Source: Eutreptiella sp. 'Long Island Sound 2002'
Taxonomy: Eukaryota; Euglenozoa; Euglenophyceae; Eutreptiales; Eutreptiaceae
Length of the DNA stretch: 64,000 nucleotides
NCBI GenBank assembly: GCA_964036045.1
Contig: OZ038380.1
Location: forward strand, 125,222,899-125,286,898
Reading direction: 5' to 3'
Positions 1-64,000 of the stretch are shown here, piece by piece. Within the stretch, counting starts at the first letter, position 1; every line of letters begins with the position of its first letter. Under the pieces are notes generated by a model that searched no databases, had not been told where the DNA came from, and worked only from the letters and a program-made list of their open reading frames with translations. The position numbers and the translations under genes were made by a program.

Positions 1-2000
1 ATCGGAATATCAGGAATCAACAGGGTTTTATTATCAAAATGTCTCCGTAATTTTTCAGCCTTTCGTTCTGATGGTCAATGTATCGGCGACTGTCAGTTGG
101 CTCGCGATTTTGCGTTAACCGATTGATTAACTGTTATTTCCAGATATTTTCGCGGATATTCCGTTGAAGGGTCAGATTTCATCAGCAAAGGGTTCGTTGC
201 TTCCGCAATTCTCTAAATAAGCACTCGAAATTTTAATCAGAATTTTTCGCGATGTCGAAATCGGATTTTCGACTTCGACATCGCCGCACTTGATTTGGAC
301 TTCTTCGAGTGGTCATGCGCTTTCCCCTATGCCCGAATCAGGTTTCCCTTATACTTGCCACCCATTTAACTTGGAGATATGAGGGAAACAAAAGTGAATC
401 GTGGGACAACTTTGAAGGACCATATCTACGCTTTTGGTGCGCACACATGCCCGGTGTAGCAAGGGAAAAGGGTCAAGAGGGTATAAAGTGATATATAACT
501 CTTGGACCGTGCAACCGAATATTTTAATGCGACTTTCGAGTGTGCCGCATGAGTGTTGGGGTTGCATAGCAACTTTCTTTGGGTTCCTACGCATTTTTAA
601 CGTGAAGTTATGTCCATGGAGGGACATGGCATATCATGCTGGGAGCCACTTTTGAGGGTATGTTTTATATGCATGGTATATGTCTTGATATGCTCACGCC
701 CATGTTATATATCTTCTTGTGGTCGAAGAGATGGGGAGCCATACGTGACAAGGTTTTTGCCCATGTCTCAATTGTGGAATTCAAAGCGCTAGACTAAGTC
801 TACCGCATATGTATTGCTCATGGTATGTTAGGCAAAGAGATCCATGAGTGCACTCCCATTTTCATGGGGCATGTAGATATAGGTGGCGAAGGTATCTCCA
901 TGCGCCCGATTGGGGATCCAAGTGGGGGAATTGTTCGTAAATGGTTCCAATCATTTGTGTATTGAACCATGGGCGGATATCATGGGTGAGCATAGAGATA
1001 TACTATCATGACAAGTTTGTATTTGGTCATATTTTCATGTTTTTTACCTCAATTTTTGCTCATTTTTGCGTTTTGTGTACTCACCTGGTCAGCTAACAGC
1101 AAGAAGCCTATGGGGAGTCGAACCATGATATGTTGTTCATATGTTGCCATATGCTTTGGAGTTGAACACCACCATATGCTGGATCGCGTACTCCATTTGG
1201 CTTGGCGCACAAAGGATCACAAGAATTGGTCTCAAGATCATGGGCTGACTTGGGCAGTGCGTGGCGCCCATATCCGAAGGGGTTTCGAGGGTAAGGTGGG
1301 GATGTACATGGGCATTGACCTTTGGTCTATATCCTCCATGAATATTAGACTACGATTCCATGCATGCTTCGAGCCTTCGGATAAGTGGTAACTTCAATTT
1401 TGAGCATATATGTGATATATGGCCAATATGGTGTGAATTGGCAGTTTTTTGGCATGTTATGAATTCAAACTCATAGGTCATTTCTCTAAGCCCATTCGAC
1501 TCCAAGTCCAACCAAGGTTATGTCAGGGTAGGGCATGGTCCTGAGTGCCACTCTAGGCCATGACACGTCACCCCCCCCATTGGGCTAGGATTTAGAGGCT
1601 TGGGAGTGAACACATTTTTGGGGTTTATGTAACGACTTTTGACATGTGGCATTTAGCCATCTCATTTGACCTGGTTCGAGGCAATATGTTGGTGAGTCAA
1701 GGGAAGGTCTTGAGTCCAGGGAATGAGGGGTTTATGGCTGTGAATGTGTATGTTTACCTTGCATTATTCGTGTTCATACGCCAATTTCAGGGCTTTCTTC
1801 CTTGGTGCAATTCTTGTACATGCCCGCCACCGTGGGAATACCGGTGTGCTGAACGAAAGCCCGCAGCCTGATTTGGATTGTGAATTGGGTTATTGCTGTA
1901 TTTGTGGGATCTGGTTGCCATTCAGGGTTGAAGGAGGATTTTATTTTCTATATTTTTGGATTTGGAACCTTGGATTTTGAGCAATGCAATCGTTGATCAG
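1..2000. other. No recognisable gene
   Basis: I see no convincing reading frame, structural RNA or clear repeat. The open frames here are short and have no family motif. The stretch lies directly upstream of the element A gag remnant and could include its leader or LTR, but I found no second copy in the window to prove that. Confidence 0.5.
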
Positions 2001-2107
2001 GAGCAAATCGGCACGGGTTACAGGCGGAAGGGGCACAGCGGGGGCCGGTCCTGGTAGGGACCTTCTTTAAGGGATATAGTCGACATCCACACCTGGACGC
2101 CAAGGAA

Positions 2108-3680
2108 GTGGCGTGCAGGGACGAGGCGCGTGAAGATCACTGCCATTGCCGACATGTGGACTTCCTCATCAGGAGTTATCTCTGGCCTGGCAAGGATGCC
2201 ATTATTCAAAGCATCGACAAGGTGGACGGCACCACAGGTAGAATTCTTGAGGACCAGACCATCTTCGACAACGCTCTGGGGAGTATTAGATCACATCAAG
2301 AGGACTATGAGGCCAAGCTGGAGACAATGCTGGTACATCAGCAAGGAATGGTGGACAAAATGATCAAGTACTTGGAGATCGTCAAGGACAGGATGAAGAA
2401 GTTGGAGAGGCGTGTAGGAGTCCCGGCACCAGGTCCCGATCTACCACGGGATCCTGCCCCGGAGTCTTTGGTGAGGCGGCTGACGACATTGAGGACAGCG
2501 GCAGAAGGAGTGGCGCCCATGGAGGGTCCCATGGAGTCGGCGCCATACGGTCCGTCACAGGTTGACCCCTCATTGCTGAGGCACATCCCACTTTCTCGAC
2601 CAGTGTCATGTTGGAAGAGAAGACGCCGGAAAAAGGCTCGGGGATTGGTACGCCCAAGTGTGATACCTGTGAAGGGACGGTTCAGATTGGCATGAGCAGC
2701 CCGCCAGCCGCTCGTACGTTCGATGCTCGTGCAGCGTACGAGCGCCGAGTCGCTGAAATGGATTCGGAAATACGTGGAGGATCAAGTGGGAAATCATGGG
2801 TGCATGATCGGCGGTCAGGCATATGGGCCATGGTCGGTCCGAGCATGGAAGAAACCAAATCTGGACCGCGAGAAGACATGGAGGTCCGAGGAGTTTACTC
2901 TCACTCTCCAGGCAATGGGAGTGGTGGAAGTATCCGTCATGGGGGCGTCATTGCTTTCGATGTTAGAGACGCTGTACGTTTCGAGGACCTCCGGGGTGAG
3001 AAAATACCCGATTACGACGCCAGCCCCGGCAGCTTGGAAGGTTTCATCCTAGATTAAAAGACTTCGCCGAGAAACCTGTTTGTGAGATGCGGTTCGGATC
3101 AGATGCTCGAGACAAGTCGGCATGTTCTACTTTCCCACACCATTTGGCTCCGGAGTTGAAGGCGGACTTACGTGACGGTATTCTGGACAAGAGGATCCGT
3201 ACAAAGGAGCAGTGTTTGGACTGGTTAGAGCAAGAAAGGAGGGTGGATACCCGCAAACAAAAGCTTGATGACATATGGGCAATACCTCTCAACTTGGAAT
3301 GTGGGGAGCTGCAGTTGAGGGACCGGGGGAGATATCTTCGAAAGTACCGCCGACTTCTAAAGCAAGTTGAGGATTGGTCACAGTCGGGTGAGATTCGCCA
3401 CCCCTTGCGGGATGTCCTGCCAGCCTATTGGAAGAAATAGGTGGAGGACGAGGAGAACAAGCAGGCCAATAAACGTATTGCAGTACGCATCATGTCGCCG
3501 GAGGAGCAGCACCCGGGCATTATGGAATATTTCCAACGGAACCTCAGAGCGCTGGTGCGGATGATCTCGTTGAATAATTCTGTGTACGTGGAGGTGTTTG
3601 GCGAGACCGCAGGGGACGTCTCCCTCGACTCTATACTGTCGATTCGAGACGCGTGGGGAAGCTGTAGTTGCAGATGATAC
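2108..3680 (+). pseudogene. Ty3-type gag remnant, element A
   Basis: A string of frames that read as one broken gag. From 2108 the first part is a charged, coiled-coil-like N-terminus (EDYEAKLETML, MKKLERRV), then a Pro/Ser-rich linker. From about 3000 there is a capsid-like region (KIPDYDASPGSLEGF, then an Arg/Lys-rich helical stretch to 3440). An in-frame TAG at 3438-3440 (AYWKK stop VEDEENKQ) and frame changes near 2610 and 3060 show it is dead. It lies in line with the zinc knuckle and protease downstream on the same strand. Capsid identity is inferred from layout and composition rather than from a diagnostic motif. Confidence 0.55.
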
Positions 3681-3866
3681 CCGCACAAATGAGCTTGGAC
3701 TCGATCATCCAGTACGTGAGAGTGGAATTGAAGCTGAACTTCAAAAACAAAGCGCGTATTAAAGATCGTCACAATCATGGGAACCATGATCGCCGCGAAG
3801 ATTGACATCATGGAGAGTGTTTCGAGATGAACGCGTGGGAGTTTAGAAGATGCCGGGGGCGAGAAT

Positions 3867-4277
3867 ATGACCCGTGATGATCATGAGGAAGCGCATTTCT
3901 TTGCTTTTGTGGTGCACAACACAAAGGAGCATGGGCAAGACAAGTCGAAGTGCAGGAGAGCACCACCCCATGGAGGAAGGGGGAAACCGCCAAGGAGGAT
4001 CGGCAATCCGCCGCACTCCTTCAAGGAAGACAGGCGGGAACATGACGGATGCTGGATCTGTTATGGGAAGAATCTCCCACACAAACACGATCATAAGACG
4101 TGCAAGATCTACGTGGAGGACAAGAAGGCGTACTTCCAAGCCAACCCCGAGAAAGTGCCCAAAGAGAAGCGTATAAAGGCTTGGAAGCGTGGGCAAGGTG
4201 CTGGTGGCACTCGGGAGGACAAGGACATGGAGGTGACCGCCGAATTCGATAAATCGAGGAAGTGGCCAATTCGTTAA
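3867..4277 (+). pseudogene. Gag nucleocapsid with zinc-knuckle-like motif, element A
   Basis: About 136 residues, basic and rich in His and Lys. A knuckle-like cluster CWICYGKN...HDHKTC spaces as C-x2-C-x8-H-x4-C, longer than the usual CX2CX4HX4C retroviral knuckle. This is the expected position for the RNA-binding end of gag: after the capsid-like region and before the protease at 4716. The flanks are basic and Gly-containing. Probably non-functional, like the rest of element A. Confidence 0.5.
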
Positions 4278-4326
4278 TGCGGAGCATAGAATCGCTCAAG
4301 GCCTTGCAGAACGAGAGAAGTACCCC

Positions 4327-5615
4327 ATGGCCGGGAGATTCGCAGCAAGACAGGGCTGCGGTCGATCAAACTTAGTGAAGCTCCACGGCAGTGGGACACG
4401 GGAGGACTCACCTTCAAAAATCAGTGCAATCCAATTCAACACGGCATTCATGGTGCCGGAAAAGTATCTGAAGGAGCCAAAGCAACTGACTTCAAACAGT
4501 GCCAATCCATGGGACGCCCTGTCAAGGGAAGTACAAGTGGAGATTGGCAACCGGGACAGGAAGGTGCGGGAGACCACGGAGAGTCCCGTGGTTGGGCAGG
4601 ACAAAACCCAAAATCTATGATCTATGATCACACATTGGAAGTCCTTATGCTCCCATTCGTGCTAGATTTGCATGCTGTGAGAGTCGCCCGCACACCACAT
4701 GGCGATTAGCGGCAATTGCACTTGAAGGTGCGGGTAATGTGCGGACGGAACGAAGTGATCGCACATGTCTTGGTGGATACTGGGGCCCTGGTAAGCTTGG
4801 TGCGGAATGGACTGTTTCCGGACACATGTCTGAAGAGCAGTGACCGACCAGTGCGCCTTAATGTTGCAAACGGCGGAATCATGGGTGGAGGAGCCCGTGA
4901 AGCCGAACTTGGCCTGGAATTTCGGGATCGACCGGACCAAGCAAAACGCTTGTTGCTCCATGGAAAATTATTTGAGGCCGATCTCTCTGATTCGGATATC
5001 ATAATGGGCTATGATTTCATGGTCAGCAATTCAGCCGGAGCATTGCCCCATCGTGCCACACTGATGCGTGAGGCAAACAAGAGGCTTTCATGGCTATCGA
5101 TTCATTATGCCCCTGTTGGATCCCGATGTACCAGAGATGGGGAGGAAAAAATTGTTCGTGCAGTGAAAGCAGCGGGAATTCAGTCCAAAGGTGGCGTTGG
5201 GGAGCATCTTCAGGAGTATGGTCTATCGTGGGAGGCTTATTGTTGCATGATGGAAGGCTTTGGTATGGACACACCGTCGACGGATGTCGTCGCATCAAAA
5301 GAGGCTTCCAAGTTGCAAAAGTGCGCGAGGTACTGGCACAAGGGCGACTCGGCGAGGAACAAACACTTTGGCGCAGAAAGGTGGCGCCATCTGTATGTAC
5401 AAGGAGCCCAACGGAATTCAGAATGGATCGCCATCAAAACTATCGCTAATAGAGCCAAAGGAGTCCTCTTGCTGACTGGACCCGGCCCAGGGGACGCCCG
5501 TGGCGAATTTCTAAGATCAAAGATCGATTCCATCCCCTCGAACCAATTTGTGTTTGCGCCGGATGAGGAGATATCTATGGTCGCTATGGAAACCTCTTTG
5601 CCGTCAGCGGGATAA
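4327..5615 (+). pseudogene. Retropepsin plus Dam/DIRS-like domain, element A
   Basis: The frame from 4716 holds an aspartic protease of retroviral type: LVDTGALVSLV is the catalytic D-T-G-A motif, and DIIMGYDFM matches the second hydrophobic-Gly motif about 85 residues later. Upstream, 4327-4620 is a linker with no motif. The last 100 residues (GVLLLTGPGPGDARG and flanks, about 5310-5600) align in order with the extra domain between protease and RT in elements B, C and D. No reverse transcriptase follows, so element A is truncated. Of the four elements only A keeps the standard T in the D-T-G motif. Confidence 0.65.
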
Positions 5616-6330
5616 GAATGGTCAAGCCACGCGTATTAAGTGGACGGTGCATAATGCCATCCCACGGGGGATGAGGCTTTAATCCGGAGGATTCAAGCCG
5701 TGCCCATGAGGGTCATGTTCAAGGAGAGCAACGACCCCAAAGTGGAAGTCAAGACCTTGTCCTTTCACCTATGATTTTAGCAGATGTTTTTTCCCGAAAT
5801 TCAAAGTCATGCATTTCCAGAACGGCGATATCAAACTGTACACAGTAGTACTGTTGTTTTTGTGTTTTCTCAAAATTTTAACAAAATTATCCTGTCGCTG
5901 GAGCTGGAGCCGCAGATCAACTGTCAGCAACTGCCGCGTACGCGAGTTTCAGATTCCCGACCGCCGTGCGCAAAAGAAAATCGCCAAAAAGTCCACTTTC
6001 TCTCGCAGTTGGCAGCAAAGTAAAGGCATGAGCGTGTCCCCGAGATCAATACCTTGCTGCTGACCTAAAAAGTCCAGATTGACAGGCACAGATTTTGAGA
6101 AAATCACACTTTTCTAGCCACAAACCACTCTTCTTCATGGTTTTGGGGTCTATGGAGGCCATGTAGAGGGCCTTACAGGGCTGGAAGAGGTGGTATAGAG
6201 GTGATAGATGAACCAATTGTCATCACCATTCGTGGAAGCCAACATGACAAGCGATGTTTTGCCTTTATTCTAGGCTATTCATCCCTTTCTCATGCACCAT
6301 GGGGCCCAATATCCATATGGTTCATAGGTA
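5616..6330. other. No recognisable gene
   Basis: Spacer between the element A remnant and the satellite array. Short frames only, and I saw no LTR copy or priming site. A 19-bp sequence (CCATATGGTTCATAGGTAGG region, about 6312) recurs near 7826, so it flanks the satellite on both sides. Confidence 0.4.
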
Positions 6331-6339
6331 GGGTGAAAT

Positions 6340-7740
6340 CGCGCTTTTTTTGTCAAATATTGATATTTTGGCTTTTTACAAGCAGTTGAAGGACCCCCCC
6401 TCCCTATTTTGAGGGTGCTGGATGCGAAAAAGCACGTTGTGGTCACAAAAAGATCACAAAAACACATTTTGTAGCATCCGTATGCACCACAATTTGCCGT
6501 TTCTCATGGAAAAAACGGATAAAAATGGCCATTTCTTGGTCAAAAAATGATTTTTTTTGGCCTCAGACAAGCGGTTGAAGACCCCTCCCCTATTTTGAGG
6601 GTGCTGGATGTGAATAAGCAAGTTGTAGTCACACACAGGTCACGCAAACACAATTTACAGCATCCGTATGCACCAAAACGTGCCTTTTTCATGAAAAAAC
6701 GGCCAACAATGGCCATTTTGTGGTCAAAAGTTGGGATTTTTCGGGTCTCCCCTATTTCGAGGGCGCTGGATGCGAAAAAGCAGATTCCAGGGACACACAG
6801 ATCACGCAAACACAATTTACCGCATCCGTACGCACCAAAATATGCCATTTTTCATGAAAAGAGGCCAAAAATGGCCGTTTTTTGTCAAATATTGATTTTT
6901 TGGCTTTGTACAAGCAGTTGAAGGACCCCCCCCCCTAATTTGAAGGTGCGGGATGCAAAAAGGCAAGTTGCGGTCACACGAAGATCATGACAACACATTT
7001 TGTAGCATCCGTATGCACCACAATTTGCCATTTCTCATGGAAAAAACGGCTAAAAATGGCCATTTTTTGGTCAGAAAATGTTTTTTTTTAAAATCAGACA
7101 AGCAGTGGAAGACTGCCCCCCTATTTTGAGGGTGCTTGATACAAAACAAAAAGGTTGTAGGGACACACAGATCACGCAAAGACAATTTACAACATCCGTC
7201 CGCACCAAAATTTGCCGTTTTTCACGAAAAAAACGGCCACAAATGGCCCTTTTCTGGTCACATATTGATTTTGTTTTGCTTCGTACAAGCAGTTGAAGGA
7301 CCCCCCCCCCCCTATTTTGAGTGTGCTGGATGCAAAAAAGCAAGTTGTATGCACGCACGGACTACAAAAGCACATTGTACAGCATCTGTATGCACCAAAA
7401 TTTGCTATTTTTCATGGGAAAACTGCCAAAAATGGCCGTTTCTTGGTCAAAAAATGAGTATTTTGGCCTCAGACAGGCAGTTGCAGAGCCCCCATTCCCA
7501 TTTTGAGGGTGCTGGATGCAAAGAAGCATGCTGTGTGGACACAGAGATTGCCCAAACACAATTTACAGCATTCTTATGCCCCAAAATCTGCCATTTTTCA
7601 ACAAAATCGGCGAAAAATAGCCTTTTTCTTTATCAAAAATTGTTTGTTTTTTTAGCCTGAGACAAGCAGCTGAACCACCCACCCTCCCGATTGGAGGGTG
7701 CCCGTTGCAAAGAAGCGAAATACGCCAAAGAACTACATAA
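6340..7740. repeat. Satellite array, about 187-bp unit, 8 diverged copies
   Basis: The phrase CTATTTTGAGGGTGCTGGAT and close variants recur near 6400, 6589, 6747, 6930, 7117, 7310, 7497 and 7683. Spacings are about 189, 158, 183, 187, 193, 187 and 186. Each unit also has a C-run just before the phrase, a segment like CATCCGTATGCACCAAAATT, and a short near-palindrome around AAAATGGCCATTTT. Divergence between units is substantial, so the array is not freshly amplified. No coding capacity is conserved between units. Confidence 0.85.
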
Positions 7741-8036
7741 AGTATGATAGTATGTGCATAAGAATGGGATGAGCGATGAACATTTGAGGCGTTTTTGTCC
7801 CTATTTTGCACCGTTTGTGGTCCATTTCCATATGGTTCATAGGTAGGCTTTTGCGTGCCTATCACCGTACACACACATGTTTGAGGCTTAGGTTGTTACT
7901 TTTGGGAAACAATGGCGTAGCAGGAACCCCCCCCCCTGCTTTTTGGGGGGTGTATAATTAAAACAAAAGGTTACTTTTGGTTTTTTTGGGTACAAAACCT
8001 ATTTTCATGGTTTTTTCGTGCCTATACTATACTATA

Positions 8037-8370
8037 CAGGTACACTGGTGTGCAGCACTGTTCTGCTGCACCACCCCAGAGCAGACAAAAATACTCCAAA
8101 ATAGGCCGAATTCCAAGGTTTTTGATGGTTTGGGAGAAAGCTCGGGTGGGAGGAACCCCCCAATCCCTATTTTGGGGCCAGAGAGAGAAAAGAAAATTTG
8201 AATTTCTGCCCAAAATCCTCTATAGGCAGGTACACTGGTGTGCAGCACTGTTCTGCAAGACCAGCCCAGAGCAGGCAAAAATACCCCAAAATAGGCCAAA
8301 TTTCAAGGTTTTTGATATTTTTGGACGAAATTCGGGTGGGAGGACCCCCCCCCTATTTTGGGGCCGTAGA
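8037..8370. repeat. Two-copy repeat, 189-bp spacing
   Basis: CAGGTACACTGGTGTGCAGC begins near 8037 and again near 8226. The following about 150 bases align, including a C-run followed by CTATTTTGGGGCC. The period equals that of the array upstream, and the C-run/CTATTTTG block is shared with it. These are probably distant members of the same satellite. Confidence 0.75.
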
Positions 8371-8399
8371 TACGAAACAAATTAGGTCACGTCCGGCGA

Positions 8400-11300
8400 A
8401 AAACCCCTTTTTGTCGACTTTTTGAATTTAGGGAAAAAACAGCTGCTAAAATCATAGGTGTTGACGAGATTGATCGTGATGTGCAATGCATGAAGGATGG
8501 GATGCATGCCCATGTGGCACCCAGATTTCTTCTACGTTAGATTTTCTAGAGTCTGCGGGGGATATGAAGTAGATATTTATTTGTTTTGATCTCCTCACCC
8601 ACTTTCCTTTGTTGCTTTGTGTTTCGCCATTTTTTGGAGCGATAGGGCCTATTTGGAGGTTGCCGGACGCAATCGGGACTACCAATTGTGCTAAATCCCT
8701 CCCCAACTACTGCTTCGATTTTTAGCACACCACATTCTATCTTTAGAACACTTGCGCTATTTTTGGTAGCAAAATTTCTTTTTTTGGAACTCCACCATAC
8801 CGGCCCCGCTTCGGGTTTTGTCTGAATCCGCAGCGTCCGAGGGTCTGTCGGCATCGCCTTCTTGAGGTCTGTCTCCGTCCAGGGTCTCTCAATTTGGAGA
8901 TTTCTGTTTTTCGCGTGTGCCATTTTTAGTCACAAATGTTACTTTTTTTTGTAAAACATTTTTTGCTCATTTCGCCCCATTATGGGCACCTAGAAACCAT
9001 TCGACCGGATCCAGGATCATTTTTTCGCATTCTGCACGCGATTGCGACGTCCATTTGAACTCATCTTGCGACTGCAGCCCGGTTCGGAACTGGGGACCCC
9101 CTAAAAATTTTTTCCAAAAGATAAATATTTTCGTAACCCAAAAAATTTGTTGTTGTTTGTGTGTACGCTTGCCATGGTGCAGTGTCATCTCCCTCCCACG
9201 AGTACCAAATATTCCTGGAGGTGATGCAATACTCTCATGTCTCTTGGTGGGAGTGCGGGTCATGCAAGGGGTTACTGCTGTGCATGCGGAGCATCATATA
9301 CCTTTTTGTGGTATTTTATGTAGACTAGTCGTCGACGTTGCTTTGTGTCTATCTTTGATCCGCCGAGCCTATGAATTTAGGTTTAGATGTGACCAGAGGG
9401 ACGTCATTCTTTTGAGTTCCTATCCTACTTCCCCCCAATTACTTGGGCGGGTGGCCACGGTGTATGTAGTACCCTCCCACAATGAGGGGAGTGCCAAGGG
9501 AGCCCGTCCTCTTTATGTTTTTCCGAGCAGGTGACAATGCTCTGGGAAGGGGGGTGAAGCCAGTTCAGATCCCATTTGGCTGCACTGTATCCTAAACTTC
9601 ACTGATTCCAGCGATTTCTGCAGTTTTTGGATATGAATTCAGGTGAATTCCGAATTTATATTATTTACAAGTCACAGGATGGCGAATTTCACATTTCTAG
9701 TTCAGACCAGGCCTGCTGTGTGTGCGCGCACCCTTCTGGTGTTCCTGTTGGCGTGCGTGTGCTCTGTGTTCTTTAATGCGGGCCGATCGTCTGAAAACAT
9801 TTCCCAACGGGTGCTAATAGTGTTAGTTCTATCCTGGTACGAAAATGGAAGCAAATCGAAAGGTAGGGCAACTCCAGTGGATGATAGAAGGCCCGGGATT
9901 GCGATCTGGCTAAACCCTGGTGTGGTGCCTCTAGCCACACCGGCTGACCCCCTTGGGTGCATCAGTGCACTTGGGGAGGGATCGGTGTACGTTAATTGGC
10001 GCATCTGCTTCGGCAGTGCCACCCCTACGTGCATGTGGGACCATGAGTCCCTTGAAGCTGGACTAGCCCTAGTGGAAGTGAAGTCGAAGTGGATGTGGCT
10101 GAGGTAGGCGCACTGGAAGGGAAGAAAGCAGCTCTGTTGTTGCTCCGCAAGGCGAAGAAAATCCTCATTCCTTGGCTTATCATTTGTTTGCTTTGCATGT
10201 GTCATGACAACCTGATCTTCCATGGAATGAAAGCGGCTCCATCTTTGGTGATTGCGTGTGTTGAACATGTTGTGTACACGTGCAATCAGTGAACATGCTA
10301 AAGGCGGAGAAGTCCACTTATGCCCTGGTTGTTCACCTCTCATTTGCCGTCTTACTCCCCTGACCTTCGGTGAATTAATATCACACTTGGCTGGTGATCC
10401 ACTATCCTTCCCTTAACAGCAAGCAGTAGGGCATGAGTTCACTTCATTTGGCAGTTGGATATAGGGACAATCGTCGATCAAGGTAGGGGATTCCCACTAC
10501 AAATGCATGAATGCTCTCCTGGGTCATGGCAGGGCGAAACTCTCCCTCCATATCCATGCTTCCGGGATCGAGGTTTGGTGAGGTTCTCTCCTGGGCCATC
10601 GATACGTTAGGCTCTCCCTCCTAGGACATCGATTGGTTAGGTTCTCCTCCCTGGGCCATGGATCGGTCAGGTTCTTTCTCCGGGCATGGACTGCCGTGGG
10701 ACCATCTCTCTCAACGCCTGGATTGGGGCGGGACCATCGTTATTCGAGGCAGGACTACTTCTCTTTGGGATGTAACAATCTCACATGGATATTCTCTCAT
10801 TGGACCCGGGATACCTCTTCTTTTGCACGCACTCTGCAGGCCGGGTCTAGGTCTCTACATGTGACCTGGGGCATCTGCTTATCCAATCTTGTTACCCAAT
10901 CTCTCTCCAAGTAGCATGCATTGAATTCTTGCGCTGTCAGACGAACATACAAATAGGCAATATTGATTTCACATGTTCATGTGTGGATGGTTGCTAACGA
11001 ACATGACGATTGTGTTTGCCTATGCCATCGGGTCCAAAGCAATTAGGCACCTAGTGATGGGACCGAGTGGCATGTTCAAGGATGTGAGGGCATGAGACAT
11101 ATGTTGTCTGTTGGCTTCTCTACTCATGTCTTTGGTTCGCGACACTCTAACCGCAGGGAGCCCAGCAATTGGTATGTACCATACACTGAACATGTGAGGT
11201 TTGGTGGGCTGGCCCTTCTTGACGTCTTCCTTCCGAGCAGCAAGTAAACCCGTGAAGTTTATTCACGGGCTGGCCATGGTGTATGATATTGCTGAGTGAC

Positions 11301-12220
11301 AGGCACCCGGCGTCGGTGTGGAGTACCGAATCATTGCCATAATGAAATTATATATGTCACACATGCCAGGCAACAAAAAGTGTTTGCCATTGCCGTGAGA
11401 TCACTCTCCCGACTCATATTGAGTTATCCTCATTGCAACTTCTTCATACGTGTCAATTGGTGACTCATGAGGGTGGGCAAGTCATGTATGTGGCCATGCT
11501 GTACTTGGTGTTCAGGAACGCCATGGTGTCATGGTTGATCAACGGTGAGAACATTTCTTATGTTTTGCACCGATCTCGTTCACTCCATTTTACCGTCTTG
11601 TGGGCAAGGGGAAGGATGGGCCATGTGTGCCCAGGCTTTGCGAGGAACCCGATGATGCCATTGTGTTTTATATGCTATTCTTCCTGTTTTGCCATCTGCC
11701 CACATTGACTGTATTGATGTCATTGTGTCATGCATGATTTTCTGTGAACCAATGTGTCTTCTTAAGTCCTTGTAGTATCGAGATGTTGCTACCTTGCCGT
11801 TGCATGTCCATAACGGAACGCATAGTTCAAGGGTGCAGGGTATATAAATCGATTCTTCGAGTAGGGATGCAACACCGTCTTCAATAATTGCATATCTCAT
11901 TCCACGGCTTCATCCTCATTTGTACCTCTCAGTTCCTTTGCCCGACATTGTCATTGTTTGTTTCCTTCTCCATGACTTTCATGTATTGTTGGACCCAAGT
12001 GCCTCCGTCCTCAACACTTCCCTCAATTTGAATTGGTGAACCATGTATTTGGATTTCATTGGCCAGGGTTGCCACGGGGTGCGTTTGTGGGACATTTTTG
12101 GAAGTTCGAGATTGGTGATTGGTAAGCATTAAAGCATTGTTGAGATTTAGGACTGATGATTGTCACGGGGAAGAAAGTGGAAAATCGGGAATAGGCGGTA
12201 GAGCGCGCACAATGGCAGGG
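8400..12220. other. No recognisable gene; one minisatellite
   Basis: The long frames here (for example 8917-9534 plus and 9702-10343 minus) have no motif and no plausible protein composition, so I leave them out. A minisatellite sits at about 10575-10695. Both strands were read for transposon, RNA and priming-site motifs without success. Confidence 0.45.
10575..10695. repeat. Minisatellite, about 30-bp unit, 4 copies
   Basis: GGTTCTCTCCTGGGCCATCG and variants recur four times with a 28-30 bp period (GGTTCTC..., GGCTCTC..., GGTTCTC..., GGTTCTT...), each carrying a GGGCCAT or GGACAT core. The copies are clearly diverged. Confidence 0.6.
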
Positions 12221-12227
12221 GCCGGTC

Positions 12228-12590
12228 CTACGGACCTTCATTAGACCTGCGGTTCCTGGTCAGCGCCATATGGCGTGACAAAGGGGACCTACATACGGTG
12301 ATCCACTCCCACTACCCGCACACCCAACAGAACGCCCAGAGTATTGCAGCACGACTGGAAACCACGCACCGGCAGCTAAGGGAGTTCCACAAATGCCGAG
12401 CGAAAGACCTAGCACAGGAGCAACAACGGTACCTCCGAAACCCCAAGACGTACAAATCCTTAAAACATGTGGACAAGGTCCTGGGAGAAACGGGCCACCA
12501 GGGCATCAAAGCACTATGCCTTCAAGACAGCACGGTAACCAACGACCCCAATGTAGTCATGGAAGAGGTACTCAAAAACTCTAAATGCCT
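12228..12590 (+). pseudogene. LINE ORF2 fragment upstream of RT (5' half)
   Basis: An open frame of about 120 residues reading DLRFLVSAIWRDKG... to VVMEEVLKN. It has the charged, helical character of the stretch between endonuclease and reverse transcriptase in LINE ORF2. It ends with a motif like D-S-T-V-T-x-D-P-x-x-V-x-E-x-x, which normally precedes the RT N-terminus by 40-60 residues. Similarity stops at about 12590. The RT itself resumes in the same orientation near 35.1 kb, so I read the two as halves of one LINE split by a 22.5-kb insertion. Confidence 0.6.
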
Positions 12591-12729
12591 CACTTTCTGA
12601 CTGTCTTTTCTTTTTCGATTGAGCCGCAGGTCTGTTTTTACGTAGGGATCGTGGGCAAGACCCCTCAAAAAAAACTGCAGCCCAATCGCCGCAAAACTCC
12701 CCGCAACAGTGCTGGCCGATGTGACCCAT

Positions 12730-13261
12730 GCTACAAAAACATTGCTGCAGCTTCTTTATGGACGAGCTTGGTTTGGACGTCTGCCCTTTGCCAAGACCTG
12801 CAAAACTACAAGCTGTACCGTGAACTTCCGCTGTTCCCAAGACCTCCAGGTACAAGAACGTCATTGCGCTGGGTAGTGCGTGTCCTGCTAAACCAGTTTT
12901 CTGTGCAGTATGTTTTTGTCAAGGCAATGCAGCAAGTGCAGCCTGCCATTCGAACCCAAAGGTTGATGCTGCAAATTGTGTCGAGACTTCACACCCGGCT
13001 CCATCATTCAGTGCACCTCCGCTAACAACTGGAAAGGCTGGTCCATCATTGAAAGCCAGAAGAGGGAGTATCCTGAAGCTGAAATATCCGCCTGTCGTCT
13101 CCAGGTACCAGCGTTGTGACGAGCCGCTTCTCCCGCCGTTTGGAGACGAACCAGAAACTGCGCCTGTTGCTGGTGAGCTGAACATTGCTGCCACTAAGCA
13201 CACTGAAACAGCCAGTGCAGAGGACTCGGGGTTCACAAAACTAATCGAGAGGAACAAATAA
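12730..13261 (+). pseudogene. Cys-rich protein remnant, unknown
   Basis: A frame running from an ATG near 12730 to the stop at 13261, broken by one in-frame TGA (around 12820). It includes a Cys cluster CPAKPVFCAVCFCQG...C...C that could bind metal, then an acidic/Pro-rich tail. The composition looks like real protein, but I recognise no family. It lies just inside the left edge of block G on the strand opposite the candidate transposase, so it could be a second gene of that element. Confidence 0.35.
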
Positions 13262-13558
13262 CGCCGTCAATACCACTCTCCAAGATTCAGCAGCCCCAAT
13301 CAGTTCGAAGTACTGCGGTCTAGGGCAGTCAGTTCATTCAACGCAACAAAGAGTTCCGCACGCCGAAAACCAACAAAAGCACTCCCGCTTGGCCAGAGAC
13401 GGAGCACACACGCAAGTTCAACCAAATCCTGAGCGTGGAGAACCAACGCCAAAAAGTACATAAGATGCCACAAAAAAGGTACCCCATTCTGCCGTTCCCG
13501 AGCTTCACAGGGTGCCCGTGTTCGCCAATACGGTCCAGTCCGACTTGCGTCACGTGTA

Positions 13559-14230
13559 TTGGTTGAAATTCAACAGCACACATACTCGCCGCCGAAGACA
13601 ATGCTGTCGGAAGGCAGCCCTGCGTCCTCAGAAGTTTTTAGCTCCCCCTCTACGCCACGTGCAGTGTTACCGAAGACCGAGTCATACAAATCTAAAGAGC
13701 CAGCTGCTACAGAGTTGTCCTCCGCGCTCGAGAACGATGACACCAGCTCCAGTGGGTTGAGTACAGACACTGCTCTGCCGCAGCCTCAATCAGATTTCAG
13801 CAACGCAACAGAACACCCACAAGTGCTATCAGAGCGGTTCTGGTGCTCCGACAGCAGCGATGCCGAGTCAATGGGGCTCTGCTCACCACCTAGCCGCTAT
13901 GACTTCCTCCATAATCAAATACACAATACCGTCCCGAAAGATCTATACTGGTTGGACGACACCTGTCCACAGTAGATCTACTGCGCCTCCGCCAAGCTGC
14001 AAGATCAACAAACGGCCCACGCATCAGGGCCCCGTACAGGTGTGTTGTCCTTTGAGTGCTACCTTGACTACATCCGAAGCAGCCCACAGATATTGGACTC
14101 CCTGAGCATGTTCATGAGCTCAGATGCTAGTCTGGAAGCCTTCCTGGGTGTTGCACCTTCCATTCACAATGAGAATATCTTGCGTGCCTTCTTTGGTCAC
14201 CTGGCTGTTGAGCCACCCGGCTGCATCTAA
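13559..14230 (+). pseudogene. Ser/Pro-rich frame, unknown, possibly the same gene
   Basis: 13559-13975 is open for about 138 residues, Ser/Pro/Thr-rich with acidic runs (SALENDDTSSSGLSTDTA), stopping at TAG. A further frame (14042-14230) has plausible composition (SPQILDSLSMFMSSDASL). The two may be exons or a frame-shifted continuation of the Cys-rich remnant at 12.7-13.3 kb. No domain recognised. Confidence that it is a coding remnant is modest. Confidence 0.3.
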
Positions 14231-14455
14231 TGAATTTGCTAGATCTGCATTTTTGGTTGTACCGTGGTCGCTTGCTAAGCGGCCAGTTATCCTCTGAATT
14301 ATTATACGTGCATATATGTAACTGCAAACTTGCCTTCTTTTTGCAGGAGCAAGCCTAGTGTCACGACCTCGCCCCTAGCCCCTTGGATCACCCGCAGGGT
14401 CCAAGGCCCAGACGCCACACATATTCAGTCACAATGCTTAAGCAGCACACAGCTT

Positions 14456-14545
14456 TTGCACACACACACACACACAGCCCACACTCATATCCACACACCC
14501 ACACACACGCAAACACACACACAGACACGCACAACAACAGCCACC
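14456..14545. repeat. CA-type microsatellite
   Basis: Interrupted (CA)n tract: runs of ACACACACACACACA alternating with GCCCACACTC and CGCAAACACAC. Confidence 0.8.
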
Positions 14546-14549
14546 AACA

Positions 14550-15600
14550 AACAGATACACAATACACAATCCAATCAGCAGAACAGAAAGCATGTGACCT
14601 TCTTGTCAATGCCCCTACTGTAATTGAAAGAGTTATATATTGGCCTGCCAGTGTTCTTTCCTGTATCTCTTCACACGGTCCTATTACAAACACTCTGCAG
14701 TTCATCACTGTAAACAGCATTACGTGTATTGACACTGCCTGTGTCCCTCAACTTGCAACATCTCACACTTGTCACACACTGGGGCTGTCTCACACTGCGG
14801 ACACCAAGACCCACCAGTCATCGGAACCAACAAAGAATACGAGACCGCGGATCAATCTGCAAATCTACTGCTACAACCCGTGCTGATCAAGTGACCAGTT
14901 TCTTATCACTAAATGTCTACATTGTACTCTTGCAGTGGTTTTTCTTTTTGAAAACTACTGTTTGCTGGCAGCAGGGTTCGTTTTTCGCCAGAAACGTAAG
15001 CCATGCTGAGTAATTGTCACGCCCACCAGCATTGCAGAAAACAGCAATACCCTTGGTGTTGATCGGTGGAAGACCTCTGGTCTGCACTTAGTTCAGACCC
15101 AGGTTCGGGCAGTTGTATGGAACTATATAAGATTGCTGGGCCATGCGCACCCACAATAGACTTGCTGTAGCCATATGGGGGCAGGTGGATCACTAAGAGC
15201 CACAAGCAGCCATCCTGAGCGGCACCAGACCTAGATGAGGCCGCATTGGCCCCCCTTATGCTTAGCTCACGCAAACTGTATCCCGTTTTGGAGGGGGCGG
15301 ACACAAAAAATGGCAACGGAAAAAACTATTCTCTTTGGATGTTTACAACACGTACGAATCACACAGCACCAGAAAATTGGTTCTTCACGCAATTTGATGC
15401 TTCTTTAAAGATTTTGTTCACAACAATAAATTATCATCTTGATTTATTTGAAGGGTCGGTATTGCAAGTGTTGTTGTTTTTGGATTTCACAATCCAACAA
15501 GCACCTGCCTTTTCAAAAGCCTAACTTCCAGAAACTTTCATTGTGTGGGACACCAGTTGTACCAAAGTCTGTCCTTCGAAATGAATTGCTTTTTACTGTT
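14550..15600. other. No recognisable gene
   Basis: Non-repetitive spacer inside block G between the Ser-rich frame and the first palindrome. Short frames only. Confidence 0.4.
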
Positions 15601-15603
15601 CCA

Positions 15604-15627
15604 CAGTGCGCGAGGCCTCGCGCACTG
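15604..15627. repeat. Perfect 24-bp palindrome, copy 1
   Basis: Core GCGCGAGGCCTCGCGC with outer bases CAGT and ACTG, so all 12 base pairs match. No loop. It is followed by GAAGGTCGTGAAAAC, a variant of the GRTCACYRAAAC tail seen after other copies. Confidence 0.9.
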
Positions 15628-15763
15628 AAGGTCGTGAAAACAATTGTGTACAGAAGGCAACAAAAACACGACACAAAATCCTCAACATGCAAACACTGAA
15701 AAAAAAGCTCGGCAAAATGTACAAGCCCTTATGGGCATATAAATGCATTCTCCGAGCAGGCGA

Positions 15764-15783
15764 GTGCGCGAGACCCCGCGCAC
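15764..15783. repeat. Imperfect palindrome, copy 2
   Basis: GTGCGCGAGACCCCGCGCAC, a 20-bp variant with two central mismatches, followed by CGATCACTGCAAAAAG (the tail motif). Confidence 0.75.
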
Positions 15784-15826
15784 CGATCACTGCAAAAAGA
15801 GGGGAAAGATCCGGGTTCATGTTGAC

Positions 15827-16443
15827 TTACTTCTTCTTCGGTGCTGCCACCTTGGCCGACCTGGTATTCAGGCTTCTCACCACTGTGCCTCCCCCACTCG
15901 GGGAGGCAGCGGTACCACGGGATGGCTGAGATCCAGAACACGATGGCGATTCGAACTCTGCAGTTGCACTCGCAACATTCTTCGCGTTCTTCCCGGGCTG
16001 GTCCTTACCCGCATCATCCGGAGTTGCATCAAAGTGAGACGCGGGCGCCCCCTTCCGCGTCTACTGGGTCCAGATCCTCCCCTTTACTCCTCCTCGTTGC
16101 CATCCTTATCGTCTGATTTTTCCACTTTGTCCAGGTTCCTGTGCTTGTTCTTTTGCCTGCTTCTTGCTACTTGAGGAGGTTCCCTTTACTGCAGCCGTAC
16201 CCCGAGTCGCTACAAATTGGGCAGTCTTCTTCAGCTTGAGCAGGGTAGGTGCAGCCACTCTTCTTGAGTATCCGGAGTTACAGCTGTCGCTCCCTGCTCA
16301 ACCTGATCGTCTTCCAACATGTACCGCATGATAATGGCATGCTGCAGACCACCTCCAACGGCATTGCTAAGGTCCTTTTGCTCGAGCCCTGACACAGCCA
16401 GAAACCCCACGTTAGTCATCCTCCTTGACCCTGGTTGACTCAT
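15827..16443 (-). pseudogene. Small basic-tailed protein in block G, unknown
   Basis: Reads on the minus strand from an ATG at 16443 (MSQPGSRRMTNVGF...) for 70 residues to a stop at 16231. A second stretch of low-complexity Ala/Ser/Pro/Gly sequence in another frame ends at a TAA at 15827-15829 with the basic tail KVAAPKKK, which looks like a nuclear-localisation signal. Two frame changes (about 16240 and 16110) would be needed to join them. It lies immediately downstream of the candidate transposase gene on the same strand. It may be that gene's C-terminal tail or a separate accessory protein. Confidence 0.3.
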
Positions 16444-16603
16444 GGTGCCATAAAATACCTAAGGAGGGCAGATGGCATGACACGAGACACGTTCATTTGG
16501 GCTCTGAATTCGGTCAAAACGCCATTTCGCCACTGGTCTTCGCAAATCTGTCACATGACAGTATTAGCTGCGACCATTTTCATGTGACTTAGCGACCTAC
16601 TCA

Positions 16604-16623
16604 GTGCGTGAGGTCTCGCGCAA
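16604..16623. repeat. Imperfect palindrome, copy 3
   Basis: GTGCGTGAGGTCTCGCGCAA, a diverged copy of the GCGCGAGGCCTCGCGC palindrome. Confidence 0.6.
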
Positions 16624-16660
16624 TCACACCGCACTACAGACCTGACTCTCGTGTACTTTA

Positions 16661-16680
16661 GTGCGCGACGCCTCCCGCAC
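16661..16680. repeat. Imperfect palindrome, copy 4
   Basis: GTGCGCGACGCCTCCCGCAC, a diverged copy. It lies 57 bp after copy 3 and just downstream of the 3' end of the G gene. Confidence 0.6.
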
Positions 16681-16830
16681 TGCGGGTATCAGCTACCGCA
16701 GCCCTTGGCGCACGTTGCTAGTTGCTGATTCCTGTATGTTCGCATACATATTAGTTATGCTCCCCACAACAGCATCCAGTTTCCGTTTCAGTTGGTATTT
16801 TGCACTGTGTGTCCCCGCGTTACCCCCGGG

Positions 16831-17083
16831 TCACTGGGGGGGGCACCGTTTCAGTTGGTTTGTTGGGTTTTTCTTTTGGTCAATGAGGGCATCCAGCATG
16901 CTGCAACCAGGTAGCGGGTAGTGGTGGTAACCGAGGGGTTGTGTTGGTGAGGGTGGAAGTCTCGCTAACCTCCTCGACCATAAAGTTGCAACCGTGCTGA
17001 CGCAGTCGGGCTCCCATTCCACGTAGGACATGCAAATGCGCCATACTGCCAAAAATCTTGTTATTCGTTGTCCCATCCTGTGT
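16831..17083 (-). pseudogene. G gene, C-terminal part (beyond T)
   Basis: Continues the minus-strand G gene after transposon T. Excising T plus one TGTGT copy joins the codons ...NLVH (31957 upward) to RMGQRITRFLAVWRI in one uninterrupted frame. The frame runs on through YVEWEPDCVSTVATLW to a stop at 16831. The YVEWxPDxV segment fits the C-terminal region of an uncharacterised, multi-copy protein family that I recall from charophyte genomes (YVKWSP-like). Its function is unknown. The join is direct evidence that T inserted into a coding sequence. Confidence 0.65.
17079..17083. repeat. Target-site duplication of T, left copy
   Basis: TGTGT, matched by TGTGT at 31956-31960. Confidence 0.85.
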
Positions 17084-17112
17084 CTTAGGCGGCTCAAGTT
17101 GCATGGTCAAAA
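17084..17112 (+). repeat. Terminal inverted repeat of T, left
   Basis: Starts CTTAGGCGGCTCAAGTTGC. All 29 positions are complementary to the right end. Confidence 0.9.
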
Positions 17113-17430
17113 TGCACCCAAAACTACCTCTGCACGGCACTGCGAAAAAATAGTCCTTTTGGTGGGGACGTAAAACGCAAGAACCAAAAATCCCGTGAAA
17201 AGCAATTAACTGGTTCATTTTCCTTTATTTTCAACAAAACCGACTGCCCGGGAAAATGATTTATTTCCACCAAAATGAACTTCTTTTTTGGGAAAACCAC
17301 AACTTTTTGTTTCCTCTACCATTTATGCTTTGCAATAAAAACACCCGTGAGCTTTCAATCTTTTGGAAAACCAGTTTTGAAAAACCATGTTGCACGCAGC
17401 ACCACAAGAAGCATTTTTTGGTACCACTTC

Positions 17431-17452
17431 TTTGCGCGAGGCCTCGCGCAAA
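17431..17452. repeat. Perfect 22-bp palindrome, copy 5 (in T)
   Basis: Core GCGCGAGGCCTCGCGC extended by TTT on the left and AAA on the right, perfectly paired. Confidence 0.9.
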
Positions 17453-17966
17453 CAAGAACACAACAGCGCAATAAAATGCATCACAGAGAAAAATGTGCCG
17501 CACAGCAACACAGCCAACGCTGTTGCGTTCAGGCTTTTGTCGTTCTTGTCAGCATTTGTGGTAAACTGTTTGTTGTACCAGTTGTCCATCCACAACACAA
17601 CCCACTGTTGGTAAATTTTGTCCCATGTAGTCTGTAACCTGACTGCGGCCTTCTCCTTCAGCGAAGGTGCGCTGTATCGCGCCAGACCTGACCTTGCTAA
17701 AATGCGACGCTGCGCCCTACTTCCCTCTACCGCAACAACTGACTTTGGTTTTCCCTGGTATGGAACTGCGCGGTGGCGCATCAGCAAAAAGAGGCGCCAG
17801 GCCTCCTCTATCAAAACACCAACCCATCTCTTCCCTTCTGCCGCAATCGCCTTTTCAACGCTGCAACCTGTCCGTTCATTTTTGCGCAGACGCATAAAAA
17901 ACAAAGAACAACAATCGCGCGCCCTCGTCCCCCTGTTTGCTGCGGCCACTGTCTTCTCAAGGTCCA

Positions 17967-17970
17967 CCTC
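17967..17970. repeat. Target-site duplication of element B, left copy
   Basis: CCTC here and at 31049-31052. It is four bases; elements C and D have five. Confidence 0.8.
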
Positions 17971-18314
17971 TGAAACCAGACCGGGTGGTCAGGAGCAGAG
18001 GTCGCAGTGGCATGGGCAGCAACATTGCTTGGCACCGAAGACATAACGATAGTGTTGACTGAATAGTATCCTGCAAACAGATATGGTACACATAGCCAAT
18101 GACATACCTGATATGCACATATGAGAAATCCACCCTATCATTCACTAATTGATATAACTACTAAACATCCAAGATTGCCTTATCTATCCCACATCCTATG
18201 TTCCTAACAAGGAAATGGAATATGATATACCCTATCCCACATATATCCCATATATAGGGCCAAATAATGCTCCCTTAGGGGTAAAATGCCAGGGTAGGGT
18301 TGTGACCTGCTTCA
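17971..18314 (-). repeat. Element B 3' LTR
   Basis: 344 bp, plus-strand ends TGAAAC...CTTCA. Nearly identical to 30705-31048. Confidence 0.95.
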
Positions 18315-18325
18315 CCCCCCCACTT
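18315..18325 (-). other. Element B polypurine tract
   Basis: On the minus strand AAGTGGGGGGG lies directly before the 3' LTR's TGAAGC. This is the plus-strand DNA primer site expected at that position. Confidence 0.8.
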
Positions 18326-21300
18326 AAAACGACTGCCACGGGCAGGAAGTACATGCCCAAGAGGAACGTAGCAGTCACAAACAGCAGCAAATCACAGGTT
18401 AGCAGATTTCCTCCCACAGAGTCGAACCTACGCAGACAATCTCGGAGCCGGCCGCACGGCCGCTGCAGTAGCTCCGATCGGTGGGGACAGAACCACCGCC
18501 GATATACAGAAATTGACGAACGGGATCCCGCAGGTCCCGCAATAAGTAGTAGGCGAAATTGCGAGCTGTTGCGCGTAGGATCTGGTCCCTGCGTGTCGCA
18601 TGAGGCATGTGGGGTCCAGCAGGTAAGGGCAGGTAGTTTCCCAAAGAATCAAAACTAAAGGCAAAGTGAAATCACACTTTTAAAAAAAACTGAAGGTAAT
18701 GGTACATGCAAAGCGGTGCGACGCGAAAGTGCAAAAATTTCACTTTTTGAAAAAACTGCCAGGACAATTGACGGGAGTGTCAAACAGCAACGTAGGACTG
18801 TGCCTGCACAAGGGAGCACGAGGGATAAAAGAGATAGAGGCCAGGGAAACATTCACAAGGGACACAACAAAACTTGATGACCTTCGGCCAGGGGACTGTT
18901 ACCACGGGGGGCTAACGGTCCTGTCTCGCAGTGCAACGCGGGGCAACCGTGGTAACAGTCCTTACAACCACCACAGCCCTTTTTTCACACTTTGGAACAG
19001 TGAACACCGTGATCTTGCCATATTGTTGCCTTGCGATGCATCACAGTCTTGTGCCTGCCTCTGTCTTGTGCATGCTTAGGCCCACTAATAAACACGGCCA
19101 CGATGGCCCCACAGTGCGCGCGGTAGCTCACTAAGTAGAGGAAAGAGGTCACGATGGCCTCAGGGTAAATGATCGACGATCATTTAGGCACAAACCAAAA
19201 CACGGGTACGATGCCCACACCTTGCACCCACGTGCTTTAGATCGTTTATGAGGGCTTGATGTGCTTGATGTTCTTGATGTGCTTGCCCGTAACTCTTGTA
19301 GTAATGAGTGAGCTCTTGCTTGTAAGATGTAAACTTGCTTCATTGCTTGCTTGTAAAAGACTGAGACAAGGCCTAGCCAAAGGCCCACTTGTCAAACAGA
19401 CCAGACACCAAAGAAAGATGATCCTGTGGAACGGACCAGGATGAATGAACCAGTCACGGTTGTGACTGTACGATACGGGCACGGCTCAGCGAAGGGTCGT
19501 GTCCGTGTGGATGTCTAACTTAGCATGTGTGTCACACGTGATGCACCACATAGAGGGTAATGAGGAGGTACGGAGATGGGATGAGGGTGTGAGTAGACAC
19601 AATTAAATAGACAAACCTCATAACCATGTAATAATAACCTGACCTCACTGCTAACCCCTCACCTAGGAGCCATACTACGTATATATATCATATATACACA
19701 TAATAGAGGGATGCACACCGACAAACACAAGACACACTTGTGCGCGCAAACCCATTGGGAGGGCCCGGGGGCACACACTCGCCCGGAGGGCATCACAGAG
19801 TGTGGATCTCGCGGTGGCGGCCTTGGGGCACGTGATGGGGGCACTTCAAACATACGGCACGTGGAAGAGCTTCCACAAACTACTCACGTACACACAACAA
19901 ACAGTAAGCATATCCACAATAGAACACGTGTAGAGATACGCCACCTTGTTGCTTTGTGTTCGTGTGTGTCTTGGGGGCGCGCGTATAAACACTTAGGTTA
20001 GCTTGCGTGTTACCTTTGTCGGTTGGTGTGCCACCGGCGGGCCGTAGCGCAGGGGGTCACCTCCAGGTTGCAAATTGGGGAGGTCGCCCGTACGGTCCCG
20101 CTGGTGTATCAGCCCACCCTGCTCCCTGGGGGCACGATGACACGCCCCGAAGGAGTTTTACTCCCCCAACCCCTCTACACCGTGTATGACGGTTCATGTT
20201 TACACCTCCGTGTGTAAACTTGGGCCGGTGTACACGGCTACAAAACCCCAAAGGTAGGTGTCAACCTAGGTCTTGCTTGTTCGGGGGGCGGGTGATAACC
20301 AACGTAATAGGCAACCATATAATCCCGTAACTAAATTAATGGCATGCGCACACACACGCTACCATTGGCCACGGGCACTCCCGGTTTTGGTGTGTCTCGG
20401 ACAGAGAGACTCGTGTGTGTTGTGGAAATCCAAGTCCACGCACGGGTCTCTATAAAGAAAAATGCCACGCCCATATCCCAGCCCGTTTGGTTGGGTGTTG
20501 GGATAGAAGACCCCTCGGGTGTTGTGGAAATCCAAGTCCACTCGTGGGGAACTCTAGAGAAAACATTAATATACATACTCTCTCATAAACATATGCATGT
20601 GCACACTCGCCCTTTTCATCATATTGTTTGTTCCCTCTCGTTGCAGGCAGGAATTCCCCCGCGAAATTCATCAAGGACATGAAGAGCACACCCAGCCAGC
20701 ATGCGGCCCCATGCAATGGCAATGGAGGGTACCCACTCCCAACCCGGGCACGCATAGCGACCAGGGACAAATACCCAGGCGGCAGAGACGGCCCAAATCC
20801 GCAACGCCACTCTTTGCCTTTGAAGACCCCACCCACTCATAGAGTGACGGGGCAAAGGCACCCATTGCAATTCATATTAGAATACTTGTATTGTAGAGGA
20901 CGACCCCTCCCTCTAGGCTTAAGTCCTCGCCGTATGTAGTGGCAATTTTGCACGCCACGAAATTTTTTCCACGTAATTTGAGCCACACGAGTACTTCTTA
21001 CCTTGTATACCTACCCTCGTGTGGACAAGGGCAAATCGGTGGAAAACCATCACGCCCAACACAAAAAGGGAAAATGGGTTGTACCCGCCAACCCAACGAA
21101 GTTTTCAAGCCTTCGCCATTTTGAGCAAATGATTTAGCTCGTTGGCTTGGGTCACGGGTCAGGGACGGTCGTGGGGCTGTGGTTTCGGTACGGGGCGGCA
21201 CTCCGAAACCTTGCAAACACCACCATGCGCACAACCCGGTAGAGTCTTCGGGAAGTGCTCGCCACGTTGTTAGCACCCTTGACGGGGGGCGTCATCGTGG

Positions 21301-21649
21301 GCAGGACGTGTGGCAGTAGTCCTGGTGGTGGTAGGAGTGCTCCAGTAAGACCCAAGGATAGGGGTTTGAATTGCAGTAAGAACCCCGAAAGAACACGTCC
21401 CACTTCCGCCCCAGGCTATATGCCACGCCACCCCACCCGAAGGACTCTCAAGCCTTTAGCGGTGAGAGAGGTAGACGGTGGGGTAAACCTGCGGTACCCA
21501 GCGCCCTGCTCCGCTGGGGATTTTTGTAACCGAGGTGCGCGCAGTGCATGCACATCTTCTTTCCTGTCTCCCACCGCTTCTGGCTCTCTCCTCCCTTCCC
21601 CAAACAATAATATATCCATATTGGTTAGGGTTTTCTTTTCGTGGCACGC
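18326..21649. other. Element B long 3' non-coding region
   Basis: No convincing frame on either strand. It contains a 15-bp perfect inverted repeat (18893-18907 with 18947-18961, 39-base loop), a 7-bp-stem hairpin near 19168-19184, and a 23-bp direct repeat starting GTGTTGTGGAAATCCAAGTC at 20417 and 20519. Segments near 19110 and 20040 look faintly like tRNA A-boxes but do not fold as tRNAs. Length is unusual for a Ty3 3' region, so hidden insertions are possible. Confidence 0.5.
18893..18961. repeat. 15-bp inverted repeat, 39-base loop
   Basis: GGACTGTTACCACGG at 18893-18907 and its exact complement at 18947-18961. It can form a strong hairpin in either strand. It is inside the non-coding 3' part of element B. 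Confidence 0.85.
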
Positions 21650-23380
21650 TCATGAGAGCTGTCCACCAGGGTGGGCAAGGATGTCAACGGTTTGGGTGAG
21701 ATTCTGTTTCTGCAAGTAATCTCTCCAAACTTTGTTGTAGGATGGTAAGAAGGTTTCAACGGGTTCCTCGGTATCCCAATCTTTGGTATAACCCTCCCAC
21801 CGCACCTTGAAGAGAAGTCTCTCGCGGTAAGTACGGTGACTTAATATCTTCTTGACATTATAGGTGTCCTCCTCAAACTGGGAGGGGACTCTAGCAACCT
21901 CCTCCGTGAAATTTAAAGGCACGGGGGAGCGAGGAGAGTTGACCGTTTTCATTAAACAATCAACGTGGACGTCAACTAACCTCCGTTGGTCCACTTGAAT
22001 AACATAGAGGTCGTGCGCCTTCTTGGCCACAACCTCATAGGGCCCATTCCAATAGGGACAAGTCTTATCGCCAAGATTTTTGCGTTGGCGACGGACCCAT
22101 ACGCGGTCCCCTTTTGAGAAATTGGGGGACATCCTCCTACTCTTATTATACTTATGAGCCATTGTCTCTTGCACTTGAATCATAGCCCTCCGTGCAAGAG
22201 CAATAAGCTCCTCACGCCGTTGGAAGTAGTGAGCGGCGTCTTGGGCCACCCCCTTAGGCTCAGCAAGAGCAGGCCCCTTAGTACGGTTGTGTTTACCAAA
22301 CACAATCTCGTTAGGTGTATAAAGTGAAGGACCTGTAGTCTCATGCCACGCTCGTACAACGGCGGGCAAAACCTCTACCCAATTAAAGCCTTTCCTCAAG
22401 GTAAGGGCTTTAGCAACGGCACGCCTTAGCTGCTTGCCAGTATTTTCGGCCTTGCCATTACCTTGGTGCCTACCCGCGAGACACATAGGCGAGCGGGCAC
22501 CAATCTTAGAACAAAGGGTTTGGAAATATTGGCTCACAAACTGTGGCGCACGGTCGGAGCATATTTCACGAGGGGCTCTGAACCTATCCACCCAGCGCTC
22601 CATTACCAGATGGGCCGCTCTTCTCCCCGTTAGCCCTTCATCCTTGTCTTCATGACGGGGTTTAGGAATAGGGATCGCGATGAGGTAGCCGAAAAGCCGG
22701 CATACACACAGGAGCATTCGGTCATACACCTCTCCATCGTGGGAGGTGGAAGGGTAGTGAAACACATCAAGCGCTATGGAGTCCATGGGCTCCATAGGTA
22801 TAGGCATTGGGGTCATGTACCCTTGCTTGCGCTTGGTGTCATGCGTGTGAATGGCACATGAGGGACACGTTTGACATTGCAGTTCCACTGCTTTGTACAA
22901 CCCCTCACCTTCCACGCCATGGTTAATTTCCTTCCAGTGTTTTTCCACACTGGAGGTAGTTAAGTGAAATGCATCATGGTATTCGGCTACCAAATGATGC
23001 ACTAGCGGCGTAGGAACACACCACCGTCCATTACGGACGAGCTTGTTATCCACCAACCTCACTCCATCTTGGAAGCTCCCATTCAAGGCATCTTGCCACA
23101 TTTGTTTGTAGCGTTGACAATTTGGGTAGTGTTTAGCCCAATTGATCTGAAAAACATTGGGAGCATCCTCCCCATGTCTAGGAGTTGCTTTCTTGTGGGA
23201 CTTCCAAGTTTTTCTTATCTTGACAATTCCCTCCAGTCTCCGAAGCTTTCTCTTTTGCTTCGTCCCCCCCCCCCACTGGAGGCGAAGCCAGAGGGGGTGG
23301 ATCACACGCGGGTGCCCCTTGAGCCCGAGGCGCCGCTTTAGACCTAGTAACAACGGGCGCCACAACCGCCCTAAATACAA
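21650..23380 (-). pseudogene. Element B integrase with chromodomain
   Basis: Open frame of about 576 codons; the first about 60 residues are probably out of frame. Zinc-binding N-terminus: H...H in EYHDAFHLTTSS, then CQTCPSC. Catalytic D-D-E: IALDVF, CSDRAPQF and GNGKAENTG. C-terminal region has the GPYEVV/GDRVW elements. The chromodomain (YNVKKILSHRTYRERLLFKV, then RWEGYTKDWDTEEP) should direct insertion toward modified histones. The RNase H frame and this frame overlap at 23178-23380, with a run of Cs at 23264-23275 on the plus strand, a likely place for the frameshift. The enzyme itself looks complete. Confidence 0.85.
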
Positions 23381-25850
23381 GGGGGCGGGCGAGAAGTTCC
23401 TCCTTCTCGGCCGCCATCATGTCCCGCACATCCCCGGCCGCTTGGGCCGTCCCCTGGACCGACACATCACCCAACGCCGGGTTAGCAGGGTAAGCCCAAC
23501 GGGAAAAGAAATCACCCACGGGGTTCACTGGCCCCGGAGTGTAAACCACATGGAGGTCGAATTTAGAGAACAATTCATGCCAACGTGCTTGGCGTGGAGA
23601 GGGACCCCCCACGGTTTTGGGGTCCTCCGTAGCCCAATTTTCAAGGCTACGGTGGTCCGTACGGACCTTCACGCGCTTGTTCCCCACCACACCATGCCAT
23701 TCTAGAAGCGCCGCCACTATGGCGTAGCATTCTTTCTCCCGAGGGCTTCAATTCAATTGGCTGCCTGACAATTTGCGGGGGGAAAAGGCAAGGGGGCGTA
23801 GGGCACCATCGGGACCTTCCTGTTGTAGGGCCGCCCCCACCGCCCAATTACTAGCGTCCGGGGTGAGGACAAAGTCCTTATCCCAATCGGCTAGTTGGAG
23901 GGGAACAATATCCGTAATAGCACGCTTGAGCTTCAAAAAGGCCTCGTTAGCCGAAGCATTCCATGTTAGGCCTATTATTTTGCCATTCTTATGCTTAGGC
24001 AAATCCTTCAACATATTAATCAAAGGGGTAGCTATGGAGGCGTAGTTTTGGACATAGCCTGAATAAGGGTTGGCGAGCCCCAAGAACCCCCGGAGCTCCT
24101 GAACATTATCCGGTTTGTCCCAACGCTCAAGCGCCAACATTTTCCCTGGCGCCGGCCGACGTGTGCCATTTTCCAACACATGGCCACTAAACTCAACAGA
24201 ACGAACAAAGAAATCGGTTTTGCTAACCGAAGCAACCAACTCCTCTTTTCGTAGCCTATCCAACACGGCACGCACGTCGCGGTCGTGGTTAGCCAATAGC
24301 TCCTCCTCCGTCGCACCGGAGGAACCAATAATAATATCATCAATATATACGTCCGCACAATCCAAACCCTGCAAAACATGGTCCATGACCCGTTAAAAAA
24401 TAGCGGGCCCATTGTTGATACCCATAGGCATAACACGCCATTGGTATCGCTTACCCGCCAAAATCATGGCGGTCTTAGCCCGGGATTCAGGGTGATTGGG
24501 AATTTGATGAAACCCTGTACTCAAGTCCACAATAGTGAAAATCTTGTGTTTGGATTGATTTTCCAACATGTTTTCTATGAGGGGGAGGGGGTGTGCGTCG
24601 GGCAAGGTAGCCTCATTAAGTTGGCGGTAGTCCACACCGAGGCGCCATTTTCCCTTCTCTTTCTTGGGCACAACGCAACCGTTGGACGCCCATTCGGAGG
24701 CAGGGCACGGCTCAATCCAGCCACGAGCCAAAAAGTCCTCCACTATTTCTTGCTCCGCCGCGGCACGCTCCCCCACCAACCGTATAGGTTTTACGGACTT
24801 GGGTTTGGCGTTCGAGTATAGGTCAAGTTTAGCAAACCCCAACCGCTCCGTACCACGGACCTTAGGGTGTTCCTGGCCCGGATGGAGACGAACCTCCCCA
24901 CTAAAAACATCCCGTTCATAGTCCGCGAGGATGCGCCTCCTCATGAGCTCCACCTCCGGAGACACAATAGGCTCTTTGGTGGTGACAGCGCCACCCACAC
25001 GAGAAGCCGCCAACAATCGTGTGGCGCCTTTACGTTTTCGGTAACGCTTAACGGTAGTGGCCCTCCCACCCAATAACTCTCGTTCAATTTTTGCAATGCG
25101 TGAACGCACGCATTCTTGTGCCTCCAAATCTTCGGGGGTAGGATCAAGAGTAACGGGTGCGAGGAGTTTTTTATGGGTCGCCTGATACGTGAGGGTGCGC
25201 ACCGAAGCCAAATGGTTTGGCACCCTTTCATCCTCCGACTCTTCCTCCGAGGTCATGCCCGGCTCGCCATCCGTATTGGGGTTAGAGACGGCCGGTGCCA
25301 AAACGGAGGCCACATGACATTTAGTGGCCGCCAAATTTTCCTCCGCAATACCACCGTCCACGTATAGCGCCACCGTGGACCAACCCCGTTGAGGAAGGGG
25401 CGTGAGGTGGTCATTCTGATAGAGACAGGCTTTAGTCTCTGGCCCAGGAAGGTGGTACCCTTGCAAAGTAATTTCCATAAGGGGTTTCCACCAGTCCCAA
25501 TGTGTCCACTTCGGCCCTACGACGATGGCTCGTTGTTTTCTCTTGCCGAATTTTCCGAACACAATCGGAAAACCGATGATAGGGAGGGCACATCCAATAC
25601 AATTTGGAGGGGTTCGCGGGAGTGGAAAAGAAATCTTCAAGCGGCGAAACCCAACGGGTAGCTTGGGCCATACCCGGGACCCTATTGAAGGCGTCCACGT
25701 CGGCGTCTTTGCCAAATTGTTTTTTGACACGTGCGGCCCAATATGGCGTGAGGCCATAGTCAGACTAGGTCCACATGGACCCATCACGCCGCGTAGGTAG
25801 AACATCACGGGCAAGGGCTTCGGGGGCAAATTCAACGAGCTCCAAAGCAC
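23178..25850 (-). pseudogene. Element B reverse transcriptase and RNase H
   Basis: RT motifs in order: WRLGVDYRQLNEATLPDAHP, VDLSTGFHQIP, RVMPMGINNGPAIF, then YIDD (codons at 24336-24347). RNase H motifs: PDASNWAVGAAL, PREKECYAIVAAL, RTDHRSLENW, and NPVGDFFSRWAYP where NTVADALSRWAYP is usual. Two in-frame stops interrupt it: TAA at about 24390 (PAIF stop RVMDH, normally Q) and TGA at 23748-23750 (QLN stop SPREKE, normally W). Both fit single transitions. A frameshift near 25530 precedes it. Confidence 0.9.
25380..25764 (-). pseudogene. Element B Dam/DIRS-like extra domain
   Basis: Read from two frames: VDAFNRVPGM...LYWMCPPYHRF in the protease frame, after a TAG at 25765-25767, then RAIVVGPKWTHWDWWKPLM in the RT frame. 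The shift is near 25530. The order DAF-x-(30-45)-CPPY-x-(25)-VVxPxW-x3-WW matches the domain in elements C and D. It sits between protease and RT. The [NC]PP[YF] motif recalls amino-methyltransferases, and the overall pattern recalls the C-terminal part of DIRS polyproteins. Its function here is unknown. Confidence 0.6.
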
Positions 25851-26625
25851 AAGCCCGGTCCTGTACGGGGGCCACGGAGGAAGCGGTCAAGGCATAGGAT
25901 ATGTGTTTCTCGGCCTCAACACGGTTAGGCAGTTCGCCACCAGGGGGCGTAACCACAATGGACGGGGCAGGGTGCGTAGGAGTGGCCGCCCCAATGACTG
26001 GAACGGTTAGGCCCCACACGGACTGACGTGACACCTTACCATAAATGGGTTTCACCAAAAATGGTTTGCCGGTTCGTGGAGCCTCACGGAAGTCCTCAAT
26101 CCAAAAACGGGGGTGCACTGGATGGTGAGAGTACAAACAATTGAAACGGGCAAAATGGCTCACACAATGTTCGTAACCCCATGGGTGCCCCAAAACCATA
26201 TCCCAAGGTAAATTCGGGACAAGGTACGGGGACACGCCATACTGGGCAACACGAGGAAGTGAAACACTACCATCCACAACCCCCGTAAATTGAATTTTGA
26301 CGTCTATTTGCTCGTCCCCCCCCGGCAAAGGCGTCTCATTATCGGCTTGGAGTGGGCGCCTGCGTTGGGGGGGTTCATATTTTTCAGAGGGTTGGTCTCC
26401 AAAAACATTGGGGTTGGCCAAAGTGACCGCTTGGCACCCAAAATCCACCAAAATACGGAGGGCCTTGCGTTCTCCATTGGGCAAAACAACCTGAACGGAA
26501 AGTTTGGTTTGAATCTCACTAGTCACTATATGCCCCTTCATGACTCTCGATGGAACGAGAGCCACGGTAGTGTCACAGGGGTGCCCGAGGTTTTCTTCTT
26601 CCGAAGGGGGCGCCTCTGGGCACTC
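25765..26625 (-). pseudogene. Element B retropepsin-like protease
   Basis: After the gag TAG (26626-26628) the frame continues ECPEAPPSEEENLG... into a protease. The catalytic motif reads ILVDFGCQAVTL, with Phe where Thr or Ser is standard (D-T/S-G). The later motif is MVLGHPWGYEH. Length and spacing suit a retropepsin. A second TAG ends the frame at 25765. The Phe substitution would remove the hydroxyl that normally braces the active-site loops, so activity is uncertain unless the family has adapted to it. Confidence 0.7.
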
Positions 26626-29600
26626 CTACCAACGTCCGCGCCCGTTGGGCACTCCCTTGCCTCCCTTATCGCCCTTGCTGCCGCCACCCTTATAACCACC
26701 ACCACCCTTATCACCACCGCCGCCCTTATCGCCACCCTTAGGCTTACCACCTTTAGACCTACCCGCAATGTTCCAATGAGTGTCATTGCACGGAGAATTA
26801 GGCTTACACGTCCAAAGGGTGGTATTGGTGGCACCCCAATCAATCCAAGACATGTCCATCTCCGTTTGTTTACGTGTTTTCCAATGTTTGAAACACGGAA
26901 CCCCAAAGGTAGGTGGCGGTTTAGCCCCGGGGTCGACGGGTTTCTTCGCCGGAGGTTTAGACTGACCCACGGCGTTGACGGAGGTGTCAGCGGGTTCGGA
27001 GGTGGGAGGGTCCGCCGTAGCCTCCGCATTAACCGCATTCACCGCGGCTTTATTGTGAGAAGGGCGATGAGTGTACGTCACCATCATCTTGTCTCCTTTA
27101 TTGAGGCGTTCGAGAGCTTCCCTCTCCGATACGCTTTTATGGGCAAGGGCGTAGATTTCCGCAGGCTTCAAACGAGGCCTACGTTGCTCCACTTTCATAG
27201 TGTAGCCGCGTGTGTGAGGTGGCTTGTTGAGTTTCAAGATCCACTTCTGGAGAGCCGGGTCTTTGCAGTCAACTATCACCCCCGGCCCCGAATAGGAAAC
27301 AATCTCAGGAACCGTAGTGCAAGCTTGAGCGCTATATTTCCTGAGTTCTTTTTCGAATGGGGCGCGGCCCGGCGAAGGGTCAAGGCCACTAAAATCCACC
27401 ACATAGCTGTCTGGGCTACTCTTAGCCTCTTGCTTGACAACCTTCTCCTTGATCCACGGGAGCTTGCTTAGGAGCTGTTCCCGGATCACGTGGGCACGAG
27501 TCTCATTGTTCAGAGGCAACAAACGTTGCCAACGAGCATAGAAATCTTCAAGGTCGATGAGGGTCACTTGCCCTTTAACCGACCTGGGGGTGAGGGCTCA
27601 CCACCTTTCATCAGCCCTTGGGGGGTCATACTCGTGGAAACGTTGTTCCAAAAAGTCCCACAACTCTTTGAGGGTGGGGGCCGTGCGTGTGTGGTGGGTG
27701 GCCTCGGCAACCCGGGCGTTGATGATCGCCTTTAGCCATGGGGGCACGGTACTCAAAATCATTTTTGCCTCGTTGGCCTTTCGGTACATGGGATCACACC
27801 CCCCCAACCATTGTTGAAGCTTCTCCACCCACTCGTCGTAGCACTCTAGCTGCCCATTAAATTGCGGTTTAGGCATATCACTATCCTCCACCGCTTTGGT
27901 GTAACTATTTTGCACCATAGGCATTTGGTACGGGTGGTAAGCAGGGGGAGCCATGGTTGGGGGTGCACCTCCATTTGCACTTGGTGCAACCTTCACTGGA
28001 GAGACTGTACACGTATCCGTAGGATGAGAGGGCGTGTACGAAGGTTTCCCAGGGGAAGTGAAAACATTTTTCGTGAGGGGATTAATGTTCCCCAACGAAG
28101 AGGTGTTCTCCTCTTCATTGGCCCACGGGGCCGTAGGCTCTGTGGGGTGTTCTTCGCCCTTAGGCGTCGCCCTCCACTCGGGAACAGCACGTTCCTTCTG
28201 CTTTTCGGCGATTCCCCTCCACGATGTAGGTTCTTGGGGGTGGGGGTGTTCGTGGTGTTCTTCCCCCCCCCTCAGCCACCCCGAATCCGGACAAGCGTTC
28301 GGATGGTAGATGCAATCGTGGGATGGGTGGACGGAGAAAGGAAGGACACACCCACCACCGGATGAACCGGATGGCGCGCCCATGGGCGCCGTAGGCGCCG
28401 CCGGTGTAGGATCAGGAACGGGCGGAGGCGCCGATGGCGGGGGTAGGACCACTGTAACGGGTTCCGCAGGCGTGGGGTACCAGTGGTCCCACGCATCGAT
28501 CCTAGTTGCAACGGCGGCGTAACGTGTAGCGAGTGACTCCACCGCGCTAAAGCACTTAGCCGTGTTGCCGTTGGACATCTTAAGATGATCTGCCACGCTA
28601 GCCTCCACCACCTTAGAATCCCGGCGGTAGCCCTGAACCGCCGCGTCAAATTTAGCCAATGTAGACAAGATTTGGGCCATCCGGTCCCCGTAGGACTGAC
28701 TGATGCCCACGGTAGAGGCTACTGCCTGAGAAAGTTCCTGATGGGATCGCTGCAACTCCAGATTCTGAGTTCGCAGGTCCTTCACCTGTGCCACCAGAGA
28801 TTGGATGCACGTTTCGTAGTGCACCACACACCGGGGACAGCCACAGGTGTGCTGTAGGTCTTCCTCCCCCCGTGTAGGAGTGGGGCCCCCAGAATGCCGA
28901 AAGGATGGACCCCCCCCTCCACGAGGAGGAGATGACCCACCACCGCCCCCCCCAGCAGCCCCCCCTGCCACGGAGGGACCAGAGGGCCCCCCCGCAGGGC
29001 GAGACGGGGGTGCGGGGCGCGCAGCCACAGGTGCTGGCGCCCCCCCACTAGAGGGATGCCCCCCCCCCGAACCCCCACCACTAGATGGCCGAACCAGGTG
29101 CGGGATTCCTTGCACGTGCTCGATGTAAGCCACCTGGCGGTGGCGGGGTGACGGCGGAGGGGGAACATGACCAACAGTATTCGGTCGCGGCGGTGGGGGT
29201 GGGGAATCGTCCACCACAATATACTGTGGTGACTCATGAACCACCATAGGTGATCGAGTTCTCGGATGGGAAGCAAAAACAGGCTCCGATCCCGTTGCAA
29301 CCTCTGGATCTCCCCCCAAATGGGGCAGTTGGGGGTCCTCCGTAGGAGATGTATTTGTGGGGGGAGAGACCAAATTTTTTGGGAGGGTTGCTGAACCTCC
29401 CTCCACCTGATTCCCTCCCCCCCAGCACACATTGTTGAGCTTCGGCATTGCCGGAGAATCATCCACTAGGGATGGACGATCTTTCGTGCCACTCATAGGC
29501 ACTGGAGATGTAGTACCGGCCCGGTCCTCCGTAGGCTCCGGAGATTCCACGACAAGACACTGGCGGTTGTTGACGCCGCTCATAGGCACCGGGGACTCTT

Positions 29601-30704
29601 CCACAGCAATGAACTGAGGGGCCGGAGAGTCCTTCACCGTGATGTAGTGGAGGGCCGGGGATTCTTCCACAAGCATGGGGAGATCCCTGGTCCCTGACAT
29701 AGGTTCAGGAGGTGCAGGCGACGAGGCAACGGAAATAGGGGAATGATGGAGTTCATGACGTTCCAACACTCCAATCTCCTCCTCCTCATCGTCGTTCCAC
29801 TGCTCCACCGCCAGGGGGAACCACTGGTCACACTCATCCTCCTCGATTTGCGTGGGGGATTCCTCGATGATCGTAGGATTTAGCCTGGATCCGCTCGGGG
29901 GATTGGGATACCCTCCCAAGGCTGGAGATTCCTCCACCAGGGAGGGGAACCGCCGCGATCCACTCATTGGAGTGGGCGACGATTCCACCACAGTGGGGTT
30001 CTGCCTAGTCCCCGACAGGGCTTGCTGGATCAGGGCCACGGCCTCTCGAGCCGGACCCAGATGGCCATGGGGACAAGGCGTGAGCGCGAGGACTCGACGG
30101 TTTTCAGCGTCGAGTTGGTCAACAATGGGGCTGATGGGCCCTGCCGCAAACAGGTTTTTTCTCACCTGAGGCTCTGGCAACCCCCTTAGCGACAGAGGAG
30201 TGCCAGAGTCGACCACGATAGGCCCCATTGGCGAAGCCATCGTAGGCCAGTCGGCAGCGCGTGAAGTCGCAGCGTTCGTACGCTCGATCACCCCAGTAGA
30301 TTGGTCGATTACTGCCCCATTCTCGGCGCTAGTAACGGTTCCCGAGCCCATAATAGGCGATTGTGGTCCTCTTATCGCTCCCTGAGGGTGGCCGTCTATT
30401 TCCCCCCCAACCTCCCCAGGTACACCAGCTGGATTTCGAGGATGGGGGGCCCCGATGGGAACATTCGGGGATTTCGGAAACTTAGGATTCGTAGCCACTT
30501 GGGGCTTGGCCCGTTTTTGCGGCCCCTGCCCAGTCGATGGGGTCAGGGCCGAGGAGGTCCTGAGAGTGGGGACCTGGACACCCTCAGCTATCCCCCCCGG
30601 GGAAGAGATTTTAACTTGAATTTTGGTCCACGATGTCTTGGACCGATCGCTTTCCGCGATGCCAAACGCCCAACAGAGACGAAACATTTTCGCCTCTGCT
30701 ACCA
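26626..30704 (-). pseudogene. Element B gag
   Basis: Likely starts at the ATG formed by the last CA of the LTR and the first TGG of the priming site (MVAEAK...), although the frame is open to 30879 within the LTR. The N-terminal half is Pro/Ser-rich with about ten copies of a hydrophobic-acidic-Ser-Pro motif (VEESP, VDDSP, IIEESP; about 29195-30000). A coiled-coil-like part follows (CIQSLVAQVKDLRTQNLELQ), then a capsid-like region (WVEKLQQWLGG, DFYARWQRLLPL). It ends in a Cys/His cluster (CKPNSPCNDTH) and Gly-Lys repeats. A TGA at 27598-27600 interrupts it, and it ends at TAG 26626-26628. Confidence 0.75.
30691..30704 (-). other. Element B primer binding site
   Basis: TGGTAGCAGAGGCG on the minus strand directly follows the 5' LTR. 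The first 12 bases pair with CCUCUGCUACCA, the common 3' end of eukaryotic initiator tRNA-Met. Confidence 0.85.
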
Positions 30705-31048
30705 TGAAACCAGACCGGGTGGTCAGGAGGAGACGTCGCAGTGGCATGGGCAGCAACATTGCTTGGCACCGAAGACATAACGATAGTGTTGACTGAATAG
30801 TATCCTGCAAACAGATATGGTACACATAGCCAATGAAATACCTGATATGCACATATGAGAAATGCACCCTATCATCCACTAACTGATATAACTACTAAAC
30901 ATCCATGATTGCCTTATCTATCCCACATCATATGTTCCTAACAAGGAAATGGAATATGATATACCCTATCCCACATATATCCCATATATAGGGCCAAATA
31001 ATGCTCCCTTAGGGGTAAAATGCCAGGGTAGGGTTGTGACCTGCTTCA
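30705..31048 (-). repeat. Element B 5' LTR
   Basis: 344 bp, near-identical to 17971-18314. Contains TATATATGGGATATATG-type AT-rich sequence that could hold a promoter. Confidence 0.95.
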
Positions 31049-31136
31049 CCTCTTCTCGCAGGGGCATTGTTGCTGTAAAGAATAATTGCGTAACTGTATC
31101 TGCGTACAAATCGCTGTTTGAAAAGCTTTCTTGATT
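31049..31136 (-). pseudogene. T-encoded G-family fragment, 5' end
   Basis: The start of the T reading frame on the far side of element B. The ATG at 31065-31067 begins MPLREEV and continues, after removal of B and one CCTC, into DLEKTVAAAN at 17967. The frame is open back to a TGA near 31137, so the true start could also lie upstream of this ATG. Confidence 0.55.
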
Positions 31137-31451
31137 TCAAACATCAACCTGTCACTCAGTTTTCGCGCGACCAATTATTCTGTGATTCGCTTGTCGCATG
31201 CACCATTTTCGGTTACCTGTAACTGTCTGGTGATCCCACATTTGACTAGTTAATCCTGATTGCGGTACCCAGTTGCGGCGCGCTTCTATCGCTGTTGGGC
31301 AGTGAAGTCAGCGGTGACCACAGCATGAAAACCGGAGATGCCGGCGGGACCTGTATGGGCCCCCATGCAGCAGCGCCGCATCAAGGGAACGTACATACTG
31401 TGTAGTTGGTGGATCTGTCCAATTTTGGTTTTTATGAACGCTTGTGACCTC

Positions 31452-31475
31452 CATTGCGCGAGGCCTCGCGCAATG
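31452..31475. repeat. Perfect 24-bp palindrome, copy 6 (in T)
   Basis: Core GCGCGAGGCCTCGCGC with outer CATT and AATG, all paired, followed by ATCACCGAAAC (tail motif). Confidence 0.9.
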
Positions 31476-31513
31476 ATCACCGAAACTTTAATGTTTTTCA
31501 TGCGCCGTTCCGT

Positions 31514-31529
31514 GCGCGAGGCCTCGCGC
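31514..31529. repeat. 16-bp palindrome core, copy 7 (in T)
   Basis: GCGCGAGGCCTCGCGC exact. The outer bases do not pair here. Confidence 0.85.
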
Positions 31530-31737
31530 TTGAAACTGCAGTTTGTTTTGGAACATTTATACTTTTCAAGATTCTTGGGTACACCATTGTTGCAGTTTAT
31601 TCGTTAATAGATGCATCTCTATCAAGCAATCCTGATAATGGTACTAAGTTACGTGTATAAATACGACAGGATTCCATCTTTCGACAGGCTGCCTAATGCG
31701 TCGTGCTGTAGCACATTAATCTGACACAAATGAACGT

Positions 31738-31761
31738 CTTTGCGCGAGGCCTCGCGCAAAG
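31738..31761. repeat. Perfect 24-bp palindrome, copy 8 (in T)
   Basis: Core GCGCGAGGCCTCGCGC with outer CTTT and AAAG, all paired, followed by AATGGTCACCAAAC (tail motif). It lies about 195 bp from the right end of T. Confidence 0.9.
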
Positions 31762-31926
31762 AATGGTCACCAAACAATACTTTTCCCTGTCTCGCCCATG
31801 GGACATATCATTCTTATAGAAATATTTAATCCGCCATACTTGTTTGCGACGCTTTTATAATATCCAGCAAAACAACTATTTTTCGCTGCCTTTGGAAACC
31901 TGTCATTTTCCTACCTTTTCCTTCGT

Positions 31927-31955
31927 TTTTGACCATGCAACTTGAGCCGCCTAAG
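31927..31955 (-). repeat. Terminal inverted repeat of T, right
   Basis: Exact reverse complement of 17084-17112, followed by the TGTGT duplication at 31956-31960. Confidence 0.9.
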
Positions 31956-33500
31956 TGTGTACCAGGTTCTTGGGAACGTTTTGTACACCCACGCGTCTGC
32001 GACCTGGACCAACTTGTAGTAACAAGTAATGGATTTTCGCCTCCTCAAAAGTAGCAGAACCGGTGTGTTTTGCCTTGTTGCGCACCAGCTTGCTCAACAT
32101 CCCTTCACGAAACTCCTCTGAGTGTGCCTGACCGGGCACATCCTGGTACCACTTGCTGCGGTACAGCAATGTGCACATGATGGTGCATTCATACTTCAGA
32201 ACAGTGTCACACGGTCCGCGTCGCAACCTCCGCAACAGACACAAACTCAACTGCAAGGCCTCCTGGGCCCGCGACCCTGTACCCTTACTTTCTGCTGCCC
32301 AGTTGCACTCTCGTACTAGGTGACCCAGGTACAACAACAGTGGGCACCATTCTGACAATAAACACAACACTGCGTTTGCCACTGCTGCCCTGTTGGCATG
32401 CGCCGTATCAGAACCACTGATTGCAGTTGCAGCCTGTGCGTTGCGACGATACGGGCGTAGTATCCTGGTTGTCGCAAGCATCAGCGCAGCCATAGCTTTT
32501 TCCATAAATATCAGTTTTGGGTATGATAGTATGATTGAACCAGGGCGTAGCATGCCTTTCTGGATAGGTTAGAATAGGCAGAAAATTCTGAAATCTCTGT
32601 GTAACAACAAACTTGTAGGCGTGCCAAACACCGTAAACTACCAGTACGTACCGCAGGTACGCACGCGTGTTCAATCGTTGGATCTTGGCTCCATACAACA
32701 GTTTTAGTATCCCGTAGTGTATGTTTTCGTCAACCAACAGCGGCAAGTTCCTGTTTGTCTGTTGTGCTGAGTCCTTCGCAAACTGCAACAAGTATAAAGG
32801 ACCAACACCCCAGGTTACCTTTTCTTTCGACAGGGCAAACGGGCGCGACACCGGTGCCTGCACAGCTGTTGTATCCCTCCTCACATCGAACGCACATTTC
32901 CAGTATCTGGTACACAACCATCCCCATATCCCATGTCACGCAGAGTCTGGGGTATTCTCCTTTCGCGCTGTTGTAGAGCCGGTGCCACTGTTGTTATGTG
33001 TGCCCCAAGGTTCTCAACGGCTGGGTGTCCTGGCCAGTAGGCTGGTCTCTGCTTTAGCGAAAGTACTGCGATTGCGGTACAGTCTTGCAACCGGTCACTT
33101 TCGTCTGGGTGTGTTGTGTATTGTGCCCGGGACCATTTCTCGATCCACAGCACGCAACGTGATGCAAGCACCAATGTCAACGTTGCTCTAAGTTCTGCTT
33201 CTGCTTGTTCGCCCGCTGTATCTGCGGCGGCGTCTGCTTGCCCAAGTCGTACTTTGGTTCGTCTTTCTGTTTCTGTTAGGTACCTTGTCGTGCTTCCCGC
33301 TTTTTTTCTGTTTCCTACTGCCCGTTGACGCATCAACAGGTACAGGTTCCAGACCTCTTGTCACAAAATGCGCACCCAGCGCTTGTCCTCCTGCCTTTTA
33401 GCTGCGGGTAAACTGTGTCGCGCTCTTTTGTGGAACCTGAGTCGCTGTGCAAATGTTAACACTAGTTGTGCCGCCAGGTCGTTTCATTTCAGTCTGTTCG
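31956..33500 (-). pseudogene. G gene: candidate transposase of an undescribed family
   Basis: Minus-strand gene, about 500 codons here plus about 80 beyond T. Landmarks in order: KRWVRIL, stop TGA (33361-33363), QEVWNLYLLMRQRAV; VLWIEKW; WPGHPAVENL; frameshift near 32920; RPFALSKEKVTWG; LPLLVDENIHYGILKLLYG; YGVWHAYKFVVTQRF; frameshift near 32550; YPKLIFMEKAMAALMLA; CPLLLYLGHLVRECNW; SEEFREGMLSKLVRN. It belongs to an uncharacterised multi-copy family I recall from charophyte genomes. I know no assigned function. Conserved acidic residues (VDEN, SEEF), presence in a TIR transposon and multi-copy nature make a transposase role plausible but unproven. It is interrupted by T near its 3' end. Confidence 0.6.
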
Positions 33501-34090
33501 ACAAGTCATTAGCCGTTTGTTAGGCTGGTTCTGCAGGGCATGCCTCTCTGAATGCAGCAGCTCCGTTGCTTACCTCTGCAATCATTCGATGCGTTACTGA
33601 TTTTCTGGCGCCAACCAGCATTCTGCCTATTTCTGCGTTAAGTTGAATTTGCGCACATATTTGAATTAGCGTTTCGCACAGCGTAATTTAAAAACAGCGT
33701 GTTTGAAAACATCTGGCCTTTTTCTGTCGTCATTACTATTGCGCACGCTGCCGTCGCAATTTGTATTTGGTGTCTGTGTACGCTCCGCTGCCAGTAACCG
33801 AAAGCCGTTTTCCCAAACCACAATCTCCTGTTCCGTTTTCTTCCTTAATCCCAGTTGCAAAAGAAAACCCTATCCTTCCAGCAGCGAAGGCTACGGCCGC
33901 CATGAAAACTGGACACGCCTGCCATTGAGTGGCTGTTGGGAAAAAAGACAATCATTCCCCTGCGCCCCATGACAAATAAGACGAAGGTTACCGACGTATG
34001 ATCGACAATCACAAGGGGTAGCCTTGAAAGGGAATGTAAATGCCGGTATAGCCTGACCTGCTCGCTTTTTCATTTCCTTGTGTGGTTTGA

Positions 34091-34110
34091 GTGTGCGAGG
34101 CCTCGCGCAC
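34091..34110. repeat. Near-perfect palindrome, copy 9
   Basis: GTGTGCGAGGCCTCGCGCAC, one mismatched pair, followed by TGATTGTTTCC. Confidence 0.8.
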
Positions 34111-34272
34111 TGATTGTTTCCGTTCCACAGTATTGTGTAACATTTCATACGTGAGCAAGTCTGTGTCCACACACGGATACACCACAAAAATCAAATATTC
34201 CCGTCAGCATGGTACTGCACCTACAGTCTTACAGGTCATATCCAGCCCGTAAAACATTACATCACGTGATCA

Positions 34273-34296
34273 GAGTGCGCGAGTCCTCGCGCACTC
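34273..34296. repeat. 24-bp palindrome, copy 10
   Basis: Outer GAGT and ACTC pair. The core is GCGCGAGTCCTCGCGC, with a single central mismatch. Confidence 0.85.
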
Positions 34297-34498
34297 CGAA
34301 TTTCTAAATTTGTATTTTCTTTCTACTATAGCGTGCATGTGTTTTACCGAACACGGGAAGTCTACGCGTCATACACTTTCAATGCTGGTTCGTCAATACA
34401 ACCTGAGTTTTAATAACGTGTGAAAGCTGTGTACTTCCACAACCTCCAGTCATTATGGTTTTTATGGTTCCTTGGTGAACTCTACTCGGAATATCTGT

Positions 34499-34520
34499 AG
34501 TGCGTGAGGCCACGCGCACT
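34499..34520. repeat. Diverged palindrome, copy 11
   Basis: AGTGCGTGAGGCCACGCGCA followed by CT. It has two mismatched pairs. Confidence 0.7.
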
Positions 34521-34803
34521 CCGAGCCCTGTAGAATATAAAAAACCTCTCATTTTGGAACAAGGAGGTGCGTGCTGCCTAAAAAACATTTTATTTCACAA
34601 TGCCAAAAACACGTTCATCAGATATCTCAAAAAAAAAATTTGCTGCGCTGTGAACCAGTCCTTTTCCGCGCGTTTCCGCACTTTCAATGCTGATTCGTCA
34701 ATACAACCTGAGTTTTAATAACATGTGAAAGCTGTGTACTTCCACAACCTCCCGTCATTATGGTTTTTATGGTCCCTTGGTAAACTCTACTCGGAATATC
34801 TGT

Positions 34804-34825
34804 AGTGCGCGAGGCCTCGCGCACT
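34804..34825. repeat. Perfect 22-bp palindrome, copy 12
   Basis: Core GCGCGAGGCCTCGCGC with outer AGT and ACT, all paired. Its tandem-duplicate partner (copy 11) has decayed. Confidence 0.9.
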
Positions 34826-35104
34826 CAGAGCCCTGTAAACTAGAAAAAGACCTCTCATTTTGGAACAAGGAGCTGCATGCTGCCTAAAAAACATTTTAGT
34901 CCACAATGCCTAAAACGGGTTCATCAAATATCTCAAAAAATAGTTTTTTTTTTGCTGCGCTGTGAACCAGTCCTTTTCCGCGCGTTTGATGTGCGCAACA
35001 AGGTGGTGTTTGCGTGTGATAAGTTATGCCCATAGTTGGCTTCTCCGAGTATGCATGAACCCTGAGCGAGTTGAGATATTTGAAAAATTGGCTTTAAACG
35101 CCTA

Positions 35105-36670
35105 CATAACACGGCGGACGGGGAGCTGAGAGCTGTCCAAGAAACTGATATCACATCTGCCTACACTTTACAACCGGACGCGGCGACGCAACATGCACCG
35201 CAGCCCGTTCGCATGACGGGAACTGGATGAGGTATTGCAAAAGCTGACGGCAGCGAAAACCCCTGGGGTAGACGGCCTGCCTGCTGAACTGTACCGCACA
35301 CTCCCGCTCAACCTGAAGAGCACCTGACGGCACGTGTCTTGGACATTGCTTTCGGGAAGACAGACATACCACCGGACTGGGCGAACCTGGTACCCCCACT
35401 ATACAAGAAAGGCGGCTGGGCGATCACAGACAACTCGAGACCCATTGTATGTGCCACCATGGAAGCAAAGCTCATCTGGATGCTCATCCTCAAGCGCAAA
35501 GGCCCAGCGATATACCGAGTTGTCTCGCCGAAAAGATGGGGAGCAATAGCGGGACGCTCACCGCTGGAACCAATCTTTTTGCAGGACGCCGTGGTGCACA
35601 TGGACCCATTAGGCCTCATCATCACATGTCTGGAAGTAAAGGGGGCCTTCCACAACACCCCGCATCGGCTTTTGTGCGCCATCTGGGAGCACCTTCCAGG
35701 GATTCCTGCACGCATACCTCGCCAGCCGCCTGTATGTGATACAAACCGATGTGGGCACCACCCCATGGACCCAGTTCACCAGTGGGGTCCCACGTGGGGG
35801 GCGCAGAAGGCCCTTTTCTCTTCTTGCTCGTCACCCTCCCAATGGCCTTCTACATAGGGGGCACCTACACCGACGTGGCAGCATAGCCCCTGTGGACCAC
35901 GCTCCCGGCGTTCACAGATGACATGGCGGTGGTGACCGCCATCACCCATCAACCCCTGCCAACTGCCCCTGACGACACCAGGGCCAGCCAAGTACTCCAC
36001 GACGTTACCGACTACCTGGGGAGCAACACACTGTTGGTGCACAACGTCAAATCCGCAACTATGGAGCACAGCGCACCGCTGCCGCTTCTCCGCCCCGGAG
36101 CCCCGCCCATGACCCCGTTGGGCACTGCCACCTATTTTCAGATTCAACAGACGGCCTCAACGGATGAGGCCACCCTGCCGCTGAACCTGGTGAACCAGCT
36201 GATGCGCACGCTCGTCATCGCGTGCATCGCCGAGCTTTCCACCCAAGCCCTTGCGTACTTCCTCCAGGCTGTGCTCAACGCAGCCATAGGGTTCCAGGCC
36301 CTGCTCCTGACACACCCCAAGCAAATGCTGCCTGAAGCTGTTACCACTGTGCAACGTGCGTGGGCCATCCACGGTCATCGGCCCGTGTCCATCCCCGAAG
36401 GTGGGTGAGGCGTCGGCGCCATATTATGGGGACAGCACTGACTACCTGGTCCACAATGCGTACAAAGCGCACACGACTGCCCACCTGCACCAACTCATGC
36501 ACAACCACGAGGCGGAGGTGCGACAGGAATTCACAATGACACTACGGGAGGCCCAGCACCATCGCCACTTATGTCCCCAGTACAGAAATGCGGGTCCTCC
36601 AGCGAGTAGGCACACATCACATCCCCTTTCTACAACACCCGGAACGGCCCAACAAATTGCTCCTTGAAAG
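35105..36670 (+). pseudogene. LINE reverse transcriptase (3' half)
   Basis: Non-LTR RT motifs in order: KTPGVDGLPAELY; PPDWANLVPPLYKKGG; RPIVCATMEAKLI; WGAIAGRSPLEPI; LEVKGAFHNTPH (35629 onward; the usual motif has D where E stands); GVPRGG (in another frame); FTDDMAVVT (35911 onward; usually F-A-D-D). Frames change at about 35330, 35720, 35800 and 36400, so it is dead. Downstream is a His/Cys-containing tail in broken frames. It begins directly at the RT N-terminus, and the preceding part of ORF2 is found at 12.2-12.6 kb. Confidence 0.85.
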
Positions 36671-37462
36671 CGACCAACCAAAGGCAGCCGCAACAGCCGG
36701 TCAACCACAACCCAGCGATGGAGAAGTTGGTGACGCAGACCATCTGTTCTGGGACGCGCACAAGCAGCCCCTACCACACAGGGCCCTACTTTACTAGCTG
36801 TAGGGTGGTGCCTACTTTGTCTAGAGTGGTGGTGTCCCTCGTTGGTCCCCCACCCACCTCTGTGTACAGGATGGCCATGGGGCCTGTCTGCCGGCACCTA
36901 TGTTTCGTGTGAATGAAGTGCTGGTTGTGGGGCAGTAGCAGCTGCAGGTGGTTCCACGTGCGGGTTCCTACTGTGGTGGGGAGGCCCGGTCCGAGGATAG
37001 TGAAACCTGACATATGTTTGGTTCGAAAGATAATCGCAACCACCTCATGTGCTTATTGTGACATGCAGTGCAGTTGGCTAGGAATCTGGGGCAAGTAAGG
37101 TGGGGCAGAGACAGGATGTGGCTTGGTCAGCATGGCCAAGCAACTGAATTGAGAATTATCGGCCAAGCCAGCCACAAAAGGCGCCGTTCAGTGCAAAAAA
37201 ACTGAATTGACAATTACTTAAAAAGCAGGCCCACAATAGGTAGGTGAAACAATTTAGTATAGGGGTCCTGAGCTGCAAGACCACTAGGCTTAACCTACAA
37301 GGGTCAAGGCATGAAATGCCTATTTTAGTTCGGGATATCCTCCATGAGGGAGGATACCTCCGCTCACTTGAGTGGTAGGGGTGAACGTCATGGTGGGCTC
37401 GGGTTATAACCCTAGTTACTTTGAACAATGTACTTGAAGCTGCAACAGAGTGATACAAATAA
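36671..37462 (+). other. LINE 3' region
   Basis: Non-coding continuation of the LINE. The last about 75 bases (from GGTGAACGTCATGG near 37381 to GTGATACAAAT near 37462) recur at the right edge of the window, which marks the LINE 3' end. Confidence 0.55.
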
Positions 37463-38968
37463 GTAAGTCGTAGTCCTCATTTCTTCCGAGGTATTAGGGG
37501 GGGCTTGGCCTGGTGCAAGTACCCCAAGAAGAGCATGGTAGTGATCTTTTCTGACTCACAAAACTGCTGTATTCACTGCTATCATGCAAAACAGTTAACT
37601 ATACAAGATCCCTGCCTGCCGTCCAGAAAACACCAGCAACAACACGTGGATATCAGTGGTTTTTAATGTGTATCAGCGAGCGCGCAAAATCCTGCAGCTT
37701 CTGTACCACATCTAACCTTTTGAGCCTCAATCTCGATCCAAGCTTCGTTCTGGCCCTGCAGAGACAGCAACAAGGGACAAACAGAAATATATATAAATAT
37801 AATGTGCGGCGTGTCCGACTGCGAAGAAATGAGCAAATACCTGCAGAATTTTCTGTCTGAACTTCTGACCTGCAACACCCGAATTTCTCACAACCCTCCG
37901 AACAGCAGAGAGACAAGAAATCTACGACCCAAACACTGCAACTATGCAAGCAGGCACATCATGCCACAACGCAACAGACACTCGAAGACGTTCCCGAAAA
38001 ACGTTGCTACCTACACGAAGCATAACTTAAGTAACAGAATAAAACAAGAGATAACCAACGGAGCGACCACAGCGTCCTTGAAGGCCGTGTCTACTGCACA
38101 AATGCACACCTCTAACAACTAGGCTTTTACAGGGGGTGAAATTTCTGAAACAACCCATTTTCATCAATTGTACCGCATGAATGCATATACAACCTTTTGA
38201 AATGTGTATAAAAATGAAAGAAACTCATGCAAACCCTTTTCAGCAAGGTTCTCGGATGTTTTTGAACCGTATCATGTGCTTACTCCTGCCCAGAAGACAG
38301 AAAAAGTATTCATTGAACCCGACGGGAAGCTATTGGTGAAACCAACTGTGCAAAAACTTGTTTTGCAAAACACTGCAAAACCTCAAAAACACCCCAGCAA
38401 GGATTATGAATGCTTTCTACTCGAGGCTGCTCGATACACAGGGAAACAGTACCCAGCTACCGCGGAGGAGGCCAAGCCCAGGAGCACCCATAGGCCCCCC
38501 ACCTGGCTATCACCCCCAAACCACCTTCACTGGTCCTGTTCCACAGTGCATGAGCAGCAATCAGTGTTTAGTGTGATTTGTTTGCAGATTTTGGTTTGAT
38601 TGCAGTAGAGAACTCGTATAGCAAAGTAATAGCACATGTACGCACGAACAAAATCAATACCGCACTAGGAGACGAGGAATCACTCAGCACACACGCGCAT
38701 TGTCGGCATAAAGTGATGGTAATCTGGCCCTCAATGGCTCATCGCCGGCAATCACCTACAAAACCTGTTGATCAGGCCATATGTACCACGCAACAAGGCA
38801 GGGGGGCGAGGCGAAACTCACGCTGCACCACGAAAAAAAGAAAAATCACCCCAGATTAAAGCACAATCCAGGAAGGGGTATTCAGGGGTAAAATCACTCA
38901 TCTACAAAAAACCGGGCTCATCTCACACCACAAAAGCTTCAATGCCTCACGCAGTTCCGGCGGCGGAT
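37463..38968. other. No recognised gene; one plausible frame
   Basis: Flank of the element C insertion. 38204-38599 (+) encodes about 130 residues with protein-like composition (RFSDVFEPYHVLTPAQKTEK, LVLQNTAKPQKHPSKDYECF) but no motif I know. The region was contiguous with 60829 onward before C inserted. Confidence 0.35.
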
Positions 38969-38973
38969 CTCAC
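38969..38973. repeat. Target-site duplication of element C, left copy
   Basis: CTCAC, matched at 60824-60828. Confidence 0.85.
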
Positions 38974-39382
38974 TGTCTATCTCACCGTCAGCGATCATCT
39001 TTATCTCAAATTCTTATCATAAAAACTCCAATGTTTTGACCACTGCTTTGAAATTCCACAGAATGCTTTGCCAGGAGAGGAACAGAACACTTGGCACAAC
39101 TCCAAATCAAAGCATACCCTGAGTTGTCCCACTGTCCATCATTCGATACATAATGCAAGAACCCTGAAATCAAGACAGAGTTTAATGATTCTCAAAAGGA
39201 ATACAATCATAGCTTGTAATCACTGCAACACACGTTTCCGCGTGCTTCAACTCAATGGACACAGAAATCTACGTCTATCTACTGCACTGGCGACTCTCCG
39301 CTATTGCTGCCGGTAAACCTCTGCCCTGCGAACGGAGTCCTGTTGCTGTTCCCTAACACGCCTGAGCCCTGAGCCACTTACA
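38974..39382 (-). repeat. Element C 3' LTR
   Basis: 409 bp, plus-strand TGTCTATC...CACTTACA. Followed at 39383-39392 by CTCCCCTTCG, the complement of a polypurine tract. Confidence 0.9.
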
Positions 39383-40030
39383 CTCCCCTTCGAAGATTGT
39401 TGTGTCAGTGGAGAAAGCAACAGTCTGATAATCAGTGACGTCAAACCAAGTAACCCTGTCTCACAGTGGCGAGGCAGGCGTAGGGGCGTGTAGGGTGCAC
39501 AAGCTGCTGCTCCTGGCACCATCTGTGACAGCTGCAAAAATCAAAAATGTGGCAGGAATCCACTGCCCACAGTCATCCTCCAAATCTAACCAACATCTCA
39601 CTGTGATTCGCGAAAGTAAAAACAGATGACCGCTGACTGGCCGGACCTGGTTATGTAAAAGACCAACAACTGACCACAAGGCAAGCACAGTTTGCTGACA
39701 GCCGACACATAATGCGCCACATGCAGAAAGGAACCACCCAGGGTCGCTCACTGAGATACAAATGACACAACTGAAGAAAACTGCTGGATACTGAGGCGTG
39801 GATTATTAAAGCGGACCCCAGTGGCGCTTCATCCATTGAGATGATCCCACTTCAGCATCCTGCAAACGAAGGGCAATAAAAGGAACATACAGATCACAGT
39901 AAAGAATAACATGCACTATACATGCTCTGCCCGATCACTTGCGAAACCACCTGCGCAGCCCATGGGTATGTACATACTCCTCAACTCGCTCATTCCCCTT
40001 GCCAACATACTGGGAGGCATCTTCGTCAGT
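39383..40030. other. Element C polypurine tract and 3' non-coding region
   Basis: CGAAGGGGAG on the minus strand abuts the 3' LTR. The remainder up to the integrase stop has no convincing frame, although chromodomain-like residues may continue to about 39990 after the TGA at 40031. Confidence 0.6.
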
Positions 40031-41497
40031 TCAATCAGAATACCCCTTCCAGGCAACCACAAGAACAAGCTTGCGCCCCCGACCTCGTCCCACAAAATGA
40101 TGATCCACCACCTGTTGAACGATATATGTGTCATCTGTGGGGGGTATGGGTCGTTCAGAGTAATACCCACAGGCAACAGAGCGTCCCTGCACATCCTGTA
40201 CATACGGCTTGAGGCGGTCTGATTTGAGGATTTGGAATGCACTGGACTCCCTACCCTCATTAGTGATGACCTCATATCGATCACCCCCCACCCAGCGACG
40301 CACTTCATACGGACCCTGCCATATGCGCTTGAGCTTATCAAAACGCCTGTCATCAGGCCTAACTCGCACCCAAACTTTATCACCCTCCTGGAATCTCTGG
40401 GACGTGTACTTGGCTGTCGAATCCCGCGAAATGCGGTCGTGAACCTTGGTAAGGCGATCACATACCTTCTTCCGCTCGGCAGCCACCCGCTGAAAAAACC
40501 CCAGAGCGTCCTCTGCCCCGTCCTCAGGGACAAAGGGGGGGGCATCAACACATCCCACTGGGTCCCTCCCAAAAACCAAACGGTGGGAGGAATAAGGGGC
40601 TGTAAGGCCTGGCAAATCGTTCAGGCCCCACACCGCAAGCGGCAGCACCCGAACCCATTTACCCGCCCGTTGATTCAAAAACTTTCGCACGTCTATTACA
40701 ACTGACTTGACCGCTGCCTCTGCCCTGCAATTTGACGAAGGGTAGTAAATGACGCTCTGATGGTGCTCAATCCCGGACAACAAGCACAACTGTGTGGTAA
40801 AATTTGAAGTGATGATAATCTGGTTGTCCGCGAAAATGCGCGCTGGGAGCCCCGTAAAAAAAAGAACACGCCCCCAAAAGAGCTCCGCTGCCTTACGACT
40901 GTCTAACCCACTTTTTGTAGTGGGTATGGCCATTACATAACCAGACAATCTGCATACAACAACCATACAATAGTCATACTTAACAGTGTTATGCTCAGTC
41001 AGAGGCAAGTCAACAAAATCGATGGACACACTACTGAAAACATCAGATGGTATGGGAAAATGATCTACACTGCCTGGCTGCCTGCCTGTGCGCGGTTTTG
41101 TCTGCTGACACACCGCACAGGAATCACAGACTTGCTTAACCCTTTCCTCCAAGTCAGCCTTGGTGAGACCATGGCAACAAAACTTCCGATCAACCATCAG
41201 TCGTCTTTTCAATGCCAAGGGCACATATGAATGGCAGGCTAGAACAATCTGCTGGATCAGAGACGCTGGGACTGCAAACTTCCCACGAAAGCGTATGCGC
41301 CTATTATACAACCCAAAACTCTCGAATGCAGCTGGTGGACGCACTGCCGGGTCTTCCTGCCGCAGTGCGTCATTAACGCCAGACCAGTAAGGATCTGCCT
41401 GATACTCAGCAGTCCAATCTGAGAACAGAATATTATTTTCAGGAGGCAGCGTCAAGTTACGCAGCTGCACCAGCTCAGGGGGCACAGAGCCCGTCAA
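40031..41497 (-). pseudogene. Element C integrase
   Basis: 488-codon open frame. Zinc site: HSYVPLALKRRLM...CDSCAVC. Catalytic D-D-E: SIDFVDLP, FADNQIII, NCRAEAAVKS. C-terminal GDKVWVRVRP and GPYEVRRW elements follow. The end (YIVQQVVDHHFVGR... VAWKGYSD) is the start of a chromodomain cut by an in-frame TGA (40031-40033), after which TDEDAS continues. It lies in a different frame from RNase H. Confidence 0.85.
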
Positions 41498-41769
41498 AGG
41501 CTCTGAGGATGCCCACAGTGAATCTGAAATAAAAGGTACGCAGGGACCAGACCCTGGTACGACCAGTCCTGCTCATCATAATTTTTGTACATGGTCCTGA
41601 GCTGCCGTTTCTGACTACGGTGCGGGCGTGAGGGAACAGAAAACCTGTGTAGCAAATTTCGCACGCGCCTCTGATGAATCTCCCCGGAACTCTGTTCGTC
41701 CTCGTAAATCCTGCGAAGGAAAGGGAAATCTGGGAGAACTCACGACAAACGCACCCATTCTCCGGCCGG

Positions 41770-43833
41770 TCACACACTGGCAGACTGTCTGTACCAGGCA
41801 CTGTATGCCCGAACAAACTCTGGAGGAATTTCGCGGACCACCTGAGAATCAGCCCAATTCCATTCCTCCCGGTTGTCCACTTCCCATTCCTCGACATCTG
41901 CCTGACTGCCCATGATGGACACATCTGGGGCTGCATGTGCGGCCGGATATGCCCATCTGCTCATGACATTGGGTACCGTCTGGTCTTCCCCTTACACATA
42001 AAGAATGTCCAGCTGAAATTTTGCCAAAAACTGATACCATCTGCCACGACGGCCTATGCGGCCTGACACCGTATCAAAATCCTCTTCCGTCCAGGTCTCC
42101 AAACTTTTATGGTCTGTTAAAACTTTGACCCAGACCTGCTGCCCCGCCAGCCAACTACAAAATTGGTAGAGGGTGGCAACGATAGCAAAAGTCTCCGTTT
42201 CCCGGATATGCCACGCCTGCTGCCCCTTCCCTGGATCACCCTGCAACTTGCGAGAGAAAAAAGCCACCGGGCGCAGCGGATATTTACACTCCGTATCATC
42301 AGGACAAGCGCACGATTTTTGTTCCAACGCCGCACCAATGGCATACTGGGAACTATCGCACCGAATCCAGAAAGGCCTGTCCAACCGCGGCAAAAAACGT
42401 TCTGCAGCGGCCTTCAGCTGGGTAACAATCTCATGAAAACAAGCTCGCATCTCTCCAGTCCAATAAATCTCATTCTTGAACTTACAGACCTGCTGAGGCG
42501 TAAGAGGTTTCCTATCCTTCGTAGGAAATTGCGCTCTGAGTGACTGAGCCAACTGCTTTTTACCCTTGTTGGTTAGCTCCAGACCCCGGAGTGAATCTGT
42601 AAGTGGCGCTGGGAGATGGCCAAAGCGATCTATATACATTGAGTACCACTGTACAAATCCTCAAAAGGCTTTCATGTGCGTGGGTCAGCAGATCATCTCT
42701 GGCGTCCAGCGTGCAATGGCCGCGGTTTTGGCTGGATACACCATGCGACGACCCTTCATCAGTATTTGACCACAGAAACGAACCCTACGCACAAACAACT
42801 GAAACTTAGTGGGCTTGATAGTGAGGCGTGCACGTTCCATAATTTCAAAAAACTGCCAAAGCTCCTGAAAAGGCCGCTCCAGACACTCAACCGTGGGGGG
42901 CACATCAAACTCAGGATTATCCTCACCGTCAGGGGTACCGTGACCAACGTCGTCTATATATGGCTTAGTGCCGTACGCATCGCTAAAATCCTGCAGCACC
43001 CAACAGACCATCCTCTGATAGGCTTGCACGGCTGTTTTGAGACCCATGGGGAGTACCGTCCATTGGTACAGGCCCCATGGCGTCACAAATGCAGTGTAGT
43101 GGCGGGAGCTGTTGGCCAGATGCATCTGGTGAAAACCATCTTCAAGATCGAAGATGGACCAGATGGCATTCTTAGCCTGTTTTAAAACATTATCATCGAT
43201 GACGGGCCGCGGTTACTGCTCGCCATCTTTTTGTGAATTTAAATAACGGTAGTCGACGACTAACCGCCATTTGCCCCCTGGCTTGGACACTAAAAAAGCC
43301 CTGGCTGCCCATGCCGAGTGGGAACGCTCGGACATGCCCCTTCTAAAAAATTTGGCAATCAACTCTCTGAACGCCGCATCTCTAACTCCTACTGTGCGGT
43401 ACGGCGCCACACGCTGTGGTACTGCCCCGTTTTTCAGATGAATGACTGCTACAGAGTCCTCATGATTGCCTCTGAGAGCTGGACCCACATCCAGGATGTT
43501 CTCTGGAAACCCAAAAACAGTCTTAAAACGCCCCATTAGGTGTGCACGATAATCTGCACACCTCGGATCCTGCATATCCGACTCAACAACAGATCGCACG
43601 GATCGCTCTTGTAACTGAACAGCGTGTGAACCCTCCTCATCTGAGGATCCATTACCCAGCGGAGGCATATCAGTGGTGTCCCCGTCAGAGGTCACCTGCA
43701 AGCCGGAATGTGAACACTGTTCACACTGACCACACGCCTGCGCGCACGTTAAATGTCTGAGCTCCCCCTCACCCACTGGGCCAGACTCGTCCTTCCATCG
43801 CTTATCCTGGGATTTGGAATCCCTCAGCTCCAA
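41770..43833 (-). pseudogene. Element C reverse transcriptase and RNase H
   Basis: One frame with interruptions. RT: SKPGGKWRLVVDYRYLN, FDLEDGFHQMHLANS, WTVLPMGLKTAVQAYQRMV, YIDD, then FCGQILMKGRR. RNase H: IRCDSSQYAIGAALEQ, RETETFAIVATL, LTDHKSLETW, VPNVMSRWAYPAA. In-frame stops: TAA at 43213-43215, TGA at 42685-42687, another TGA about 15 bases downstream, and TAA at 41992-41994. The remaining sequence still aligns well, so the damage is mostly point mutation. Confidence 0.88.
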
Positions 43834-43849
43834 AGGATCAAAGAGGACT

Positions 43850-44330
43850 ACCCTGGTGGTCCATGTGGTAGACTGCTTGTATATAATGCCACTATTCTCA
43901 CAGTATATTGGGATCCCGGGATCAAGATCTCACCAGTCCAGCGCAACTTCCCCCATTTGCCAAAACCAGGACTGATTTTTCTGGACAGGCAGCAGCATGA
44001 TGCCCTTGCCCTGATCAAGTAAAATTTTCTCAACTGATTGTTGCAGCAAAAAATGAGGGCAATGTACCCACAGAAATAATCAGTATGATCCCCTCTCTCA
44101 GGGGTGCCATAAGACCAATCCTGACCAAGTGAGTGCATTGGCCTTTTCACTCCAATATTTGGAAAATAGGGCCGTCTGCTTGTTCGCAAACGCGTCAATG
44201 AATTTGGCCTCGCGCAAACCGGCCCAATTCAGTATCTCATCCCTAACACCAGGCAACAACATTTGCCGCCGGGATGCGTACATATATGAAGCCTGTTGCC
44301 TAACCCTTTTGCGCAGCTTAACACGCCGCT
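43850..44330 (-). pseudogene. Element C Dam/DIRS-like extra domain
   Basis: KFIDAFANKQTALFSKYW...LVLWHP in one frame, then GKGIMLLPVQKNQSWFW...GIPIYCENSG in another. DAFAN matches DAFAN of element D exactly, and the LxxP...WF step matches ILVVPLWDDKPWF. It sits between the protease and RT of element C, as in B and D. Confidence 0.55.
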
Positions 44331-44840
44331 GCATCGCTGAAAGGTGCAGCTTGTTGCACTGTTCGTAACAACGGGCACGCAACTTGCTGGAAAGCAACGA
44401 CGTGGAAGCCTGTGCACGTCCCTGCAATGGGTCCCGCTTCTGCTGACTCTCAGGCACCTCACAGGGCCGCGGGCAACAATGATCACAGAATTCCTCTACT
44501 TCGCAAGCGCAGAAGTGGCGCAGGCTATGTCGATGGTCCAGCAAAGCCGCATCTGGCTCCTGAAGCCACTCCAGACCCTGTTCCTGTGCGCGCCATGACC
44601 CAGAATATGTCTTAAAACCGCCCCAGCCGCCCGCAAAAGAGTCAGGCGGTCAGGCAGCCTCCAAGGGCTGCGTACTGGAGGGAGGGTGTTCAGAATCTGA
44701 CTCCTCATCTGTCAACCCCTGGTCTGAGGCTTCATCCTCGGTTTAATGCTGTCGCCGCACCAACTCAGGATCCGGCAGACCCTGCTGTTTACCTCGCGTG
44801 CACACACTCACGCACACACTCCTCACACCTGCTGTTGTGT

Positions 44841-45834
44841 TCACACTTCTCCTGTGGCCGATCTGGACATGTCAAAAGACCTGCCTGCTTCTCCATTGGG
44901 CCTGGTCCAAAGCAAAGCAACGCTGCAGAGTAGGACGCAGCAACAACCGCTGCCACCACAGGCAAAACACAAGCAATATGTACAGCCGCAAACAGAAACC
45001 ACCGTCCCCCCTGATACATACGGTGCCAGCAGAACCGCAGGCTCCTCATCACTGTCGGACGCCAGGCCAATTAGGCGCGCCACATACGACTTAACCGTCC
45101 TAACTTTTTTCTGCTTCACGGGGACTGCGCGACAGGCGTACTGTCCTGACGCAACAGAACGTCGCTCGTTAGTGCGGTTCTCAGGACCACACAACGCATC
45201 AACCAGCAGATCCCGCGTGAGATGCACCATGAGGCCATAGGCTTTGCAAAAAGGATAGCCTACAACTAAGTGTTCCTGCACATCCGCCTTGTACACAAAC
45301 ACCTTTTCGCAAACTACTTGGACCGGCTGATCCTGACGGTCTCGAATCTGCACACTGAAGTCCACCACCGCCCCATGTGTGCCAGGAGGAATGCGCCCCC
45401 CATACGCAACAGTGATGCGCAGGCAACGATGCTCCAACTCGAGGGTGCAACCCCGAAAACAAGATTCTTGCGCCAGTGTCTGCACCTCAGAACCCAAATC
45501 AAGAAAACTGAATTCTGACCGGCAAAACCAGCTCTGTCAAGGATCTTCCCACATCAGCCGCCTTACGCTGCAAAAAATGTGTCTGTTTGCACCGTTTGAT
45601 CACCGCTGTTGGCCGCCAAGGCTTTCAACATGAGTGCAATGTCCGGGTCCAGGCGGGGAGCGTCACCTCAGTGAGGGACCTCGTCCTAGCGAGTACAGGC
45701 CCCGGTGTATAACCATCATGGGCAAAGGCCACCGAGGCCACTCCAGTCTCAGAAGATGCGACCTGAAGATTAGTGGATGTCGCCACACTGCGCACTGTCC
45801 GTACTCCAAGTGCCTTACCTTTTCGCCGACCCCT
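44841..45834 (-). pseudogene. Element C protease region
   Basis: After the gag TAG (45835-45837) the frame stays open for about 70 residues, then shifts. The protease core reads SVFLDLGSEVQTLA (D-L-G-S where D-T/S-G is standard), followed by a beta-rich segment and EHLVVGYPFCKAYGL as the second hydrophobic-Gly motif. A Thr/Val-rich tail follows. Non-canonical active-site residue, as in B and D. Confidence 0.6.
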
Positions 45835-46535
45835 CTAAGCTTGAGAGGACCCGGTGCCAGGTTCAGGCTTCAGTGCGGGGGGTTGTGGGTTGCCACTCCC
45901 CCCCCCTGTTCCACTTTCCTCTTGTCTCTGCAGGCCGCGGTGCTGAGCTGCACCCGAAACCCTCTTTGGACACTCAGAAAAACGATGTCCAGAGACCCCA
46001 CAGGACACGCACAGGCCCTTTTCAAGGTGCGCCTGTGCATCAGCTGCGGCCTTTTCCAAAGCCCAGCTACAACCTTGTTTAGCGCCAGGTTTGGGAGTTC
46101 CCTTGCCAGCACGACGCCGGTCCTGCTGGCCACCCCCCCCTTTTGCGCCTGTTCCGCCATTCTTATTACCCGATTGCCATACCTATTGTCGCCACGGCCA
46201 CCAGGATTCCTGTCTCCATTACCAGGTTTCCTTGGCCACTGTTTTTGCCTCTTACCCGGCGTTCCGTTTTTCATATCTGTCTGCTTAATTCTGCAGTCCG
46301 GGGCTCCATGTCCCTTATTGCCGCAATACAAGCAGGCGTCTGCGGGAACTTTGGAAAAATCTATGGGTGCTGAGCGTGATCTGTTACCCTTATTCCTGTC
46401 TGTTCCCCTACAACGCATATGCCGCAATTCTGCATCTGTCTCACCTTTATCAGCCTCCATGGCCAGGTCACGGTTACTGCGCCAGGTAAGCTCATACTGG
46501 ATGAGCTGATGCGCTCCCTGATGCGAGAGCTCCAC
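45835..46535 (-). pseudogene. Element C nucleocapsid, two zinc knuckles
   Basis: First knuckle CLYCGNKGHGAPDC (classic CX2CX4HX4C) in the frame from 46535. The second, CVSCGVSGHRFSEC (also classic), lies in another frame, ending GTGSSQA then TAG at 45835-45837. Between them are Arg/Gly/Asn-rich basic stretches. Element C is the only one here with standard retroviral-type knuckles. Confidence 0.8.
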
Positions 46536-46730
46536 CCCAGTGTGCTTTTCATATTTTTATAGCTCGTCGAGCTCATCTTGGTATCCCCCCTGACGGTGCA
46601 GTGCATCCGTAAAAGCTTGCTTTGCTTCTAGAGGGGTTACAGCAGCGGCTTGCTGTGCCAACAGGGTCCATTCCAGGACCCGTATTTCATACGCCTCGAG
46701 TGACTTTTTCTGTGGTGGCTGTGACTTACG

Positions 46731-47848
46731 TCATTTCTTCCTGTACATTCTCCGTGAGACATTTTTTATGGGTTTCATGATGTCTTCCCAACTGTCCTTG
46801 TACGCCCAACCCAAAAACAAATGAAGCTGTGTGTCGAGGGCACGCAAGGACTCGGCGAGGGCTGTCAGGAGTATTTTAGCCATGGTATCTGACCCACAGC
46901 GTTTAACCCAGTAGCCATGAAAACCCGGCCATTGCCTCTGAAAAATGGGACGACAGACCTGCTTGCCATCCCACCTGCGCCTTTTCAAGATTTTCATTAC
47001 CTCCCGTCGTTTCTCATTATCCACTCCCTCCACATCCGGCCTATCAGTTCCTGTTTTCCCAAAGATTCCCCGTAGCTTTACTTCGGGTTCTTGCTCGGGG
47101 GTTGACTTATCCTGGGAAACGGCCGACAAAAAATCAGCCAAAGGAAAATCAAAAGAGGCCTGAGGAATGCCTGGCATTTCAAACGTGGCTTCTTTACTTG
47201 TGTCGTTAAAAAGAGAGGGAATAGGCCGCCCGCCTTTTCCAACTGTGTGGCGTCCAGCGTATGTAGGCCTGAGTGCATAGCTGAGGTGAAAGAATTGCCT
47301 TTCACCCAATTGAGGTCAGCGAAAGGATCCTCGCTGGGAATTCTTTTTGCCACACCATCCCAGCGTGTTGTGGTCCGCCGTGCCTTGGCCGACGCTTCCT
47401 CGTCAAATTGTGGGTCCTCCGTGTGGAAGCACACACCTTTGTGACCGTAGTTATCATCATCCGTCTCGTCCTCTTCCTCTTCCGCTCCCGCATCGCCGGC
47501 TGTCCACGCTTCGTACACCTCTTCAAGAGCCGCCACCTTGGACTGTAAGGTTTCGGAGATCTGAGAAGATGGCGAAAAGTGGGCATCAAGCAGCGAGTGC
47601 ATCGAGGCGAGGTCTGAAGCGAACGGCAAAAATGGATCACTCGATCCTACATTATGTACCACGGAATCAAGACAATCCCGCAGTTCATCCAATGCCAACC
47701 CAATTCGTTGCAACTCCGCTTCGTGTTGTGCTATATCCACACGGCACAAGCAATTTATGCTACAATCGGGTCCATGGGCCGTGTGGACACCTGCTTTCGT
47801 CCTCATTGAATCCATATCTAGTTCGACCCGCGTGTTTTGCGATTGCAA
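46731..47848 (-). pseudogene. Element C gag, capsid-like region
   Basis: Two overlapping frames: 47848-47078 with an acidic run (EEEEDETDDDNYG) and 47309-46731 ending FLGWAYKDSWEDIMKPI, helical and basic. Positioned between the long N-terminal part and the zinc knuckles, so capsid is the likely assignment, though no diagnostic motif is visible. Confidence 0.5.
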
Positions 47849-48115
47849 CTCACCTCAAGAGGAGGATAGACGCGTACCCTCGCCCCTCATTTGCAACAAC
47901 TCATGCTCCACCATCCCAATGGCTACTCTACACAAGCATGTCTCGGCGCAATAATGCCCACTATGCATTGTCTCCTAAGGAGCAAAAAGCCGTGTGATAT
48001 CAAGTTTCACCTCGGAAACCTCACGTCGCACCGAAGAAATTGACGAGCGACACAAACAAGACAAATCGCATCCATGAGAATGGTGTGACACCTCGCAAAG
48101 ACGCGTAACCTCTTG

Positions 48116-49585
48116 TTAGAGGGAGTGAATGTTTGCAATCAATGGAAGAAGGGACACAAGTGTTGTCTCGGCTCGGCGACCGGCCACTTCCAAATTCTCC
48201 AGCCTCTTCGCCAAATCACCAAACGTGGAATCAACACACTCATGAAGCTCACACATTTGCGAAGAAATAGATGCAACCGTTTTTTTCTCTTCATCCCTAC
48301 AACTCTCAACAATCGGAAGCCTATTACACAAGTCATCACCCACATCGCATTTTTTTTAACTAAACTCATGAAACATTGAGTCATGCTGCTTAGTTTGATG
48401 ATGAACCAAGTCCATGTGTGCTTGTAGTTGTGACTCATATTTTCGGGAGACTCGTTCTTCCAATTGTGTCATCATGAGCGTCACATCATTCATCGGAAGA
48501 CGGGACACTTGTGTCAACTCGTGTCGCAATGAATTTTTTTCACGCCTCAAACAGTCGACCTCCTCGTCCAACAATTGAACTTGTGTAGTCAAAGCGGAAA
48601 CCGTACCGTCCATGTCAACCAGACTCGGGACAACTGGCTTCAAAGTTGTCAAAGCGTCTACATGGCGACGCCAATCCATGACCTCGTAATTTTGGCGATC
48701 CTCCCCGGCGATAAGACCTTGCACTGTAAATTCAAGTGGTCCAACACGCTCATGAAATTTTTGAATAGAGCCAACTTGAGACTCCAACAAGACCGCTCTT
48801 TTATCCATATCGTTTGTGTTGGCGCCCACCTCAGTTGCCGAACTCAATTTTTGCTTGATGGCATTGATGTCCTTTTCCATTTGTACCATCGGTGGATCAA
48901 GGAGACTATGACTAGGGGTTCCATTCAAGGATCTTCCGGTGAAAGACTTGAAATTGGTGTACAACCACGTTATTTGTTTGGCATGCGTGTCAATGCACTT
49001 CCCATGCGTGGGAAGGTCTTGAGCAATTCTCGTCAACTCACGACCATACGAAATTAACGTAGGCGCTACCACTTCCGGAAAACCAGTCATGTGACAATCC
49101 CATGATTTTCCAAGCGCTTGGTAGGCTTCATACAACGTGCGATCACGAAGGTTGCACTCATGTAGTCCACGTGTAATACACACCATTTGATCGAAAACCG
49201 CATCCATGGTGGAACGAATATTTTCATGCATTTGTTCATGACGACCAACACGGCAATTGATTTGGTTTGCAAGTCCCAATAGTTCTCCACGACATTGTTC
49301 CACTATTTGCACAAGTTGGTGTGATCGATTCGGAACACTTAAGAAGTGAAAAAATTCGTGTGGATTACCAATGTTTTCAAACCACCTCTCTTGTTCAATC
49401 ACGATACCTGAATGTTGTGCCATATTGGAGAGTTGTTGACGAAATTGGGACCATACTCCACCATCATAGTCGTCAGGAATCGTCAACTCTCCTTGCGACT
49501 CCAAATGAACAGGGGATGCCAACGCCTTTAGCTCCTCCATGGCGTTACCGCTTGCTACCATGTTTTTCCCACCGTCGGTGATCAT
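48116..49585 (-). pseudogene. Element C gag, long coiled-coil N-terminal part
   Basis: 409-codon open frame starting at or just inside the 5' LTR. The ATG at the LTR/priming-site junction reads MVASGNAMEELK, and the frame also begins 8 codons earlier in the LTR. The protein is helical with heptad-like segments (VSALTTQVQLLDEEVDCLRR, EKNSLRHELTQV) and ends HHQTKQHDSMFHEFS at 48356. A second frame to 48116 continues the coiled-coil character. No enzyme motif. Length is large for a Ty3 gag N-terminus. Confidence 0.5.
49549..49560 (-). other. Element C primer binding site
   Basis: TGGTAGCAAGCG on the minus strand directly follows the 5' LTR end. The first eight bases equal those of B and D, and the rest differs, so either the site has decayed or another tRNA was used. 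Confidence 0.6.
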
Positions 49586-49704
49586 CTTTAACTCAAATTC
49601 TTATTATAAAAACTCAATTGTTTTGACCACTGCTTTGAAGTTCCACAGAATCCCTTGCCACAAGAGGAACAGAGCACTTGGCACAACTTCAAATCAAAGC
49701 ATAC
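49561..49704 (-). repeat. Element C 5' LTR, inner piece (144 bp)
   Basis: Aligns with 38974-39117. Similarity stops exactly at the element D duplication CATAC (49700-49704) and resumes at 60559. Confidence 0.9.
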
Positions 49705-50239
49705 TGAAAGTGCTGCCCTAGGTCGTGGATGGTGCCGGAGGGCTCAGGGCCGGCAAGACCGGGGGGGCAGGCACGCGAGGAGTCGACCTGAACGCTGCTG
49801 TTGGGGGCAGAACCGGATACACGGACACCAACGGAGGCAAGAGCGGCGACAACGGAGGCAAGATCCATGCTGATTGTTATCCGGCAAAAAATCCCAGTCT
49901 ATGAAGAAAATTGATGCGGATATTCCTAAGTACATCTGAGTGTCCATATCTATCTGAAAAGATTTATAAAAATCCGATTGTGAAAAAATATTTGGCCGAT
50001 CTGGCTCGCGCACGCGCGTCAGCGGCAAATGGCGATTCCGGGTAAATGATCGGAACGCGGCGGATTTACGATGAATGGACCGCGGAATCAGATCCGGCAC
50101 ATCAGAAATACATAGGTCTGATCCTGAGACTGAGCTGCAGGGGCGGCGATTCCGCCGAAGCAGAGAAAATGACCAAAATGTAGCCAATCTGGGGCAGATC
50201 TGCGAAAATCTGAGCAGATGGGGGTTAGCCGCACTTACA
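49705..50239 (-). repeat. Element D 3' LTR
   Basis: 535 bp, followed at 50240-50249 by CTCCCCCTCC (polypurine tract on the minus strand). Confidence 0.95.
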
Positions 50240-52162
50240 CTCCCCCTCCAAAAACACACTGGGGTGTGTCTCTACGTCAACGAAGAACGTAGTGCGGGTA
50301 AGTCCCAGAAGAAAAATAGAAATGTAGCCTCGATGGGGCGAAATCTGCTTGATCTGACCTGATTTGGGCTGAATTGGCACTGAATCAGGATGGATGATCC
50401 TGAAAAGAGACAGAATGAGGAGTGACGAACAGTCCTCCGGGCAGTAAAACATTAGGTTAAGGGCTAAAAAGCATGCAAACGTATCGAGAATCGATACCAA
50501 ACCATGCCCTGGTTGAGAATGAGGTAGATTATTGGTGGATTGCGTGGGAGAATCAAGAAATGGAGTGACATCTCGGCGCTCTGGCACAGTTTAGCTGTCG
50601 CGGGCACGCTACGGTGTCCTCCACGTACTCTACGTCGTGTTACTCCCGCTTTTCTCGTTCTGAAAAGTGCAGCATGTGCCTCAGATTTGGCGCATCTGGT
50701 GGATGATCACAAGATTCAGCAAGATTGAGAATCAATTTGAGCAGAGATGAAGGAGATGAAACAATCACAGAGAGGGAAAACAAATACAAATGTAGTCTGC
50801 AGGCCCTAAGTGAACAGAAAAACATCAGCGTCAACGAAGTTAGGCAAAGCCGTAAACAGATCTTCGAGGAATGAGAGGAGATGACAAGGAAATCAACCTA
50901 AACTGTCCTAAAATGAGGGAATTTGCACATTTTCCTAAGATGAAGGTGAAATGAAGCGGAATGTCTAGAACTGATACTACTAACACCTTCGTTTAGACTA
51001 GAGTTAATATATATTGTCGTTTATTCAGCTGAATTGTGCTTTCCGGCACGTTGGTTCGCGAGCATCCAACAGATTCCATGAAAATGTAGATCATGTGATG
51101 ATGCCTCATGATGGGACATGATAGCCCTGGATCCTTGGCATGTACCGCGCTGAAGGTTCGCTGAAGGCGCTTTACTGACAGTATATAACTGAGAGACACC
51201 GAATAGTCCTTTATTTACAGTGGCGGCGGTGTCAATCGACTTGGACCAGGCCCATCTTTCGATTGAGTCCCACAAGACACTTGGATTCACCATTTTCGAC
51301 AGTTTCAGGTCGGATTGAGCTCACATTGGCGTGTGCCAAAAATACACCGAAGGTTACGGAAGCTCTGAGGTTGCTGTTAGAAGTCCCTAGAGCTCCTATA
51401 TGAAGGTTGTCTGAACAATTGACGTCGGGGATTTGCTGCACTGTTGCGCAGAATGATGGATAAACCTGAGGAATTCAAGGTAAATTCAAGGAATCTGGAT
51501 CTGAATCTGGACTTTGGCTTCAGCATCAGGGCAAATGAAGGTAAGATCTGAGTTCCTGGCGTCGCATCTGGTGCAGCGGGTACTACAGGGGGTGCCTGTA
51601 GGGGTGAATGTCGCTGTGTGCTGTGTGTGTGAATGTCGCTGGCCAGCGTTTTTACTATGTACATTTGCTTCCATCTGCACGAGTAGCCAAATTCCAAAGA
51701 TGCACAGACCAAAAGAGACAAGATTACCCCGGATCTGCCTGAATTAAGCCTGAGTTTGATTTTTTCTGGACACGGCAGCACACTCCGTGGCTTTCGGCAG
51801 CGTATCTACGCCTTGTCTGCCGAACGGAGACCAAAGGAAAGTTGATTGACGTCAAATTATCAAACATTCGCAGTTCTCCACATCATGTCGTAATCAGGAA
51901 GAATGAACAGTGGATTGAGCAGAATGTGGTTTTTTCAAGTCGTCAGAACACTCACATTGGAATAAGTGGTCGACGGCCAAGCACGAATACATGTGACCAC
52001 CAACCTGTCTGGTGGGGCCCTCGTACGGCTTGGGCGCTGTAAATCAGCGGCCGAACTTGAAGCTTGGTCCTCATTTGGCTCCTGGGCTGGCCTGACCGCA
52101 GGAGGGGAGATCGACGGATCAGCCCTGGAAGGTGGCTGCTGAGGGCCGTAAAAGGCTGGATC
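50240..52162. other. Element D polypurine tract and 3' non-coding region
   Basis: GGAGGGGGAG on the minus strand abuts the LTR. The remaining 1.9 kb up to the integrase stop has only short frames, with no env-like or other recognisable gene. Confidence 0.6.
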
Positions 52163-53745
52163 TCAATTCACCACAGGTCTTTTTCCGTCGCTCTCCACCT
52201 GTCTGTCGGGTTTCGACAGACAGTCTGTCAGGAGTACGCCAATTTCGGGGTGCTTCTTGAGGAAGTCGATGAACCCCTTGGTGTACCCATGGACAAAAGA
52301 ATGGGCTGGTTCCCAGTTGTTGTGACTGGAATCAAAGCCCCTCCACTCACATAGAAATTCCCATTCGCCTTTTTCGTCACGTCTTGCCTCTAAAATCCTC
52401 TTGAGTTCGTACTTCCCCCCTTCGATGACCCGATCGGACAAAAATTTCGAAGTCCAAAAAAGGGGTTTAACCCGATCCTTGGGGGAGGGGATCTCTCTCT
52501 TGAGGCGATCGCCCGAAACTTCAATTTCCCTGCTGACATCCACACGAATCCTCCACCTGTTCTCACCTAGACGCGCTGTAACAGCGAATGGCCCCTCCCA
52601 CAAGGGAAGAAGCTTATCATCACCGTCGAGGGTGGTTTCGGATTTTCGAAGCCAAACTCGATCATCGACTTCAAAATTGTGGGGGTTTTTTCGGCCTTGA
52701 TTCTGGACCCAAAGCCAGTCAGCTTGATGCTTATCGATTAATTTCGAGACAGTTTTTTCTGCTCGTTGGATTTCGTCCAAAAACAACGAAGCATCTTTAC
52801 AAGGGCGAGGATTATTCAACGGCATGTTCCACCAACACTTCTTTCGTCCAAAGACAATTTCATTTGGAGAAAGGCCATGGTACAATGGCGTGTTGTGGTA
52901 ACGGCGAAGCAATGCGAAGAGAACTTCAAGCCAATGGAAGTCTTTCTCACTGGCGAGCTCCTTACGAAGCATATTTATAATAGAGCGGCCGGCTCCTTCG
53001 CCAGGCAGCGCTCGATGTGAGTGGATTTCACATCTCAGGTGGTGGATTCCAAGGCGAGCACATAATTCCTTCCACCATTCGGAGGTGTACTCTTTGCCTG
53101 AGTCCGTAACCACCTCGGATGGGACGTCCTAACCTCCCATCCAGGTCTGCGCGCACCATTTGGCGGCAGCTTTGCCGGTCATTGACTCGACGTTGCAAGG
53201 CAACACCTGAATGTATCCAGAATGACGGCATTGTATAAGGAGCACTCCATTGACCTTTTTGTTGGTCCAATGGCACTCTTCGTCGTCGAGTTCACCAAGA
53301 TGGAAAAATTCACTGGTGACTCTGTTAAAGAGGCGCTCCGGAATAGGGTGTGGCCTCAGATGGCCGTGCTTCTTCGCGCTGGGGGGCGTCGAGACAGCAC
53401 ATTGGGCAAATCTGGCGGCTACTTTCATACAATGAGTATATAGCCTTGAGCCGAACAACCTATGTTTAATCATCGACCATAATCTACGGCCATGTGCGTG
53501 GGGGGACTCCCATTTGTGCCACCAGTTTAACACTCGGGGGGCCAGGGCGTCTGGTACGCACAATTTACCCTCCATCCACAGCTTCCCCCCATCCAACGAA
53601 TATTCAGAATAAATTCCATCCTTGTGAGCATCTTTGGATTTGAGATTCTCAAAGACCTCTTTAAACATGGAATCATGCAGATAATCGTTCGTCCAGTCAC
53701 GGATGATAAGAGAATCTTTCGGCAGGGGTGGAGTTTTGGCCGATC
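52163..53745 (-). pseudogene. Element D integrase with chromodomain
   Basis: N-terminal zinc region WWHKWESPHAHGRRLW...RFAQCAVS, where only one of the usual two Cys is clear. Catalytic residues: ELDDEE region, VVTDSGKEYTS, PGEGAGRSIINML. C-terminal GPFAVTARLGENRW element, then chromodomain YELKRILEARRDEKGEWEF with CEWRGFDSSHNNWEP. A single in-frame TAG (53129-53131) lies just before VTDSGK. The whole frame is shifted relative to RNase H, with the change near 53745. Confidence 0.85.
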
Positions 53746-56700
53746 TCGACGCTTATTGCCCTGAATCAACCGAAATCCACTTACAGGTCGGGTATACTCG
53801 AACCGTTTCACACTCCCTGAGGAGGGATCGGTGACTTTCTCCACGACTTTCAGTGATTTGGTGATAATCTCATGGGCATGCACCGGATCTGAGAAGGCCG
53901 TGATATCGTGACACGGTAATGCGTGCTGTTTAACAGAGCATTGCATGCATTCACGTCGAATGAGCTTTTTTTCTTCTTGATCCCACTCGATTACGACGTG
54001 GCGGTCCTGCTCCGTACCATGGATGTTGGTACTTTGCAGCCCCTCTGAAGCGGGGTAAGCCCATCGGCTCAGAGCATCCGCTACCGTGTTGTGTCTTCCA
54101 GGCAAATACGACACATGAAGGTCAAACAGACTGAGAAATTCATGCCATGGGGCCCGTCGACCAGCTGGGCTCGCGATAGTATCAATGTGTTCGGTGGCCC
54201 AATACTCCAGAGATCGATGATCCGTCAGGATCTCGACTCGATTGGTGCCAACCCACGATTGGTACTTCTTCAGAGCGCAGATTATGGCATAGGTCTCTTG
54301 CTCACGCGGTGACCATTGCATCTGGCGTGGAGCTAGCTTCCGAGACCAAAATGCAAGAGGGTAATGATCACCTGTGGCTTCATCAACCTGTTCAAGGACA
54401 GCTCCGATCGCGTACCTAGAAGCGTCGGTTCTTATGTAGAAGGGTCGGTCGAATTTCGGCACATGCAACGTGGCGACTTCGCAGAGGGCCGCCTTCAAGT
54501 GATGGAAGGCCTCCTCGCACTCGTCAGTCCACTTGACACGAACCTTTGAACCTGCCTTGCCCGCATCTCTCCCTACCTTCAATAATTCAGTGAGGGGGGC
54601 AGCAAATTTGGCATAATTCGGCACAAAAGTGTGGTAAAAATTGCAACAACCCAGGAATCCTCTCAATTCCGTGATCGTCTCAGGGCGCTTCCACTTCTGA
54701 ATAGCGACGAGCTTCCCTGGACTGGGTCGTCGGGTGCCATTCTCAAGGAGAGAACCACAAAATTCGACTGATTTTAAAAATAGTTTTCCCTTCTTTGGCC
54801 CACAAATCAGCTGATTGGCATCAAGAATGTCCAAAACCTGGTTCAGCTGCTTTTCATGTAGGGCCACCAGCTCAGCTTCGGTCAGTCCCTCCCCCTCTGT
54901 CGCGATGATTATGTCATCTATGTACACACTCACGAAGGCACGAAGCTCAGGATGAGCTGTAAAAAGCACATCCTCCATCATTCTTTGAAAAAACGAAGGG
55001 GCGTTCTTCAGGCCCATGGGCATGACCGTCCACTGGACTGGGCCACATGGCGTGCACATACAGGTGAGAGGTCGGCTGTCCTTCCTCAACGGCATTTGGT
55101 GAAAGCCGTGACGGAGATCCAGCACAGAAAACAAACGACCTCTTGCCCTCTTGGCGATTTCCTCCTCAATGAGGGGCAGGGGGTGTGAATCCGCCTTGGT
55201 TTCGGCGTTGAGGTTGCGAAAATCAACAACCATTCGCCAACCATCAATAGTGTTCTGGTCTGCAGGCGGCGGGTTCAGGACTGTGAAGGGTGCACAGCAC
55301 CACTCGCTGGTCATACAACCCTCAAGCCAACCAAATTCCCTGAGATTTCTCTCGATTATTTTTCTGAGTATCTCATGTTTCTGTCCATGGTTCTCATAAG
55401 GACGCTGTTTCTTCGCCTTGTACCCTTCACGAAGCTCGATGAAGGCTTCACCGAACTGCCCACGGACAGGGGGGTTTTTGATCAACTTCCCCGAAAGGGT
55501 TGTGTCCTTCCGTTCCTCAAAAATCTTGTCTCTTTTCTTGGAACACAACTCAGTGTCCACCTGATCGCCAGGAATTACTGTCGAAAAAACTTTGGCGATT
55601 TCTTCGGCCTTGGCAGGAAGAATCTTCTTACGGATGTCCCTAAAAAGGTCCGTATCAACTGCCTCTTGAAGATAGGTGGGTCGAGTGTCGACATTCCAGA
55701 GATTCTCTTCGTGATCCAGCTCCTCGAAAGGATCTATGAAAGCCTCCACACGGAGTTTTTCATAAAAAACTCTGAATTTGCGGCGCGAAGAAAATTTTTT
55801 TGTCGTCCGTGCGCCGTAGATTCTTTTGGATGTAGATCGTATTGGGGAAGAGGGAGACGAGGCGGATCCATTTGACGTTGGATCACCTTGGGCATCTGAC
55901 GGACAAAAATCAGAAAAAATAGATTCATCATCAGTACCACGCTCAACCTCAGATTCAGACCCAACACAGGAATCAGTACTAGAATCAGCAGAATCAGAGT
56001 CAGAAAGCTTTCCATCCACCAGGAATGCAAGCGAACTCCAGGGCCGCTGTGGCAGGGGACCTGTGTCCTCCCTGGCATACAGCTTAATCTTCCTGGGAAG
56101 TTCGATGTAATCTACACAAATGTCTTTCAATTCCTGAAACCAAGGCTTGTCGTCCCACAAGGGCACAACTAAAATCGCCTGGGTTTTATCTTGCTTGATT
56201 TTGTGGATGACCTGCTGGATTAAGTGAAACGGAGGATTAATCCATAACTTCTTGTCCCATTTATGGGTCCAAGCGTCGCGAAAGTGCTTGTCAAAGCGCT
56301 TGTTCTCGCGGTTAGCAAAGGCATCACACTGTGGCCAAAAGGAATGGTGTTCATAAAAATATTCACAAATTGTATCGCGCCATTTGTCGACAACTCTGTA
56401 GGATGAAGAGTGCCAGCGCGAAGGGCGTCGTGGCTGGGAGTCCCTACGAAGACATTCTAACTCTCGGGAGTAATCGGCACTCCCATTCACCTCTGCAATG
56501 GTGACATCTTCGCCAAACTTTGGTGTAACCTTTTGCTTCAAAAATTCTTGTGCACTTTTAAACCCTGCGTGCAAAAAACGAAATTCAGGACGCTTCAAGG
56601 GACCTGACTCCAGCAAAAAACAACGCCGATGACCTACGGGCGCCACCCTGTTCTTGCGAAGCCAAAGATGGCCCAAGTAAAGGTCATACTTTATTTCGGC

Positions 56701-57150
56701 ACGATAGAAGTACTCATCCTTAAGGATAACTTCCTCCACATTGCCATCTTCCCAAAGGTCTTGAGCGACCAAATGAGTTGATATATAACAACCGCGTTGC
56801 CCACCTGCGAGAGAATGTCCAGAAACTCCCTCGAGGGTAACAGGATGAGGCGAATCAAACACGCAGTCGTCAGGCAAAAAAGAATTGGATTGGAGATTTA
56901 CCTCCGATCCATTGTCACACAAACAAGTGGCGAGGTGGAAATTGCCCTTGCAATCAGAGACCCACAGCTTTGTGACAAACTGACGGGCCCTGTGCTTGGA
57001 CTGTACACCAACCTCGTCCACTACAACAGAAGAGTCCGCTGCCGGATCCAGGGGAGAGGAGACAAGCGACCCTACATCAAGTAGTGGTCGAGAAGGAATC
57101 TGGGGATCATGCCTGAAATCGCCTGGGGAGGGGCAATTTTCGTGGCTCCC
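53746..57150 (-). CDS. Element D pol: protease, extra domain, RT, RNase H
   Basis: Open from the codon after the gag TAG (57151-57153) to 53527; the last about 70 codons, past the frameshift, are spurious. Residues counted from 57021. Protease: LCDNGSEVNL at 36-43 (D-N-G-S in place of D-T/S-G) and YDLYLGHLWL near 112-121. Extra domain 212-340: QCDAFANREN, LWINPPFHLI, ILVVPLWDDKPWF. RT: WRMVVDFRNLN, LDLRHGFHQMP, WTVMPMGLKNAPSFF, YIDD (54913-54924), FCGSLLENGTRR. RNase H: RTDASRYAIGAVL, REQETYAI, LTDHRSLEYW, NTVADALSRWAYP with all four acidic residues. Probably made as a gag-pol fusion through the TAG. Confidence 0.9.
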
Positions 57151-60100
57151 CTAGGCGTTCTGATCTCCAGTGGCTGCGTTAACATTATGGACACACCCTG
57201 ATTCGTCGACCCACTCATCTTGGAGCGGATCATCTGCTGGATTCAAGGCATTTAATTCATAATCTCGGTCCGCATCGGACACCTGATCTGCACCTGAGAC
57301 CTGATCCACACGATGGTTGCCCTTTCCACGTCCACGGCCACGGCCGCCGGATGATGGACCTCCACCCTCGCCACACCCTCTGCCCTTACCAGAGAAAGGG
57401 GTTCCCGAAGGATTTCCCTTACCTTTACCCTGGAATCCTAGAGCATTTCCCTTGTTTGCACCGGATTGAGGGGTTTGGCCTGGATTTCGATTTCCGCCTC
57501 CGGCGTTGCTATTAGGATTTTTCTGGCCGTTCGGCTGCCCACCGGAGCCGGATGGAGTCCGATTTTCTGTGCCTTGGGACCCGCCAGGGCCTCCAGGATT
57601 TTTGTTTCCACCGGAGGGGGTCGGATTCCCTTTTCCAGCCTTCCCACCGTGCACCTGTCTGTCATTCCTGTCTGAATTCTGCGAATTACTGATATTTTCA
57701 CCAATCACCTTGTGATCGTAAGGAGACCATCGGTGATTATCAGTAGAATGTGACTTAGCTCGGTTCGTAGAACCTAAAAGAAGGCAGATGCTACAGTGCT
57801 GCTGAACATTCCGGGTGTCATTCACCTTTTTGTTGCCCTTTTGGGCCCCATTTTGGGTGTTTTGCTGGGTATTCTTGTTTCCCCCAAGACCCTCATGGAA
57901 ATTCTGGTTGGCGGCGTCGGCGAGCCGCTCAACCTCCTCCCAGAGTTCCTTCGGGGTGTACGAAAACACCCAGTTTTTGGCCCTCAGGCGATGGCCATGG
58001 AAGCTGACTCCCCTGTTGAGGACTTGGACAAACAAGTCCCGATCCTCGTGCTCATGAAACTTTATTTTCCACGTCTCTTCGGTGAATTTCACCTTAGAAA
58101 AGGACGTGGGGGAGCACTTTTGAAGTGCCTCCCTGACGGAAAACTTGTTGGCAGAGGCATCTAAGCCTTCCACCTCCGCCCACCAGGTCTTGACCTTTTC
58201 TTCGGACTGTTTGTTCCGAAGGGTGGCGGCAGTTTCTGAGGGGATCTTGTCAAAAATCAGACTTTTCAGCTCGGCACTAGAAAATTTTTCGCCTGAATGT
58301 TCAGCTTCTTCCACAAAATTCCAGAAGCGCTGTTTTTTGTCTTGCACTTCGTGCAAAATTAATCGCGAGAATGAAGGAAAATTCTTCAACATTTGGTGGT
58401 AGTGGTCCTCTGGCAGCCGGGATCCGCGTACCGCCAACTGTTCCCACACCTCATCAAAGGTAAGGGGGGAACTTGTATCCTCGCGATCACTCCAAGTCCT
58501 GAGCCAAGTGTTGGCCGGCGGTCCCTCAAGGCAATCCAAGAGGGCCATCAGGAACTGATCATCTTGGAGTTTTTGAGTCTTAACCCACAGTTTAAATTCC
58601 CGTTGGAACTGAGGCCAACGTCGGGGGTTCCCATTATACTTCGGTTGCTTGGCAACCTGACGAAGTCGCAAGGAAGTAGGGTTAAGAAGCGAATCCAGCC
58701 CAACACCGGCCGTAATGGCAGACACCTTGGCGGCATCATTCGCCACACCAGCTCCGGCGAGGGTCTGGGCGAGCAACAGCTGGGCTAAGGTATTGGAATC
58801 AGCAGCAGGAGGGGCAGTACGGGAGGCAGTTCGCTTGGCATTCTGAGCCTCAGTCCTAGCCTTCGCCGTCCTACTCTCAGAACGAGAGATTTTAACCCTT
58901 TCCTTTAGCTTGGTCCTGCTGATCCTTGCATCGGTGGTCCTGGAGTCCACCGAAGGAGCAATTGAAAAAATTTCTGTCGCCTCCTCCGATGGCTCTGTTG
59001 CTTGTCCCACCGATGAGGCGCCCTCAGACCGCATGTGCGTCTTGAAAAGATTTTTTACTCCCAGCGTTTGAATGATGAGGTGCATTTGATCTTTGAGCTG
59101 TTGGAGCTCAGCATCTCGCTGGAATCTGCAGGAGCAATCGGCAGGACAGTACATGCCGTGTCCTGAAGGGCCTGAGCAGGCTGTCGGACCGCTGATCTCG
59201 GTGGTCCGCAGCCAGGAGTCCACTTGGGGAGCTCCTTCAGCCCTGATTTCCAGGCTTGCCTGCCTGGCCGCCTCTAAAATTCCCTCCTCAACCGCGGCGG
59301 CTAGATCGTCGCGGATGGAAACAGGGGGATGAGGGGCGGAGGGCCCGGGAACAGGTGCCCGGACCTTCTCCTTCGCAAAGGGGCTTGCCTCCCAGATCTG
59401 CAAAAAAATGGCAAAAGAGTTATCTTCTTGAGAACGCCACCACATCCTGGTATTAATTTCGTTCTGAAGGAGGAAAAAATATTCCGTTAAAAAATCAGAG
59501 GCGATTCTTTCTTGTTCGATCAGCTCAGACGAGGCTAAGTAACAAAGGGCCTCAAGGGCCTCAAGGCTACGGGTCACTTCTGGGGACAAATGGTCGCCCC
59601 AGTGTGCCCAAGAGGTTGGTCGATTATAGCTAGGTACCTCACCTGGACCGCCCATCTCAATGTCGTTCAGATCGGCGTCCATGGTCTCAAATGTTGGACA
59701 TCCGTAAGGAAGGTTGGTACCTGCCAGCTCCGTAAGCTCCACCGGAGCATTGCCATCGTCGTAGGCCGGCGGATTCCAGCTGCTCAATGGCCAGTTTCGA
59801 CTGGGATTATGGTAATCTGGGTCCCCACAGCTGCTGATGTGCGCCCTTCTTGGGCAGCTTGGACTTGCGCAAGGCATTCCTCTCAAGGCCTCGTTCGCAC
59901 AGCACCAAGGCAGTGTAATCGTTACTTCTCCAGAAGCGGCGGGGTCTACGGGGCCGTACTGGGGAGCGGGCTGTGGATGGGATGCCACTGAAGCAACATT
60001 CAGGTAGCCTCTGCTACCATGAAAGTGCTGCCCTAGGTCGTGGATGGTGCCGGAGGGCTCAGGGCCGGCAAGACTGGGGGGGCAGGCACGCGAGGAGTCG

Positions 60101-60183
60101 ACCTGAACGCTGCTGTTGGGGGCAGAACCGGATACACGGACACCAACGGAGGCAAGAGCGGCGACAACGGAGGCAAGATCCAT
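57151..60183 (-). CDS. Element D gag
   Basis: About 1010 residues, fully open, starting inside the 5' LTR at the ATG conserved in both LTRs (MDLASVV...). An ATG four codons upstream is absent from the 3' LTR. The frame crosses the priming site (HGSRGYL). Acidic/Pro-rich first third, a basic Ser/Arg stretch (TKLKERVKISRSESRTAKAR), a capsid-like middle (YNGNPRRWPQFQREFKLWVK) with RLILHEVQDKKQRFWNFVEE, then a non-standard Cys/His site CSIC...H-x4-H. A long Gly/Asn/Pro/Lys nucleocapsid tail follows. Ends at TAG 57151-57153. No frameshifts. Confidence 0.88.
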   Translation of the reverse strand: MDLASVVAALASVGVRVSGSAPNSSVQVDSSRACPPSLAGPEPSGTIHDLGQHFHGSRGYLNVASVASHPQPAPQYGPVDPAASGEVTITLPWCCANEALRGMPCASPSCPRRAHISSCGDPDYHNPSRNWPLSSWNPPAYDDGNAPVELTELAGTNLPYGCPTFETMDADLNDIEMGGPGEVPSYNRPTSWAHWGDHLSPEVTRSLEALEALCYLASSELIEQERIASDFLTEYFFLLQNEINTRMWWRSQEDNSFAIFLQIWEASPFAKEKVRAPVPGPSAPHPPVSIRDDLAAAVEEGILEAARQASLEIRAEGAPQVDSWLRTTEISGPTACSGPSGHGMYCPADCSCRFQRDAELQQLKDQMHLIIQTLGVKNLFKTHMRSEGASSVGQATEPSEEATEIFSIAPSVDSRTTDARISRTKLKERVKISRSESRTAKARTEAQNAKRTASRTAPPAADSNTLAQLLLAQTLAGAGVANDAAKVSAITAGVGLDSLLNPTSLRLRQVAKQPKYNGNPRRWPQFQREFKLWVKTQKLQDDQFLMALLDCLEGPPANTWLRTWSDREDTSSPLTFDEVWEQLAVRGSRLPEDHYHQMLKNFPSFSRLILHEVQDKKQRFWNFVEEAEHSGEKFSSAELKSLIFDKIPSETAATLRNKQSEEKVKTWWAEVEGLDASANKFSVREALQKCSPTSFSKVKFTEETWKIKFHEHEDRDLFVQVLNRGVSFHGHRLRAKNWVFSYTPKELWEEVERLADAANQNFHEGLGGNKNTQQNTQNGAQKGNKKVNDTRNVQQHCSICLLLGSTNRAKSHSTDNHRWSPYDHKVIGENISNSQNSDRNDRQVHGGKAGKGNPTPSGGNKNPGGPGGSQGTENRTPSGSGGQPNGQKNPNSNAGGGNRNPGQTPQSGANKGNALGFQGKGKGNPSGTPFSGKGRGCGEGGGPSSGGRGRGRGKGNHRVDQVSGADQVSDADRDYELNALNPADDPLQDEWVDESGCVHNVNAATGDQNA
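60007..60019 (-). other. Element D primer binding site
   Basis: TGGTAGCAGAGGC directly after the 5' LTR on the minus strand. The first 12 bases pair with the 3' end of eukaryotic initiator tRNA-Met. It is translated in the gag frame. Confidence 0.85.
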
Positions 60184-60553
60184 GCTGATTGTCATCCGGC
60201 AAAAAATCCCAGTCTATGAAGAAAATTGATGCGGATATCCCTAAGTACATCTGAGTGTCCATATCTATCTGAAAAGATTTAGAAAAATCCGATTGTGAAA
60301 AAATATTTGGCCGATCTGGCTCGCGCACGCGCGTCAGCGGCAAATGGCGATTCCGGGTAAATGATCGGAACGCGGCGGATTTACGATGAATGGACCGCGG
60401 AATCAGATCCGGCACATCAGAAATATATAGGTCTGATCCTGAGACTGAGCTGCGGGGCGGCGATTCCGCCGAAGCAGAGAAAATGACCAAAATGTAGCCA
60501 ATCAGGGGCAGATCTGCGAAAATCTGAGCAGATGGGGGTTAGCCGCACTTACA
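60020..60553 (-). repeat. Element D 5' LTR
   Basis: 534 bp, partner of 49705-50239 (one single-base gap in a G-run). Encodes the first about 55 residues of gag. Confidence 0.95.
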
Positions 60554-60558
60554 CATAC

Positions 60559-60823
60559 CCTGAGCTGTCCCACTGTCCATCGTGCGATACATAATGCAAG
60601 AACCCTGAAATCAAGACAGAGGTCAATGATTCTCGGAAGGAATACAATCATACCTTGTAATCACTGCAACACATGTTTCTGCGTGCTTCAATTGAATGGA
60701 CTCAGAAATCTACGTCTATCTACTGCACTGGCAACTCTCCGCTATCGCTGCCGGTACACCTTTGCCCTGCGAACGGAGTCCTGTTGCTGTTCCTTAACAC
60801 GCCTGAGCCCTGAGCCACTTACA
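60559..60823 (-). repeat. Element C 5' LTR, outer piece (265 bp)
   Basis: Aligns with 39118-39382. Together with 49561-49704 it reconstitutes 409 bp. Followed by the CTCAC duplication (60824-60828). Confidence 0.9.
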
Positions 60824-60828
60824 CTCAC

Positions 60829-61520
60829 ATAGAAATCAGCACATCACGCGCCCTCACCCTAGGGTCAGGGGTCTTGGAGCCTCACGCTCCCTCAACAGCA
60901 CGATGTTTACCGTAATTTTTTAACATTGCCCACAGTGGGCGGCCGTTGCCAAGGGAAATCAACAAGCCACAGCATGAAAAAAAAGGCAAAGGTAGGAAGA
61001 AAGCCCAGACACCATACGTAGTCACCCTGAAACGGAAGCACCCTGAAAGAAAAAGGAATAGGGTGTTGTAATGCGCAAAAGCTAGAATTGGCCAACCACC
61101 TCAGGGTCACGAAAAAAAGAAAACCATCAAATGCGCGATTGTAAAAAAACGGGGCCCAAAAAATGCAACGGCAGAGCACATCAATGGCGCACAACACTGG
61201 CGTCTCCAGAACATCTGGCTTCATTCCGGAGAAACCTATCTCCACTGCTAACCTACAAAGGAGACATGAAAAGAACCTTCAAAAAATAGGTCTCATGCGC
61301 TTCACTGCAGGCATGCAACAGTAAACACACCTGAAAACAGGGTGCTCCGCCGCTCACCACACTGTTAGTGCGTCGCCGTGCTGTTCAGCCCTAAGGGCTT
61401 GCGTGCAGTTTTCCCCTGCCCTGCAACGGAGGCAACAGAAGAAACGCAAAAAATACCTACCCCCCCCGAAGAAACTACCGCACAACGACGTGAAAATGTT
61501 GCAATGAGGCAACACATCAA
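60829..61520. other. No recognisable gene
   Basis: Outer flank of element C. Short frames without motifs. Confidence 0.4.
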
Positions 61521-61525
61521 AGTAC

Positions 61526-62023
61526 TTACTCGTATCTTTGATGAGGCTGTTTCTTGACTCCTCGCGTGAGTTCTTTACATAGCACCGCATTAGCAAGGCG
61601 CATGTCTTTATTTCCCCTCTCCAGGCGCTGCTCCCGACTGTCAGCCACCAGCAGCTTGTCATGCTCGTTGTTCTGCACCCCCTGGGCTTGCCGTAGTCGT
61701 GTCTTCCTCAACTTGAGCTGAGCATGCAGTTTCTTCGATGTCCTATCAAAGTGATTCCGCTCCTGCCTTAATTTGCGTTGAAGCTCTTCAGTACACAGCT
61801 GCAGCTCCTCATTGCAGCACGTGAGCTGCCACTGTTCAATCTGGACCTCGGGATAAGGGGGCTGATCCGGCATAGGTCCTTCATGAATCTGAGTTGGCCA
61901 CGCAGTTTGCAAACTGCTCCACAACACAGGCCTCGATTGAGACGAACTTTGCGAAGCATCTTGCACTGCACCAGCAGGCACAAACATAGTGAGCTCGAGT
62001 AACAAGATTGTAATGATCTCCAT
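61526..62023 (-). CDS. Coiled-coil protein, unknown
   Basis: 165 residues: a hydrophobic N-terminus (MEIITILLLELTMFV, possibly a signal or anchor, or a chance start), a Gln/Ser/Pro-rich segment, then a basic coiled coil (QWQLTCCNEELQLCTEELQR, KKLHAQLKLRKTRLRQ). It lies downstream of the gag remnant on the same strand and could be part of that element. No family recognised. Confidence 0.35.
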   Translation of the reverse strand: MEIITILLLELTMFVPAGAVQDASQSSSQSRPVLWSSLQTAWPTQIHEGPMPDQPPYPEVQIEQWQLTCCNEELQLCTEELQRKLRQERNHFDRTSKKLHAQLKLRKTRLRQAQGVQNNEHDKLLVADSREQRLERGNKDMRLANAVLCKELTRGVKKQPHQRYE

Positions 62024-62179
62024 AATGATCTTGTCTTTGGATTAAGTTTTGGAAACCCTTCATGCGCTTTTCAAATCCCTCAAAATCCAGCGTGCAATGA
62101 ACAACTTGATCACATTGCATGATTTCATTTTGTTCATCTGTAACAAAAGGCGATTCTATAATACAACCTCTCTGAGTAC

Positions 62180-63560
62180 TCTTTTACTGTAATGCTGGCT
62201 CTTTGCGCGCAATGCTATCGCAGCACTGTGCGCGCAATCTTATCAAATTCTTCCCCTGCAAATGTTTGCGCAGGTATCTCTCCATGTGAGAGTCGTTCTC
62301 ACTTTGCATGGCCAACTGGATCAACAGATCGATCAGGTCGTCATAGGAATGAGTCCGGGCGTTCCTCTCGGACGTCTCCCGATAGTTCTCCCAAGTCTTC
62401 GAAGGAATGTTTCCTACTATTCACAAGCGAGGTTCATTAGGACACCGGCTGCCCGCAGCCAGACAGCCGACAGGCACAGAGCAAAGAAAGAGGTTCATTA
62501 GAACCCGGGGGGCGAGGGATTATACTTCCGCTGAGTCCTTCAAACTGCACCACAAACTCTGAGATACGTGCAGCTGCAGGGAATCTGGGGAGTGATAGCA
62601 ACTCTTGGATTTCAGTGCGGACACTCAGGTCCGTCTCATAGACTGGGTACATCTGTACCTGTCTCTTCAGGAAGTCGCTGCAGTTGAAGGTCCTCCCGAT
62701 AGCGGCCTTTACTTGCCGCTGAAGAAATTTCTTTCTACACGACTTCCTGATAAGTGTGCACTTAGTCCTGGCGTCAGCATGTTGCTGACCCGTGAGGAGT
62801 GAAAATTTGGAGAATTCCTCCGCCCACTCGGGCAGAGCTTTGGGATCAAACTCCAAAAGTTCGATATGAAGGTTGGCCTTGGCAATGGCCTTCCTTCCCG
62901 TACCTGGGACACCTTTGTCACTGCTCCACCTGACGGAGGTGAGGGGTGTTTAGTGGCCAACGGCGCCAGTGCAGGCAGTCCATAGTTCCTTATTGTAACC
63001 TCCGAGCCCATGCCTACGCTACCGACAGGCACAGTACTGACACGTGGGTGGAAAGGGCTAGGGCAGCTGTCCATAAGGGAGCTGCGGATGCCTCTGCAGC
63101 TCTTCACATCACTGGTCAACAGTTGCACACCAGGGGACATGGTAGGGGGGGGCGTCCTCAGATCCAAGAGCCCCTGTTTTGCTTTGAGTGCCGCTGACGA
63201 GGCACCCAGGTCCTTGTCTTCATCACCCGCATTCAGGAACCGGGAAAGCAGCTCCATGGTCTCATCGGACGCGGGGGCAGACCTCGTTCCACGCATGAAG
63301 GTTCTGGAGCCACACACCTTGCAGAGGGTTGTGGCTCCATGTGCTCAGGCTCCTTCGGCTCCTTGGAGGGTGTAGGTTCCTTGGACACACAGACGGATTC
63401 CCACTCTGATGAATCGCCCGACGCCTGCGTGTCGCATTTGCCATAAGGTATCTCGAACATGTCATGTCTCCACGTGGCCCCGAACATCGGGCCCAAAGCC
63501 ATCTCCTTTCTATTTCCTTTTCTAGCTCGTCCAGGCTTTGACCTTGGCTTTGGCCACCTT
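62180..63560 (-). pseudogene. Ty3-type gag remnant, separate element
   Basis: Minus-strand pieces in several frames. The N-terminal part from about 63500 (ATWRHDMFEIPYGK..., Pro/Ser-rich) shifts near 62880 into a capsid segment: LPEWAEEFSKFSLLTGQQ, KCTLIRKSCRKKFLQRQVK, MYPVYETDLSVRTEIQELL, ISEFVVQFEGL. After a 61-bp direct-repeat insertion (62429-62501) and a TGA it continues IPSKTWENYRETSERNARTH, then SYDDLIDLLIQLAMQSENDS to HMERYLRKHLQ. This order matches capsid sequences I recall from charophyte Ty3 elements. No protease or RT follows within the window. Confidence 0.65.
62429..62501. repeat. 12-bp direct repeats flanking a 49-bp insert
   Basis: GAGGTTCATTAG at 62429-62440 and 62490-62501 bracket 49 bases that contain the small inverted repeat GGCTGCCCGCAGCC. 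The insert breaks the gag frame. Confidence 0.8.
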
Positions 63561-63900
63561 GGCCATCTCCTGGAGGGCAGGAATGGGAGTTGTCTCGAAC
63601 CGGGGAAGGGATGACCCCACGGAAGCTGAGGCGGCAGCCACGGTGTGCTTGTCTTCAAGGCGTTTGAGGTTCGCCTGCGTTAAGCAAGGAACGTCAGCGT
63701 CTGGGCGCGATCCTTCTATATTATTTTCATTATCCTCTTCCGCCTCGCTTGGTTCTGTATGTTTTCCTAGAGGACCAGAATCACGGGGAATTCCACTTAA
63801 TTGCCAGTGATGGTCCAGTCGTCACATCGCCGCTCTTTGGCCTGGTGTTAGTGATTGGCTCAGTTCTGGCACTGAAGGTGACAGACATTTCCACAGTTCC
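63560..63900. other. No recognisable gene
   Basis: Spacer between the gag remnant and the LINE-end copy. A plus-strand frame runs through it without motifs. Confidence 0.35.
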
Positions 63901-63902
63901 AG

Positions 63903-64000
63903 ATGCAAGTGGTGGGGGTGAACGCAATCGGGGGGTGGCTAGGGTTATAATCCTAGTTACTTTGAAAAATATACTTAAGGCTTCAAAAGGGTGAAAAAAT
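63903..64000 (+). repeat. LINE 3' end, second copy
   Basis: From GGGGGTGAACGCAAT to GGGTGAAAAAAT the sequence aligns with 37380-37462: both have GGGTTATAAYCCTAGTTACT then TTGAAMAATRTACTT. The copy runs to the window edge and ends in an A-rich tail. Confidence 0.65.

Follow-up and report, generated by a model that had tools for sequence, protein, structure and literature searches.

The window, a 64,000-nucleotide stretch of the genome of Eutreptiella sp. 'Long Island Sound 2002', contains a palindrome in twelve copies whose outer bases differ between copies yet stay complementary in the best of them. This raises the question of whether the palindrome is maintained for its own sake or as part of something larger. 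Its core, of 16 bp with four CpGs, is matched 12 times at up to three mismatches (six exact matches, two with one mismatch, and four with two), against a mean of 0.14 and a maximum of 1 in shuffled sequences, which confirms the count given by a first-pass annotation. The cores span positions 15608–17449 and 31456–34822. Six of the seven top palindromes of the window (score of at least 11) belong to this set, and the GGCC centre is intact in 8 of the 12. The outer bases listed in the annotation (CAGT/ACTG and others) are present in the sequence as given; the labels G and T, which it left undefined, were taken to be the transposase-bearing and the tandemly duplicated stretches.

Palindromes at fixed places in two transposon families

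All 12 palindromes lie inside two nested, decayed DNA transposons, eight in an outer element of family A and four in an inner element of family B. The outer element (15261–35023, minus strand) has CTTA...TAAG termini, of which 14 of 16 bases match. It is flanked by TTATG on either side (15256–15260 and 35024–35028), the sole 5-bp candidate for a target site duplication (TSD) in the scanned range; one 4-bp candidate is weaker. Without its nested insertions it measures 4886 bp, being shortened internally relative to the complete copies found elsewhere, which are about 6.85 kb long and have CTTAGCCCACGCAAACTGCA termini, 20-bp inverted repeats, 5-bp duplications, four open reading frames (ORFs), and up to 10 palindromes. 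In such a copy one ORF encodes the transposase, and the products of the other three are 304, 291, and 339 aa long. The N-terminal and middle part of its transposase gene (31961–33585, minus strand) has stops and frame changes and matches the 665-aa transposase of locus L149 at 77–79%. The C-terminal part (16693–17083, minus strand) is in frame across the inner insertion: the translated empty site, NVPKNLVH-RMGQRITRF, aligns with NVPKNLVH-SMRQRLTRF of the protein P0122. A second, broken ORF (15827–16443, minus strand) is the counterpart of the L149 339-aa ORF, its pieces being 51–78% identical.

The inner element (17084–31955, minus strand) lies inside the family A transposase gene, between two copies of the TSD TGTGT (17079–17083 and 31956–31960). 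It has 29-bp terminal inverted repeats and a shortened transposase, and it measures about 1.79 kb without the Ty3/gypsy-type LTR retroelement inserted in it (17971–31048, minus strand; LTRs at 17971–18314 and 30705–31048; TSD CCTC). The same ends, with 5-bp duplications, are found at three other loci (L136, L144, and L164). An ORF (17323–17967, minus strand) encodes part of the transposase of family B, and its tail crosses the palindrome at 17434.

We assigned each palindrome to a homologous site type. The leftmost in family A (15604–15627, type 6, CAGT/ACTG) is 347 bp from the left end and is followed by 15763–15784 (type 7, AGT/ACC, two core changes). Two further ones, each with two core changes, lie between the transposase and the next ORF (16603–16624, type 9, AGT/AAT) and about 15 bp past the transposase stop codon (16660–16681, type 10, AGT/ACT). 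Beyond the inner element come 34090–34111 (type 11, AGT/ACT) and 34273–34296 (type 12, GAGT/ACTC), with one core change each, and then 34499–34520 (AGT/ACT, two core changes) and 34804–34825 (AGT/ACT, 201 bp from the right end), both of type 13; these last (at 34502 and 34807) are one site, tandemly duplicated. The family B palindromes are at 17431–17452 (type 0, TTT/AAA, 350 bp from the left end), 31452–31475 (type 3, CATT/AATG), 31511–31532 (type 4, CGT/TTG, with positions 1 and 2 unpaired), and 31738–31761 (type 5, CTTT/AAAG, 198 bp from the right end).

In complete family A elements, about ten palindromes have fixed positions at either terminus and around the points where the four ORFs begin or end, and several of these hold their places in family B even though the transposases of the two families are only 45% identical. 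Measured from the element ends (347/350 and 201/198 bp in A/B) or from the transposase stop (30/32, 86/87, and 1065/1068 bp), the distances are kept. Sites at 1438 bp in A and at 631 bp in B lack a partner in the other family. In L149, every one of the four ORFs has sites at its borders, and three sites lie 467–878 bp upstream of the transposase start. The array thus keeps its layout in both transposon families, although their DNA can otherwise hardly be aligned.

This placement bears on two other explanations. The annotation had suggested that the palindrome might itself be a very small element. Repeated insertion of a miniature mobile element could be indicated by its many near-identical copies in diverged surroundings. 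The copies are instead at homologous places of larger transposons, both within and between families, and no direct duplication of at least 5 bp flanks any of the 12 window palindromes. An 18-mer search of genome contigs returned at least 118 stretches and one virus contig (80 titles were listed, all of bacteria); a second core is found in none of these 119 prokaryote and virus loci among the matches listed. We consider repeated insertion of such an element extremely improbable. The other explanation is that the palindromes act in element transcripts as RNA hairpins, e.g., 3'-end signals, with a stem and a GGCC loop. Sites about 30 bp past the transposase stop in both families, and others after further ORFs, fit this, but the three upstream sites of L149 do not. 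Moreover, just 2 of the 10 core changes in the window leave a G-U pair on the sense (minus) strand, and the GGCC that would form the free loop is kept in those 8 window copies and in 23 of the 27 site types described below. Hairpin function therefore seems very unlikely.

Outer bases within and between families

In the 2.28-Gb genome there are 11,014 exact matches to the core, against 0 to the reversed control, and the TTT/AAA form of the palindrome occurs 1,205 times. We assembled a sample of 137 sites, 12 from the window and the others from 29 stretches (about 191 kb, one contig, C1), and grouped them into 27 homologous site types. Fifteen stretches were taken around 50 exact-core places among the matches listed, with outer bases playing no part in the choice. 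The other 14, of 3 kb each, were taken around TTT/AAA sites and are biased towards TTT/AAA at the founding site; such sites are of types 0 and 5, which also have unbiased copies. The sample is limited to sites with up to three core mismatches, so that heavily decayed copies are missing from it and a compensated core pair would show.

Of the 12 window palindromes, 11 have T/A at outer position 1, and the arms pair at position 2 in 10 and at position 3 in 11. Pairing at position 4 (4/12) and at positions 5–8 (15/48) is at the level of shuffles, and the fourth pair in the annotation's list arose because the best copies were picked. Positions 2 and 3 together are paired in 21 of 24 cases, a value matched by 0.03% of shuffles over all 12 palindromes and by 8% when the arms are dealt inside each element. 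As a reference, the chance loci of the 18-mer search that have flanks (118 of the 119 among the matches listed) are complementary at position 2 in 26 cases, at position 3 in 53, and at position 4 in 37.

The genome sample separates the two families. Across the 13 site types of family A, position 2 is paired in 13 and position 3 in 11, both as in shuffles, and there is no covariation. Across the 14 types of family B, it is not significant: position 2 is paired in 9 (shuffle mean 7.9, matched in 46% of shuffles) and position 3 in 5 (mean 4.2, matched in 41%). When the families are pooled, position 2 is paired in 22 of 27 types, against 10.3 in shuffles. The arms in this sample are thus matched by family and otherwise independent. 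As far as the sample shows, the covarying outer letters are a difference between two transposon families. The pairing noted in the first-pass annotation is present at positions 2 and 3 in the window, but covariation as a rule fails in the genome sample; the outcome named there as its refutation, that the two sides vary independently, is what we found inside each family across the 137 sites. More generally, pooling two families lets a difference in site preference pass for base-pair covariation.

Two side analyses concern the same bases. We considered whether 31456 (ATT/AAT) and 31742 (TTT/AAA) might be one doubly changed site and rejected this, as they belong to two distinct site types that resemble each other in most copies. 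A reading of palindromes in protein fragments from hand-decoded codons, now superseded by the genome sample, found that position 2 can pair in P0137, in P0172, and in the second match of P0220, and that it cannot in P0204, P0205, and P0228. It left out P0211 and P0279 (coding context), other one-mismatch peptides, and the first match of P0220 and P0252, where position 2 is undecidable.

Possible structural maintenance or protein binding

The annotation proposed that the palindrome is maintained, one possibility being cruciform-templated repair; one arm would then serve as template for the other. Some copies do have long perfect arms (32 bp at position 7959 of L149), and at outer positions 4–8, 4 of 5 both-sided changes are still paired, where about 1.7 are expected by chance. 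Against this, none of the 10 core substitutions in the window is compensated. In the genome sample, judged relative to their own site type (118 copies, 16 types), 40 changes in the core and 9 at outer positions 1–3 where the arms pair all went without compensation. At unpaired positions 4–8, 10 of 29 distinct one-sided changes made a pair, equal to the third expected by chance. A non-palindromic centre (GCCC or GGGC replacing GGCC) is fixed in 4 of the 27 site types, and covariation is absent within families. We give structural maintenance very little credence.

The best fitting of the three mechanisms that the annotation offered is a dimeric binding site. The palindromes are probably cis-acting sites of a lineage of cut-and-paste DNA transposons, read by a symmetric protein dimer that the element itself is likely to encode. 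Such a dimer would contact the half-sites TGCGCGAG and CTCGCGCA, 2 bp apart, and would prefer the next one or two outer bases according to family, G/C in one and A/T in the other. It would most likely be the transposase or a product of the remaining three ORFs, and could serve in end recognition, gene control, or both. Since the dimer would be symmetric, a shift in its preference would change both arms at all sites of a family, and the arms would seem to covary; old copies would then decay base by base. Some observations sit less easily with binding by an element-encoded dimer. It does not predict that 4 of 5 both-sided changes at positions 4–8 stay paired, some sites lack a counterpart in the other family, the domain libraries name no DNA-binding domain in the ORFs scanned, the Foldseek E-values given below are weak, and sites at gene borders would equally suit roles as promoter, insulator, or terminator, possibly with a host binder.

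The latter points to a reading in which the sites are for a host protein (a silencer, an insulator, or a CpG-binding factor) or are purely regulatory, controlling the element's own genes and not its transposition. The sites at the borders of all four L149 ORFs and the four CpGs of the core favour it. Against it, a host protein shared by both families would hardly prefer G/C at position 2 in one of them and A/T in the other within a single genome, the sites nearest the element ends lie at conserved distances from these, and family B copies of 1.7–1.9 kb without intact genes retain four or five sites. We regard host or purely regulatory sites as unlikely. In the reading preferred here, a puzzling self-maintaining palindrome becomes a familiar kind of feature with an unusual anatomy. 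The 11,014 sites in one genome make the lineage well suited to studying how a DNA-binding protein and its sites co-evolve.

Transposase and comparison with known systems

The transposase has no Pfam family, and no THAP, hAT, or BED match was found in Pfam searches of four proteins at E-values up to 10, 27 proteins at up to 1, and five L149 ORFs; the searches of the four and the 27 proteins gave no KDZ match either. Pfam, NCBIfam, and PHROGs named no DNA-binding domain in the ORFs scanned. The predicted fold (mean pLDDT 64) is closest to the P element and Hermes, with weak Foldseek E-values (0.049 and 0.14), and the best 13 structure matches of this model are RNase H-fold enzymes with a helical insertion (the P/hAT/Transib-RAG group). 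A putative acidic triad (D149, D288, and E494/E497) is conserved. Duplications of 5 bp flank eight insertions: the two in the window, three of the four family A copies tried (in the fourth, L141, the ends were not found), and three family B copies, counted among those showing both ends. With its inverted repeats, TSD of fixed length, and modelled fold, the lineage falls among DDE/D cut-and-paste elements of the P/hAT/Transib-RAG fold group, with predicted catalysis.

Placement in a known superfamily is less straightforward. P elements (Drosophila P, THAP9) have TSDs of 8 bp and 11–12-bp subterminal inverted repeats, whereas this lineage has 5-bp TSDs, no THAP match in the proteins scanned, and 16-bp palindromes arrayed around several of its ORFs; the TSD length is thus unlike that of the P superfamily. 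KDZ (Kyakuja-Dileera-Zisupton) differs likewise, the TSD of Zisupton being described as 8 bp. Transib elements have 5-bp TSDs and CAC termini; the TSD fits, but the termini here are CTTA. For hAT elements an 8-bp TSD is described, with 5 bp in hAT5. The proteins scanned have no hAT or BED match in Pfam, and the repeats of Hermes are short and near the tip, whereas the nearest palindrome here is about 200 bp inside.

Arrays of 16-bp palindromic sites are known from ParB-parS, which our arrays resemble by eye, as does a stretch of the 304-aa ORF, LYVLNGQHGTETCRKI, which recalls ParB/DGQHR-type domains; this ORF has no match in Pfam, NCBIfam, or PHROGs, and no ParB was found among PDB sequences. 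A bolder reading, tentative and on balance doubtful, is that these four-gene DNA transposons of eukaryotes, with CTTA ends, 5-bp TSDs, and a P/hAT/Transib-like transposase, form a superfamily not described before. Its palindrome array at ends and gene borders would be read by an element-encoded dimer, possibly a ParB-like protein on parS-like sites, with the outer-base preference separating families that share a genome.

En/Spm (CACTA) elements have a TSD of 3 bp, unlike the 5 bp here, and the transposase fold predicted here matches another group. In En/Spm, a second element protein, TNPA, binds multiple subterminal repeats whose motifs vary between families; the portion of that account cited here does not describe them as perfect palindromes (PMC2613891). 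The likeness to our lineage lies in the multiple repeats within the element and in a motif that differs by family.

The transposons that carry the palindromes

The window holds 12 matches to the 16-bp palindrome core, as the first-pass annotation had counted; shuffles expect 0.14. All 12 lie inside two DNA transposons, eight in the outer (family A) and four in the inner (family B). The inner element (17084-31955, minus strand) has perfect inverted ends of 29 bp and TGTGT on both sides. Removing it with one TGTGT gives a minus-strand reading, NVPKNLVH-RMGQRITRF, that is in frame and resembles P0122, an intact relative. The inner element is an insertion into a gene and itself bears a shortened relative of the same gene. 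The interrupted gene is located within the larger element (15261-35023, minus strand; TTATG flanks; 14/16 terminal bases matched). Both elements are confirmed by complete copies elsewhere in the genome: family A in the fetched stretches L135, L138 and L149 (length 6820-6856 bp; TIRs of 20 bp without mismatch, CTTAGCCCACGCAAACTGCA; TSDs AAGTT, TAAGT and TCAAC) and family B in L136, L144 and L164 (1709-1906 bp; TSDs TCAAA, ACTTA and AATTT). In L141, also of family A, element ends were looked for and not found.

The genome comprises 2.28 Gb in 2205 contigs. The window is recognisable as eukaryotic by its Ty3/gypsy elements, which encode reverse transcriptase, RNase H, integrase and a chromodomain; the 95-98% relatives of one of these elements represent thousands of sequences. 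An LTR element (17971-31048; LTRs ~98% identical, TSD CCTC) separates the two palindrome clusters. Three mutually similar LTR-like blocks at 38974-60826 suggest two Ty3/gypsy elements, adjacent or nested; the ORF at 53527-57021 has a below-threshold Dam methylase-like match. Near the outer transposon's right end lie a ~305-bp tandem duplication (34374-34987), which doubles one palindrome (34502/34807), and a broken LINE-type reverse transcriptase reading (35050-36900, KTPGVDGLPAELYRTLPLNL). A satellite-like array of period ~186 bp occupies 6378-7716.

Places of the sites

Fifteen stretches, retrieved from around the first 50 cores listed for the genome, contain 2 to 10 sites each, with ten in L138, L141 and L149 and nine in L135. 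Of ten sites, two lie close to the left end and three at the smaller ORFs' borders; two directly follow the transposase and another three are upstream of it. Distances agree between families A and B, both to the element ends in the window (347/350 and 201/198 bp) and, in L149/L140, from the transposase stop to the sites downstream of it (30/32, 86/87, 1065/1068 and 2220/2205 bp); in the latter comparison, one site in A (1438 bp) and one in B (631 bp) are partnerless. Between matching sites, the DNA of the two families can be aligned only by score near the ends, its identity being at shuffle level, and the retention of the core at the same places despite such divergence marks a function.

One site (L149:7951-7982) is a perfect 32-bp palindrome with eight outer pairs; other copies of this site have three to four. 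Complete family A elements also have a 304-aa ORF (L149:4158-5072) that includes LYVLNGQHGTETCRKI (CVSGQHSVEAIAKI in family B); this stretch is alike to ParB/DGQHR domains by eye only, and library searches with the ORF gave no match. In L140 itself, no family B counterpart of the 339-aa ORF was seen.

Pairing of the outer bases

The first-pass annotation described outer bases that vary between copies yet stay complementary. Across the whole window, positions 2 and 3 (counted outward from the core) do appear to covary, with pairing reached by 0.03% of shuffles, but within elements 8% reach it, and from position 4 onward pairing is at chance. We sorted 137 sites by their flanks into 27 site types, from a sample of ~191 kb of one contig selected partly by TTT/AAA. 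Family A types have AGT on one arm (13/13) and ACT (11/13) or ACA (two) on the other. In family B types, position 2 is A or T on both arms. Among these 14 types, pairing does not differ from shuffles at position 2 (9/14; shuffle mean 7.9; reached by 46%) or position 3 (5/14; shuffle mean 4.2; reached by 41%). The pooled excess at position 2 (22/27 vs 10.3 in shuffles) is the difference between families and nothing more.

Sixteen types have at least three copies, 118 in all; among these copies, compensated changes number 0/40 in the core and 0/9 at paired outer positions 1-3; in the window's cores they number 0/10. Four types have a fixed, palindrome-breaking centre, GCCC or GGGC. Uncompensated changes and such centres imply that the arms GCGCGAG and CTCGCGC matter, rather than the pairing of every base. 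One small result stands against this reading: at positions 4-8, four of five distinct both-sided changes are still paired (chance ~1.7), relative to the commonest letters of the respective type. They occur at 15604-15627, 34273-34296, 34499-34520 and L149:3871; the first three belong to the copy in the window, which is more diverged. Where positions 4-8 are unpaired, one-sided changes create a pair in 10/29 cases, matching chance.

A possible binder and its parallels

The analysis establishes where the sites lie and how many there are, the nesting of the elements, the conservation of the array, the preference of each family and a decay without compensation. From these we infer a protein that would bind the palindromes, its probable encoding by the element and its possible role; we propose a symmetric dimer that would read the two half-sites, 2 bp apart. 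Parallels are the subterminal repeats of the P element and THAP9 (PMC7776569), the quasi-palindromic repeats of Hermes (PMC10368747) and the TNPA sites of En/Spm (PMC2613891).
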